Shown: positions 1-64,000 of the stretch, one piece after another
Layout of the letters: each line of letters starts with the position of its first letter
How positions within the stretch are numbered: position 1 is the first letter of the stretch
Source: Aphrocallistes beatrix
Lineage: Eukaryota > Porifera > Hexactinellida > Sceptrulophora > Aphrocallistidae
Direction: 5' to 3'
Length of the DNA: 64,000 nucleotides
Assembly (NCBI GenBank): GCA_963281255.1
Contig: OY725502.1
Span: forward strand, 1,240,001 to 1,304,000
Position numbers and translations under genes: made by a program
The notes under the pieces: model-generated
Told to the model about the DNA's origin: nothing
The model's input: only the letters and a program-made list of their open reading frames with translations
Databases searched by the model: none

Positions 1-3578
<3,578 letters not shown>

Positions 3579-4939
3579 TTTATTCAAGCTAGAGATGGAT
3601 GGAATGAAACTATATCAGGGATATTGCCACGAAGTTGGATTTAAATATGAATGGAGATGGTTCAGGTTCTCATTGTTGTGTGAAAGAGCATTGAATCGTG
3701 TGCGGATGTCATGAACCAGATAAAATACCAACAACTGGAACTAATTAGTTCTTGCAAATGACCCACTCCTTTCGCGGCCTCATGGCTGATGTAAGAATAG
3801 CATTGACTTACCAGTATTTGAGAATTATTGAATACATTTTCCCAGGTCAGATTAATAATATTGTTATTATTGTTATATATTTACCAATTCATCAGTTTGC
3901 TCATTTAAACTCCTAACAGAGCGCATACTTCCACAATACGTATGGTAATGACTTAATCTATAAAACAAAATGTAGGGACAAGTATGGCAATAAATTCGCA
4001 TGGTTAGAAGCAGTATTTTCACAGGATTGATTGATGGTGTCTCAACAAAAGGAAGCATAAGCAGAGTAGATTGATAAATGTCGATCAACGAACAAGCGAT
4101 ACAGCTGTAGGTTGTTAAGCTGAAGCAATTTAAAAGTGACAGATTCCTAATAAACATATTTCACAATATGGTGTAAACTAAATCAATGGGAAAGTTGGTG
4201 CCCATAATGTATACACTTATTGAAAGTAACAAAGAGAAATTGTTGAATCTTTTAAAAAATTAGTCCATAGGAAGGCCTTTTTTCTAGAAATTCTTATAAA
4301 TACTGGAACTTTGCTATATTCGCAAAACTTAAAATACGATTGAACTCATTAAAATATTAAAATCTCTAAATTAGTAGTTGTAATTAATTTGTGATAAGAA
4401 ATTGACACATCCTTGAGGTCGTTTCCAGGATGGACAAGGATGGAAGGGTAATGACAAATGAATATTTACACAAGCAGGCTACACATATATAATCGAATAT
4501 AGGCGCCATTATCTGCTCAGCGGCTAGCATGTGCGGGAATAACAATTTGTCTCAAAATGGAACAGAAATAACACTTCATAACATTATAGGTCTAGTTTTG
4601 TAATGTGGATGAGATACTTGAGCCATACCTACTCGAGACTCGAAATCGTAATTTAACGTTGTTATAGAAGTAAAGAGAAAACTATCAGCATGGGTCATGG
4701 AAATTATTTAAGACGCAATACTGCAGGATTCAATCGGTATAATTCTTTTTAAAAAAGTCGGCCACTATATTATGGTGTAGTAGGTGGACTAAAATGAAGG
4801 GGTTATTTACCTCTCTCCCTGTTTTGGCACCTGCCACAAGAATGCTATGAAAATAACAATTGAAATAGAAATAATTAGAATAAGTTAAACACCACACTCC
4901 TCACAAATTAGATAAAATCACACAATAAGAACATCCTCA
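3579..4939. other. Intergenic stretch, no gene recognised
   Basis: AT-rich sequence between the kinase start and MORN4. A minus-strand stretch near 4,810-4,850 has acceptor-like and donor-like ends and could be an untranslated exon, but there is no coding signal. Nothing else is supported. Confidence 0.4.
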
Positions 4940-5383
4940 TTATGAAGATTGTGATCTAGCAGTGGAAGCTGCTTGATTGGATTTCTTAATTGAGTCGGTT
5001 GCTTTACACCTTTTGATGCATTTGTTGTGGTCAAACTTCCCTTCATTCCTCGGTCTGCCACAGCTCCCATCAGTGAAAGTGACCTGTCCAAAGCCTGAGA
5101 CTCTACCCTCAATGAACTGACCCTCGTACTTCATCCCATCAGCTCTCAGGTACACTCCAAATCCATGGTATTTCCCCTTATTAAACTCTCCTTCATACTT
5201 GGTCCCATCAGGAAATGTCAAAACGCCGTGTCCATTGAAAAGTCCTTCAGCGAACTTACCAGTATATCGAGTACTATCTGCGAAACTGAGTTTCCCGAAT
5301 CCATGTCTCATCCCCTCTTCGTTCCAATCCCCTTTATACTCGTCTCCATCGTCATAACTCACTTCATGGTATCCAGCTGCCAT
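4940..5383 (-). CDS. MORN4: MORN repeat-containing protein 4 (retinophilin)
   Basis: A single-exon 147-residue protein, essentially the length of vertebrate MORN4 (about 146). Four MORN-type repeats lie in the first 100 residues, with the usual YxGxxxxGxxHGxG pattern seen in YKGDW..RHGFG, YTGKF..FNGHG, YEGEF..YHGFG and YEGQF..VSGFG. They are followed by the family's DGSxGxPRNEG segment and a basic tail. In animals MORN4 binds class III myosins in actin protrusions and photoreceptors and has been linked to axon degeneration; that role here is inferred from the family. The Met at 5383 gives the expected N-terminus. Confidence 0.9.
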   Translation of the reverse strand: MAAGYHEVSYDDGDEYKGDWNEEGMRHGFGKLSFADSTRYTGKFAEGLFNGHGVLTFPDGTKYEGEFNKGKYHGFGVYLRADGMKYEGQFIEGRVSGFGQVTFTDGSCGRPRNEGKFDHNKCIKRCKATDSIKKSNQAASTARSQSS

Positions 5384-6015
5384 TTTAAACTTTTCAGATA
5401 GAAGTTCTATACTTTTAAATAGTGAATAGTATATTGGTTATAAATACTAGAGTAAGATTGCAAAATCATCTAGTGCAGTGTGGTTTCAATTTCTTATGAT
5501 AGAAATGATAAAATCTAATTCGGCAATAAATTCTAGTGAAATAGAAGAAAATATACTTTGATCATATTTCTCGTCAAAAGAATGAGATTTAACTGTTAGC
5601 AATTATCAACTTTCTCCCAGTTCTCCAGATCATAGTCGAAAAAGTTGAAATAAGATGAGGGTATATTGTGGCATACGATGGTATATATAGTTCCTGTCTA
5701 TAACTACAATTCTGAAATTTAAAATGAATGTTTTCCTCCTCACAGTAGTATAGTTTGTGATTTCAATCCTAGTGGACGAATTCTTAATCATTCACCAGTA
5801 GGTGGGATATATGTAGATTCGAAAGGCTTGTTTATTCCCATCGGCCCAGCTTTCACAGAATCCTCAAGTTCTGTGATCAACTAATTATGATAACTACATG
5901 GACCAAATATTTCGTGACATTCATAAGCCAGAACGTTAAGAAAATTAAATGGATGATTTGATGAACCGTTTCACCATAACAAAAGTTTTCTAAACATATT
6001 AATAAATGACATAAG
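5384..6015. other. Intergenic stretch, nothing recognised
   Basis: AT-rich sequence without coding signal or obvious repeat; it should hold the MORN4 promoter. Confidence 0.4.
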
Positions 6016-6510
6016 CTATTTCGGTAGATTGAGTGCCTTCGCTATTTCCAGCCCGGGGTTCGGGAGATTAAACTTCAGCAACCCAAGCATCCGAGCCAGG
6101 AAAATTTCCTGTCTTAATCTTTTCTGCTGGTACCTACAGACGCCAGTTAAACCCTCATGGATCAACTCATTCGTGACGGGGCATATGAAGTTCTCTATAA
6201 ACTCGATGTCCTTATAGGTAAAGGAGCTGTTGTTATCGCACACAGCACATTGTCTCTTCTTCTTTTTGCTGCCCTCACTGGTATAGCAATTTCTAGCCGT
6301 GCGCTTAGGGGCTATCTGACCAAGAAAACGCCTCTTATACTTAAGATCTGCCCAGATGGGCGGTTTCTCGAAGTTCGACATCGTGTAGGGAGCCAAATAG
6401 TTTCCGTGGTCAATCCCATGGGTTCTGTTGCGGCGGCTCATTAGGCGTCTCTGTGGGAAGAAGATGGAGGCTCTCAGTAGGAAAGATAGGTTAATCGACG
6501 AGGAGATCAT
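6016..6510 (-). CDS. Mitochondrial small-subunit ribosomal protein, S18 family (mS40/MRPS18B-like)
   Basis: Single exon, 164 residues. The first 35 residues are rich in Ser, Leu and Arg without acids, as in a mitochondrial presequence. The core has CAVC, then YKDIEFIENFICP, then a TGVC segment followed by a basic QQKRLRQEI helix and a LGLLKF end. This is the S18 arrangement of paired cysteines and rRNA-contacting helix. The ICP..HEGLTGVC wording is closer to the MRPS18B/mS40 paralogue than to MRPS18A or C, but that subgrouping is from memory and only moderately sure. A second Met at residue 24 (MSRRN) is an alternative start. The protein would sit in the small subunit of the mitoribosome. Confidence 0.82.
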   Translation of the reverse strand: MISSSINLSFLLRASIFFPQRRLMSRRNRTHGIDHGNYLAPYTMSNFEKPPIWADLKYKRRFLGQIAPKRTARNCYTSEGSKKKKRQCAVCDNNSSFTYKDIEFIENFICPVTNELIHEGLTGVCRYQQKRLRQEIFLARMLGLLKFNLPNPGLEIAKALNLPK

Positions 6511-6994
6511 AATAGCAATTCTATGTACACCCGGCTAAAATAACACAATGGATTATTTGTGTAAGTGTCAGTGGTGAGGAGAAAGTTCAAATTAGCTTCG
6601 TTATAACTCTTATCATATCTGCATGCATCATATACATAGAAACTAGACAAATACTAAATACAATATTCTCTATAATTGCAAAGTTCCTCGAAATTGTGAA
6701 GGATAAAGTCCAAATGCAAAGTTACAAACGAATTGTTAAGGGTTGTGACTACGTATATATACGTACGCAATTCTGGTTTCGGTCATTAGTACATTGACTT
6801 AATTAAGGCCCTACACATATAAACTCATATATGACTACCTGTGTCATATATCTATCAATAAATTACCTAACCTTAAAAGGGATTTCATTAAAACGTGTAG
6901 TATTATGTAAAGTTCTTAGATATTGTTGCTTTCTGTAGTCAAGAGATTCAAATTAGAATCCAACGAATTTAAGTGCAAACTTTTCAACATTAAT
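6511..6994. other. Intergenic stretch, nothing recognised
   Basis: AT-rich spacer between the S18-like gene and MRM2, with no coding or structural signal that I can support. Confidence 0.35.
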
Positions 6995-7672
6995 CTAATC
7001 AATCTTTTTCATCAACTTTTTAAATCCTCTACCTACGATATACAACTCTCTCGAGCCTCTCTTCGTTGCTTTAGGAATGAAAGTTTTAATATTCTCAAAC
7101 TGATCAGAGATTGATTGTTGAAACTTTTCTGCAGGATTTCCGTGCCACACTTTACATAGAAAAGTCCCTCCATCTTTTAACAAGTCGCGAGCAATCGAAT
7201 TCGCAACCTTGCACAGTTCAACTATCCCGTGTTCATCAATATCTCTAATACCAGTGGGACTGGGCGCCATGTCACTCATGATAACGTGTGCACCTGCAGG
7301 CATCAGTGAATCAATCTCACTGTGTGTACTCCCCAATCTTATGTCACGTCCCCCCAGCACTGTTACGTTAGGTATTGGCTCGATTGACTGGATATCAACT
7401 GCAACTAATTTATGCGAGACACTCTTATTGCAACCTCGGAACATAAATTTCGCAGCTATCTGTGACCAAGATCCGGGACTAGCCCCTAGATCCAACACAG
7501 ACAGGCCTGGTTTGAATAGTTTAAACTGTTGATGCAGTTCAAGAAGTTTGTATGCACTTCTGCACCTGTATCCCTCTTTGTGTGCCAACTTAACATAGGC
7601 GTCCTCTAAATGCTCTTTAGCCCACCGACTCTTGTAGACAGTGTGGAAAGAGCGATGAAATGGTCTAATCAT
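6995..7672 (-). CDS. MRM2: Mitochondrial rRNA 2'-O-methyltransferase (FtsJ/RrmJ family)
   Basis: Single exon, 225 residues, close to the usual MRM2 length. The SAM-binding motif LDLGASPGSWSQ is present. The K-D-K-E catalytic tetrad of the RrmJ/FtsJ family is visible as the Lys of RSAYKLLE, the Asp of MSDMAPSPTG, the Lys of LCKVW and the Glu of GSRELYIV. The family methylates the 2'-OH of a uridine in the large-subunit rRNA A-loop. The short basic N-terminus (MIRPFHRSFHTVYKSRW) fits mitochondrial import, which argues for MRM2 over nucleolar FTSJ3 or cytosolic FTSJ1. It lies next to another mitoribosome gene on the same strand, but no operon is implied. Confidence 0.92.
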   Translation of the reverse strand: MIRPFHRSFHTVYKSRWAKEHLEDAYVKLAHKEGYRCRSAYKLLELHQQFKLFKPGLSVLDLGASPGSWSQIAAKFMFRGCNKSVSHKLVAVDIQSIEPIPNVTVLGGRDIRLGSTHSEIDSLMPAGAHVIMSDMAPSPTGIRDIDEHGIVELCKVANSIARDLLKDGGTFLCKVWHGNPAEKFQQSISDQFENIKTFIPKATKRGSRELYIVGRGFKKLMKKID

Positions 7673-8088
7673 CTATAAATATTTAGAAGAGTGGACATAT
7701 AAGACATCCGTCATACAGCATAGGCGCAACTAGGTTCTGATCACTGGGTGGGCGCTATACTTCTGTAGAACAATTCTGGGCGGGAACGTGTCCACTTTAA
7801 ATGCCCCTAGTTGTGCCTATGATATGATACGGAGTAAGATACAGTCTAATTGCTTGACATATGATTTAAAAAGTTGGTGGAAGAATGTAAAAATGACAAA
7901 GTCAGGCTAGTATACTGTTATATCCCACTACTAATAGTACCCATTAAGTTAGGACAGTTTAATAGATAAGTTTTAATAGCTTGAAAATCAGGGTAATACA
8001 AATAGACTCAGAAGGATTTATTGACTATTACTACCATGCAAACCTAATTCACTCTACAAGGCAAGAAATGTGAGAAGAGTGGAGGTTC
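7673..8088. other. Spacer between MRM2 and HSP70
   Basis: Contains the MRM2 upstream region and the HSP70 3' region. Two short blocks (near 7,722-7,745 and 7,799-7,822) are roughly inverted copies around a TAGGCGCAACTAGG-type motif, perhaps the ends of a small MITE. No gene is seen. Confidence 0.35.
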
Positions 8089-9966
8089 CTAGTCCACTTC
8101 ATCGATAGTACTCTCCCCATTAGGTGTACCGCCGGACTGGTGCAGTTTCATCATGACAGGTTGGCACACCTTCTCTAGCTCCTTCTGTTGGAATTCCAAC
8201 TCATCCTTGGTAGCAGATTGGTTGGAGTCGAGCCAGGTAAGAGTACCCCTCACTTTGTCCAGGACTCTGTTCTTTTCCGCCTCTGTCAGCTTCCCATTCA
8301 CCTTCTCGTCCTCGATCGAGCTCTTGGCTTGGAAGGCGTAGCTCTCCAAAGCGTTTTTAGTCTGAATGCGCTCTCTGTGTGCTTCATCTTCAGCTCTGAA
8401 CCTATCAGCTTCATTCACCATTCGCTGAATCTCGCTCTCAGAGAGTCGGTCCTTTCCATTCTTGATCGTGATCTTCTCCGTCTTGTTCGTACTCTTGTCC
8501 ACTGCGCTCACGTTCATGATTCCGTTCGCGTCCAGGTCAAAGTTCACTTCAATCTGTGGCACACCTCTGGGTGCAGGTGGAATCCCGGTGAGCTCAAACT
8601 TGCCCAACAGGTTGTTGTCCTTGGTCATAGCTCGCTCCCCCTCGAACACTTGGATGGTGACGGCTGTCTGGTTGTCCGCATACGTGGTGAATGTGTTGTG
8701 CTGGCTGATGGGGATGGCGGAGTTACGCTTGATAAGGTCGGTCATGACGCCACCGGCCGTCTCGATACCGAGTGAGAGGGGAGTCACGTCGATGAGGAGG
8801 AGGTCACGCACCGTCTCGGACTTGTCTCCCTTCAGGATGGCCGCTTGTACGGCAGCCCCGTAGGCTACCGCCTCGTCGGGATTGATACTGCGGTTCAGTT
8901 CTTTCCCGTTGAAGAAGTCCTGGAGCAGCTTCTGGATCTTAGGAATGCGAGTGGAGCCCCCTACCAGTACGACTTCGTGGATCTCTCCTTTGCCTAGCCC
9001 GGCGTCCCTGAGTGCCTTCTCGACCGGCGCCAGCGTCCCTCTGAACAGGTCCTGATTCAGCTCCTCGAAGCGTGCGCGGGTGATGCTGGTGTAGAAGTCA
9101 CTGCCTTGGAAGAGAGAGTCGATCTCGATGTTGGCCTGAGCGCTGTGAGAAAGAGTCCGCTTGGAACGTTCGCAAGCCGTACGAAGGCGACGCAGGGCGC
9201 GCTTGTTCGTGGAGAGATCTTTGTTGTGTTTGCGTTTGAATTCCTGAACGAAATGGTCCACCATCCGATTGTCGAAGTCTTCTCCTCCCAAGTGAGTGTC
9301 GCCGGCTGTGCTTTTCACTTGGAAGAGCCCATCCTCGATTGCCAGCACTGAGACATCAAAAGTTCCACCCCCCAGGTCGAAGATGAGTACATTTCTCTCA
9401 TGCCCGTCCCTCTTCTTGTCCAGGCCGTAGGCGATAGCTGCGGCGGTGGGTTCATTCACGATCCTCAACACGTTCAGTCCGGAAATGATGCCCGCGTCCT
9501 TCGTAGCTTGTCGCTGCGCATCGTTGAAGTAGGCGGGAACTGTGACAACTGCGTCCGAGACGGTCTGGCCGAGGTAGGCCTCAGCGGTCTCTTTCATCTT
9601 CAGCAGGACCATGCTGGAGATCTCCTCTGCGTAGAAGCTCTTCTTCTCGCATTTGTACTCCACCTGGATCTTGGGCCGACCCCCGTCGTTGGTAACGGTG
9701 AAGGGCCAGTGTTTCATGTCGGACTGTACCAAAGGGTCTTCGTAGCGACGTCCGATCAGGCGCTTTGCGTCGAAAACAGTGTTAGAAGGATTCAAAGCGA
9801 CCTGATTCTTCGCTGCGTCTCCAATCAGCCGCTCTGTCTCGCTGAATGCTACGTAGCTGGGAGTTGTGCGGTTTCCTTGGTCGTTGGCGATTATTTCCAC
9901 TTTTCCATGCTGGAATACGCCCACACACGAGTATGTGGTACCGAGATCAATACCGATAGCTGTCAT
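8089..9966 (-). CDS. Cytosolic heat shock protein 70, heat-inducible type
   Basis: Intronless ATP-dependent chaperone of about 625 residues. It shows all three HSP70 signatures: [15 protein letters not shown] at the N-terminus, [12 protein letters not shown], and the [13 protein letters not shown] segment, plus [15 protein letters not shown]. The C-terminus ends in DEVD, the EEVD-type tail that binds TPR co-chaperones, marking it as cytosolic/nuclear and not BiP or mitochondrial. The open frame extends 30 codons further upstream to 10,056, but that Met lies upstream of the TATA box at about 10,035, and homology starts at MTAIGIDLG, so I place the start at 9,966. Lack of introns and a strong heat-shock element upstream fit an inducible gene. 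Confidence 0.96.
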
Positions 9967-10034
9967 GCTTGCAGATTCTGAAACTGTCAATTTGAAGTTT
10001 TCGTTTATTTGATAATTGCTGGAAATTCGCAGCA

Positions 10035-10042
10035 ATATATAC
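10035..10042 (-). promoter_or_regulatory. TATA box of HSP70
   Basis: TATATATT on the minus strand, about 70 bp upstream of the HSP70 start codon and about 140 bp downstream of the main heat-shock element. This implies a short 5' leader. Confidence 0.65.
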
Positions 10043-10179
10043 CACACGAGGGCCACTCTTCCTGATCATTCTAGAACAATCGTATGTGAGTGGATCTGGT
10101 GTCAGAGTCGAGAAAGTTCTCTCTATTTGTAGAATAATCTTGTACTAGAGCTGTATTCTATTCATCTGTATTGGATAAG

Positions 10180-10202
10180 TTCTAGAATATTCTGGAATAT
10201 TC
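10180..10202 (-). promoter_or_regulatory. Heat-shock element array, five alternating units
   Basis: Five consecutive inverted units TTC-nn-GAA-nn-TTC-nn-GAA-nn-TTC with perfect 5-bp spacing, the consensus binding site for HSF1 trimers. Extra half-pairs lie nearer the gene: GAAagTTC at 10,112-10,119 and TTCtaGAA at 10,069-10,076. The position upstream of an intronless HSP70 makes the assignment strong. Confidence 0.9.
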
Positions 10203-10819
10203 CTTTCTATATATTGTCTTATCGTATGTTAGACTAATTGATCCATCAATGAACCTTAGATAGTATTGTAGTAGATACAGCATAGTGTTACATCTAGATC
10301 TAGCAGTAATGAAAAGAAAGTATTTTAGTTTCCATTTGACATAGCGAAATAACCAAACAAAGTTTGAAAATACGTAACTATTTTGTTACATATCACTTTC
10401 CTTTTTAAAATAATAATCCCTATCATCCTTAGGTGTGCATAGAATACCTCAAATTGCTCAAAAAAGGAATTCGGTAGTAAGTACCTTCAAGAACAGGCGG
10501 TGTGATACTACGCATGCATGCTCGAATAGTCAATGATAATTGGGATGTCGTAGTGAATTGAACGAATATCAAAACCCCAAAAAATATACAATCGACTATG
10601 AGGATGGATTGACAGAGAACATAGCTAAACTTTGAGGGGAAATAGTTGCTCAAAAGTATTTATTACAATTTTCTAAGTGTGAGTTTTAAAAAATAATGTA
10701 TAAAATAATTTAGCATCACGCCTGGGATCTTCGACAAATATATAACTTGAATCTAGTCACAGACATATGTGATAGAACTCTAAATACAAGTATCTGTACA
10801 ATAATCATAGTGTTTGCGG

Positions 10820-13800
10820 TTAATCAGTTTGTACAGGTCTGGCGTCCGTCTCATCTCTACTTATGAGGATCTTGAGAAATGGCGCCACGTTACAGCCCAT
10901 TTCGGAACTGGCTTGGTCGCTGGAATGAAATTTAGACAGCTGATTGAACATCTGTAGGTGCTCCCCCACACTACACAGAAAGAGAGTGGGATTGAATGAG
11001 ATTTTACAATTATTTTAAAATATGATTGGGAACTGTTTAATAATATACTCGCGAGAATAACAGTGAATGTCTATTGCTGAATTCCAACAATGTTATGCTT
11101 CACTAGGATGCTAATTTTCTTCTTCAGCTCTGGCGACGCAACTCTAAAAGTGTCTTGAGCCCTCTCGGGATTATCCCGCATATCCATAATCATTCTCCGG
11201 ATTCTCTCGTCTCGCATTACCTCCTTCACTTCATCTCTATTCAGAATCTCCTGCATCTTCTTGTCCTCCTCATCGAGTTGGTCTGCCCCTTCCACGTCTC
11301 CCACGTATCCACCTTCCCCAGCCAGACCGGTGAAGTGATGCCCCAGCAGGGAGCACATCTCTTGCAAGAACACTCGGAACTCAGGAGCGTCTCCGAACTC
11401 ACGAATCGCTTGTTTGGGGTTCTGAGTGAAGCGAGTCAGCACTTGGGAGAAGTCTGGGTGTTCGAATGCCTGCGCGAGTAGAGGGTTTCCCTGCACCTTA
11501 TCGAGCAGCTCATCTGTCACCCAGTTCTCCGGCAGCAGTGCTGTAGGCGCAGACTCCTGGACCGACTCATCGACTGATTTCTTCATCTCGCTCAGTTGGA
11601 AAGAAGCGCCTTGCTTAGAAGGGTCGCTCGTGATGACAGGATCATCGCGAGACTTGCTAGCTCCGACTTCAGAAGTAGACTCGGGTGCTTTCTTCATAAG
11701 AAACCCCTTCTTCAATCCTCCAAATGTTGTCTTCTTAGGCGTTTCCTCTTTCAAAACTTGAGGAATAGTACCAGCATCAGGTGCTACAGGTGGAGTCGTT
11801 TTTCGGTTGAGGTGCGCCAACTTATCCAGGACTGAGGAAAAGTCTTCCAGTGGAGGGAGATCATCTGGCTCTGCCATTGTATATTGACAATTTCAGATAA
11901 AGTCATTGCCATACAGTGACAGCACGGAAGAAATAAAGATCTGATGCGTAAGGGTGTATTAGAAAGATTCATAAAAACCGATTCTTTTGAAAATTTGGAT
12001 CTTAAGAATAGTGTTTATATATAATAGTCTAGTGCAGGGCTGTCCAACTATATTTACTTCGGGCCGCAACTGCTTCATACCATTTAGTGGCGGGCCGCAA
12101 TACAGGGGCGTGCACTCGGGATGGGTATGGATAGAGGCATTTTGGACGCAACGTGGGCCGCACAAAGCAAGGCCGCGGGCCGCCTGTTGGACAGCGCTGG
12201 TCTAGTGCGATAGGATGGAATTATGAAAAACATGTTTTGTGTTGCAGTATTACCTGAATTTGTCAGTTTTCAATCTGTGTAGCTCTTGCGAATAATTCGT
12301 CAGAACTCTGGCCTGGAGGAGAACATCTCGAATGAACTTACTTAAGTTATTTGTGAACTACGTAACCCATGCACTCACCTGATTCATCAAATATGCCAGG
12401 GTGGTGAAGAGGTAGTAGTGGAGGTAATCCTAGGAGAAAGCAGATTGGGTATAAAGGAGTTAATTTCACAAAATAGTTAGTTCATTTTGCATCTGCAAAA
12501 TGTCCAACTTGTTTGTAACTTAGGAAGTTACGCACATTCTGCGTGTACTGCTGCAGAACAGCTAAGGCAGCTTTCCACTCAGAGACAGCAGCTAGGACCA
12601 TGATACACTTGTAGCCAGAATTCACCGTTTTACTATGAAAGAGATACGCACATAAAGCTTGTAGGAATGGAATGAATAGCAAATATTATAATTTAATTGC
12701 CTGTGGGTTAGCACTTTGTAGTAGGTGATAGCTCTCTGTGTGGTGAGCTCCTGCGTACAGCTGAGCAGGTTGGACATGTTAGGAAGACTGTCCAGAACTC
12801 GCTGGTACAGCTGGGTGTGGCTGCTCTTACGGACGAAGGCAGGTTCCTTTGAATAGTCTACATCCAGTAGATGCTGGCATTGAGTGATGAATGGAATCTG
12901 AGGATAGAAATAATAAAATAAATCATTTACACATTCCTAAGATACAACACAGATTACTACAATCTTAAATGAGACATTTTAGAACATAACACATTGGTCA
13001 GCTTACGAGATAGTCAGGATCACATTTGAACACCAATCTGCATATTGTTTCGAACAGAGATGGTAATATTTCACTATCCTAAAATAGCTCAAGTAAAATT
13101 ACGAATAAATATTGAATCTCAAATGAATCCCACCACCATAGCATCATTCGTGCTGCATTTAATAATCTCTCACTGAAATTATACTTATGAGTATAACAGT
13201 CGCATTAAAGCTTCTTCACACTCATAGTAAGCGTCAGAACTCTCGACTTCTTATTGAATTGCGCCCCTGCCTCTTCAGGAATGACGTAATAGGGCAGACA
13301 CAGATCCAAATGGTATCTGTTAGGCTGAGCAGTTAGCACTATCTTATCTTCGCCTACACTCAGCTGCATGTGCTTGCTGCTCTTGACGAGGGGGAGCTTC
13401 GTCTCCATTACGATGTGATCAGGATGCCCTTTTGGGGGGTCCTTAGTCAGAGTGTACTCAGGCTCAGGTGCGGCCACCTGTGCCGGCTCATTTGAGAGAG
13501 TCGGCTCTTCAGTGATGAGAGGTGAGTACGAGTTTCCACTCTCACTCTCTTCCATCTCAATCCTCGGTTTGCTGTGAATTCGAATCCTGTGCTCGGCGGG
13601 TGTTCCCATATACTTGATATGCTGCATGCGGCGCATCTCTCTATTCAGATCCACCTCGTATTTGGCTTCTACTCCCTCTACAATCAGCAGCAGCAGGAAC
13701 TCCATCATGACGTCTCGTGTCTGCGCCTCTGTGTGGAGAGAGGGGTGCACGACGATGTCGTACACGGTACAGGCGTTCTGAGCGCGGTCTAGCTCGGTCC

Positions 13801-16800
13801 TCGGCTCTCCCAGACTCAGAGGAACGCGGAACTGAGACGCGTCCTGCTTCTTTATGATCTCTAACAGCTCTTCATCAGTGACGTCACGTGGTGCCTTCAT
13901 CTCCTCAGAGGTGCAGACGTTAATGAATATCTTCTCGCCTTTATCGACTGATTTGGTTTTCAAGCAGAAAGCAGGAGTAGGCCGGATATTGACACTTGGA
14001 ATAGTGTCCGCATACTGAGGTGCCTCGCTAGGAGGTGGAGCTGTTAGCAGCTGATTGACCAGGTTCTCTGGAATGTTGTCCATTGAAAAGAGCAGATTTA
14101 AGCTAATGAGTTTTCAATCACATGAAGTTGTTACCCTGTTCAAGAAAATCCCTGTCTGTACATACTGAAATGCTGAATTGCAGAAATACGGCCAGTGTCG
14201 CTTTTCAATATACAACCTTATTCTCTCGATTTAACACAAATCCTATATATTCTTGATTTCGGACGAGAGGCTTAGCTCTCAATAATCAATAACAAAAATA
14301 GTTGGTTATGAATCCTGATTGCATAAAAATTTACGGAAAATATTGTGTTATACAGTATTAAAGAATTGTTCCAATTACAAGTTTGGGATATGTAACAACA
14401 CATAATTGCAAGACATGTTAATATACCCAATATGCTACTACTACCATAGCAACGTATCAGCAGTATTAGTATGTACCTTCATAGCTGACTGCAATGGCTG
14501 TGAAGAGTGGAACAGTTTCTTCCAGTGGATCTTTCGATCTGGATTTGTCTTATACTCTATTAGAATAACGAAGCGTAATTTTTTACTATTGAGTGAAAAT
14601 GCCAGCCTGGATCCCTCCCCCTCAAGAACAAAAATGCCAAATTTCACTACTTTTTTGACTATTTTGAACCGAAAAAAGGCACACTTTAGGTTTGCTATAT
14701 AACAACGGGTTTAACGCGGTACTCATAGTTGTGCAGCTAGATCTATCTATATGCGATGAAAATAATCTGTTTTCACAAAAGTATCCCTCTCCCTTACAAA
14801 ATCTGTCCCCTAGACTCAATATTCATCAAATAGTCTCAATAATAATCTATGCCCCAAAAACCCTATATCAACTGCTGAACGCTAGTCTCAAGTATAGTTT
14901 AATGTCATGTCACGTCACAACAAATCGTTCTCTCTCAATCGATTGTCTTACCTTGGGAAAAGTACAACTTGACAACTTCAAGTACTTCTTCTGGAGACAC
15001 AAGACAGAGATACTCAAAATTGTAGGAATAGCCTAGATATTAATTGAATTAAGTGGCAATTCTGTCACGTCTATCTCATACAAGTGGCTCACTTAAAATT
15101 ACCCGAAAAACTTGGAGAAATGGAGTCAGTAACAACCGAGTTTATATGATCCAGCACTTCCTGCTTAACACAGCTGCCGGGATAGGCGCAGGAAGAAGCC
15201 GTTATTGACTCTCTTGCACGGTTTGCAGTGAAGATATCATTCTGTTGATAGCTCAGAGATTGAAAGGCTGATAGTTTGTTGCTGAAATCTTCTCTGTAGT
15301 AGTAGGGAGTAAACGCACTGTTCAGATTTCCTTTACTCTCCAGGGAAGTTTGATAGTGGGACAACTCTATATGCAGTGCTGTCTGGAACTTAGGAAACTG
15401 TTGGAGAAAAAAGAGTAATCTTAATTTGAAAAAATCCGAAGCTTTTAATTCAAATTTGAGTTTGAGCTACCTTTGAGAATAAATTGAGAAGTATGGTCGG
15501 ATTTTCAATGAGAGCGTGATTCAGTTTGGAAAATAGAGACCCCAACTCTGCTCGCTCCACTTCACCAATGCAATCCGGTTTCTAAACAGATATCCATTCG
15601 AGTTAAGAAGGAATAAGGAATAAAGAGTGTCATATGCGTGGTGTACACACCTGCTTAATCACCATGTGTGCTGCCTCCAGGATGGACTTGATCTGCAGAG
15701 ACGGGGTGTTCCATGCGTGGATGAGTGAGGGGGTGTGTATGAGGCGGGATAATCTGGTCTCTTCTGGGACAGAGGTGTGAATGTGAGAGATCTGATCTCT
15801 GAGCGGAAAATTCTAAAGCAGAGAACAGTAAACATTTCAAAATCTGTAACTGACACTCCAATCTTGAAAGTAGACTCATAGACGCAATTAGTTCAAATAC
15901 AATTGGATTGATCATTATGTAATAAATAAAATATAAAAGTATTCAGTGAAGTTAGTAAAATTTTGAGTGATGGAGTTGCGATTAGTGTGGCTGGTCTTGT
16001 TTGAAGCTCGACTTCCTCCAGAGCATCTTCTGCCTCTCTAGCAGTCCTTTCCCGTCTGCCCCTGCCTGGACATCGTAGAACTGGTTCGCGTAGGCAGTGT
16101 CGTTAGGAGAGGAAGCAGACGGGAGGTCAGTCTCTAGCGTATGTTCATTATCCGTCAGCTGGGAGTACTTCCGGTAGAAGGGGGAGGTCTTGGCGGCGAT
16201 GGCGTGACTCGATGCACTCTCATCCACCGGTTCCGGTGCGTAGAGGTCCTCGTCCAGGGGCTCAGGCCTTCGGGGTGGGATGGCAGTGCTCTTGTGGAGT
16301 CTCCTATTCTTGCTCTTCGTGTTCCAGTACCTCTGAACCTTGGTGACGGAGATGTGCATGATTACCACACAGACAGGCACCACTACGCACCCCAACAACA
16401 GCCCAGCCCCGACTGCCCCCCATAGGATGTAGAACTTGATCGTGTTCATGTGCTCGAACTCCGTCATGTTACAGCAATGCGGACCGAACCCCAGATCACA
16501 GCACACGGTAGCATCTAGCCTGTCGGGATCGAAGGGGCAGTACCCTCCGTCTGGTACTCCGGGGCACCTCTGGTCCGCGATGACAAGGGGGAGGGACATG
16601 AGGGACAGCAATAGGAGAGGGAGTGATCGAATTAGGAAGTGCATTATACTATACGTTGTATGGTGTTGATAACACAATGTGACAGATTCTAGATTGAATG
16701 AGAATTCAAATTCGTGATCACATCTCTTATTGTGTAATTAAGACCAGAAGTTCCCAACCTGGGGTCCCCATTAGTGGTCCACAGGATTCGAAATTTTGTA

Positions 16801-19800
16801 TTACGGTTAAAAGGAGGGTCCACAGAATATAGGAAAATTGTTATTGGGGTCCACAGCCAAAAAAAAGGTTGAAAACTGGTGTCTTAGACAATACATTATT
16901 AACTTTATGCCTTAAAGAGAACGATTAATCGAGACTCGAGATAGATATCATCAATGTTCTTGTGGGGTATAGTGGGTATCATTAACTAATTTGACAGGAA
17001 AAGACGAGTATTTCTGAGAAGGTTCGATAAATACAATTCAATTAAAAGCGTCATCATACAAGTACGTACATAATAAATCATTCCGGATGCTTGGTATTAC
17101 ATAGATCTGATTAGTAAGGCCTCAGCTGGCATGCTCTCTATCCACACCTGCGGATTTGAGTTGATTCAGTGTGTCGGTAAATATGTCCCTGGACGCGTCT
17201 AGCATTTCCCTGTACAGCCGCGTGTCCTCCTTCCTGGACTGAGTGACAGAGGAGAGTCTATGCTGCAGGGCCAGGATCTCATCCTGCGCTATCTCCACCC
17301 GCTGCAGCAAACTCTCGCTGGACAGCTGGTCCTCTAGCCCCCCCGGAGCGTCTGATACCCTCACTGATCTGGCAGTACCTGTCTGCGCACACCTGGAGAT
17401 CTCCTTCTCCATGAGTGCGCTGGACTGCTTCATCTGTCTCAGCTGGGCTGCCTGAGAGCTCGACGCCTCTACTGCCTCTTCCAACCTCTCTTGCAAGAGC
17501 CCGACTAGCTCTCTCAGCTTGTCTCGCTCCACACTGGCACTCTGCAACTGTGCGTTGAGACTCGCCGTGTCCAAAGCCTCGCTGTGATTCAGGGGTTTGC
17601 AGGTGGAGACACCTGGTGCGCTGGTAGCATGTCTCCCACGTGTACGCCTAGCAGGGGCACTCCCCTCCGTACACATCTCTCTGTGCGGGTAGATAGAGGG
17701 CAAGGTGAGGTGAGACTCTCGACTGCTCAGTTCTTGAGAGAGATTCTCTACTTCCACATCCTTCTTGTTCAACTCCTGCTTCAGGCCCTCTATCGTAGCC
17801 TGGTACTTGGACACAGCGGTAGGGGGGGCAGAGAGCTTCGAAATCGTCTCCTTCATGTTTTTCTCGCGAGACAGTGTCTCAGTGAGGTCCTTCCTCAGCT
17901 GTTTCACTTCCTGAGAGAGGGTTTGGTTCCTCGCTTGCAGTGCGTTACACTTGTGCTTGGATTCAGTGTGTGATCTCCTCAACTCCTCCAGCTCCTCCTG
18001 TGTCCGCTCGGTAGCTTCTCTCCGACTGCTCTCCATCTTCTTAATCAGATCCCGCTGTCTATCTCCCTGACAGGAGCTGTCTAGCTGTCTTGGAACAGAG
18101 GTAGAAGTTCTGCTAGTGGCAATGGACTGTATAGAGTTGTGAGAATCAAATCGTACTGCTGTATTGATGCCATCCATTTCTGTGTCCAGGTGCGAACACC
18201 TGTTACCATCCTCTTGTACCTGCATTGACTGTATTTGAGAACGAAGTTCATTTATTTTCTTTTTGAGTAGTTTGATTTGCTGCGCGCGTCCTTTCCACGA
18301 AACGTCCGAGTTGATGATCTGGGAGAGCGAATACTTGTCCGCGTCTGCCCCCAGCTCCTGGCTCAGAGCTTTCTGAGTCAATCTCAGTTCCTGTCGCAAG
18401 GACTGTGAGGCGTTCTTTCCTTCCATTACGCGGGCCTTCAGCTCTGCCACTTCTTCTCTCAGCGCGTCTAACTTCTTCTGATGGGAGGGGGAGGTCTCCT
18501 CGGGGGGGTTGCTCTCCAGCTCGGCTCTCACCTCCTCCAGCTCCCGCTCCCTCAGCTTCACCAGCTCCTGGAGGTCCAGTTGGCCCGTCTCCAGCCTCTT
18601 CACCTTGCTCTGCTCCGAGTACAGCTCCGACTGCAGCTCTCGCACCCGCCGACTCAGCTCCACGATGCGACCAGCGATGTTCACGCCTGCGATGCCTGCC
18701 CCCATGGCCTGCAGCGCTTCCTGCGACTTCCGGAACTCGCGGTCTTTATCCTCCACCCCGCGCTTCAGCTGGCTGTTCTCGGTCTGTAGCCTGGCCACGA
18801 GCCCCTGGTAGTAGGCCAGCTCCTTCTCACTCACGCCGGATTCCTCCCCGCCAGCCTCGCTACCCGGCTGTGCGGAAGAGAAGGTTCGTAGCATCAGGTT
18901 ATCCTCCGTGCTGGATTGCGGTTGTTCACAAGGTTCTGGAACATCCTGTACGGGTGTGGAGGCAGACTTTGACTTGGTCTGTTTCCTGTTCTGCTGGATA
19001 GCCTTGAGTCTCTCTCTCAAACGGAGGGAGTGGCTGGCTTGTTCTGACTCAGGAGAAGACATGCAGATTCGTTGATAAAGTAAGTGCTAGGGTTGCTAGG
19101 TTCAGTAGAATAATGTGATTGTGTAAGGAACAATTTAAGTCTAGGACTAAAGTACTACTAAATGATTGTTCCAGCTGTTGTACTCTGTTAAGATGTTCAT
19201 ATAGTAATATAGTCACAAATAAATTATCTGGAAAATACAGTGAACATTCCCTACCTCTGGAAGATAGATGTTGTGTCCGGTCGAGATCAAGAATTTATCG
19301 TAGTTGTGAAAGTGGTAGGAATGGAGAGAGATTGGTTCTTCTAACTCTTCGGACTGGACACAAACCCCTTGGGTTGGTTCAAATATTCTAAGAAACAAAA
19401 TATAAACAAAATCAAATGCCATGATGCAAGTGTAGTATTATTACCTCAAACGGTTCCCATGACACAGTATAATGACCTGCTGGTACGGCATTATGTGTAG
19501 AGAACCATCAGAAATATCTTGATTATAATTGAGAGAACAAATTCTCTCTTTACTCAGAAAATTTCTCTCATCCACTGACAGGTTCCATAAGACTGAATTT
19601 GCATCCCAGATGTAGAAAGAATTGAGCCCAGTCCCGACTGATACTGCGACCAGCTTAACCCGCTCATTCTATGGAATATGAGAGTTAACAAAATTGATTT
19701 ATTAAATATTATAAAATAAATTAGAACACGACCTTATTTTCTGAGACAGAATAACGAAGCAAAAAGGATTTGAAGGAGAGATCCCTTCTCCAAGGTTGGA

Positions 19801-22800
19801 GATTGGTCAAATGTAAATTAGAAAACTCGAAAACCTTGAATAGTTTCTCATTTATAGAATACAAGAATAAAACTCCAGGATACAAGTTACTCCTAGAAAG
19901 ATGGAATGTGATCATTGCTAGCTTTATATCGTTACTCGTTGAATGCGCGAACTAACTTGGGTATGAATGCTACCACAGTTCCACTGATTGTGATCTGAAC
20001 CAGGGGACAGTTGGCAGCTAGCAGCAGACTTCTCTCCTCCTCACATAGCCTCGCATGTATGCTACAGCTGGAACCTCCTCCCTCACCTCCCTTCCTACTC
20101 TCAGACCAAACCACTGTGCTGATGTCAGCAGACACAGCTACACCTGCCACTTCGTTATCTTGACAAGATAGGAGGCTGGTACAGGACTCTATGTGAGGTC
20201 TCCCTCTCCTCACGCTGAATGTAGACAGCTGCCCATCTTGCTGAACCTGTTAATAGAACGAGTTCCCAATTTAACCGATGTAAGATGTATTAAGTCCTAT
20301 GTATGGGGAATATTTTGTTCCGGGAGATTTGTCCCAATTAAGCGAAGTCAACTGTATTTCAAATCAATTACGTGTTTCGAGACAGTGCCAATAAAACAAA
20401 AGATAAAATATGGCAATTCTAAATTCAAATTAATTAATTAATCCATCGAAACTCATACAATTAAGATTATACACACGTAGATATGCTACAACCAATATCC
20501 TACTTACAGAAAATAACAGCAAGAATATTACATCAGTGAAACAGGAAATAGTATACTCTATCGGGCCTGTGAATACAAACTTCCGTGCATAGCATTAGAG
20601 CATGGAGCATCATGCCAGTCACTTCTTACCCTCTCTACAGCTGTTGTTGTTATTGTTCCTGTGGTGCGTGCAAGTCTCATGCAGGACCCTAGACGCCATG
20701 TGGTCTATCAGGTCGTACTCCGTCCTCATCTCGCTCGCGCAGACAGCAGAGCCAGCGGAAGACGCGTGAGGCGCATCCTCATGGTTCAGAGTGATATAGT
20801 GCAGTTTCTTCTGAATGCCACTGGTGCTGTCCTTAGCGCTGAGCGCCTGGAGGTAGGCCGGCGCGTGGCTGGGTTGGATGAGGAAGTCCTGGTTCATGTA
20901 GTCCGGACTGTGGAACACGGGCTGAGAGTGGGTGGAGTTCAAACTGCTGCGCTTCGAGTCAGACTGACTGATGACGTCATCGGACAGAGATCCCGGGTGT
21001 GACATGACCTCGTACACCGCATTAGATTCAGAGATCTGGTTGGACCCGATTCTCGAGAGGAAGTCCGTCACTCTGGGACTGATCTGAGTCGACATATTCC
21101 GCAGCTGCTGCTCCTTGGCTGAGACGCCGCTGATGTAGGAGAAGGGGCAGTTCCTGGGGAGGGGGGTGGTGGACTGCATCTTCATGTAGGGAGCTTCCGG
21201 GCTGCATTCTGTGCCCTGCACCTCAGGCCAAGTTTTGGCTCTGAATCGAGATAAGCTCGGATCCGAAGTGGTCTTTGTGTCCGCGTGCTCGCCAGAGGAG
21301 CCAGACAGCTCCAGGTGGTCGTACAGATCCCTGCGCTGAGAGAAGTCCACCTGCTGGTTGTTGGATACCAGCTTGTAGAGGTTGTACTGCTGCTCTGAGA
21401 AGAGGTCAACTCGGGGACGGTTGGAAGGGAGGGTCTGGTAGAGAGGAGGTCCAATGCTGATGTTGGACGGGGTCTGGTACAGGGGGGCAGTGGAAGGGAG
21501 GGGGGAGTCCAGGATAGCATTAGCTAACGAGTCCCTCTTATAGAAAGTGGAATTCCCCACCTTGAAGTAGGACTTGATTTTAGACGGCCCCGACTTCTTC
21601 CTACGGAACCGGAACTTCTTCCTGTCCAGTGTGGCAGTCCCCTCGCAGATGCTGGACATGTCGCTGCTGATGGAGACGCTGGTCTCCTGGGTCAGGACGG
21701 AGGAGCAAGAGGTGTAAGAGCTTCTTTCAGTGAGAGCGGAACTTCGCGCGGAGGGGAGAACACTAAGATCTGAGAAGAATACCCCTTCGCTACTCAGCCG
21801 CTTACACTCGTGCTCTGTGAAGTCAGACGCATTCTGACTTCCGTCGGTCAGAGAGTGGTGCCTCCTGACGTCATAGTTCTGGTAGAGCGGCTCTTGCAGA
21901 CTGGGCAGCGGGGGAAGCGAGTTGTGAGCAAACTCTCGCTTGGAAGCGCTCCCTTGGCACCTGAACACCCCGCTACAGTACTGGTTCCAAGAGAGATTCC
22001 TCTCCATGCGTTTGTTCCCGCCACTGCCCATGATGCTGGATAGACTGGCGTAGATGCTCTTCGCCAGCACTGCACTCTCCACATACATCCAGAGGTAGCC
22101 TTCTCCTGTCACGGACTTGCGGCCTGCCTCAATAAATATCAGCTGCTGCCAGTTCCCACAGCGACGTAGGAATTGAATGTCATATGCCAGCAGCTGGCCA
22201 CCTGTTTGCATGTCCAAGAATAGAACCACGTTCTTCCGCAGAGCTAGGATCACGTTCGGTTGTTCGAATTTTGAACTCTCACCAAGTTCCCTCCGAATGA
22301 TGTAGACAGGACAAGCGTCTTCGAACTGTCCTCTCTCCACGATACTCAGATCGAAAGGACTCCTGCAGTCGTAGAGAGGAATCATACTGATTGGAATCTT
22401 CAGCTCGGGGAGGCGGACTAAAAATTCTAAATCGCACACCCAATCATCGAAGTTCTCCTTCACATCCAACTCGAAGTAAACGTCATGAGTCCGCTCTTTG
22501 TCCTTAATCAGCTCCAGCTTGATGTGGTAGGGGATGAGGGAGGGGGACTTGAGAGGGGAGTTCGTTTCGATCTTGTGCACGGCTGCGACTAACCGCATGG
22601 GGATAACCTTGTTCGGTGTGCTCTTCTTCGTGGCTTGTTTCTCGTCATCGAAATACTCAATCTGAGCAAGTGTCGTCCTCCCGGAGGCACATTTCAAACG
22701 CAAATACTTACGTTTCATGTTTCTGCCCACTATCTTACCAACTTTCACATAGCCCTCTCGAATAATAGTCTTCTCCATCACCCAGTATCAAATGTCAACT

Positions 22801-25800
22801 GACAATTACAATATGGTCAGGTTGAATAATATTATATTCCAGTGGACTGTAACTGTTAATAAATATCAAAGACATATTGGCATAGGAACGAATCTGAGAT
22901 ACGCTAGCTTCCGAAAGAATGTGCTATTAAGTCGAGATAAACTAGACCATTCTAAGATTTCCCAATTCAGTCCCAATCGGAGAATCTGTAGTTGTACGAA
23001 GTCCAGTAGCGAGGGTGAGTGATTGAAATGCCGAGAAACCTGTGAGATTCTGATATTAGGAGTCTGTCATTAGTTAGATTCTTGCCCTGTACACTGGCTG
23101 CTATGAGGTTTTATGACATAAAGAAACGATCGATGTGTCATTCAGGTTTTAAGGTTTGATTGCAACTTGCAAGCACAATTACAGTGAAAAGTATGAGATA
23201 ATATAATTATCCTACAAATTTCCTGTCGAGTCATACGCAGGGCCGGCGCCACCAGTCCGGTTGGTCCGGTTTTAACCGGACCACTTTTAGACAAGTTTAA
23301 TACAATTACTATGTAAAATAGTCCAGTTCGTGTGGTTTAACCGGACCACTTTTCAATAGTTGTATCTTTTAACCGGACCACTCTAAAATCCATGGCACCG
23401 GCTATGATACGGTGTACTTTGAATGTCATTAATTAACAAGAAAAGAAGGATACAGTGAAAGAACAATGTCCATTTTGATATTTTAAGATTCGTTTCTCTT
23501 CATTTAATCAATAGAAGGGTACTATCTTTATTTTTCAAAATTCTGATGTTTTCTAATATAGCCTCATCAATAAAATAGGACATACGTAGCTACAAAACTA
23601 CCATACACAATAGTACAATAGCAAAACTGGAGTTGGGCAGATTTTTCCAAGCAATTTTCTTTACAATGGAAGAGTTTCTATTTACAACTAGGGATTCACA
23701 CGAAATTTCGCTCACTCAGCTGCGCTCGCTCGGAATTGGTTTCTCTCCTTTTGTGAACCTGACTTATCGAATATTTGCATTAATTACTTTTAACTAAATG
23801 TTTGAATTCATGAATAAATTAGAAATATAACTATTTGAATGGAAAATATTGGGATGTAGTGTACATAGGGACGTAGTTGATAGGGGGATTGGGTTGACCG
23901 CCTGGACTTAAATGAGGTTTAAAATTGCTATCCTAGAGATTTTGTGTACTTTTGACAAATTGTATCAATTGGTGATTTGGTGGATCGATTGTAATTGACT
24001 ACTGTAAGGGGCTGCATACACTTGTCAGAACTGTGGCGGCAGAAGCAATGTTTTATTCGGGGAGCTGAGAACAGGGCGCAGCGCGAGTGATTATGTGAGG
24101 GTGGTGGAAAATATTTTACCTAATTTTACACTAGAGTTCTGATTTCAGACAAATAAAAATAGTTTTTATTAATTATAACTGCCGGGCAACTTATTTGTTC
24201 TATTTGTAACACGTTGATGCAGTTTCTTACTTTTAATTGAAAACTTCAGTTGAATTTACGTATTGTTGTCTTTCTATTCATAATCAGAATGTCACGGGCA
24301 TGGCAGAGGATAACACAGGCCTCACACTCTCTACAAGGCGAGCTGAGTAAGGAGATGAGTAGTGTGCGTAAGTTCGCCAGCAGTTGGGTAGGCAAGCGAG
24401 CCCCACCCGACCCAGCGACACAAGAGGAGATCTCCGAGGTAGCGGCCGTGTACTCCCCGCGAGTGGGGTACGAAGTCGTGTCTTGGAACTCTGCTAACCT
24501 GGCAGAGATGAAGAAGACCGCGGTCAAGACAGCCGGAGAAGGTGACAAGGTTGACAGAGAGATCGCCAGCATGACGCGACAAGTGAAGAAGACATGGAAG
24601 GCTTACACACGACTGCAAAGAGAGCTAGGGGCCGTGGCAGACATATTGCAGGGGGTGCAGCAGATACAGAGAGACGTGTCCAGCCTATCAGAGCAGGTGG
24701 ACACCATCAACTACCGCCTCACCGAACTGGACATTCTGAACTCTCAGGTACAGTTGTCCCGAGCCAAGATGGAGGAACTGCGTCGGTTCTCTAGCTACCG
24801 ACAGAACAGACAGGGAGAGCTGGTGCAGATGAACAGCAAGCTCTCTCTCATGAGAGAAACGCAGAGAGACAATAACGAACGACAGAAGTTGGAGAGTCTA
24901 GCTTTGAAAAAACAATTCTTGCAAGATTCGTTCCAACAACAGATGTCCCAGTATAAAGAGTACGGGACGTTGAGACCTGGGGCTGTGGACCGGAAGTTCC
25001 AAGGCTCCTCTGAGTACGACAAGCAGCTGGGAGAGGTGGAGATCGAACCAGATCCTATAAGGAACCAGGACCTGACTAACTTCCTCTCGAACGTAACCCA
25101 GCCAGAGATACTCCAGGATATCGAGACTGCATCTCCTTCCAAGGAGCTCGCAAACGAACAGCTGATGAAATCCCTGTTGGATCAGAAGATAGAGGGCAAG
25201 AAGATAGGAGATGTAGAGGACCCCTCCCCTCCTTCCTCAGGCCTAGATCCAGTGGAGAAGGAGCTGTAGTGGAGTGTTTAGTGATACAATGATGCGATTG
25301 TATATATAAGTAATAATATTGTTAATTCATGAGAATATTTCCACCTGTTCCTGGTTTATCCGAGATTTATAAGAAAGCGATCCGACAGAAAATCCTATTT
25401 GATCCTTATTAGAAATGGTTTGTTAAATAGATAGAGCCCAGCTGCCAGGCCGAATAAGTACGTATCACCAAAAGTAATGATAAACTAATGTTTCAGAAAT
25501 TTTGTGTAATTCTGAGAGGACTGGTATATTCAGTCGTTGGTTGTGATAATAATATTGTGTTGCTGCACTGGATTGGGTCTAGAAAATATTGACTATGAGA
25601 TTATCTTTTTTACGTTGTCGATAATAAACCTGTTTCAGCTAATCAAATATTTCTCTAATTTTATTTACCTAGCTTGGATATGTGCATACTATTTATTCTA
25701 GTAAGAACTACGCACCGATTATAATACTTCGTATTGCTGTGTGTGATTCTTTTCAAATGATACTGTCACGAAAATTTTGGTCCTGCAATGGACCATTTTT

Positions 25801-26964
25801 CCATGGAATATTGGTCCGGGGGACCATTTTTATCGCAATTCTGAGAATATATGTATCTACGTCCCCTACACCGGGATCAAAATTTTAATATCTACAGTTA
25901 AACAATTTCACAAAACCCTGGATTGTCTTGGATAAATCCTATTCAAAGGTACCCTTAGTAGATGGTATATGGTTATGAACAGTGAAGCATCAACTCACCA
26001 GCAGGCCTGTGTTGAGGTGGGTGGAGAGGGAGATGACTGGAGAGGAGGTAGGGAGGCGTAGTGTAGCATCTTCTAGACTCGTGTCTGGATGAGATCTGCT
26101 GAGAATAGCGACTCTATCCCTTTCTCTGTTAATAAATTTACAGCATTAATAGTATCCTATACGTATATAAATAGTCTGATAAATCCTGTGCTAAACTACT
26201 GAAATGGCGTGGAGGAGGCTAATGGCGGCACAGAGAGTCCTATATTTAACTCGGACCTTAACCCAGTTCCATCCTCCCCCGCACATCCTCCCACCTCACT
26301 CCGTGCCTCTGCATTGTCATAGACGACTCAGCTCAACAGAGAAAACAAGCAACGGTGAGGACACTGGCATAAGCGCTGTAACACAGCGAATTCGAGAATT
26401 CATTAGCTCGGACAAAGTGATCGTGTTCATGAAGGGAGTGCCGGAGAGACCGATGTGCGGATTCAGTCGCGCGGTGGTCCAGATCCTACAGCTGCACGGG
26501 GTCCAGTTCTCCGCATTCAACGTGCTCGATGACGAGGAGGTGAGGGCGGGGATCAAGGAGCACACTGGGTGGCCTACGATACCACAGGTGTTCTTCAATG
26601 GAGAACTGATAGGAGGCATGGACATCCTGCTGCAGATGCACCAGAATAAAGAGATCCTGACAGAGTTGGAGAAGATAGGCATTACCTCGTCACTAGCTTC
26701 TGATGCTGACTGACTGTTTATCGTAGTTTTAAATACTAATTAATGATACAGTATTCTCTCGATCACTTATTGGGATTGTTAATTAATTAATTATCAGACT
26801 TACTTGTTAGAACTTGAGCTGAAAATGACAGCTAGATAATCCTCTCCTCCTGTCAGATAGTCAAAAGAGTATTGGTTGCCTCCTGTCGGGCTAGCTAGGA
26901 GATATCTCGCAGTTTCATTATCTTCCCAGTGAGGACACTCTGTTAGTCTGAGTAGGTTGAACAT
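10820..26964 (-). CDS. HPS6: BLOC-2 subunit HPS6 homologue, 19 coding exons, host of seven nested genes
   Basis: Coding segments (minus strand): 26964-26804, 26125-25999, 22985-22943, 20566-20508, 20246-19936, 19892-19733, 19668-19445, 19387-19255, 15812-15651, 15581-15471, 15397-15103, 14990-14952, 14556-14477, 13078-13007, 12897-12701, 12632-12536, 12429-12379, 12312-12254, 10970-10820. They total 2,532 nt, 843 codons plus stop, with matching phase at each junction. Recalled human HPS6 (775 aa) aligns along the whole length, for example STVVWSESR with RLVWCEER, IHWKKLF with DVWKKVL, and [19 protein letters not shown] with FELLCQCLCQLEPRWLPPF. The N-terminal part should form a beta-propeller and the rest alpha-helical. 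BLOC-2 directs cargo to lysosome-related organelles. The weakest pieces are exon 3 (poor GTTTAT donor) and a GC donor at 12,700. Human HPS6 is intronless as I recall, so this structure is unusual. Confidence 0.85.
11071..11877 (-). CDS. STI1-like domain protein, possible co-chaperone; nested in last HPS6 intron
   Basis: Single-exon protein of 268 residues. It has an acidic start ([13 protein letters not shown]), a basic [11 protein letters not shown] motif near residue 55, a low-complexity linker, then two helical blocks rich in Asn-Pro and Asp-Pro: [18 protein letters not shown] at about 130-165 and [22 protein letters not shown] near 220-245. These resemble the STI1/heat-shock-chaperonin-binding repeats of Hop, Hip and ubiquilin. 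No TPR, UBL or UBA domain is visible. I first considered PEX19, but the PEX19 core and CaaX tail are absent. No specific orthologue is recognised, so any co-chaperone function is inference from the repeat type. It lies on the same strand as HPS6, between its exons at 12,254 and 10,970. Confidence 0.7.
   Translation of the reverse strand: MAEPDDLPPLEDFSSVLDKLAHLNRKTTPPVAPDAGTIPQVLKEETPKKTTFGGLKKGFLMKKAPESTSEVGASKSRDDPVITSDPSKQGASFQLSEMKKSVDESVQESAPTALLPENWVTDELLDKVQGNPLLAQAFEHPDFSQVLTRFTQNPKQAIREFGDAPEFRVFLQEMCSLLGHHFTGLAGEGGYVGDVEGADQLDEEDKKMQEILNRDEVKEVMRDERIRRMIMDMRDNPERAQDTFRVASPELKKKISILVKHNIVGIQQ
12035..12199. mobile_element. hAT-type MITE with 8-bp target duplication
   Basis: A 165-bp element with terminal repeats CAGGGCTGTCCAAC and GTTGGACAGCGCTG. 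It is flanked by the identical 8-bp sequence GTCTAGTG at 12,027-12,034 and 12,200-12,207. CAG ends and an 8-bp duplication are typical of hAT elements. It has no coding capacity and sits in the last HPS6 intron, upstream of the nested STI1-like gene. Confidence 0.88.
13205..14083 (-). CDS. PIH1D1: PIH1 domain-containing protein 1, R2TP subunit; nested in HPS6 intron
   Basis: Single exon, 292 residues (human about 290). The PIH1 N-domain is recognisable as [45 protein letters not shown] and a second helix [15 protein letters not shown]. The linker is acidic, and the C-terminal CS-like domain contains SVGEDKIVL and [14 protein letters not shown]1D1 is the adaptor of the HSP90 co-chaperone complex R2TP (RUVBL1/2, RPAP3, PIH1D1), which binds phosphorylated TELO2-type clients and helps assemble snoRNPs, PIKKs and RNA polymerase. 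It sits on the HPS6 strand between HPS6 exons 14,477 and 13,078. The order of domains and SLGEP motif favour PIH1D1 over PIH1D2 or kintoun. Confidence 0.9.
   Translation of the reverse strand: MDNIPENLVNQLLTAPPPSEAPQYADTIPSVNIRPTPAFCLKTKSVDKGEKIFINVCTSEEMKAPRDVTDEELLEIIKKQDASQFRVPLSLGEPRTELDRAQNACTVYDIVVHPSLHTEAQTRDVMMEFLLLLIVEGVEAKYEVDLNREMRRMQHIKYMGTPAEHRIRIHSKPRIEMEESESGNSYSPLITEEPTLSNEPAQVAAPEPEYTLTKDPPKGHPDHIVMETKLPLVKSSKHMQLSVGEDKIVLTAQPNRYHLDLCLPYYVIPEEAGAQFNKKSRVLTLTMSVKKL
15982..16677 (-). CDS. Small single-pass membrane protein, Cys-rich ectodomain (Shisa/VOPP1-like); nested
   Basis: Single exon, 231 residues. A signal peptide is best started at the second Met (residue 12: [17 protein letters not shown]). 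A short ectodomain has seven cysteines ([24 protein letters not shown]) and an N-glycosylation site (NMT). One transmembrane segment (about 80-106) follows, then a basic stop-transfer region and a cytoplasmic tail of about 115 residues. The tail has several tyrosines in adaptor-like settings (LYAPEP, YRKYSQL, YANQF with a Grb2-type YxN). The layout is like Shisa, WBP1 or VOPP1 proteins, but I do not recognise an orthologue. It lies in the large HPS6 intron between exons 19,255 and 15,812. Confidence 0.72.
   Translation of the reverse strand: MCYQHHTTYSIMHFLIRSLPLLLLSLMSLPLVIADQRCPGVPDGGYCPFDPDRLDATVCCDLGFGPHCCNMTEFEHMNTIKFYILWGAVGAGLLLGCVVVPVCVVIMHISVTKVQRYWNTKSKNRRLHKSTAIPPRRPEPLDEDLYAPEPVDESASSHAIAAKTSPFYRKYSQLTDNEHTLETDLPSASSPNDTAYANQFYDVQAGADGKGLLERQKMLWRKSSFKQDQPH
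16745..16878. mobile_element. Probable hAT-like MITE remnant
   Basis: Ends CAGAAGTTCCCAACCT and AGGTTGAAAACTG are partly complementary in the style of hAT terminal repeats, and the interior has repeated GGGTCCACAG blocks. A clean 8-bp target duplication is not visible, so this may be a decayed copy. Confidence 0.4.
17122..19062 (-). CDS. CCDC13: CCDC13-like coiled-coil protein; nested in HPS6 intron
   Basis: Intronless 646-residue protein, almost entirely coiled coil from residue 75 on (heptad-rich, with long Glu/Lys/Leu/Gln runs). A conserved-looking segment reads [17 protein letters not shown], then [16 protein letters not shown]; this resembles the central region of CCDC13 (WRGRAQQI). Human CCDC13 is about 715 residues and is a centriolar-satellite protein needed for primary cilium formation and genome stability. 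The assignment rests on recall of that segment and on the overall architecture, so it is good but not certain; coiled coils produce misleading similarity. It shares the large HPS6 intron (19,254-15,813) with the Shisa-like gene. Confidence 0.72.
   Translation of the reverse strand: MSSPESEQASHSLRLRERLKAIQQNRKQTKSKSASTPVQDVPEPCEQPQSSTEDNLMLRTFSSAQPGSEAGGEESGVSEKELAYYQGLVARLQTENSQLKRGVEDKDREFRKSQEALQAMGAGIAGVNIAGRIVELSRRVRELQSELYSEQSKVKRLETGQLDLQELVKLRERELEEVRAELESNPPEETSPSHQKKLDALREEVAELKARVMEGKNASQSLRQELRLTQKALSQELGADADKYSLSQIINSDVSWKGRAQQIKLLKKKINELRSQIQSMQVQEDGNRCSHLDTEMDGINTAVRFDSHNSIQSIATSRTSTSVPRQLDSSCQGDRQRDLIKKMESSRREATERTQEELEELRRSHTESKHKCNALQARNQTLSQEVKQLRKDLTETLSREKNMKETISKLSAPPTAVSKYQATIEGLKQELNKKDVEVENLSQELSSRESHLTLPSIYPHREMCTEGSAPARRTRGRHATSAPGVSTCKPLNHSEALDTASLNAQLQSASVERDKLRELVGLLQERLEEAVEASSSQAAQLRQMKQSSALMEKEISRCAQTGTARSVRVSDAPGGLEDQLSSESLLQRVEIAQDEILALQHRLSSVTQSRKEDTRLYREMLDASRDIFTDTLNQLKSAGVDREHAS
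20619..22781 (-). CDS. IRS/DOK-family docking adaptor, PH plus PTB domains; nested in HPS6 intron
   Basis: Single exon, 720 residues. A PH domain spans about residues 5-125 ([43 protein letters not shown]), followed by an IRS-type PTB domain at about 150-255 ([18 protein letters not shown]). The long disordered tail holds many tyrosines in SH2-docking contexts: YMKM (PI3-kinase p85 type), YMNQ (Grb2 type), repeated PLYQT, YDHLEL, YITLN and YDLI. PH followed directly by PTB with a YMxM site is the insulin-receptor-substrate layout, and the PH wording also resembles IRS1. It would relay receptor-kinase signals at the plasma membrane. It sits between HPS6 exons 22,943 and 20,566 on the same strand. 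Confidence 0.83.
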   Translation of the reverse strand: MMEKTIIREGYVKVGKIVGRNMKRKYLRLKCASGRTTLAQIEYFDDEKQATKKSTPNKVIPMRLVAAVHKIETNSPLKSPSLIPYHIKLELIKDKERTHDVYFELDVKENFDDWVCDLEFLVRLPELKIPISMIPLYDCRSPFDLSIVERGQFEDACPVYIIRRELGESSKFEQPNVILALRKNVVLFLDMQTGGQLLAYDIQFLRRCGNWQQLIFIEAGRKSVTGEGYLWMYVESAVLAKSIYASLSSIMGSGGNKRMERNLSWNQYCSGVFRCQGSASKREFAHNSLPPLPSLQEPLYQNYDVRRHHSLTDGSQNASDFTEHECKRLSSEGVFFSDLSVLPSARSSALTERSSYTSCSSVLTQETSVSISSDMSSICEGTATLDRKKFRFRRKKSGPSKIKSYFKVGNSTFYKRDSLANAILDSPLPSTAPLYQTPSNISIGPPLYQTLPSNRPRVDLFSEQQYNLYKLVSNNQQVDFSQRRDLYDHLELSGSSGEHADTKTTSDPSLSRFRAKTWPEVQGTECSPEAPYMKMQSTTPLPRNCPFSYISGVSAKEQQLRNMSTQISPRVTDFLSRIGSNQISESNAVYEVMSHPGSLSDDVISQSDSKRSSLNSTHSQPVFHSPDYMNQDFLIQPSHAPAYLQALSAKDSTSGIQKKLHYITLNHEDAPHASSAGSAVCASEMRTEYDLIDHMASRVLHETCTHHRNNNNNSCREGKK
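23240..23405. mobile_element. Probable MITE with GGCCGGCGCCACC-type ends
   Basis: A block rich in repeated CCGGACCACT units begins GGGCCGGCGCCACCAG and ends CATGGCACCGGCTATG, an imperfect inverted pair. It has no coding capacity and lies inside an HPS6 intron. Confidence 0.45.
24289..25269 (+). CDS. DTNBP1: Dysbindin (BLOC-1 subunit), antisense and nested in an HPS6 intron
   Basis: Intronless plus-strand gene; from the Met at 24,289 it encodes 326 residues (human about 351). A short N-terminal region with [17 protein letters not shown] is followed by a long coiled coil (about 85-225) that ends with [23 protein letters not shown], matching dysbindin's [23 protein letters not shown], and by a short DLTNFLSN motif like the human DALDVFLNS. 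The tail is acidic. Dysbindin is one of the eight BLOC-1 subunits and works in endosome-to-lysosome-related-organelle sorting, upstream of BLOC-2. An upstream in-frame Met at 24,250 adds a hydrophobic stretch that I do not think is translated. The gene lies between HPS6 exons 25,999 and 22,985, on the opposite strand. Confidence 0.85.
   Translation: MSRAWQRITQASHSLQGELSKEMSSVRKFASSWVGKRAPPDPATQEEISEVAAVYSPRVGYEVVSWNSANLAEMKKTAVKTAGEGDKVDREIASMTRQVKKTWKAYTRLQRELGAVADILQGVQQIQRDVSSLSEQVDTINYRLTELDILNSQVQLSRAKMEELRRFSSYRQNRQGELVQMNSKLSLMRETQRDNNERQKLESLALKKQFLQDSFQQQMSQYKEYGTLRPGAVDRKFQGSSEYDKQLGEVEIEPDPIRNQDLTNFLSNVTQPEILQDIETASPSKELANEQLMKSLLDQKIEGKKIGDVEDPSPPSSGLDPVEKEL
25270..25998. other. 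HPS6 intron beyond dysbindin, no further gene
   Basis: AT-rich; holds the dysbindin 3' region and a short run of repeated GGACCATTTTT-type words at about 25,780-25,830. No exon is supported. Confidence 0.35.
26204..26713 (+). CDS. GLRX5: Mitochondrial monothiol glutaredoxin 5, antisense in first HPS6 intron
   Basis: Intronless, 169 residues. The N-terminal 45 residues are Arg/His/Pro-rich without acids, fitting a mitochondrial presequence. The glutaredoxin fold shows [12 protein letters not shown] with the single-cysteine CGFS active site (residues 85-88), WPTIPQVF (glutathione contact) and [13 protein letters not shown]5 carries a glutathione-bound [2Fe-2S] cluster and hands it from the ISCU scaffold to later iron-sulfur assembly steps. 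It is transcribed opposite to HPS6, between HPS6 exons 1 (26,804) and 2 (26,125). A truncated copy exists at 33,541-33,947. Confidence 0.94.
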
Positions 26965-27925
26965 GAAAGACTCGATTACGATTAAAAATTGTTTCTAATT
27001 CGCTGTGGAATAGAACGGCACAGATTATTAATTAATTAATGGATGTTCAATATACAAGCCCTCTATCAAGATAGGTTAGATAACGCCAGTCGATTCAAAA
27101 GTAGGAAATTGTGAAAAAAGCACCCATTGAAATAGGAAGTTATTTAGAGATGTTATCTACCATATGATTAATCATTTTGAGCCTAGGCGCACAAAGGGCG
27201 CCTCTGGCGGACACTCGCGCGCTTGTACTATATAATATAGGATAATCGTATACAAATGTTTGAAACTTAATAATGATAAAAAGTGATAGAACAAAACTTT
27301 CAACGAATAAATGATCATCATATACATCTTGACACCTTTTATTAAAACTATATATACAGTCAGGGTCGCTGGAGAATCAATAGAATTTAACATATAGACT
27401 CAAGGTTGGATACACAGAAACTATAAACTAGTACAGTCAGGGTCGCTTATTGTGAACCACCAGGGGACAAAAAAATCTGTTCATAATAGAGATACTTCAT
27501 ATTAAGCGAACTTGATTCAATACAAATCCTATCTAAAAAATGAAATTGGGACCAGGAGGTTAGTTCATAATAAACGAATGTTGATAATAAGTGACCCTGA
27601 CTGTATTTATGTAGTAAGTGTAACGAAAAAACTAGTTACTTGATTACTTAACAAGTGGCTTCCCTTAGTTACATGAATGAAAAGAGAGGTGTATTTGCAA
27701 ATACAGCTCAAATACAAAAGACATTTCAAATGCAAATACAGATATACCGACAAAGTAAATTTAAAAATCAAATACAAATACAAATACAAATACGTATTTG
27801 ATAAGCTATCCCAGTTTGCCTCACCCTTATCAAGCAGTCGTCATCTAGATATGATATTCCCCAAATGTGCCGGGATACCAAGTGAGTATAGTCTGGCTCA
27901 GTTATTGCTCAAATATGTCCCACTG
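26965..27925. other. Repeat-rich spacer between HPS6 and the OAT duplication
   Basis: Holds the upstream region of HPS6, a GC-rich patch at 27,178-27,225, the TA-flanked MITE above, and an AT-rich run of AAATACAAAT words at about 27,690-27,800. A piece around 27,040-27,140 is repeated in direct orientation at about 32,342-32,450. No gene is seen. Confidence 0.5.
27434..27603. mobile_element. pogo/Tigger-like MITE
   Basis: Ends CAGTCAGGGTCGCTTATT and AATAAGTGACCCTGACTG are near-perfect inverted repeats flanked by TA on both sides, the target duplication of Tc1/mariner-pogo elements. About 170 bp with no coding capacity. A second partial end with the same CAGTCAGGGTCGCT word lies at about 27,357-27,370. 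Confidence 0.8.
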
Positions 27926-28082
27926 AGAGAATTCTAACAGTTCCATAACTTTGCATCTCAATAACTCCAATATAATTTCAATGTTGAAATTTTGCTCACC
28001 GTTCCACGCATTATATAACCTATGTACAATTTATCCTTGTAATGTATGTAACGCTGTGATTTTGCCTCGTGTTAGCTGAGCG

Positions 28083-31000
28083 ATGGCGTTTTCCAGGCTA
28101 CTCAACCTCATACCTAGACCCTCCTACATCCAACGAGCTCCTGCTACCCTTTCCACCGTCCGCTCCCGTTCTGCCAATCCTCAGGCGGAGACTAACACCA
28201 GCGACAGATATAAACAGATAGAAGAAGACTATGCGAATCACGTTGTAGACAACTACACACCACTCAATGATGTCGCTATTGCCAAGGCCCAAGGAGTAGA
28301 TGTATGGGATATAGACGGCCGCCACTACTATGACTTCCTGACTTCATCCTGTGTCGCTAACCAGGGACATTGTCACCCAAAGATCGTAGCTGCTATGAAT
28401 GAGCAATCTCACACCTTGACAATAACAGGCCGCAACTTCTACAACAACAAGCTAGGAGAATTCGCCAAGTATGCCACTCAGCTGTTCGGGTATGACAAGC
28501 TGCTGCCCATGAATGGAGGAGTGGAGGCTGCAGAAACATCAGTGAAGTTAGCCAGGAGATGGGGATACGAGGTGAGTTCTATTCATTTGTGAGTGTATTT
28601 ATGTTTCTCACGTCTGAAGGATGCAAAGGGAGGCAACTTGAATTTGTATAAATATATATTATACATATACATAGTATATCGGAATAATAATGGGAATTAA
28701 AAGAGCAGTAGGGTCGCTCCATAACTAGCTGCTACCAGCTAGGATAGTACTTTTGATTTTATAGCTAATATCTTTAAAATGAGAAATTAATGTAGGGTAA
28801 GGCTCTCAATTTGTACTAACCATCTCTTGAAGACGCATGATATACGAGTATTTAGATCCAGCCGTTAGTTTGAATGTAGCGAATCATAGCTCATTTGTTC
28901 ATTTGTTTGATTCATTTATATTGCTCCAATTTGAATTTTTACTCTATTTAAAGATATGGGTTAACTAATGGTTTGAATAATATTATCATAATATAGCCAT
29001 AGAGTAGGTTGGGTTTGGTATTGTTAATCAAATACACCAAAATACGTTCCTATGATCTATTAAAGTTATCTACGTATTGCATACGATTTCCCTGGAAAAA
29101 TATATCTTTTTTATCTCTTAATACTTGAATTCAATCCTTATACAATGCACATTGGAAATGGGTTAGTAATGGAATCGTAATTAGCAATGTGACTCTTGTG
29201 TAAGAGGCTACAGCATAATATCCTCTCAAGGGACTGCTCTCCTCTTTGGTGCGCTTGAAGGTTCCAACATTTGATAAAGAGTATCCTAGCTAATTCAAAT
29301 AACAAAACATCAATTTGGACAGTGAAAAAGGTTCCGAAAACAGTGTTAAATTGAATGTACAAGTGCATTGAATTGTGCTAGGTGTAAGGACGTAATTGAT
29401 TTGTGATCATTATTATTAACGATCAGCAATGGTCCTTTGAGAAGTTCTACTGTGCCTTGTTTCGAATTATTGATGCTGAAGTTTATTCTATAAGATGATT
29501 CCTCTATGGGATTATTATTCTGAATTATCGTAGGATTCCGAATTTCTAGTTAAGATGATGGTATCGTTTTATGACAGGAAATATGTTTATTATCCACTAA
29601 ACAGTCTTAATGGATAAAGCTAGGGAAGAATATGTCCGATTCACGAACGCATATAGGATGTTAAATTTCCCAATTTCCCACCTATAAATTTAACCTTGTA
29701 TTTACTTCTAGATAATGACGTTTATTTAGAAGTGGGTTTGGGGTAAAAGGAGGTTCAAATTGTTTTCATACGAGTTAGATGTGAATTGGCATTATGACCC
29801 TGAATCTAATTGCCCTCATTAGGTTAATTATCTATCTTACACGCGATTTCCAGAAACTCTGAACGAGTTCCATTAATATTCCCCTCAATTTTATTTGAAA
29901 AATACATACTTCGTTCCTAAATAAAATCATTCAAATTTCAATGTCTTTCGACGCTACTCATCCTGCCTTTTTTGTGCTAATCTATAGGTAGAAAACCCTC
30001 AACCTTACATTGTAAATCTGATTTAACTTCTCAATACAAGAGGATATACGTGTGTGAGAGAATCGGTGATAACGGTAAACCCGCACTAACACCTACACAA
30101 TATTCATATATGAAGTGGTGCAATGAACTCTGACCTGCCTCGATGCAGTGCCATGACCAACAGAAAGTTTCGCGACTTCCAGAAATCTCGACAAAGCTTC
30201 AAACTGTAACAGAGCTCGAGTGACTACACCTCTACTACTACTACTATCAAGGACGATTCTCGAATATTTACCAAGAAGAACTTTCCAGAGTGCACACCGT
30301 ATCAGGAACTTGTTCGAGCCTGTACACCATTCCTCCCAACCTCCTCATTGGAGCTGAGAGTGCCTTATACGCACACACACAAACATACACACACCTACTC
30401 TACTCCTAGTTTATACATAACCTAAACCATAAGGCCAGTTTAACAAAAATCCGTCCCCGTATTCACGTATGGTAGCACACATGTGCAGCAACATCATCAA
30501 TCTAGTTAGAAAGTAGGAACACTAACGCTCCGCCTTTAGGTGAAAGGGATCCCGATCAACCAAGCTAAAGTGGTATTCTGTTCTGGTAACTTCTGGGGCA
30601 GGAGCATTGCTGCTGCCAGTGCTAGCACTGACCCTGCCTGCTACATCGGCTACGGGCCCTACACCCCCGGCTTCCTGGCCATCCCATTCAACAACATCCC
30701 CGCACTCGAGCACGCTCTGAAAGATAACCACGTGGCTGCGTTCCATGTCGAACCGATCCAGGGGGAGGGCGGGATTAATGTCCCGGACGATGAATACCTA
30801 ACAAAAGTGCGGGAGCTGTGTACCAAGTATAATGTCCTTTTCATCGCCGACGAGATTCAGTCTGGGCTTGGAAGGTTAGCTAACTGGACAGTAATTAAAC
30901 TTAATTAAGCTCTATCCAACTTTACAACTATCATTCACTACCATTATTCCAAATATTGGCAGTTTGTGTAAAAGTTTGATTCTAGGTGCATTCCTTAGGA

Positions 31001-31506
31001 GCGGCAAGCTACTAACTTGTCATTACGAGTCAGTGCGTCCTGACGTACTGGTACTAGGCAAGGCTCTGTCGGGTGGATTGATGCCGATATCAGCTGTATT
31101 AGCGGACGACCACTTGATGTCCATGATGAAGTCAGGAACGCATGGATCCACCTTTGGAGGTAATCCCCTCGCCTCAGCTGTGGCTATTGCCTCTCTGAAG
31201 GCAATAGTAGAAGAGAAGATGCCTGAGAACTCTTTCAAGATGGGTGAGATATTCCGCAGAGAAATTTGTAAGATGCGGCCTGGCGTCGTAGCGGGTGTAC
31301 GAGGCAAAGGACTGATGAATGCTGTGCTGCTGAATCCCAGCGGTGGCGTTAAGGCAGGGAGACTGATGGATAAGCTGCGAGACAACGGAATAATCTGCAA
31401 GAACCGCTTTGACTACTGGTTCAGAATGACGCCCCCGCTAATCATCACTGAGGACCAGATGATGGATGCTCTGAAGCTGATCTCACGAGCTATAGACCAG
31501 TCTTAG
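28083..31506 (+). CDS. OAT: Ornithine aminotransferase, copy A
   Basis: Three exons, 28083-28571, 30540-30874 and 30999-31506, give 443 residues in frame (human 439). PLP-dependent class III enzyme of the mitochondrial matrix; it converts ornithine and 2-oxoglutarate to glutamate semialdehyde and glutamate. Seen here: a basic presequence, [33 protein letters not shown], the Schiff-base lysine of LGKALSGG (residue 296) and [10 protein letters not shown]. The Glu (VEPIQGE) and Arg (YWFRMTPP) that pair in the human active site are present. Odd points: the residue matching human Tyr85 is Ser (residue 89), and NGGVEA replaces the usual NSG/NTG before the PLP-phosphate loop. The reading frame is intact, so it may be functional or recently relaxed. 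Confidence 0.92.
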
Positions 31507-31650
31507 AATAGCTGTGTCCCCTTCAATAACATTTCTGAAGCATTTGTTCTATTATAGCACTAGAATTGCTATTTTATTGTTCTTAGTTAGCTTTTTAGTT
31601 AGTATTCAATCTTTCAGACTGGTGATGGTAGAAACTTGTCATATATGAAT

Positions 31651-31875
31651 GTCGGAAATCTCGCAATGGAATTTTCGTCCCTCGGAAATTTCATCCCTGG
31701 AATTTTCAGTTCTTAACTATTTCTCAATCAAAAGCCCCAATTTTCACTCCTTATTTTCAACATACTCCACTCCTGCCCCTTCCATATTAGTGCCCGATTA
31801 TTTTAATTTCTAATGAGATAAAATTCCCATGAGAAAAATTCTGCGATGAAATGTTCATAGGCGAGATTTCCGCAT
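31651..31875. mobile_element. MITE-like unit with CGGAAATCTCGC ends
   Basis: Starts CGGAAATCTCGCAATGG and ends with the complement TAGGCGAGATTTCCG. Related copies lie at about 32,630-32,845 and 34,715-34,940, both in the opposite orientation to this one. No coding capacity. Confidence 0.55.
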
Positions 31876-32341
31876 GCGTTGCCATTTGCCAACCATCAAG
31901 ATTTTAGCCTGAATTCAGGGATTTAAGATTTATGTACCCACCAGTCGCTTTTGTGTCTAATAAGAATGCTAAATAGGAATAATCTGCCTCGAGAATCGCA
32001 AGAACAGACTATAAATTAGTTATTAATAAATAAAATTGTATTAAAAGGTTAGCATCTAGGGATTTTCTAATAAAATCTATCAAATATAGATTTCATAGGA
32101 CCTTGTAGGGCGAATAATTAGGCGGATTGAAGTGTTCTCAATCCAGTGCCACCAATGGAATGCTTCATGTCCTTACTTGATATTTTACGTTTCCATTCGA
32201 AATTTCGTAGCATAAATAAACCTAGTGTTAGAAAAAAGCCTTATCCACTAGCTACATTTTTGTCAGTAAAGTCAAACAATAACAAATTGTACTCTACTCT
32301 GTACCCTCAAACATTTATATTGAACTTTCCATATTAACCTT

Positions 32342-33008
32342 AATTGATGGATGATTTCAATGTATAAGCTCTCTATCAAGGTTAGACAACGCCAGTCGAT
32401 TCAAAAGTAGGAAATTGTGAAAAAACTTCCACCCATTTGAAACAGAATGTTGAAATTTGGTATTCTATACCAAAAAGCCTCACCCAAAACTCAAACTGGT
32501 CGCACAATTTTGAAGTCATTTTTCAAATAATTCCAACCTAAAATCATTGTTATTCACTTTAACTCAAAAAAATCTTCAAAATCCCTGAATTCAGGCTAAA
32601 ATATTGACATGGTTGGCAAATGGCAACGCATGCGGAAATCTCGCCTATGAAAATTTCATCGCTGAAATTTTTTTCATGGGAATTTTATCTCATTAGAAAT
32701 TAAAATAATCGAGCACCAATATGGAAGGGGCAGGAGTGGAGTATGTTGAAAATAAGGAGTGAAAATTGGGGCTTTTGATTGAGAAATAGTTAAGAACTGA
32801 AAATTCCAGGGATGAAAATTCCATTGCGAGATTTCCGACATTCATATATGACAAGTTTCTACCATCAAGTTTCTACCATCACCAATCTGAAAGATTGAAT
32901 CAAATTAAGGGAGGAGATTCATTTCATAAAGAATACAAATACAATCGAAACTATTGTTATAGTACTGTATGTTGACCGATTTTACAGATAGTGACCGTCC
33001 CTCTACAT
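32342..33008. other. Junction zone between the OAT arms
   Basis: Begins with a direct copy of the sequence at about 27,040-27,140, followed by an inverted copy of the MITE-like unit and flank seen at 31,605-31,925. It is a mosaic of duplicated pieces without a gene. Confidence 0.6.
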
Positions 33009-33540
33009 CAGTGGTTATTAACTTTATTTGCACGATTTCCCCCTTCGTGGTACCCAATCATGATTTTTCTCCTTGTATTTCTCTACGCATCCCAAAATAT
33101 TGAACTGGTATGAAAAAAAATTTATTTTACCAACACAATATAGTTAGTATAATGACTACAGATTTAATCATTCTTCGACATTATGTTCAATGTAATATAT
33201 AACTAAGATGTAGTGAAGGCTTTAAATGTCCATTAGATAGATTTTCTTCACATTTTATACTATTGGGTCCAGATTGTTATTTATTTGTCAAGTTAGTATT
33301 GTTTTCTATTCATCAATATTTGGAATCCTGGAAGAATAGATTGTAATTAGTAATTTGGTCGTAATTCTGGGGTTGAAAATAGGGTTTCATTTCTGAACAA
33401 TTGCCGCGTAATTCTGAAATTTTACATTTTACTATCAGTATCACTGTAGTCTGTACTTTTTCTGAGAAATATTCTAGCATCCTAGATCCTACACACTTCC
33501 CCCCAGAAATGCTGAAATTTCCCCCGGTTAAGAATCCCTG
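33009..33540. mobile_element. hAT-like non-autonomous element at the 5' end of the truncated GLRX5 copy
   Basis: Ends CAGTGGTTATTAAC and GTTAAGAATCCCTG form imperfect inverted repeats of hAT style. The flanks CTCTACAT (33,001-33,008) and CTCTGCAT (33,541-33,548) match at 7 of 8 bases, as for an aged 8-bp target duplication. CTCTGCAT is also the native GLRX5 coding sequence at this point (26,307-26,314). About 530 bp; no transposase recognised. Confidence 0.65.
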
Positions 33541-33947
33541 CTCTGCATTGTCATATACGACTCAGCTCAACAGAGAAAACAAGCAACGATGAGGACACTG
33601 GCATAAGCGCTGTAACACAGCGAATTCGAGAATTCATTAGCTCGGACAAAGTGGTCGTGTTCATGAAGGGAGTGCCGGAGAGACCGATGTGCGGATTCAG
33701 TCGCGCGGTGGTCCAGATTCTACAGCTGCACGGGGTCCAGTTCTCCGCATTCAACGTGCTCGATGACGAGGAGGTGAGGGCGGGGATCAAGGAGCACACT
33801 GGGTGGCCTACGATACCACAGGTGTTCTTCAATGGAGAACTGATAGGAGGCATGGACATCCTGCTGCAGATGCACCAGAATAAAGAGATCCTGACAGAGT
33901 TGGAGAAGATAGGCATTACCTCGTCACTAGCTTCTGATGCTGACTGA
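33541..33947 (+). pseudogene. GLRX5: Truncated GLRX5 copy
   Basis: Nearly identical to GLRX5 from about residue 37 to the stop, including the CGFS site, but the presequence and start codon are missing and the 5' side is replaced by a hAT-like element. The first in-frame ATG (33,663) would start at the MKGVP segment, losing the first helix and strand. One Gly-to-Asp and one Ile-to-Val change are visible, no stop. Probably a pseudogene unless a new upstream exon supplies a start. Confidence 0.85.
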
Positions 33948-34037
33948 CTGTTTATCGTAGTTTTAAATACTAATTAATGATACAGTGTTCTCTCGATCAC
34001 TTATTGGGATTGTTAATTAATGAATTATCGGACTTAC

Positions 34038-34198
34038 TTGTTAGAACTTGAGCTGAAAACGACAGCTAGATAATCCTCTCCTCCTGTCAGATAGTCAAAA
34101 GAGTATTGGTTGCCTCCTGTCGGGCTAGCTAGGAGATATCTCGCAGTTTCATTATCTTCCCAGTGAGGACACTCTGTTAGTCTGAGTAGGTTGAACAT
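34038..34198 (-). pseudogene. HPS6: Duplicate of HPS6 exon 1
   Basis: Same 161-nt segment as HPS6 exon 1, with the ATG and GTAAGT donor kept and an Ile-to-Val change. No other HPS6 exon follows on this strand. It came along with the truncated GLRX5 copy (33,541-34,257 against 26,309-27,036). Without downstream exons it cannot make HPS6. Confidence 0.85.
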
Positions 34199-34264
34199 AG
34201 ACTCGATTACGATACAAGATTGTTTCTAATTCGCTGTGGAATAATAGAACGGTACAGATTATTA

Positions 34265-37200
34265 AAAAGATAACATGGAAAGTTCAATATAAATGTTTGA
34301 GGGTACAGAGTAGAGTACAATGTGTTATCGTTTGACTTTACTGACAAAAAGGTAGCTAGTGGATAAGGCTTTTTTCTAACACTAGGTTTATTTATGCTTC
34401 GAAATTTCGAATGGAAACGTAAAATATCAAGTAAGGACATTAAGCATTCCATTGGTAGTACTGTGGATTGAGAACACTTCAATCCGCCTAATTATTCGCC
34501 CTACAAGGACGATGAAATCTAGATTTGATAGATTTTATTAGAAAATCCCTAGATGCTAACCTTCTTATACAATTTTATTTATTAATGACTAATTTATGGA
34601 CTGTTCTTGAGGCAGATTATTCCTATTTAGCATTCTTAATAGACACAAAAGCGACTGGTGGGAGTAAATCCCTGAATTCAGTGTAAAATCTTGGCATGGT
34701 TGGCAACGTATGCGGAAATCTCGCCTATGAAAATTTCATCGCGGAATTTTTTTGCTTGGGAATTTTATCTCATTAGAAATTAAAATAATCGGGCACTAAT
34801 ATGGAAGAGGCAGGAGTGGAGTATGTTGAAAATAAGGAGTGAAAAATTGAGGCTTTTGATTGAGAAATAGTTAAGAACTGAAAATACAAGGGATGAAATT
34901 TCCGAGGGACGAAAATTCCATTGCGAGATTTCCGACATTCATATATGGCAAGTTTCACCATCACCAGTCTGAAAGATTGAATCAAATTAAGGGAAGAGAT
35001 TCATTTCATAAAGAATACAAATACAATCGAAACTAAGATAACTAAGAACAATAAAAAGTAATTCTAGAGTGATAGGACAAACGCCTCATACAGGTAGAAA
35101 GGAGAGAAGTAACTTATTGAAGGGGACACAGCTATTCTAAGACTGGTCTATAGCTCGTGAGATCAGCTTCAGAGCATCCATCATCTGGTCCTCAGTGATG
35201 ATTAGCGGGGGCGTCATTCTGAACCAGTAGTCCAAGCTGTTCTTGCAGATGATTCCGTTGTCTCGCAGCTTCTCTATCACTCTCCCTGCCTTAACGCCAC
35301 CGCTGGGATTCAGTAGCACAGCATTCATCAGTCCTTTGCCTCGTACACCCGCTACGACGCCAGGCCGCATCTTACAAATTTCTCTGCGGAATATCTCACC
35401 CATCTTGAAAGAATTCTCAGGCATCTTCTCTTCTACTATTGCCTTCAGAGAGGCAATAGCCACAGCTGAGGCGAGGGGATTACCTCCAAAGGTGGATCCA
35501 TGCGTTCCTGACTTCATCATGGACATCAAGTGGTCGTCCGCTAGTACAGCTGATATCGGCATCAATCCACCCGACAGAGCCTTGCCTAGTACCAGTACGT
35601 CAGGACGCACTGACTCGTAGTGACAAGTTAGTAGCTTGCCGCTCCTAAGGAATGCACCTAGAATCAAACTTTTACACAAACTGCCAATATTTGGAATAAT
35701 GGTAGTGAATGATAGTTGTAAAGTTGGATAGAGCTTAATTAAGTTTAATTACTGTCCAGTTAGCTAACCTTCCAAGCCCAGACTGAATCTCGTCGGCGAT
35801 GAAAAGGACATTATACTTGGTACACAGCTCCCGCACTTTTGTTAGGTATCCATCGTCCGGGACATTAATCCCGCCCTCCCCCTGGATCGGTTCGACATGG
35901 AACGCAGCCACGTGGTTATCTTTCAGAGCGTGCTCGAGTGCGGGGATGTTGTTGAATGGGATGGCCAGGAAGCCGGGGGTGTAGGGCCCGTAGCCGATGT
36001 AGCAGGCAGGGTCAGTGCTAGCACTGGCAGCAGCAATGCTCCTGCCCCAGAAGTTACCAGAACAGAATACCACTTTAGCTTGGTTGATCGGGATCCCTTT
36101 CACCTAAAGGCGGAGCGTTAGTGTTCCTACTTTCTAACTAGATTGATGATGTTGCTGCACATGTGTGCTACCATACGTGAATACGGGGACGGATTTTTGT
36201 TAAACTGGCCTTATGGTTTAGGTTATGTATAAACTAGGAGTAGAGTAGGTGTGTGTATGTTTGTGTGTGTGCGTATAAGGCACTCTCAGCTCCAATGAGG
36301 AGGTTGGGAGGAATGGTGTACAGGCTCGAACAAGCTCCTGATACGGTGTGCACTCTGGAAAGTTCTTCTTGGTAAATATTCGAGAATCGTCCTTGATAGT
36401 AGTAGTAGTAGAGGTGTAGTCACTCGAGCTCTGAAGCTTTGTCGAGATTTCTGGAAGTCGCGAAACTTTCTGTTTGACCTCATGGCACTGCATCGAGGCA
36501 GGTTAGAGTTCATTGCACCACTTCATATATGAATATTGTGTAGGCGTTAGTGCGGGTTTACCGTTATCACCGATTCTCTCACACACGTATATCCTCTTGT
36601 ATTGAGAAGTTAAATCAGATTTACAATGTAAGGTTGAGGGTTTTCTACCTATAGATTAGCACAAAAAAGGCAGGATGAGTAGCGTCGAAAGACATTGAAA
36701 TTTGAATGATTCTATTTAGGAACGAAGTATGTATTTTTCAAATAAAATTGAAGGGAATATTAATGGAACTCGTTCAGAGTTTCTGGAAATCGCGTGTAAG
36801 ATAGATAATTAACCAAATGAGGGCAATTAGATTCAGGGTTATAATGCCAATTCACATCTAACTCGTATGAAAACAATTTGAACCTCCTTTTACCCCAAAC
36901 CCACTTCTAAATAAACGTCATTATCTAGAAGTAAATACAAGGTTAAATTTATAGGTGGGAAATTGGGAAATTTAACATCCTATATGCGTTCGTGAATCGG
37001 ACATATTCTTCCCTAGCTTTATCCATTAAGACTGTTTAGTGGGTAATAAACATATTTCCTGTCATAAACGATACCATCATCTTAACTCGAAATTCGGAAT
37101 CCTACGATCATTCAGAATAATAACGCCATAGAGGAATCATCTTATAGAATAAACTTCAGCATCAATAATTCGAAACAAGGCACAGTAGAACTTCTCAAAG

Positions 37201-39677
37201 GACCATTGCTGATCGTTAATAATAATGATCACAAATCAATTACAAGTCCTTGCACCTAGCTCAATTCAATGCACTTGTACATTCAATTTAACACTGTTTT
37301 CGGAACCTTTTTCACTGTCGAAATTGATTTTTTTGTTATTTAAATTAGCTAGGACATTCTTTATCAAATGTTGGAACATTAAAGTATACCTGTCTGATAA
37401 GGAGAGCAGAACTTTGAGAGGTTATGCTGTGAGCCTCAATCGTAAAAAAATAACATAATTAATTGACGTATTTTTCGGAAAGATCAAGCGGGGGAATAAT
37501 AAGATGATTTCTACAAAATAGGAAGCAGTTTGAAGAGATAAATAAGATAAAGATGAAAGATATTTTACCAGGAAACTGTATGCAATACATAGATAACTTT
37601 GATAGATCATAGGAGCTAGAAGTACGTATGATACCAGGTAGCCAGGAGTCAAGAGACTATCCTAAACTATCTAATCAAAGGAATGTAGAGTATATACTCA
37701 GAACCAAATACAATGGCTACATCATCCTCTAATATGATGAAGTAGACCTCCATAATTTATAGCATTTCAAGCGGATACGTATTTGATTAGAAAGAAGAGT
37801 ATTTCATAGCTAACAGATGCATGATTAACATTGGATGAAAATGAGTAGAAGAGGGGCGTAAGAAAAATAAAAGAACACCATCACCTAGAGTATCGAATGA
37901 GTCAGATCCTATCTGAGATTAGCTGTCAGCAAGTTAAGTAAACGAATATGCGAGCGAAGGTTTCGGTAACGGAGTTTCGAAACAAGTTAAAGCTTCAATG
38001 TCATTCTGGCAACCAATGGAATTAATGGAATTTATTAGCCTAAATAATACAATTTAGTATAATGGTAGGTGAAAGTTAACAATGTACATGCAATAAAAAT
38101 ATATTAAATAACATAGTACTCAATGTCTCGTGCTGAGAAATACACCATTTACTTAACTCCCGTTGTGTCAAGTATAAGTAGAGCAATGAAATAATAATTC
38201 AAGAATTGATGGATAGAATTTTTACATGCACAATTTGAATATAGTTTACAATAGCTAAATACCCACAGCATTCTACCACCAAGATTGGATAATGATATGC
38301 CCAACATCTCAAAAACACATCTAACAACACCTCTAATATTCTGAAACTAATTATGCTATGAAGATGAATCAAGTCATTACACATCACATATCAGTCATAC
38401 TGACTCGAGAGACACTTTGTCGTGTAAGAATGAATTAACGATTATCCTATGCACTTCCATTCAACACTTAACAACCAATTAGGAAATGAGAACAGATCCA
38501 TCCTAGAAAAGAGAAACGAAGAATTTCATTCCTAAACCATACCTGGCTACCTAAACTATTCAAACGACTTGGAACCACAGAACATCTCCCCACTGATTCC
38601 ACTTCAGACCACATTATAATACAGTTTGTAAGTCTCGGTATGTTTAATGAACAATACCAAGGTTGGGCTCTATGGCTATTTATGATAATATCATTCAAAC
38701 CATTAGTTAAACCATATCTTGAAATAGAGTCAAAATTCAAAATGGAGCAAACATTCAAACTTGGCATGTTATGACACCTCAAAAAGGCTGACGGCGGGAT
38801 CTAAGTACTATCTTATATCATGCAAAAGATGGTTAGTACAAATTGAAGAGCCTTACCCTACATTAATTTCTCATTTTAAAGATATTAGCTATAAAATCAA
38901 AAGTACTAACCTAGCTGATTCCCATGATTATTCCTAATACGTAAAATATATATCTATACAAAATCAACAAAGTTAGCTCCCTTTCATCCTTTCAGACATG
39001 TGAAACATAAATACTCACAAATGAATAGAACTCACCTCGTATCCCCATCTCCTGGCTAACTTCACTGATGTTTCTGCAGCCTCCACTCCTCCATTCATGG
39101 GCAGCAGCTTGTCATACCCGAACAGCTGAGTGGCATACTTGGCGAATTCTCCTAGCTTGTTGTTGTAGAAGTTGCGGCCTGTTATTGTCAAGGTGTGAGA
39201 TTGCTCCTTCATAGCAGCTACGATCTTTGGGTGACAATGTCCCTGGTTAGCGACACAGAATCCAGTCAGGAAGTCATAGTAGTGGCGGCCGTCTACATCC
39301 CATACATCTACTCCTTGGGCCTTGGCAATAGCGAACTCCTTGAGTGGTGTGTAGTTTCCTGCAACGTGATTCGCATAGTCTTCTTCTATCTGTTTATATC
39401 TGTCACTGGTGTTATTCTCCGCCTGAGGATTGGCAGAACGGGAGCGGACGGTGGAAAGGGTAGCAGGAGCTCGTTGGATGTAGGAGGGTCTAGGTATGAG
39501 GTTGAGTAGCCTGGAAAACGCCATCGCTCAGCTAACACGAGGCAAAATCACAGCGTTACATACAGTACAGGGATAAATTGTACATAGGTTATATAATGCG
39601 TGGAACGGTGAGCAAAATTTCAACATTGAAATTATATTGGAGTTATTGAGATGGAAAGTTATGGAACTATTAGAATT
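34265..39677 (-). repeat. Right arm of large inverted duplication (OAT copy B)
   Basis: Reverse complement of about 27,928-32,335. It is about 1 kb longer than the left arm because of extra sequence at roughly 37,640-38,660 inside the first OAT intron, where I recognise no gene or element ends. Confidence 0.85.
35137..39524 (-). CDS. OAT: Ornithine aminotransferase, copy B
   Basis: Exons 39524-39036, 36103-35769 and 35644-35137 have exactly the same lengths as copy A and give 443 residues with no stop. Catalytic residues are as in copy A. Differences cluster in exon 1, around residues 37-85 (for example [10 protein letters not shown] for [14 protein letters not shown] for TSSC), with a few in exon 3 (VIEK for LMDK, NSL for NRF). 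Here the position matching human Tyr85 is Phe, a milder change than the Ser of copy A. The Lys of the PLP site and the VEPIQGE and YWFRMTPP residues are intact. Copies A and B converge, with 3' ends facing each other. Confidence 0.92.
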
Positions 39678-40508
39678 CTCTGTGTGAAACAAGATATAAA
39701 TTAGTTATTTAGATATTCGGATGCTTAGAGCACAATTCTGAATTAAAATAGGTTTATTCTCTGATGATTACTATTTCATTTCTAGATACTATTTATATTA
39801 TCTTCTTGTTTCACAGAGATGTTCATGCATCAAGCATGATCGAGCATCTAGTGACCTGATAAAATACAAACTATGGATAGGAAGTAGTTAATAATTTTAG
39901 TAGTAAAAATCAAAATTGACAATTGTCAATACACCGCATGACCTAGGAAAGATAGTCAAACGGTTGTGAAAGAAAGCGTACATTATTCAAATTAGAGGAT
40001 TCACAGGGAATATAATAATAATAATAAACTGAATCCAAAATTGCCAGACTAGGACATTCAACCCTGAAACAACTCCACAACTCCAACCATCAGATCTCAG
40101 TTCGAGATTACACTGGACGCCACTTAACACAGAGAACCTAACAACAACATATCCCCATCGACATATCAGCATGTAGATATTTTAGCATTTCAAACAAACT
40201 ATGCAACCAATTTATCTGAATTTTTCGTCAAAGTCACAAATTTATTCTTTCATGGGTGCCTGGACCCCCACGGACCCCCACGGCCCACGGGGTCCCCCCA
40301 GGTTTTACGCCTATGCTAAGGGGTATCAATAGTTTAAATATACTATCAGCCTACTTTACTCTCTATTCAAATTGCAGTTTATATTCATCCAAACGAGATT
40401 ATTGCATCATTTTGAATATTATTTGAAATGCTCTACTTATATTCAGGAGTCCAGTAAGTAAGTATCTCCATAGCAAGTGTCATTGAGTACAGTTGTGTTT
40501 ACACTCAC

Positions 40509-40985
40509 CTCGTATCCCCATCTCCTGGCTAGTTTGACTGAGGCCTCTGCAGCCTCGACTCCAGAGTTCATAGGCAGCAGTTTGTCATACCCGAACAGCT
40601 CAGTGGCATACTTGGCGTACTCCCCTAGCACGTCGTTGTAGAAGTTACGGCCTGTGATTGTCAAAGTGTCAGCTTGTTCTCCCAGAGCGGCTACGATCTT
40701 AGGATGCCTGTGGCCCTGACATAAGGTCCCGAATGCTGCCATGAAATCGTAATAAGGCCGTCCGTCAACATCCCAAGCTACCACACCCTCTCCCCTCATG
40801 AGAACTAGGTCATCGAGAGCTGTGTAGTTGCTGGCGACATGTTTACTGTAATCTTCTGTTACCTGCTTTGTCCTGTCACTCAGTAACGTTCTCGAAGCAG
40901 TGGAGAAACAAGATGGCGAGATGACTGGAGAGATCTGATGGAAAGGGCCGCGTACTAAGCCAAGTATCCTACTCAACCGCAACAT
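40509..40985 (-). CDS. OAT: Third OAT first exon, diverged (alternative or orphan exon)
   Basis: A 159-codon exon homologous to OAT exon 1: its own presequence (MLRLSRILGLVRG), [29 protein letters not shown] and LLPMNSGVEAAEAS, ending at a GAG|GTGAGT donor in the same phase as the other copies. It keeps the canonical NSGVEA that copies A and B have lost. No matching exons 2 and 3 are present before copy B exon 1, so it could be an alternative first exon splicing to copy B exons 2-3 (36,103 and 35,644), or a relic. The track frame runs on to 40,443 but that part is intron. Confidence 0.75.
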
Positions 40986-42130
40986 CTAAGCATACAATTA
41001 ATTAAATAACGGAGTCTAATGTAATTTCTTGGTTGTATGTATAGGTAGGATATATGCAATATTAGAGGATTGAGATGTTGCAATTTCAGACGTACACTTC
41101 GCTTGATGGATAAGAAAAGCGATATGGTAGGGTTGTAAAACATTTTGGATGATTTCAAAACTGTTATGCCTTGATTCACATTGAATTATTAAAAAGGTGC
41201 GAACAGTCATAACGTAATAGTATGATACCCTCATCCTTTTTTGCTTGAAATGCTTTATTTCTGCATAGTTAAAATAAAACGAATTCTGAACATTGTTGAC
41301 ATAAAGAAATAAAGGATAAATAAACTTTAATGAAACACTACATAAGCCTCTTCCAAAGAAACAATCTTCTGCTCTTTTCAATTTTCAAACCATTTTTTAA
41401 GAACTTTTTCTGACCTCTTCTGGGCTTTTTTGAGTCATTTTTTAGAGCTTTCTAGCTGCATCTGGATTTGCTGTATTTTTTCTTGCATCAGATTTGCTTT
41501 CGAATCGTTTTTAGTATAATTTTGTAGAAAAAAAATCGGTAGTGTATTTTTTTTTAAAATGGTCTTTATTATTTTCGTCAACAATCCACGGCTCCACGCA
41601 ATCCTAATTCCGAAATTTACCACTCACGTATCTCGAGCCAAGATGAATGTCATCGTTCACAAGTATGTATTCTGGCCCAAGGTGTGCACAATTCAATTTT
41701 TAATTAAATACGAATTCATAATCTATGATAAAAATGAGATCTTTACTCAAGAAGACATGCATTATTGGTTGGCAGCGAAACTGAAGGCAACACCATAGAG
41801 CTATTATTCAACCGCAGAGTTTCCAAGGTGCAAAGATCATCATAAATGACTTGGGGTACCAATTCCTAATCCAAACACCCTAATATTTCAAAATTCCATG
41901 AATAACGTGTAATTTACTTCTAAAATTTAAATTATAAGCTTTATTAGTTATCTTCTGTTCAGTACGGGTACGTACGTACATTTTACGAACAGAAGAGGAG
42001 CATCAGATTACCAAAGACAAATCATTGTTGTGAAAGAGCAGCTGTAGCAGTGAATATTTGAGTTAGTACTGAGCTACAATAATATCTTAGATTGCAGCTA
42101 GCTATACAACTCACAGATGTCGTCTACCCT
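40986..42130. other. Intergenic stretch, nothing recognised
   Basis: AT-rich. A plus-strand open frame at 41,559-41,798 has no recognisable domain or splice context. No gene can be supported. Confidence 0.35.
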
Positions 42131-42274
42131 TTACAAGGAACAGTTAAAACTAAGACTGCTCCTCAAGATCATAGACGTTACAGCTGCTGCTTCTGAGATC
42201 ATCTCGCGTATTTCATCACTTGCTCCGAGCTTACTAACGACTAACTCTCTAAACTGTTTCGTTATCAATAAAAT
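42131..42274 (-). CDS. Orphan C-terminal coding exon, unassigned
   Basis: A minus-strand stretch follows a good acceptor (TTGCCTCTAG) and reads 47 residues to a stop: ILLITKQFRELVVSK, then LGASDEIREMISEAAAV, then TSMILRSSLSF. The amphipathic, non-repetitive composition looks like real protein. CCDC22 ends 134 bp upstream, and although its last codons contain a GTAAGT the phase does not allow joining. So this may be the last exon of another gene whose remaining exons lie upstream of CCDC22, or an alternative CCDC22 end. I cannot name it. Confidence 0.4.
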   Translation of the reverse strand: MLLITKQFRELVVSKLGASDEIREMISEAAAVTSMILRSSLSFNCSL

Positions 42275-42407
42275 CTAGAGGCAATCTACCGATCATACGT
42301 ACATATTTCATTTGAATATCCATATATAACTAGAATAGCACATACCACGGAAATAGGGTTATTCTACAAAATAATTATTTGTACACTGTCTAAACACTGA
42401 GATATCA

Positions 42408-44309
42408 CTACTTACTTGCAGCCGCTATCTTAGCCTTCAGTTCTTCATTCTCATTCTTGAGAGCCTGGTAGTCCTTCTGCATACTCTTCAGGTTCCTTCC
42501 CACCTCTTTCGCTTTCTCATCACTGATCTGATCTTCCAGATCCTTTATAGACCTATCGATTGACCCGGTCTGCTCGATTGTGTTGATTATCTCACCGAAA
42601 GTGCTGTGTAGTGAAACTAGATTTTTATATAAATTCCTTAGAGATTCACTTTTCTTTGCTTCTTTAAAGAACTTTTCATCCGCCAGAGCAAAGACCCTGC
42701 CGATCTTCCCTTCGAGTTGGTTGATCTCTTTCTGTACCTGCTTCATATCAAACAGGACACGCTCTATCTCCTTTTTCTGCTTCTGGATGTTGGCTAGAAT
42801 CTCCATGATGCGTTTGGTGTAGGAATTCCTCTGAGTGTCCTTATTCATTCTCTCATACTCTTCCTTCAGCTGCGCTAGACTTGCGTCTTTGACCTGACTC
42901 TCTAACGCACACTCCTTAATCGCCTCCTTAAGTTCTCGAGACTTCTTCATCTCCTTCTCAATCTCCAGTTTCTCGTTGTCAGCAGTATCGCTGAGTGCGC
43001 GCAATTGCTTGTACAATTGGATTCGCTTCTCTTCCCAGGCTTCAGAAGCGGCCTTTATCCTAGCTAATATCTCCTCGATCACATTATCCATCTTCTCAGC
43101 ATTCGCCTCTCCCTCCTCTGTAGTGTCCCCAGCCAGCTCCAGTACTCGCCTCTTCTGCTTTATCAGCTCCCGATTCTCTTTGTTTTTCTGCTGCAGCTGC
43201 AACAGCTGTTCCCACATGGACTGAGTGCTCAACTCGAGGCGGTTGATCTCCAACTCTGTGCTGGCAATCTTCTGAGACAGCTCGGCTAGCCTCTCAGTCA
43301 GCTCATCTCGTAGCTGCTCTCGCTGCTTTTTAGGGTCTTCTGGCGCCTGAGAGCCAGGCAGCTGGCTGGCTGTTTGAGGCGTGGCCCGAGAGGGCGATTT
43401 AAACTGTGAGAAATGGAACTTCTCAGTGGACTGGAAGACAGACTCGTGGTCTGTGAGGGGAGCTCCTGTGGACTGGAATGAGTCTAAAACATCTGAGAGA
43501 GGATTGGACAGGAGGTTTTGCTGATCATTATGTTGAGCTGACTTTATTCCGCGCCTCATGCCTTCACCCAACTTGTGTAGTAACATCTCTTTGCGCCGCA
43601 CTTGAGTGTTGAATCCGTGTTTGTCTGTCTGCTGCAGCTCCAGATACTCGACTTCAGCCAGTAGCGCTCGCTGAGTATTCAGAAAGTCCAGGCAGGAGGC
43701 AGCCCACGGGTTCCAGTACAGGACTCCGGGACAGTACTGCTGAGAACTGATTGGTGGTAGGAAATTCTTTTCGAAATTCGTTTTGTTTTCTGCTTTGGCG
43801 ATGGTTAGGGGAACAGTCCGGTGCATGCCCTGGCTGCGGAAGTGCCTGATGTGAGGGTCGGAGAAGGGCTTGATGGAGAGAGGGGGAGGGGCGTCGTACT
43901 CCAGCATACAGTCCTGCAGGGCCTTGGTCATGCGTCTCTGTAGCAGGGCCTGCTCGGAGGCGGAGGAGTCCCCCACTGCCCGCGCAGCTTTCGGGAGGGA
44001 CTCGATGAGGAAGACGAATATCCTCCTCCACTCAATCACGTTAGGGTAGAGGAAGGTCTGGTAGCCCACCTCTCCTCTGTAGCCGAGGGCCGTGCATGAG
44101 TCAGCGAGCTGCTGCCCGAGACGGAACTGCTTCGCCACTTGAACGGGGAGGGTCATGGGACAGTTGAATTCTGGCAAGATAGCTGTCAGACATCGGACGG
44201 TTCCCTCCACGACCAGGGCGATGGAGAACTCGGCGAGAGACTGGACATCTTCTGTGGAGCAGCCGAGCTCTTGCAGTGTCGAGATGATAATACGATCAAC
44301 TTCATCCAT
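42408..44309 (-). CDS. CCDC22: CCDC22, CCC complex subunit
   Basis: Intronless gene of 633 residues (human 627). The N-terminal about 110 residues form the NDC80/NUF2-like calponin-homology fold (MDEVDRIIISTLQELG, LVVEGTVRCL, RLGQQLADSCTALGY). A middle region with WNPWAASCLDFLN and a long C-terminal coiled coil from about residue 320 to the end follow. CCDC22 joins CCDC93 and COMMD proteins in the CCC complex, which works with Retriever and WASH in endosomal recycling and also regulates COMMD-linked cullin and NF-kB signalling. The end at NENEELKAKI matches the family's coiled-coil end. Confidence 0.92.
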   Translation of the reverse strand: MDEVDRIIISTLQELGCSTEDVQSLAEFSIALVVEGTVRCLTAILPEFNCPMTLPVQVAKQFRLGQQLADSCTALGYRGEVGYQTFLYPNVIEWRRIFVFLIESLPKAARAVGDSSASEQALLQRRMTKALQDCMLEYDAPPPLSIKPFSDPHIRHFRSQGMHRTVPLTIAKAENKTNFEKNFLPPISSQQYCPGVLYWNPWAASCLDFLNTQRALLAEVEYLELQQTDKHGFNTQVRRKEMLLHKLGEGMRRGIKSAQHNDQQNLLSNPLSDVLDSFQSTGAPLTDHESVFQSTEKFHFSQFKSPSRATPQTASQLPGSQAPEDPKKQREQLRDELTERLAELSQKIASTELEINRLELSTQSMWEQLLQLQQKNKENRELIKQKRRVLELAGDTTEEGEANAEKMDNVIEEILARIKAASEAWEEKRIQLYKQLRALSDTADNEKLEIEKEMKKSRELKEAIKECALESQVKDASLAQLKEEYERMNKDTQRNSYTKRIMEILANIQKQKKEIERVLFDMKQVQKEINQLEGKIGRVFALADEKFFKEAKKSESLRNLYKNLVSLHSTFGEIINTIEQTGSIDRSIKDLEDQISDEKAKEVGRNLKSMQKDYQALKNENEELKAKIAAASK

Positions 44310-44636
44310 TGAATGATGGGAGTCGTATATTTCTATGTACGTACTAGGCAGAGAGATCTAGAGTAAGTATGCACTGTAATCAAGGCATTGACTTCTAGCG
44401 TAACCTAATAACACTTTAAAACGGGTTAGGGTGCGATTCAAAAATTGATAAAAGCAAATCTAGCCTTGTAAATTAACTGGAAAAAGAATGCTATTGTGTT
44501 GGTAGATCCATTCAATACACACAATTACTCGCTTCAGTTGATCAGGGAGATCAATCCTTGCGCAACTCCTACGAGACAATAAAAACAAATTTTGTGGGAC
44601 AGATCACATTATTCTGCAGATTGCATCGTAAAATTC

Positions 44637-44760
44637 ATAAACTTGGCTAGAGAGGAATGAAAATAGTGGAATTCATGAATCCTACAGGAATAGCTCTCGA
44701 TCCTGAATACAACACTATCATTGTTTCTTCGCAGAACCCTGGAAGTGCTTCTGAATAGAT
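44637..44760 (+). pseudogene. Possible NHL-repeat fragment
   Basis: Plus-strand frame reads FMNPTGIALDPEYNTIIVSSQ before a stop, like one NHL propeller repeat (PxGIAxDxxxNxxVxD). No RING, B-box or further repeats are seen, so at most a relic of a TRIM/NHL-type gene. Confidence 0.25.
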
Positions 44761-45405
44761 TGACATGTCGTGATTCTAATTTGGAATTCTATGTTTAGCT
44801 ACCAAGTATTAACATCTATTTGGAGATTATTCTCCTCTTTAGTTATACTACTGACACTTTTTTTTTCATTAACCAAGCTGTAGAATGCAAAGAATATATA
44901 TATTATATTTGTAAGTAGTATACTAATCGTGTTGGGTATTGTGAAACTGAAGCACAGGATTATTAAACTAAAATAGCATCGACAGATCGAGATCACAGGA
45001 CAGGACATCCATCCTAAATATGTAGAACCCGGACTCTCAGATCTGAAAGTATTCAAAATTCTCCATTCGCAAAAGAAAAGCCAGCTTTGAATGAAAAGAA
45101 TTTGTTTATCAACTAAAATAAGTGAATTCTTTTGTTCAAAATATATTTAAATTAGTGAATTGGTTATAGCATGTGGCGAGTGGGAAATTAATATTAATAA
45201 GTGACAGCCAAGTTCCAAGACATGGTTATGTTAGCATTGTAACAATTGATTGTGGGCCAAGTTTTCCGCGCCAATCTACACACGAAACTAATTAATAATT
45301 AATAATTATTGAACAAATACCAGCATATCGCAGTGCTCCTAATTCTAACAATAACTAACCATAATAACTAATATTCAGACTATTTCCTAAATCAGTGGCA
45401 TAGCA

Positions 45406-45864
45406 TTACTTCTTCTTAGACACTCCCACTGTCTTTCCTTTCCTCCCGGTGGTCTTGGTATGCTGTCCACGGACCCTGAGTCCCCAATAGTGTCTGAGAC
45501 CCCTATGTGCGCGGATCTTCTTCAACTTCTCCAAGTCCTCACGAAGCTTGTTGTCTAATGCGTTGCTTAGCAACTGTTGGAATTTGCCGTCTTTGGCATC
45601 TTTTTGACGGTTGAGGAAATACTTGGGGATCTTGTACTGAATGGGATTCTGAAGAATGGTCATCAGACGGTCCACTTCTTCTTCTGTCAGTTCTCCCGCC
45701 CGCTTGGTCATGTCGATGTCTGCCTTCTTCAGACAAATATTTGCGTATCGCCGACCCACGCCCTTTATCGATGTTATCCCAAACATGATCTTCTCTTTTC
45801 CATCTATGTTCGTTCCGAGCACTCGCAGAATGTGCTGGAACTTGTCTGGGATTACAAGAGACAT
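45406..45864 (-). CDS. RPS18: Small-subunit ribosomal protein uS13 (RPS18)
   Basis: Single exon, 152 residues, the exact length of animal RPS18. Start [19 protein letters not shown], then [12 protein letters not shown], and [20 protein letters not shown] near the end are essentially invariant in animals. The protein is in the head of the 40S subunit and contacts the P-site tRNA and the 60S subunit. Animal RPS18 genes usually have introns, so a single-exon copy could be a retrocopy, but the perfectly kept frame argues that it is functional. Confidence 0.97.
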
Positions 45865-46586
45865 CGCTAATTATAAAAACCAAAACTAGTATAAATAGAG
45901 AGCAAAAATAGGGGATTCCACGAAGAATTTGGATCCTCTCCCCCGGTCCTTATATTTCGAAATATTTGTACACCCCTCGGAACCAATATTTCAGAGACAT
46001 ACCCTAAGTTGACTAATTCATGAATTATCAATGAATTACTCAAAATTTGTAACTAAAATAATGAAAAAAATATTTGATATTTCGCTTAGGGACTGAGCAA
46101 TGTTAGAGGTATATAACATGTGCAACCTTTTAACCACTTTTGGGCATAGAATCTGCACTAATGTTTGAGATTTTGAATAATTCATTAATTGAATAATTCA
46201 TAATTCTTCATCATCTTTCAATGAATTAGTCAACTTAGGTGCCATACCTAATTTATGGTATGGAACGGAACGGAACTGTTCCGTAAATTAGGCATTTATA
46301 ATATCCGGAATGGGATATTCCGTAAAATAGGTATTTAAATCCGGAACCGTTCCGTCAAATTCCGTAAATCAGTAGGTATTCAGATTTCCCGGAATGTCCA
46401 TATTTCAGTGTTATATTGAAATACGTATAAGGACCACCGTTATACAGAGGTCAATTGTAATAGGACCACAGGACTACTTTAATTAAGTGACCGTTATGTA
46501 CAGGTGACAGCTATACAGGGTGGCCGTTATAGTAGCAGGTTCTACTGAATTCCTCTTAACTGCAATTCAGGCATATATTGAAAATT

Positions 46587-46676
46587 ACTATTCGCATGCG
46601 AATAAGCTACTATTCGCATGCGAATATGCTATTATTCGCATATGCAAATAAGTTACTATTCGCATGCGAATAAGCA
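46587..46676. repeat. Array of ATTCGCATGCGAAT palindromes
   Basis: Four near-perfect palindromes, three ATTCGCATGCGAAT and one ATTCGCATATGCAAAT, spaced about 20-25 bp apart by AAGCTACT-type linkers. Similar units recur at 47,278-47,335 and 53,650-53,765. Confidence 0.85.
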
Positions 46677-47055
46677 ACAATTACGAATCAGCTGATTCAA
46701 GGAACTGTTACTACACGAAAAATAGACACCCCCAGAATGGTTCCCCAGGTCCATATATTTCGTAATATTTGGACCCCCTTCGGAACTAATACATATTTCA
46801 GTGTTATCCTCGAAAATATATGGACCATCATTATACAAAGGTCAATTGTAATAGGAAAGTCGACCACGGGACAATTTTTAAGTGGATGCAATGTACAGGT
46901 GACCGCTATAAAAATTTGTTGAATATAATATTGTAAAATCGGGATGTCCCGCCAAGAACGGAATGGGTGGCGTGTATGGAAGGCTTTTCAGTTGTCATTA
47001 GTACAGTAAACAAATGCTCTCTGTGACTAATAGTGACTCTAGTCATGATTACGTC

Positions 47056-47221
47056 AGGGCCGTATTCTCGGGGTGAGGATTGGTAGGGTCTATGGGCTAG
47101 GACTCCGGATTGGTAGGGCTATTTTGGACAAATCGTATCATAGCTAATGAAGGTAATAGCCTTCGGCTAATTCATGTAAGGCAAAGGCCCTACCAACCCG
47201 ACCGGAGCCTACGCCTATGTC
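47056..47221. mobile_element. MITE family member (GGCGTAGGCTCCGG ends)
   Basis: Left end CAGGGCCGTATTCTCGGGG, right end CCGGAGCCTACGCCTATG, with internal GATTGGTAGGG and CCTACCAACCC. Related copies lie at 53,430-53,591 and, inverted, at about 61,849-62,003. Flanking sequence on the right is shared with the 53.5 kb copy, so those two are part of a larger duplicated block. Confidence 0.65.
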
Positions 47222-47563
47222 ATTCTGTGGGAGTCCAAAATCTTTGTGACATTTCATTGAATATGATCCATAATTGTAATTTATTCGCATATGCAAATAC
47301 TAGTAGTAACTTGTTCGCATGCGAATAGTAGTTTTTAATACCTCATAATTCTAGCAGATTCTGTTGGTGGAACGCAGCGATTGCGATGGAAAGTGAAGAG
47401 ATATATCCCACTTTTGACTAATCTTGTTTTGATTGCCGCCTGCAAAACAATCAATAATTCACATATGTTTTACAATTAATTAAAACGTCAAATCTTGTAA
47501 AGTAAAATATCTGAAAATTTCAGGCAGTATGCTTAACTAAACGTGCTCCAAATTAACATCGGG

Positions 47564-47621
47564 ACATTTCGCCTTTCCAACCTAACAAGCCTGCTGGTTG
47601 TCAGGTTGGAAAGGCGAAATG
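47564..47621. repeat. Short perfect hairpin
   Basis: A 20-bp arm starting ACATTTCGCC is exactly complementary to the arm at 47,602-47,621, with an 18-base loop. Partial pairing extends outwards (CCAAATTA with TAATTTTGG). Confidence 0.75.
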
Positions 47622-47775
47622 TAATTTTGGCCCTTAAGATTTTCTATTAGTCAACCGGACTGTTAGCTTATATGATGGATAAGAACAGTGTAGACCAGAA
47701 CTAAACTGTTGAGTTCTTGAAATTCGTTAATGATGTTTAGGAAATGTTCAATGTGAATTGGGTAGGGAAGAATAG

Positions 47776-48156
47776 TCAAGTCAAGTCAAGTCAAGTCATG
47801 TCAAGTCAAATCAAGTCAAGTCAAGTCAAGTCAAGTCAAGTCAAGTCAAGTCAAGTCATGTCAAGTCAAGTCAAGTCAAGTCATGTCAAGTCAAGTCAAG
47901 TCAAGTCAAGTCAAGTCATGTCAAGTCAAGTCAAGTCAAGTCAAGTCATGTCAAGTCATGTCAAGTCAAGTCATGTCAAGTCAAGTCAAGTCATGTCAAG
48001 TCATGTCAAGTCAAGTCAAGTCATGTCAAGTCAAGTCATGTCAAGTCAAGTCAAGTCAAGTCAAGTCAAGTCAACTCAAGTCAAGTCAAGTCAAGTCAAG
48101 TCAAGTCAAGTCAAGTCAAGTCAAGTCAAGTCAAGTCAAGTCAAGTCAAGTCAAGT
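47776..48156. repeat. TCAAG pentanucleotide array
   Basis: About 380 bp of tandem TCAAG, interspersed with TCATG variants. The long SSQVKSSQVK open frames across it are a by-product of the repeat. A short 27-bp repeat (TCAAGCTAAGTCAAGTCTGTC-like) continues to about 48,240. Confidence 0.97.
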
Positions 48157-48599
48157 CTGTCCCTCAAGCTAAGTCAAGTCTATCTCTCAAGCTAAGTCAA
48201 GTCTGTCTCTCAAGCTAAGTCAAGTCTGTCCCTCAAGTCTCAATATTGTGATTAACTATTCTTTTGATATTTTGTATGTATTAAGTATTAAATAATTCGA
48301 CTATGTGCATTAAAAACCAAATAATATGTCTCATTTCAATTGTTCTGAAATAATAGTTAGTTTGTCAGGGGGGTGAATGCCTAAATTGATGGAAAATTGA
48401 AATACGTATCTACAATATCAAAATTATTGGTTTTGAAGTATTTAACCAATCCATGGTACTAATTTTTGGGTGAGTGCCATTGCCTTGGTATATAGAATGC
48501 TATGGTCTGAGGTATTCCTGAGAGATGTGTAGGCATCTTCCTTGTTTAAATAAGTTTCACCATCCAGGTAGCCAATGAGATAATCAACGAGTAACCGAT

Positions 48600-48777
48600 A
48601 TAGGCAGGGGCGTCGTGCCCATAGTCCCAGGGGGGACCGGGCCCACCAAAATTTTTTCTAGCCTCCTAGATTTTCACTTTTTCCTCACAGATCTTCACTT
48701 GTGCCCACCAGATTTTCATTTGCCCCCCCCCCCCCCCCCACCCCCAATTTTAGAACCACACGACGCCACTGCCTATA
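48600..48777. mobile_element. Probable MITE with GGCAGGGGCGTCGTG ends
   Basis: Begins ATAGGCAGGGGCGTCGTG and ends CACGACGCCACTGCCTAT, an inverted pair, with a C-homopolymer inside and repeated GATTTTCACTT words. No coding capacity. Confidence 0.6.
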
Positions 48778-48819
48778 GGTACTTCAGATTGGTATTAGCA
48801 CAAAACTCGAGGTATTTAA

Positions 48820-49860
48820 AATATTTTAGCGCATGCGCTGTTTTACTTTAGCGCATGCGCTAAAACACTGTAGTGTTTCATATGTTTAAAATATTTTAAA
48901 TATATGAAACACTACAGTGTTTTAGCGCATGCACTAAAATGAAAACAGCGCATGCGCTAAAGTAAAACAGCGCATGCGCTAAAATAAACAGCGCATGCGC
49001 TAAAGTAAAACAGCGCATGCGCTAAAATATTTTAAATATATGACAAGTATGTATATTTCATATTGCATTTTGTAAAATGTCATGGAAAGTGTTGTGTCGT
49101 GTCGTGTTGTGTCGTGTCGTGTCGTGTCGTGTCGTGTCGTGTCGTGTCGTGTCGTGTCGTGTCGTGTCGTGTCGAATATTTTAGCGCATGCGCTAAAATA
49201 AACAGCGCATGCGCTAAAGTAAAACAGCGCATGCGCTAAATATTTTAAATATATGACAAGTATGTACTGTATATTTCATATTGCATTTTGTAAAATGTCA
49301 TGGAAAGTGTTGTGTCGTGTCGTGTCGTGTCGTGTCGTGTCGAATATTTTAGCGCATGCGCTAAAATAAACAGCGCATGCGCTAAAGTAAAACAGCGCAT
49401 GCGCTAAATATTTTAAATATATGGCAAGTATGTATATTTCATATTGCATTTTGTAAAATGTCATGGAAAGTGTTGTGTCGTGTCGTGTCGTGTTGTGTTG
49501 TGTTGTGTTGTGTCGTGTCGTGTTGTGTTGTGTCGTGTCGTGTCGTGTCGTGTCGTGTCGTGTCGTGTCGTGTCGTGTCGTGTCGTGTCGTGTCGTGTCG
49601 TGTCGTGTCGTGTCGTGTCGTGTCGTGTCGTGTCGAATATTTTAGCGCATGCGCTAAAATAAACAGCGCATGCGCTAAAATAAACAGCGCATGCGCTAAA
49701 GTAAAACAGCGCATGCGCTAAAATATTTTAAATATATGACAAGTATGTATATTTCATATTGCATTTTGTAAAATGTCATGGAAAGTGTTGTATCGTGTCG
49801 TGTCGTGTCGTGTCGTGTCGAATATTTTAGCGCATGCACTAAAATATTTTAAATATATGC
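48820..49860. repeat. Higher-order satellite: AGCGCATGCGCT palindromes alternating with GTCGT arrays
   Basis: A composite unit is repeated about four times: TATTTCATATTGCATTTTG and GTCATGGAAAGTGTTGTG, then a GTCGT pentanucleotide array of varying length (longest about 49,470-49,635), then AATATTTTAGCGCATGCGCT and two to four more AGCGCATGCGCT palindromes joined by AAAATAAAC or AAAGTAAAAC, then an AAATATATGACAAGTATG end. Array length and palindrome number vary between units. No coding capacity. Confidence 0.95.
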
Positions 49861-49934
49861 AAAACTCGTACTGTTGTTTATTCCCATCTCTTCCGTTGAT
49901 AAATAATGAATATAGCACTCATTCACACATATGT

Positions 49935-50063
49935 ATAATTTTAGGAGTTGCTACAGATTACGAATCCTAAATTTTTTTTAACTGATCGTTTGGAAAGGGG
50001 ACTTCCAAACGATCAGTTAAAAAAAATTAGAATTCGTAACCTGTAGCAAATCCTAAAGTTATA
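49935..50063. repeat. Foldback palindrome next to PSTK
   Basis: Two arms of about 60 bp, centred on a 7-base loop at 49,996-50,002, pair almost perfectly (ACTGATCGTTTGGAA with its complement at the centre; few mismatches outwards). Looks like a small foldback or MITE. Confidence 0.9.
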
Positions 50064-50195
50064 TTTGATTACATGTATGTCTATCATTAAGTCTAACTAT
50101 AGGGGGTTCTAATCAGACTATTAATAAATTGAATAACAACATCTGCATACATAACTATCTCAACCGGGATATCAATTACTAATTTCTAATATTAG

Positions 50196-51162
50196 CTACC
50201 TACTGAGTTCCAAGCATTGCTTCCTCATCATTTGAACAACTACGAGTTCAATCTCGCTTGGTGTCACTTCGTTCTCGAAAGTTTCTTCACTCAACTGATC
50301 CAGAACTTCCTTTCTTTTTACATTGCACTTCTCAGCATACAGAGCTTGCTTTCCCAATTCCTTCTTACTTTCCTCCTTTACCATACTTCCTACTAACTTT
50401 CTAAGCGCGATGTCGCATTGGTGTGTGATACTAGCATTCGTTTCGTTCTGAGCTGCTTCTTTATGGGAGAGGATCTGCTCAGAATCTGCTAAAGGAGGCG
50501 GTAGTTTTAATGAAGATTCCTGCATTTTTGTGACAATTGCATCGAATTCAAACTCTTTAGCAGTATCAATCTTGATTGTTTCTTGTTCCCATTTGAAAAC
50601 GGACCCAGCTGGATTAGACAATTGTCCATGAATGTTTAGAATAGTTTGCTCAGGGACTGGCTGTTCTCTTGCCTTGTTGCGGACTATGCACTCTTCAAGA
50701 CTTGTTTCAAAGCAAAGCTGTAAGAAACCAGTTCTATGCTTCCTAGCAAGTCTGTAGTATTCGTACCGCATGCTCCTGTAGTGGAATGTATCGTCGAGGA
50801 CAAGTATTATGGCTTTATTATTGAAGTCTGTATGCAATTGTGATATTAGCAAATCAGAAAACTGTTTATCAGGGCACTCTCCAAAAGGATAGCCTAAGTA
50901 ACTGTCAATTTGTTCTCGCAAAAAATCTCGATGCTTTTTCCAAATGAAAGTTTCATCAGGAGAACCTCCAGCTTGACATCTAGTATCCCTCGGAAGAAAT
51001 GCATCAAACTCAACACAAATTAAACTCAAATTAGACTCAGTTGATTCGAGGATAGCTCTTGAAAGAATGAATGAAAGTGGACTTCCCACTTGCTGGAATG
51101 CCAATCAATATGCAGAGCAATTTAACACCCAGTTTCAAACTAGCTGAACCTAAGCTAGCCAT
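50196..51162 (-). CDS. PSTK: L-seryl-tRNA(Sec) kinase with a +1 frameshift after the P-loop
   Basis: PSTK phosphorylates Ser-tRNA(Sec), the step before SepSecS makes selenocysteine. A frame starting at 51,162 reads MASLGSASLKLG and the P-loop GIPASGKST, then meets a stop. The next frame, open from about 51,104 to 50,196, carries the rest: ICVEFDAFLPRD, FLREQID, a kinase core ILVLDDTFHYRSMRYEYYRLA matching recalled PSTK, the LEECIVRN lid region, and the C-terminal helical domain. Skipping one base within about 51,061-51,080, a TTCATTCATTC run, would join them at the right spacing. No intron is apparent there. A sequencing error is the simplest view; a recent inactivating mutation or +1 frameshifting are the alternatives. 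The length, about 320 residues, fits the family. Confidence 0.85.
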
Positions 51163-52463
51163 AATATATGTATATCTTGTCATTTGAACAAATTGAGGGT
51201 AAAGACAATCTACAGAAACTCCTGTTATTAACGGTAAACGGATGTTTCGTCGCTGATATCTCTCCTAATGGAATTACAAACTGTTGGGAAACATGAATTG
51301 GTTCTCAAGCTGAATAGAATGAATAGGAGTGAGGATTTTGGAGAGTATTATGTATAAGAGCAAAGAGAAAGTGGGCATTTTGGGTTTGAAATAATACCAA
51401 ATGGCACGCGAGAGTGGTATTTTTATTTCGTGAGGGGGTGGGTGATTGTCATTTATTATTTGTTAGAATGAATGGGAGAATGAAAGTGAGGATTCGATCA
51501 TTTCATTCAAAGAAATATCAGCGACGAAACATCCGCCATTTCACGCCTCTAGAGCTACCGCGATCCGTACAACTAACTTACCCGTCCGGCCCAGTTCAGA
51601 TCGAGTGTAGACCACATGGAAGAACACTGAGTCCGCAGTCCCATAGGATTGACACGTCTTTTTGGCTGTCTTTTTAGTGAAAAAGTCAATTTGATTCATA
51701 ACTCTTTGCAATAGTGTGGCAACTATGTGACACAATTTACAATTATCATTATTAAGTATCGTACGTGTAATTGAACTTTGGAGCAGTTCTAATGTCATCA
51801 TCTTTCTCTCTAAATCAATGATAATTTAGCTTCATCGATTCCCTTGGGAGAGCGAAATGATGTCCTTTTTTCATCCTTACTCAATAATGAAAACTGAAAT
51901 AATCTGGTTATTTGCTCCGAACGACAGAGTAGTTGGATAACACTTCTGGCATTAGGAAAATCTTGCATACATGCCAACCGTCCCGGGGTTTTTTTCACTC
52001 TTCTCCTGAGCTAATTTTGACAAGTGTCCCGTTTTTACATGAAATCTCCCCATGTCCGTTTTTTGGGATTCCGTGTATAATACCTTTCTGATGCGTCCCG
52101 CTTTTATCATCAGGTTGACATGTATGATCTTGACTAATGGCAACTACGTTAAGCTTAAGGTATTCGATCAATTCTTTTGATGGACCCATAGAAATTCCGT
52201 CGAAGATAACGACAAAGGTTTATTTTTGCATTCGGGGCAGGAAAATCGTCACTGGACATGTTCTCTGGACTTTTCAATATGTGAATTTATCATACAGTTT
52301 CGAAAAGGAGATATGCAGAAGTAACACCCGTAAAAACCCTAGATCAACCGTTGAAACTAGTTTCCAGCATATTTTTGAGATCTATTCACTTTATGTACGA
52401 TATATTGTATACATAAATAAATTAATTTAAAAAAAAATTGTATACATAAATAAATAAATAAAA
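51163..52463. other. Repeat-rich spacer, no gene
   Basis: Open frames here have no recognisable domain. A block near 51,968-52,130 carries repeated CCGTCCCG and TCCCGTTTTT-type words that recur near 62,690. Nothing codes for a protein I can support. Confidence 0.35.
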
Positions 52464-52655
52464 TAATTACACGTGTAATTACATGTGTAATTACACGTGT
52501 AATTACATGTGTAATTACATGTGTAATTACACGTGTAATTACATGTGTAATTACACGTGTAATTACATGTGTAATTACACGTGTAATTACATGTGTAATT
52601 ACACGTGTAATTACATGTGTAATTACATGTGTAATTACACGTGTAATTACATGTA
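52464..52655. repeat. Tandem ACACGTGTAATT/ACATGTGTAATT array
   Basis: About sixteen copies of a 12-bp unit in which ACACGTGTAATT alternates with ACATGTGTAATT. Each joint forms AATTACACGTGTAATT, a perfect palindrome with a CACGTG E-box at the centre. Confidence 0.95.
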
Positions 52656-52693
52656 ATTTCACATTCCGAATATTTTATTTCCGAAACTGTCGT

Positions 52694-52921
52694 TCAACCA
52701 AACCCAGACCTATAGCCATAAGGACAAACTATCTTTTGAGCAGTAGCAAATTTTAAGGTGTCAATATATGTATATCTGCCAAAATGCACACCAGATGAAA
52801 TATCTTTTCGACGTAATTTCCATCGATAAAATCTCCGTCGATGTAGTGTCCTCCATTCCATTTTAGATATTAGGCCGGATTGAATTATCCTTCTTTGTCC
52901 ATTGCAAATCATCGCGCGCAC
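52694..52921 (-). pseudogene. Possible transposase relic (ISXO2-like?)
   Basis: A 75-residue frame reads FYRWKLRRKDISSGVHFG and later KIVCPYGYRSGFG. The WxLRRKDIS...G..F pattern is reminiscent of the zinc-ribbon/DDE start of ISXO2-like transposases. Evidence is weak and no catalytic triad is present. Confidence 0.25.
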
Positions 52922-53211
52922 TGACGTATCCTATTTGAGTTGTAATTGTACATTCAGGTAATTCAATAGCATAGCTATGTCCCATACATTGGCTGGTTTT
53001 ACTGTATTTTTTGATACGTAGTACTCTATTGGATACGTCAGGGTTCTATCTGCAGGGGGAAGCTTCCCCCCCCCCAATTTAACATCCTAGATAGAACCTT
53101 GTACGTACTGTACTACCATGTACAGGGCTATCAACCTGAGGTCACGAAATCGTGAGATTAGGTTTTTACTTTTTGAGATTAGGTTTTTAAATCGTGAGAT
53201 TAGGTTATTAT

Positions 53212-53275
53212 ACGCAGATAAGTATGATTGTCATACTTATCTGCGTATTATTATACGCAGATAAGTATGACAATC
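53212..53275. repeat. Nested hairpin of CGCAGATAAGTATGA units
   Basis: ATACGCAGATAAGTATGA and its exact complement alternate, and the unit repeats once more, so the segment can fold in two registers. No gene. Confidence 0.8.
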
Positions 53276-53429
53276 ATTATCTACGTACTCAAGGATCATG
53301 ATCTCCATACTCGCACTTAAGGGAGACCGATCATTTAAGAGTGGTCCATATATTTCAGTATAACTTTGAAATATTGGTTCCGAGGGGTCCAAATATTTCG
53401 AATTGTAAGGACCGGGGGATACCATTCCA

Positions 53430-53591
53430 GGGGCCGTAGACTCGGAATGAGGATTGGGTGGGGCCTTTAGGTTTGCATGATTGGTATGGCCATTTTGGAT
53501 AAATTGTATCATAGCTAATGAAGGTAATAGCCGTCGGCTAATTCATGTAAGGCAAAGGCCCTACCAACCCGACCGGAGCCTACGCCTATGT
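53430..53591. mobile_element. MITE family member, second copy
   Basis: Left end CAGGGGCCGTAGACTCGG, right end CCGGAGCCTACGCCTATG. Same family as 47,056-47,221; the sequence after it up to about 53,770 is also shared with that locus. Confidence 0.7.
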
Positions 53592-53649
53592 CATTCTGTG
53601 AGAGTCCAAAATCTTTGTGACATTTCCTTGAATATGATTCATAATTTTA

Positions 53650-53765
53650 ATTTATTTGCATATGCAAATAGTAGCTTATTCGCATGCAAATAGTAGCTTA
53701 TTTGCATGCAAATAGTAGCTTATTTCCATGCGAATAGTAGCTTATTTGCATGCGAATAGTAGTTT
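53650..53765. repeat. Array of octamer-like ATTTGCATGCAAAT palindromes
   Basis: Five palindromic units (ATTTGCATATGCAAAT, ATTCGCATGCAAAT, ATTTGCATGCAAAT, ATTTCCATGCGAAT, ATTTGCATGCGAAT), about 20 bp apart and joined by AGTAGCTT. ATGCAAAT is the POU octamer core. Confidence 0.85.
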
Positions 53766-53769
53766 TTAA

Positions 53770-54950
53770 TACCTCAATTCAGGTGTGTTTTATTGCTTTA
53801 TGATTTGACGGAATAAATAATTTCAGCACTTAGGGGAGACCAATCATTTCAGAGTGGTCCATATATTTCAGTATAACACTGAAATATTGGTTCCGGGGGG
53901 CCATATATTAATTCCGTGACAGGGAGAAGTTCTAATATTGTTGCGATTAGGAGCTGATACTCATTGATTAGGTGTCTGTAGAGCTAGGCAGCCAAAGTAA
54001 CTTTGTAAGCAAGAAAAGGAAAAAGGGATGAATAATAAAAAATCTCGGACCGATAGTGCAGTTTCAGTAAGTGCCTCGAGGTAACGTGAAATGTAAATAT
54101 AATAATACATCGGGATTCGGGACATACTCATTTTGAGCGAAATTTGAAATCGAAATAGGAGAGTACCCTAAATAAACTGTTGAGATCTCGCTCACTTAAA
54201 ATACGAATGTTTCCGAAGGTGCGAACTGCGAAAAATATGTTAAAACTCATAAAATATTCACGATATTATTACTTTCGAAGTGTAAATTTCGGATTCTACA
54301 CATTTAAATACTCTTAAGAAATTCGTTGAGATTACGTTTCAAACTCAATTAGTGGAGATCAAAATTCCTACTTAGAAAGGTACACGTAATTCAATGTTCA
54401 GTGAATTAATCTTTATTCCAAGGTAGGGCAGTAGCCACCAGATTTAAAGTAGTTGGTATCCCTTATCAGTAAAATTCATTTGCGTCTCAGGAATACAATT
54501 CATTAACAATAGAAGAATCAATTCAATTGATTAATGTGATAACTAATATTTGGTATATGTCCTAAACCCCTCCCAATATTTGAAGTCAAAGTTCAAAAAT
54601 GAGTTATTTTACCTTCATTAATTTAGTAAAATGGATTGATTATTTGTGTGAATATTTACCATTTGATCGGTACTAGAGTCAACGATTGTGTTTGATATTT
54701 GTTCCTGAGGCATAGCACCATAGTTGTGTTAACTAATATTTGGTATATGATATGAATTGGTATATGAATTACTGCATCACAAAGTTGCTTGTATTTGTGG
54801 TCATTGCTAATTAGTAGAATTATTAGATTACTACAATGGTCTCAGCTGAGAGTAAGCTGCTCATCAGTCGCAGATGTTGTTTCTCTAGTATAACACAGGA
54901 GATAATGTATTTAAGCGAAGAACAAAATTTAAATCATTTAGTAACTAATA
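53770..54950. other. Spacer upstream of the receptor gene
   Basis: AT-rich; no exon, repeat array or regulatory motif that I can support. It should contain the adhesion-GPCR promoter. Confidence 0.35.
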
Positions 54951-57900
54951 ATGAAATTTATCTTTATGAATGTGATATTATTTGTTTTCTGGTTTGTTAG
55001 TTTGAGTGAAGGTTAGTAATTAAATTTGTATCATTGAATAATCAATAATTAGTATATTCACTCTTCTATCATAAAATGGGTTTTAATTGCAAAATTTATT
55101 CTAATGCCATCTTGGTTATAACGAAACCTAGCTTAAAACAAAGTATAATTGATGTCATGAGAGCTTCACTATAATGTGAGTTAGCTGTAAAGTATTAATA
55201 GAGTGCATCTCCTTTAGCAGCTCAGAGCGGTTGTGATTTGATTACGAGTGAGGGGAAGTGCTTCAGCTACTTCACTCAATACTCTGGAATTGAATGGTTA
55301 GATGCTAACACTAGTTGTGATGTATGGGGAGGCTATCTGGCTAGCATTTCTTCTGAAAGTGAACAAGCAGCATTGTATACGATTAGAAATACTAGTCATT
55401 TTAATTGTTGGATTGGGTATAATGATAGGGAAAAGGCTGAAGTATATGAGTGGCCTGATGGAAGTTCAACTTCCTATGTGAATTGGTTGTCTGGACAGCC
55501 GAGTGACAAGAATCAGAAAAGATGTACAACAAGTGACGATCCATCTGCTCTTCAATGGACTGAAAGGTCTTGCAATAGGAAAGATTTGGAATGTTTCTAT
55601 TGCAGCTCATATAACGGTGAGATATTAATTGTATATAGGATGCATCATTCATAATGCATTTATTGGTTATCAATGTACATATCTTATAGTAACTTCGTTT
55701 GGGAGGAAAATGGAAAATTCAACATCAGTTGAAAGTCTAGCTAACAATGCAATCCTCCATGAAGACACAACTCTGTACTGCATCACAGAGAACATGAACA
55801 CTCCACACGTGACTTGGAGCTATGCAGATCTAGCTGGTGGTGGTAGTTCAGTGCTAAATAGCACAACTGATGTGACAACAGGAGTTAGTAGTTTATCAGT
55901 AACCACTGATAAACCAGGATACTACTCCTGTCAGGTTACGCGGAATGGATCCAATGTGAACTACACTGCTGTTGTATTTGATAACACAAACCTAACAGGT
56001 ATGACTAATATGTTTAAATCAGTATCTATCTAGAGTCGGAAACGATCCTTATCAACCGTTTCTTTAATCTTAAGTTCATTTATATCTTCTTCGTCATGTT
56101 GTATTAACTAATTTACCTACAATCTACTAATAGGACCAAATATATTTGTTTAAACACTACTGACTATTCTTAAGACGAAGATTTAAGTTGTAAATTGAGT
56201 GCATTTTCTCAGCATTCCGCAATAAGTTAACCAAAAATGTGATAAATAGTAATGTATAACTATCTTTTCACTTCACCAGTTAATTAATAATATTTCATTA
56301 ATTAATGACTTCACATATTGCGAATACGCGGGCCAATGCCTGATTACATGTAAAAGAAGATCGACTATATAGTGCCTAATAGCACAAAGTAGTAGTAGTT
56401 AGATGATATTTCATCTCCTTAAAATGTCTAGTTTCGTTGTGGAATAGTTCAGTAGGTTAAATAAGCAAACCTGCTTGTATATGGAATAATATACCAAAGT
56501 GCACATCTGTATCTTAATACGCAATACATCTTGCAATTTATTCATTTTCCATTGTACAAGTAGAACAGACATACTGAGGTATTAAAAATTAACTGATTAG
56601 GTTACCAATTCATTTGTTAATATGTATGAAGTTGGATAATGCAGGGACTATCAGCAATTTTAAGGGAAATATTTCCAAGGTTTAATGTATAAATTAATTA
56701 TATTTTATCTGAATTGTGTTATTAAAATAATGTTCATATAAATAATCTTCAGATCATAAGACAAAGAGATCCTATCGTTTTGATAAATTTACACTTTTGA
56801 CCAGCCCCTTTTCTATGTTCCATATTTCCCCTTTAGCGAGCCTAGATTTTGTGTATGGGACAGTCCCTTAGAGACATCACACCTTTTTGCCATAGCTTCA
56901 ATTGAAATATCAGTATTTTAATAAATAAGTTCAGCCACTCTGCATTTCACACAGTTTTCTTGGGAATAGGACAAGATTTCAAAAGAAAATCTAGCTTAAT
57001 GGAGGTAAAAACATCAAAAATCATCAAGAACTTTACGTCAGATCCCAAAATAATTAAAAAGAAGTGAAACCATGCTGATATTGATTAAATTTGTTTCAAT
57101 TTACTGTCATAAATCATAATGATAACCAAATCAACTCTAATGCACTTAAGTACACCTGCTGCTGAGCTCGAAAAATGGCTTGTTAATAATATCCAATATA
57201 GTGCAAATCATTATGTGCGACTGCAGTAATTTATAAAAACATTATTTTTGTTATTAGTTTCCAGAAGTGGTTGTGATCTGATCACAAGCGAAGGGAAGTG
57301 CTTCAAATACTTTACTCTCGATCCAGCGATAGATTGGAATGAGGCTAGTACGAGATGTCAGATATGGGGAGGCTATCTCGCTAGTGTATCTTCGGAAAGT
57401 GAGAATTTTGCGTTAAATTCAATTGGAGGTACTATCGGTTTTTGTTGGTTTGGACTGATTGATAAGGAAAGTGAAGGAAATTTTGTATGGACTGATGGGA
57501 GCAACAGCACATACCGAATATGGCATCCTTCTATGCCAGATAATTATATAAATGAAGATTGTGCAGTAGTTTTCTACCGATATCCATTTGACTGGCATGA
57601 CGTTTCATGTTCCACTACTAGAGGCTGTTACTACTGCAGTTTTTCTCAAGGTATATGTTAAGAATTATATATATAGGAAATTGCTCTTATAAAATAATCC
57701 AAATATTTAGCTATGATGAATTTTATAGTGACAGCATTTGGAAAGATGATGGAAAATTCAACATCAGTTGAAAGTATAGCTAACAATGCAATCCTCCATG
57801 AAGACACAACTCTGTACTGCATCACAGAGAACATGAACACTCCACACGTGACTTGGAGCTATGCAGATCTAGCTGGTGGTAGTAGTTCAGTGCTAAATAG

Positions 57901-60900
57901 CACAACTGATGTGACAACAGGTGTTAGTAGTTTATCAGTAACCACTGATAAACCAGGATATTACTCCTGTCAGGTTACGCGGAATGGATCCAATGTGAAC
58001 TACACTGCTGTTGTACTTCAAACTACAAGTTATCCAGGTGTGTTTGAATTATAGGCGAAATTACTTTTGTGTGGGTTTTATCAATAAAAGCAAACTTGAA
58101 TATTACAAAAGATTATGATTGCGCAATAGTTGTTCGGTTTAACCAATCAGTATCCATCCTTACTACTGAAAAATAGTTGGCAAAATGTACATTGCACAAG
58201 TTGTAGCTGGTTAGAAAACCGATAATCAATAATTAGGTGAGAATATGTCCAAATAAAATACATCAAAGGAAGATGTAATTATTCAGAGCTACAATTTGCT
58301 CTTATTCTTCTATTACTTCTAACCACACATTACGCTAGGAACTGTTAATGCAGACAAACATTCAAAAACTTAACACAACATTTGTGATTATCTAAAGTAT
58401 ATTTTTTGTCTACTGGTCCAAATTACTTGCGGAACAAATTTATTAATTAATAGCTTTTAATTTAATAGCTTATTGATATCTCTCGCTAAAAGGCACTCAC
58501 ATCGCAAAATTCAGGCTATTTCTCGACAAAAATACCGTGTGATTTCAATTTGACACTTTTCAAAACAGAAAATGCCTACTTTAGATTAACGACTCATCTT
58601 ATGAACTTCCATCAACAGCAGGAGCATGAACATGATCATTAATTGTATCGACATAGTATCATTCACGACCTTAATCCTAGCATTACACCCATGGTTTCTT
58701 CTCCTTTGACATTTATAAGACACAACCGCGCTTCGCTTGCTTGCGCTGCGCGGCTGGCGGACGCTTTGTGTCCGCCGGAGGCACCCAAAGGGTGCCCGGA
58801 CTCACAATGAGTAATAATAAGGTAGATAACATCTCTAAATATGTGTGTTTTACTGCTACAAGTATAATCGATATCACTCGAAAAATTATCAAATTTGTCA
58901 GTTTTTAAATTTTTTTATGCGTAATGATGACGTCATAACAGAGTGATGAGTCATCATTTTTTTATGAAAGTTAGATATCAGCCTTTATTTTGTCTATCGC
59001 CCTTTAGAAAACAATGATTTGGTTTTCCATCCAAACATAATATCCAGAGCTATCATTATCAGAGATGGAAACACGACGGCTGAATGTAAGGACCTGACTC
59101 AGAAAAACCTTCAGATTTCTTGGATTAACGTTAGCGCTCTACCAGATAACCATGCAGTTAGTTTTATAGGAAATAAACTTGTCTTACTGAATAATCGCCT
59201 ACCTCCTGGAGTATATGTGTTCGAGTGTGTAGCTACGGATAACTTTGTAAGGAAGTCTCTACAACTGACAGTCAGGTTCTTGGAGGAAAATTCAACACTT
59301 TTCGCTGTACAAAATATAGTCGAGAAAGAAAATGCAACTTTCATAGAAACTCTCCAAGCAATCGAATTATTGCAAACATTCGCGATTATAATTGATTACA
59401 GTAATATCGAACCAAATAGCGAAATATTCGAAACTTTAGTAAGTGCGAGTTTAGGACTGATTATAAATTTGGAGAGATTTTCTTCTGACGTATCCAATGA
59501 TGTCATTGACATTCTAGTCGGCGTTCTCTCTAATCTAATCGCGTTTGATGGTACTAGGTCCATTGGTGGAGCTGCACTAATAAACGATGGGAAAATAGGA
59601 GTATTTCTAACCGAGTTGATACTAGGGATAGAAATAGTGGGAAGAATATCGCTGGTCGGATTAGAAGGAAATGTAACTGAGCGTGTCTTTATTTCAGAGC
59701 GTGTTGTTCTCATATCGCAAAGAATTCCATATGAAAATGGCACGGGAGAGCTCTTAGCAATTCCTCAATCAGATAGTATTGAAATATTTGAGAGTGTCTC
59801 TATTCCAGGAACAGTCGTTCGGGATCTGAGCAGTGAAGAGGAGTTTAGGTACAGCATCGCTTTAATTACTGTTATTTCTAACACTTCCAATTCAATCAGT
59901 GGTGAGTCACTTGGGTCCAATTTACTCTCATTGACGGTGTCGACTGATCCCGGAAGGAAAAACCTCACATCTCCTATTCTGTTGCACTTTTTCACGCCTA
60001 ATAGTAAAAATCAAGAAGTGAGGTGTGTGTTTTTAGATATACAAAATTCCATATATGTTTCGAACGGATTGAATCTAAGCTCTTCAGATGAGAATTCAAC
60101 TGTGTGTGAGTCAACTCACCTCACTTCGTTCGGGGTACTAATCCGTGCAAAGCCTCAGAGTGGAGGAGGAGGAGGAGAAGATAGAGCACTGTCCAGTGTC
60201 AGTTACGTGCTTCTGTCTGTCTCCTTAATCGCACTCATCCTATCCATTCTCATCTTCATTGTAAATGGAAAGGAGTTCTTCAAGGTTGAAATGAACCGAA
60301 TTTATTTCAATTATGCCCTTTCCCTAGCCCTAGCAATCTTCGTCTTCATCTTTGGCATTGAGGTGGCTATCATTGACCCAAATGCTTGTATTGCGGTTGC
60401 CTTTCTGTTACATTATTTCTGGTTGGCTGTCTTCAGCTGGAGTCTCTGTGTGTCCATTGAGATTATCTACTTACTCTGGATCACGTCTTTGGACCGAAAA
60501 AATCTGTTTTGGTATCTGCTCCCACTTGGTTGGGGCCTTCCAGTGCCTATTGTCGTTATATCAATTGCTGTTGCTGTCCGTCATGATACTTACTTCGAAC
60601 GACGAATTTTGCATTGCTTTCTTTCCTACTCCGAAGGATTAATTTGGTCGTTTATCGGCCCTATCTTAGTATTGCTGTTCCTTAACTTGATTGCGCTAAT
60701 CATGGCATGCATAAAGATAGTTATTGTTACGAGGAAAGGAAGTGAAAACCATGGGCCTGTTTCTAATTGGGAAATAGCGAAGCAATCACTGATTAACTCA
60801 TCTATCCTGTTTCCAGTGCTGGGAGCTCCTTGGATTCTCCTCCCAATTAATCTGCTTTTTAACTCTTTTACTGCTACAACTGCATTTGAATGGCTTTTCT

Positions 60901-61169
60901 GTATTTTGAATGGTCCGAGTGGTATTCTATTTTTCTTGTTATATACTTTAAAGCATGATTTGGTAAAGGAAAAGATATGTAGGAGGAAAGCAGCTAATTC
61001 TTCTAACCAAAAATCAAACCCAAATAATAAAAAACATCGCATTAACCCCTTAAAAAAAGACGATCAACCCGAAACTTATGTGAATGCAGGTGCTATAGGA
61101 ACTACTTCTTTAGATGCTCTTCAGCCTACCGAGCCTCCGAGCCAAAAGACTAGCTCCAACAGTTTGTAA
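54951..61169 (+). CDS. Adhesion GPCR with two C-type lectin and three Ig-like domains
   Basis: Exons 54951-55011, 55218-55616, 55690-55998, 57258-57650, 57729-58037 and 59008-61169, all phase-1 junctions, give 1,210 residues. Exon 1 is a signal peptide (MKFIFMNVILFVFWFVSLSEG region). Exons 2 and 4 are C-type lectin domains (WIGYND / WFGLIDK; WTERSC / WHDVSC). Exons 3 and 5 are Ig domains (LYC, VTWSY, GYYSCQV). Exon 6 has another Ig-like domain (CKD, ISW, YVFECVA), a GAIN-type region, a GPS-like HLTSFGVLI at about 60,117 with only one nearby Cys (CESTHLT), then seven transmembrane segments (about 60,205-60,960) and a Lys/Asn-rich tail. The HL-T cleavage residues are kept. Lectin sugar motifs (QPSD, MPDN) are non-standard. 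The phase-1 symmetric exons allow domain duplication and skipping. Other small exons in the two long introns cannot be excluded. Confidence 0.87.
55999..57257. other. Receptor intron, nothing recognised
   Basis: AT-rich intron between the first Ig exon and the second lectin exon; no cassette exon or repeat is evident. Confidence 0.4.
58038..59007. other. Receptor intron with a GC-rich patch
   Basis: Mostly AT-rich. Positions 58,726-58,800 are sharply GC-rich with small internal inverted words (GGCGGACGC/GTGTCCGCC, GGCACCC/GGGTGCC) and resemble patches near 283-352 and 27,178-27,225, so a short dispersed repeat is likely. Confidence 0.45.
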
Positions 61170-61848
61170 GCGGCTGATCCTGAAATGAATCAGGCAGGAT
61201 ACTGTGCATGACTTAGATTGAAGAATTATTTCTGACTATTATTATTATGTTACCTAATTCCCTGAATTGTTTCTTGAGGTTATGCTTGTAGTAAGTTAGT
61301 TCAACAAGTAGTTTCTTAGTTTGTACGTACTTAGGATGTTTGATTTTCCATCTTTCATAAATGTAGAATGACCAAATCTCATAAATTAATGGGTTGATTA
61401 CTGGAGATACTGATATACTGAAGTAATTAAATCAAATCTATAAATTATACGCACATTCAGATCCATGTTATATACGTAGTATGAGGATTTACATCAGTTT
61501 GTAGAAGTGATAGCATCAGGGAAAATGCACGAAATGGCAAATTAGTGCATAAAAACAATTGTTTGACAATCTTTAGACAAAAATGGCTAGTTTACTAAAT
61601 TCAAAATTTCTAGTTTAGTTGAGGCAATTAATAACGGGGTTTAACCTAACCAATATGCTATCATACAAGTAAACATGTTAAATACGATGCCATGACCTCA
61701 AGAGAAGAAAATCGTGAAGAACTATCAATTTTTTTACAGCAGTTAAAAGGCAATAATTTTGAGCCTTTTATCTTATTAAATTATCCTGAAATTATTTTTC
61801 ACCTGCTTGATGAATGATAACTCATTTTGCGAATTCACCAAGAACATA

Positions 61849-62003
61849 GGCGTAGGCTCCGGTAGGGTTGGTAGAGCATTAGCCACCAAAAAATTTTAGT
61901 CTATTACCTCCTATTAGTCATAATACGATTCGTCCAAAATGGCTCTACTAATCCTGAGTCCTAGCTTAAAGCCCACCAATCCTCATCCCGAGTCTACGCC
62001 CCT
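61849..62003. mobile_element. MITE family member, third copy (inverted)
   Basis: Left end CATAGGCGTAGGCTCCGG, right end CGAGTCTACGCCCCTG, the reverse orientation of the copies at 47,056 and 53,430. It carries the GTTGGTAG and CCACCAATCCTCATCCC internal blocks. Confidence 0.65.
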
Positions 62004-62105
62004 GAAGAATGCATGCACATTTGTACTACTTGCTCTTGCAAGGCGAATTAATTAATCGCTTATTTGTAGAATCGTTATGGATTAACTAAACTGGATTAAA
62101 ATCAT

Positions 62106-62615
62106 TCATTTAAAAGAAGCCTTGCCATCTTTCCAGTTTATTGTTCTCATCGTGACTTTTTTGCATCCGCGATTAGCATACAATCCAGCCAGTGTGGCTT
62201 CATCACTCTTGTACCGTATCGTCTGTCTCACCACTTGAACCAGCTTCATCCCGACTTCGTCGATATCTTCATAGGTTGTGTACACACAGATTACTTTCTG
62301 GTCCGGATTTTGTGCGTTTGGATTATCCTTCATCGTTGACACTTTTGCTCCAGTCGCGAGTAGATCGCCTGACTCTACTTGCTTCTTCACTTCTTCCCAC
62401 ACTTGATCGATCTCTGCGATGTTTTTGAAGATAAGCCATTTTCCATATGTCTGACCTCTTGACTCCACTTTAAACGGTGCTCTAGCGAATATCCAGTATT
62501 CGTCATAGTTTTTTGATGGCATGGAAGAATGTGTAAAGCTAGAGTGCCCACTGATCGCACTGGCCATTGAAATATGCTTCCGAAGTGATTGTAAGCTACG
62601 AAGGATATTTGTCAC
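62106..62615 (-). CDS. C11orf68/BLES03-like protein (DUF1917 family)
   Basis: Single exon, 169 residues; an internal Met at residue 17 (MASAISG) is an alternative start. The core has YWIFARAP, GKWLIF, VWEEVKKQVESGDL, GAKVSTMK, VICVYTTYED and a C-terminal IRYKSDEATLAGLYANRG. This pattern (GKWL, then W..V...GxLG..AKVxT, then VICVYTxDxxD) is that of the UPF0696/C11orf68 family, whose fold is related to translation-initiation-factor-4E-like proteins and whose function is poorly known. The first 30 residues are Ser-rich and not conserved. The identification is from recalled motifs, so moderate. Confidence 0.6.
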   Translation of the reverse strand: MTNILRSLQSLRKHISMASAISGHSSFTHSSMPSKNYDEYWIFARAPFKVESRGQTYGKWLIFKNIAEIDQVWEEVKKQVESGDLLATGAKVSTMKDNPNAQNPDQKVICVYTTYEDIDEVGMKLVQVVRQTIRYKSDEATLAGLYANRGCKKVTMRTINWKDGKASFK

Positions 62616-63746
62616 AAAATGTGTATATTAAATCCTATCGGGCCATGCACCCTGTTTACCCTTTGCTACGCCACTCTCATACGTGCCAACCGTCCCGGGT
62701 TTTTATTACTTGTACATGTATAATACTTTTCTATCGTGTCTCATGTTCCACGAGAGCGGATTACGATAGATCAATAATTATCACACAATGGAGCCAAGTT
62801 CCAGGACCCGAGAATGAACGCCTACGGTCCTTACTTAAAGGAGTCTATGGGGATTGGCACGTATATAGGTATGACGGTTCACAGGCTATGGGGCGTAATA
62901 ATAATGGTATTGAGACATAATACATTTGATATATTCTGATTGATGAATAATTTTCTTGTGGGCAACTTGTAATTGAACAACACAACAATGTTACAATGAT
63001 ATTTACATAATTCTCATTCAGTTCCCCCTTCTCAACGTTCCACACAACGCCCCCTTCCTCTCCATCGCCCCCCTGAGGCAAGTAAACGCCCTCTGGGGGG
63101 CGGTAAAGCCCCCGTTGGGAACCACTGCCCTAGATTATCGAAAAGTCACGATATCGCGGATGTCCCCAACCATTTTCAATGGGAAAGAAGCCATAAAGTT
63201 GTAAGTCGTAGAGATATAAAAATTGGTTTGTAGGTGTCAAAAGATATGACGAAATTTTCAGACCTCTGCAAAAAAATAGAAAACAATTTCCACACGTTTT
63301 CAATACAATATCCTATCTCATGCACACCAATCTTACTAGCAGAGAATTAGTTGAATGCAATAGTATTGTAATTTTACAATTGCGTTTGGCTTGTATATTA
63401 TTAAACTGATGACCTGGGTCCATTCTATTTATAGCATGGACCCCATAAGGTTTCCCCGCTCAAAATGAGTTAGCAAAATCCATAGTACATTGATGAGATA
63501 ACTTATAATTCTATATTGATAGGATATAGTCGTTTGATACTTGATACATTAATTACTGCTATACTGTACGTATATGGTTATGACTAGTTTATTTATTTGT
63601 ATAAAACTTCTTATGGGCCAAGTTCAGCACCAAATGCTTACTGAATCTAGCAAAGCATATTCTTCAATTGAGGATATTGTTTTAAATCATATTTAACAGA
63701 ATCTCTTTTGCGAATAATACCTAAAAACATATTTAATCAATCAATA
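62616..63746. other. Spacer with a hAT-like end
   Basis: A GC-rich stretch at about 63,025-63,133 ends GTTGGGAACCACTGCCCT, the look of a hAT terminal repeat; the partner end is not evident. The remainder is AT-rich without a gene. Confidence 0.4.
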
Positions 63747-63801
63747 ATGTTTGCTGCAAATGTTTTATTTTGCTTTCTTTGTTTGATTAGTTGGAGTGAA
63801 G
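63747..63801 (+). CDS. Signal-peptide exon of a second receptor-like gene, cut by right edge
   Basis: ATG at 63,747 begins a hydrophobic leader (MFAANVLFCFLCLISWSEG) that stops at a phase-1 GT donor after the same SLSEG/SWSEG ending as exon 1 of the adhesion GPCR at 54,951. Length, sequence and splice phase all match that exon, so a tandem paralogue probably starts here and continues beyond 64,000. Confidence 0.65.
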
Positions 63802-64000
63802 GTTTGTTAGTTATTAAATTATATATGCCATGATTAATATTTGTATTTACGTAAGTAATTAAAATCCAACATTCAATACACCAGTGCTCGACAAATTTTA
63901 CGTTAAGCCAAAATTTAACGATAAGGCACCAAATTCCTGAGCGTGGTGGCTAACTAAACCGCCAAATTTCATGAAGTACTGGCCTATTTGTAGCGAGTAA

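Follow-up and report, generated by a model that had tools for sequence, protein, structure and literature searches.

An HPS6-like gene occupies positions 26,964-10,820 on the minus strand of the window, the whole 64,000-nt stretch of Aphrocallistes beatrix DNA that was analysed. HPS6 acts in the building of cell organelles. The locus is probably an HPS6 gene of about 17 exons, with five of its 16 introns carrying seven single-exon guest genes. Reading frames, splice signals, HPS6 homology flanking three guests and a profile gain past a fourth were seen in the sequence itself; the 5' end of the host, its transcription, separate promoters and the history of the locus are what we infer. GC content across the window was 33-54% in 2-kb steps, and the DNA was animal-like. 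All seven long ORFs were found inside introns, as the first-pass annotation had described them. The set of nested genes is real and unusually crowded, and the kind of layout is already known; nested genes have been published genome-wide for several sponges and a ctenophore (PMC10282587 and PMC8527503, in the text available from each).

The earlier annotation had joined nineteen minus-strand segments into a protein of 843 residues. When these exons were rebuilt, the 19 segments (2565 nt) gave one frame that was open throughout, although the product was 854 aa long and segments 3 and 4 proved doubtful. Seventeen of the 18 introns were GT-AG and one was GC-AG. The five junctions singled out for checking (26,804/26,125, 22,943/20,566, 19,255/15,812, 14,477/13,078 and 12,254/10,970) were all present in the sequence. 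Omission of segments 3 and 4, with 25,999 joined to 20,246, yielded a 17-exon model encoding 802 residues. The segments are as follows.

26804..26964, minus strand: HPS6 exon 1, with ATG at 26964 and donor CAA/GTAAGT
25999..26125, minus strand: HPS6 exon 2, with donor CTG/GTGAGT
22943..23039, minus strand: segment 3 of the earlier annotation, a doubtful exon with the weak donor GTTTAT
20508..20566, minus strand: segment 4 of the earlier annotation, doubtful in HPS6, which may serve an IRS read-through
20246-19957, 19892-19733, 19668-19445 and 19387-19255, minus strand: HPS6 exons of the propeller half, placed by alignment to human HPS6
15812-15651, 15581-15471, 15397-15103, 14990-14952 and 14556-14477, minus strand: HPS6 exons, the last of which adds to the HPS6_C score
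13078-13007, 12897-12701, 12632-12536, 12429-12379 and 12312-12254, minus strand: HPS6 exons matching HPS6_C
10820..10970, minus strand: last HPS6 exon, with stop codon TAA, which adds to the HPS6_C score

The identification of the host as HPS6 was borne out by a Pfam match to HPS6_C (PF20468; E 1.7e-9) at residues 631-815 of the spliced product. The match was partial, covering profile positions 154-330 of 387, and scored 37.5 bits for the whole protein and up to 41.5 bits for exons 13-19 against a cut-off of 27. Exon numbers 13, 14-18 and 19 follow the 19-segment model (14556-14477, 13078-12254 and 10970-10820, respectively). Exons 14-18 by themselves scored 29.3 bits. Addition of exon 19, which lies past the STI1-like guest, raised the score to 34.2 bits (+4.9) and moved the end of the match from 312 to 330, whereas three shuffled versions of exon 19 gave 28.9, 29.1 and 29.3 bits, i.e. 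no gain. Further addition of exon 13, past PIH1D1, brought the score to 41.5 bits (+7.3); the shuffle control applied to exon 19 only.

Pairwise comparisons were carried out with a sequence of 775 aa that we take to be human HPS6 and that Pfam validated as full-length HPS6. Local alignment of segments 4-8 gave a z of 4.7, equalled by 2 of 300 shuffles, and spanned human residues 92-255, which correspond to segments 5-6 (20,246-19,733). In global alignment, exons 1-8 matched human residues 1-400 with a z of 3.0 versus 0.6 for residues 401-775. The comparison with exons 14-18 gave a z of 6.0, and no shuffle did as well, either among 300 or among 1000 in a further test. Similarity of the five exons from 15812 to 14477 to the human protein was not significant (78 of 300 shuffles equalled it). 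The same held for exon 13 (equalled by 409 of 1000 shuffles locally and 333 globally) and exon 19 (137 and 206 of 1000, respectively). The N-terminal half gave no Pfam match to the HPS6 N-terminal domain (PF15702) at E 10. A PDB search with the host protein returned only a chance match at E 0.37, and one with the presumed human protein returned none at E 0.01.

The guest genes, numbered by the introns of the 17-exon model, are listed here.

26204..26713, plus strand: GLRX5, a single ORF antisense to the host in intron 1
24289..25269, plus strand: dysbindin (DTNBP1), a single ORF antisense to the host in intron 2
20619..22778, minus strand: IRS-like PH-PTB adaptor, a single ORF on the host strand in intron 2
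17122..19062, minus strand: coiled-coil protein labelled CCDC13-like, a single ORF of 646 aa on the host strand in intron 6
15982..16644, minus strand: putative membrane Cys-rich protein labelled Shisa-like, a single ORF of 220 aa on the host strand in intron 6
13205..14083, minus strand: PIH1D1, a single ORF on the host strand in intron 11
11071..11877, minus strand: STI1-domain protein, a single ORF on the host strand in intron 16

Two significant HPS6 blocks on one strand enclose CCDC13-like, Shisa-like and PIH1D1, and we therefore conclude that these three genes are nested. Only these three guests, not four, have significant HPS6 blocks on both sides. Nesting of the STI1-like gene follows from the HPS6_C profile gain contributed by the last exon, and we regard it as fairly good. 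The IRS-like gene, dysbindin and GLRX5 are nested only if the first two HPS6 exons are right, so that the claim that HPS6 hosts all seven genes holds firmly for three, fairly for the STI1-like gene and plausibly for the others through the model of exons 1 and 2.

Five of the seven guest labels given by the first-pass annotation were upheld. Pfam supported PIH1D1 (PIH1 3e-37 and PIH1_CS 7.1e-16), GLRX5 (Glutaredoxin 2.7e-21, with TIGR00365 above its cut-off), the IRS-like protein (PTB 5.5e-9, with IRS-1 in the PDB at 1.2e-11 and a weak PH match of 0.019 ahead of the PTB domain) and the STI1-like protein (PF17830 2.8e-9, in two stretches). Dysbindin was supported by alignment to a sequence that we assume to be human DTNBP1; the score was 158, with shuffles at 43 (sd 7) and block shuffles at 49 (sd 8.6), and none of 500 of either kind reached it. 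A Pfam search of this ORF gave no dysbindin match, and its PDB matches were set aside as weak coiled-coil similarity only. The other two labels were not confirmed. The CCDC13-like protein had generic coiled-coil matches only and no specific family match, and the Shisa-like protein had no significant family match, although a signal peptide and a membrane segment were apparent by eye. A relative of PIH1D1 was sought in viral contigs and none was found. Beside the STI1-like gene, at 12029-12205, is a short element with 20-nt inverted ends that are 85% complementary; it resembles the relic of a small DNA transposon.

Dysbindin belongs to BLOC-1 and HPS6 to BLOC-2 (PMC12086961, in the text available), and a BLOC-1 gene may thus sit antisense within a BLOC-2 gene. 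This arrangement is notable, but with a single case to go by, chance is the simplest explanation.

The 5' end of the host was the least certain part of the model. Exons 1 and 2 have good splice sites, are in phase and form an ATG exon followed by an internal exon. Eight such pairs occur in the window, counting both strands with thresholds chosen after this pair had been seen, and the other seven are never wholly noncoding. The similarity of segments 1-3 to human HPS6 was not significant; for exons 1 and 2, p was 0.83-0.90, and 129-190 of 1000 context shuffles equalled the observed global score. Codon-frame tests did not clearly favour these two exons, the per-exon codon bias being too weak to decide. 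The end of segment 2 and the start of segment 5 are both in phase 0, and segment 2 can therefore splice directly to segment 5. Exons 1 and 2 then place 96 residues ahead of the junction, and the presumed human sequence has 94 ahead of VWESG.

We consider it improbable that the 19-exon, 854-aa model with segments 3 and 4 included is correct. It is open and in phase all through, and of two codon tests one, but not the other, favoured the coding frame of segment 4. However, among 850 GTs the segment 3 donor, GTTTAT, ranked at the 18th percentile, and several alternative bridging exons had better splice scores (best sum 0.3, for one exon). These bridges, for which the stretch from exon 2 to segment 4 was searched apart from the dysbindin and IRS-like ORFs, were themselves rejected because they lacked coding support. 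The retained exon 19892-19733 has a weak donor too (GTCGTG). Leaving out segments 3 and 4 raised the global score against human HPS6, and the 17-exon model outscored the 19-exon model in all three settings, ranking top among five variants with a modest fit. The runner-up was an out-of-phase control, indicating that length drives much of the global score. Our choice of the 17-exon model is accordingly a preference and not proof.

Segment 4 can also be reached from the IRS-like gene, through a short candidate intron.

20567..20629, minus strand: candidate 63-nt intron joining the IRS-like ORF to segment 4 in frame

Its donor, AGG/GTAAGA, lies near the IRS-like stop and ranked at the 98.7th percentile; an exon using it would end at 20,630, and the last base of the IRS-like stop codon follows 11 nt later. 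Joining the IRS-like ORF, segment 4 and the rest of HPS6 gave 1442 residues with a terminal stop only. The donor at 20,630 may give an IRS-HPS6 read-through, or segment 4 may be part of the IRS-like gene. A stronger version, in which the HPS6 transcript starts in the IRS-like gene or is shared with it, so that a 1442-residue IRS-HPS6 protein is made regularly or as read-through, seems unlikely to us. On this reading the host would have the IRS-like gene as a 5' exon and would enclose neither dysbindin nor GLRX5. The strength of the donor, an intron length typical for the gene and a frame kept to the HPS6 stop argue for such a transcript, as does the finding that 6 of 371 minus-strand acceptor-like AGs of similar strength had a donor this strong at a distance of 50-114 nt, with the donor cut-off set at the observed score. 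Against it, the IRS-like ORF possesses a stop of its own and both a PH and a PTB region, the fused product would by alignment be without about the first 75 HPS6 residues, and exons 1 and 2 would be left unexplained. Somewhat less likely again is that the IRS-like gene, as a same-strand guest, captured the body of HPS6, with the 1442-residue protein made besides normal HPS6; if true, gene nesting would be a path to domain fusion. Human tandem nested genes can cause host exonization, intron retention and cryptic polyadenylation (PMC3192792, as its available text states), and a possible IRS read-through fits this behaviour. Were splicing to take place at 20,630 and not at 20,508 (20630-20400, minus strand), the IRS-like protein would acquire a hydrophobic tail ahead of a stop, as judged by eye.

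Returning to the 17-exon HPS6 gene, its introns fell into two size classes. The five that bear guests were 678-5752 bp long, and the 11 guest-free introns were 57-395 bp (median 69), so that each HPS6 intron longer than 400 bp contains a nested gene. Minimal and guest-bearing introns are thus sharply divided within one gene. Two histories are conceivable, namely entry of guests into small introns or shrinkage of long introns that had no gene to protect them; we favour shrinkage. For comparison, Oopsacas minuta has 1.59 introns per gene, with a mean length of 341 bp (PMC10280926, in the text available).

The first-pass annotation had noted that the nested genes appear intronless, and all seven were indeed single uninterrupted ORFs. 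Its suggestion that they are retrocopies inserted into a locus that tolerates insertions found no specific support, and we hold it to be on the unlikely side, if the least so of the alternatives weighed here. The seven uninterrupted ORFs are what it would predict, and retrotransposition is named as a possible primary route for new single-exon genes that break synteny in the glass sponge paper (PMC10282587, in its available text). However, single-exon frames also occur away from HPS6 in the window (HSP70, an FtsJ-type methyltransferase, a MORN protein, CCDC22 and RPS18), and the absence of introns is therefore not peculiar to this locus. Three of these genes were placed as follows.

42411-44309: CCDC22, outside HPS6, a single uninterrupted frame
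45409-45864: RPS18, outside HPS6, a single uninterrupted frame
8089-9966: HSP70, outside HPS6, a single uninterrupted frame

The window holds intron-bearing genes as well, namely an SH2 kinase and an aminotransferase.

Signals for transcript processing were uninformative, both for polyadenylation and for trans-splicing. The host transcript had been expected to pass five internal polyadenylation signals. These signals were not borne out, in that a canonical hexamer was found within 300 nt of only two of the five same-strand guests (29 nt past the STI1 stop and 41 nt past the PIH1D1 stop) and not of the other three; the chance of such a hexamer per 300 nt of noncoding DNA is 0.5. Release of the same-strand guests by spliced-leader trans-splicing of the host pre-mRNA, as from an operon within introns, is highly improbable. 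Leader trans-splicing is reported for a ctenophore (PMC8527503) and, at 4% of long reads, for the glass sponge A. vastus (PMC10282587), as the available parts of these papers state. However, acceptor-like sites ahead of nine single-exon genes scored at chance level, with a median of 0.18 versus 0.27 for random noncoding DNA (n = 1068) on a crude score, and Rfam gave no match of any kind within the window. A tRNA scan of the window found none.

We propose that the host is a normal protein-coding HPS6 gene of about 17 exons, for a subunit of BLOC-2, to which HPS3 and HPS5 also belong, and that the genome around it is that of a non-vertebrate animal, compact and rich in single-exon genes. Five of the 16 introns of the host would be occupied by seven single-exon guests, of which two are antisense and five share its strand. 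Each guest is probably transcribed from its own promoter, and transcription of the HPS6 pre-mRNA would pass through the guests, which would leave as spliced-out intron. Guest-free introns would be near minimal, and guest-bearing introns would stay long since a guest cannot be deleted. The locus offers a dense, well-delimited test case for the coexistence of same-strand genes in one animal host transcript, and it illustrates how readily nested genes distort exon models.

Several duplications were found near the locus. A direct duplication of 754 bp has left a copy of 26307-27054 at 33541-34291, on the same strand and 7 kb upstream. This copy includes HPS6 exon 1, its ATG, frame and donor intact, together with the 3' part of GLRX5, and could provide an alternative first exon. 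Exon 1 differs from its copy by one substitution in 161, and the adjoining GLRX5 part by four in 407; an argument for selection on exon 1 was dropped because the neighbouring GLRX5 part is about equally similar. A class-III aminotransferase gene at 27926-32336 has an inverted copy at 39681-34271 (88-92% identical) and a more distant third at 40446-40985; these are a true duplication or unmerged haplotypes. Several repeat-rich stretches with long low-complexity ORFs on both strands lie between 47700 and 53000.

The host shares with human HPS6 the HPS6_C match, the local propeller alignment and a similar length (802 aa versus 775 in the presumed human sequence). The two differ in structure. Human HPS6 has one exon (PMC10615116, in the text available), in agreement with the earlier remark that vertebrate HPS6 is intronless, and the host has about 17. 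Human tandem nested genes also place same-strand guests in introns, as here; human nested genes are about 63% antisense and 41% single-exon, compared with two of seven antisense and seven of seven single ORFs at this locus (PMC3192792, in the parts available). Among other animals, a total of 2357 nested genes, many of them parallel to the host, has been counted in the ctenophore Hormiphora californensis, where 1654 genes serve as hosts; a single host that holds four of them is mentioned in a figure legend, and doubly nested genes occur there too (PMC8527503, in its available text). A further comparison is the glass sponge Aphrocallistes vastus, for which the available text of PMC10282587 describes a compact genome of 19,578 genes with 12,409 single-exon transcripts and 2432 nested genes, including glassin, a single-exon gene nested within another gene; HPS6 as a term is not mentioned in the main text of that paper. 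In the same table, nested genes exceed those of A. vastus in Amphimedon (3358) and Sycon (5032). The dense nesting and single-exon genes of the window resemble the glass sponge report, yet a demosponge and a calcareous sponge nest more (PMC10282587, in the same available text).
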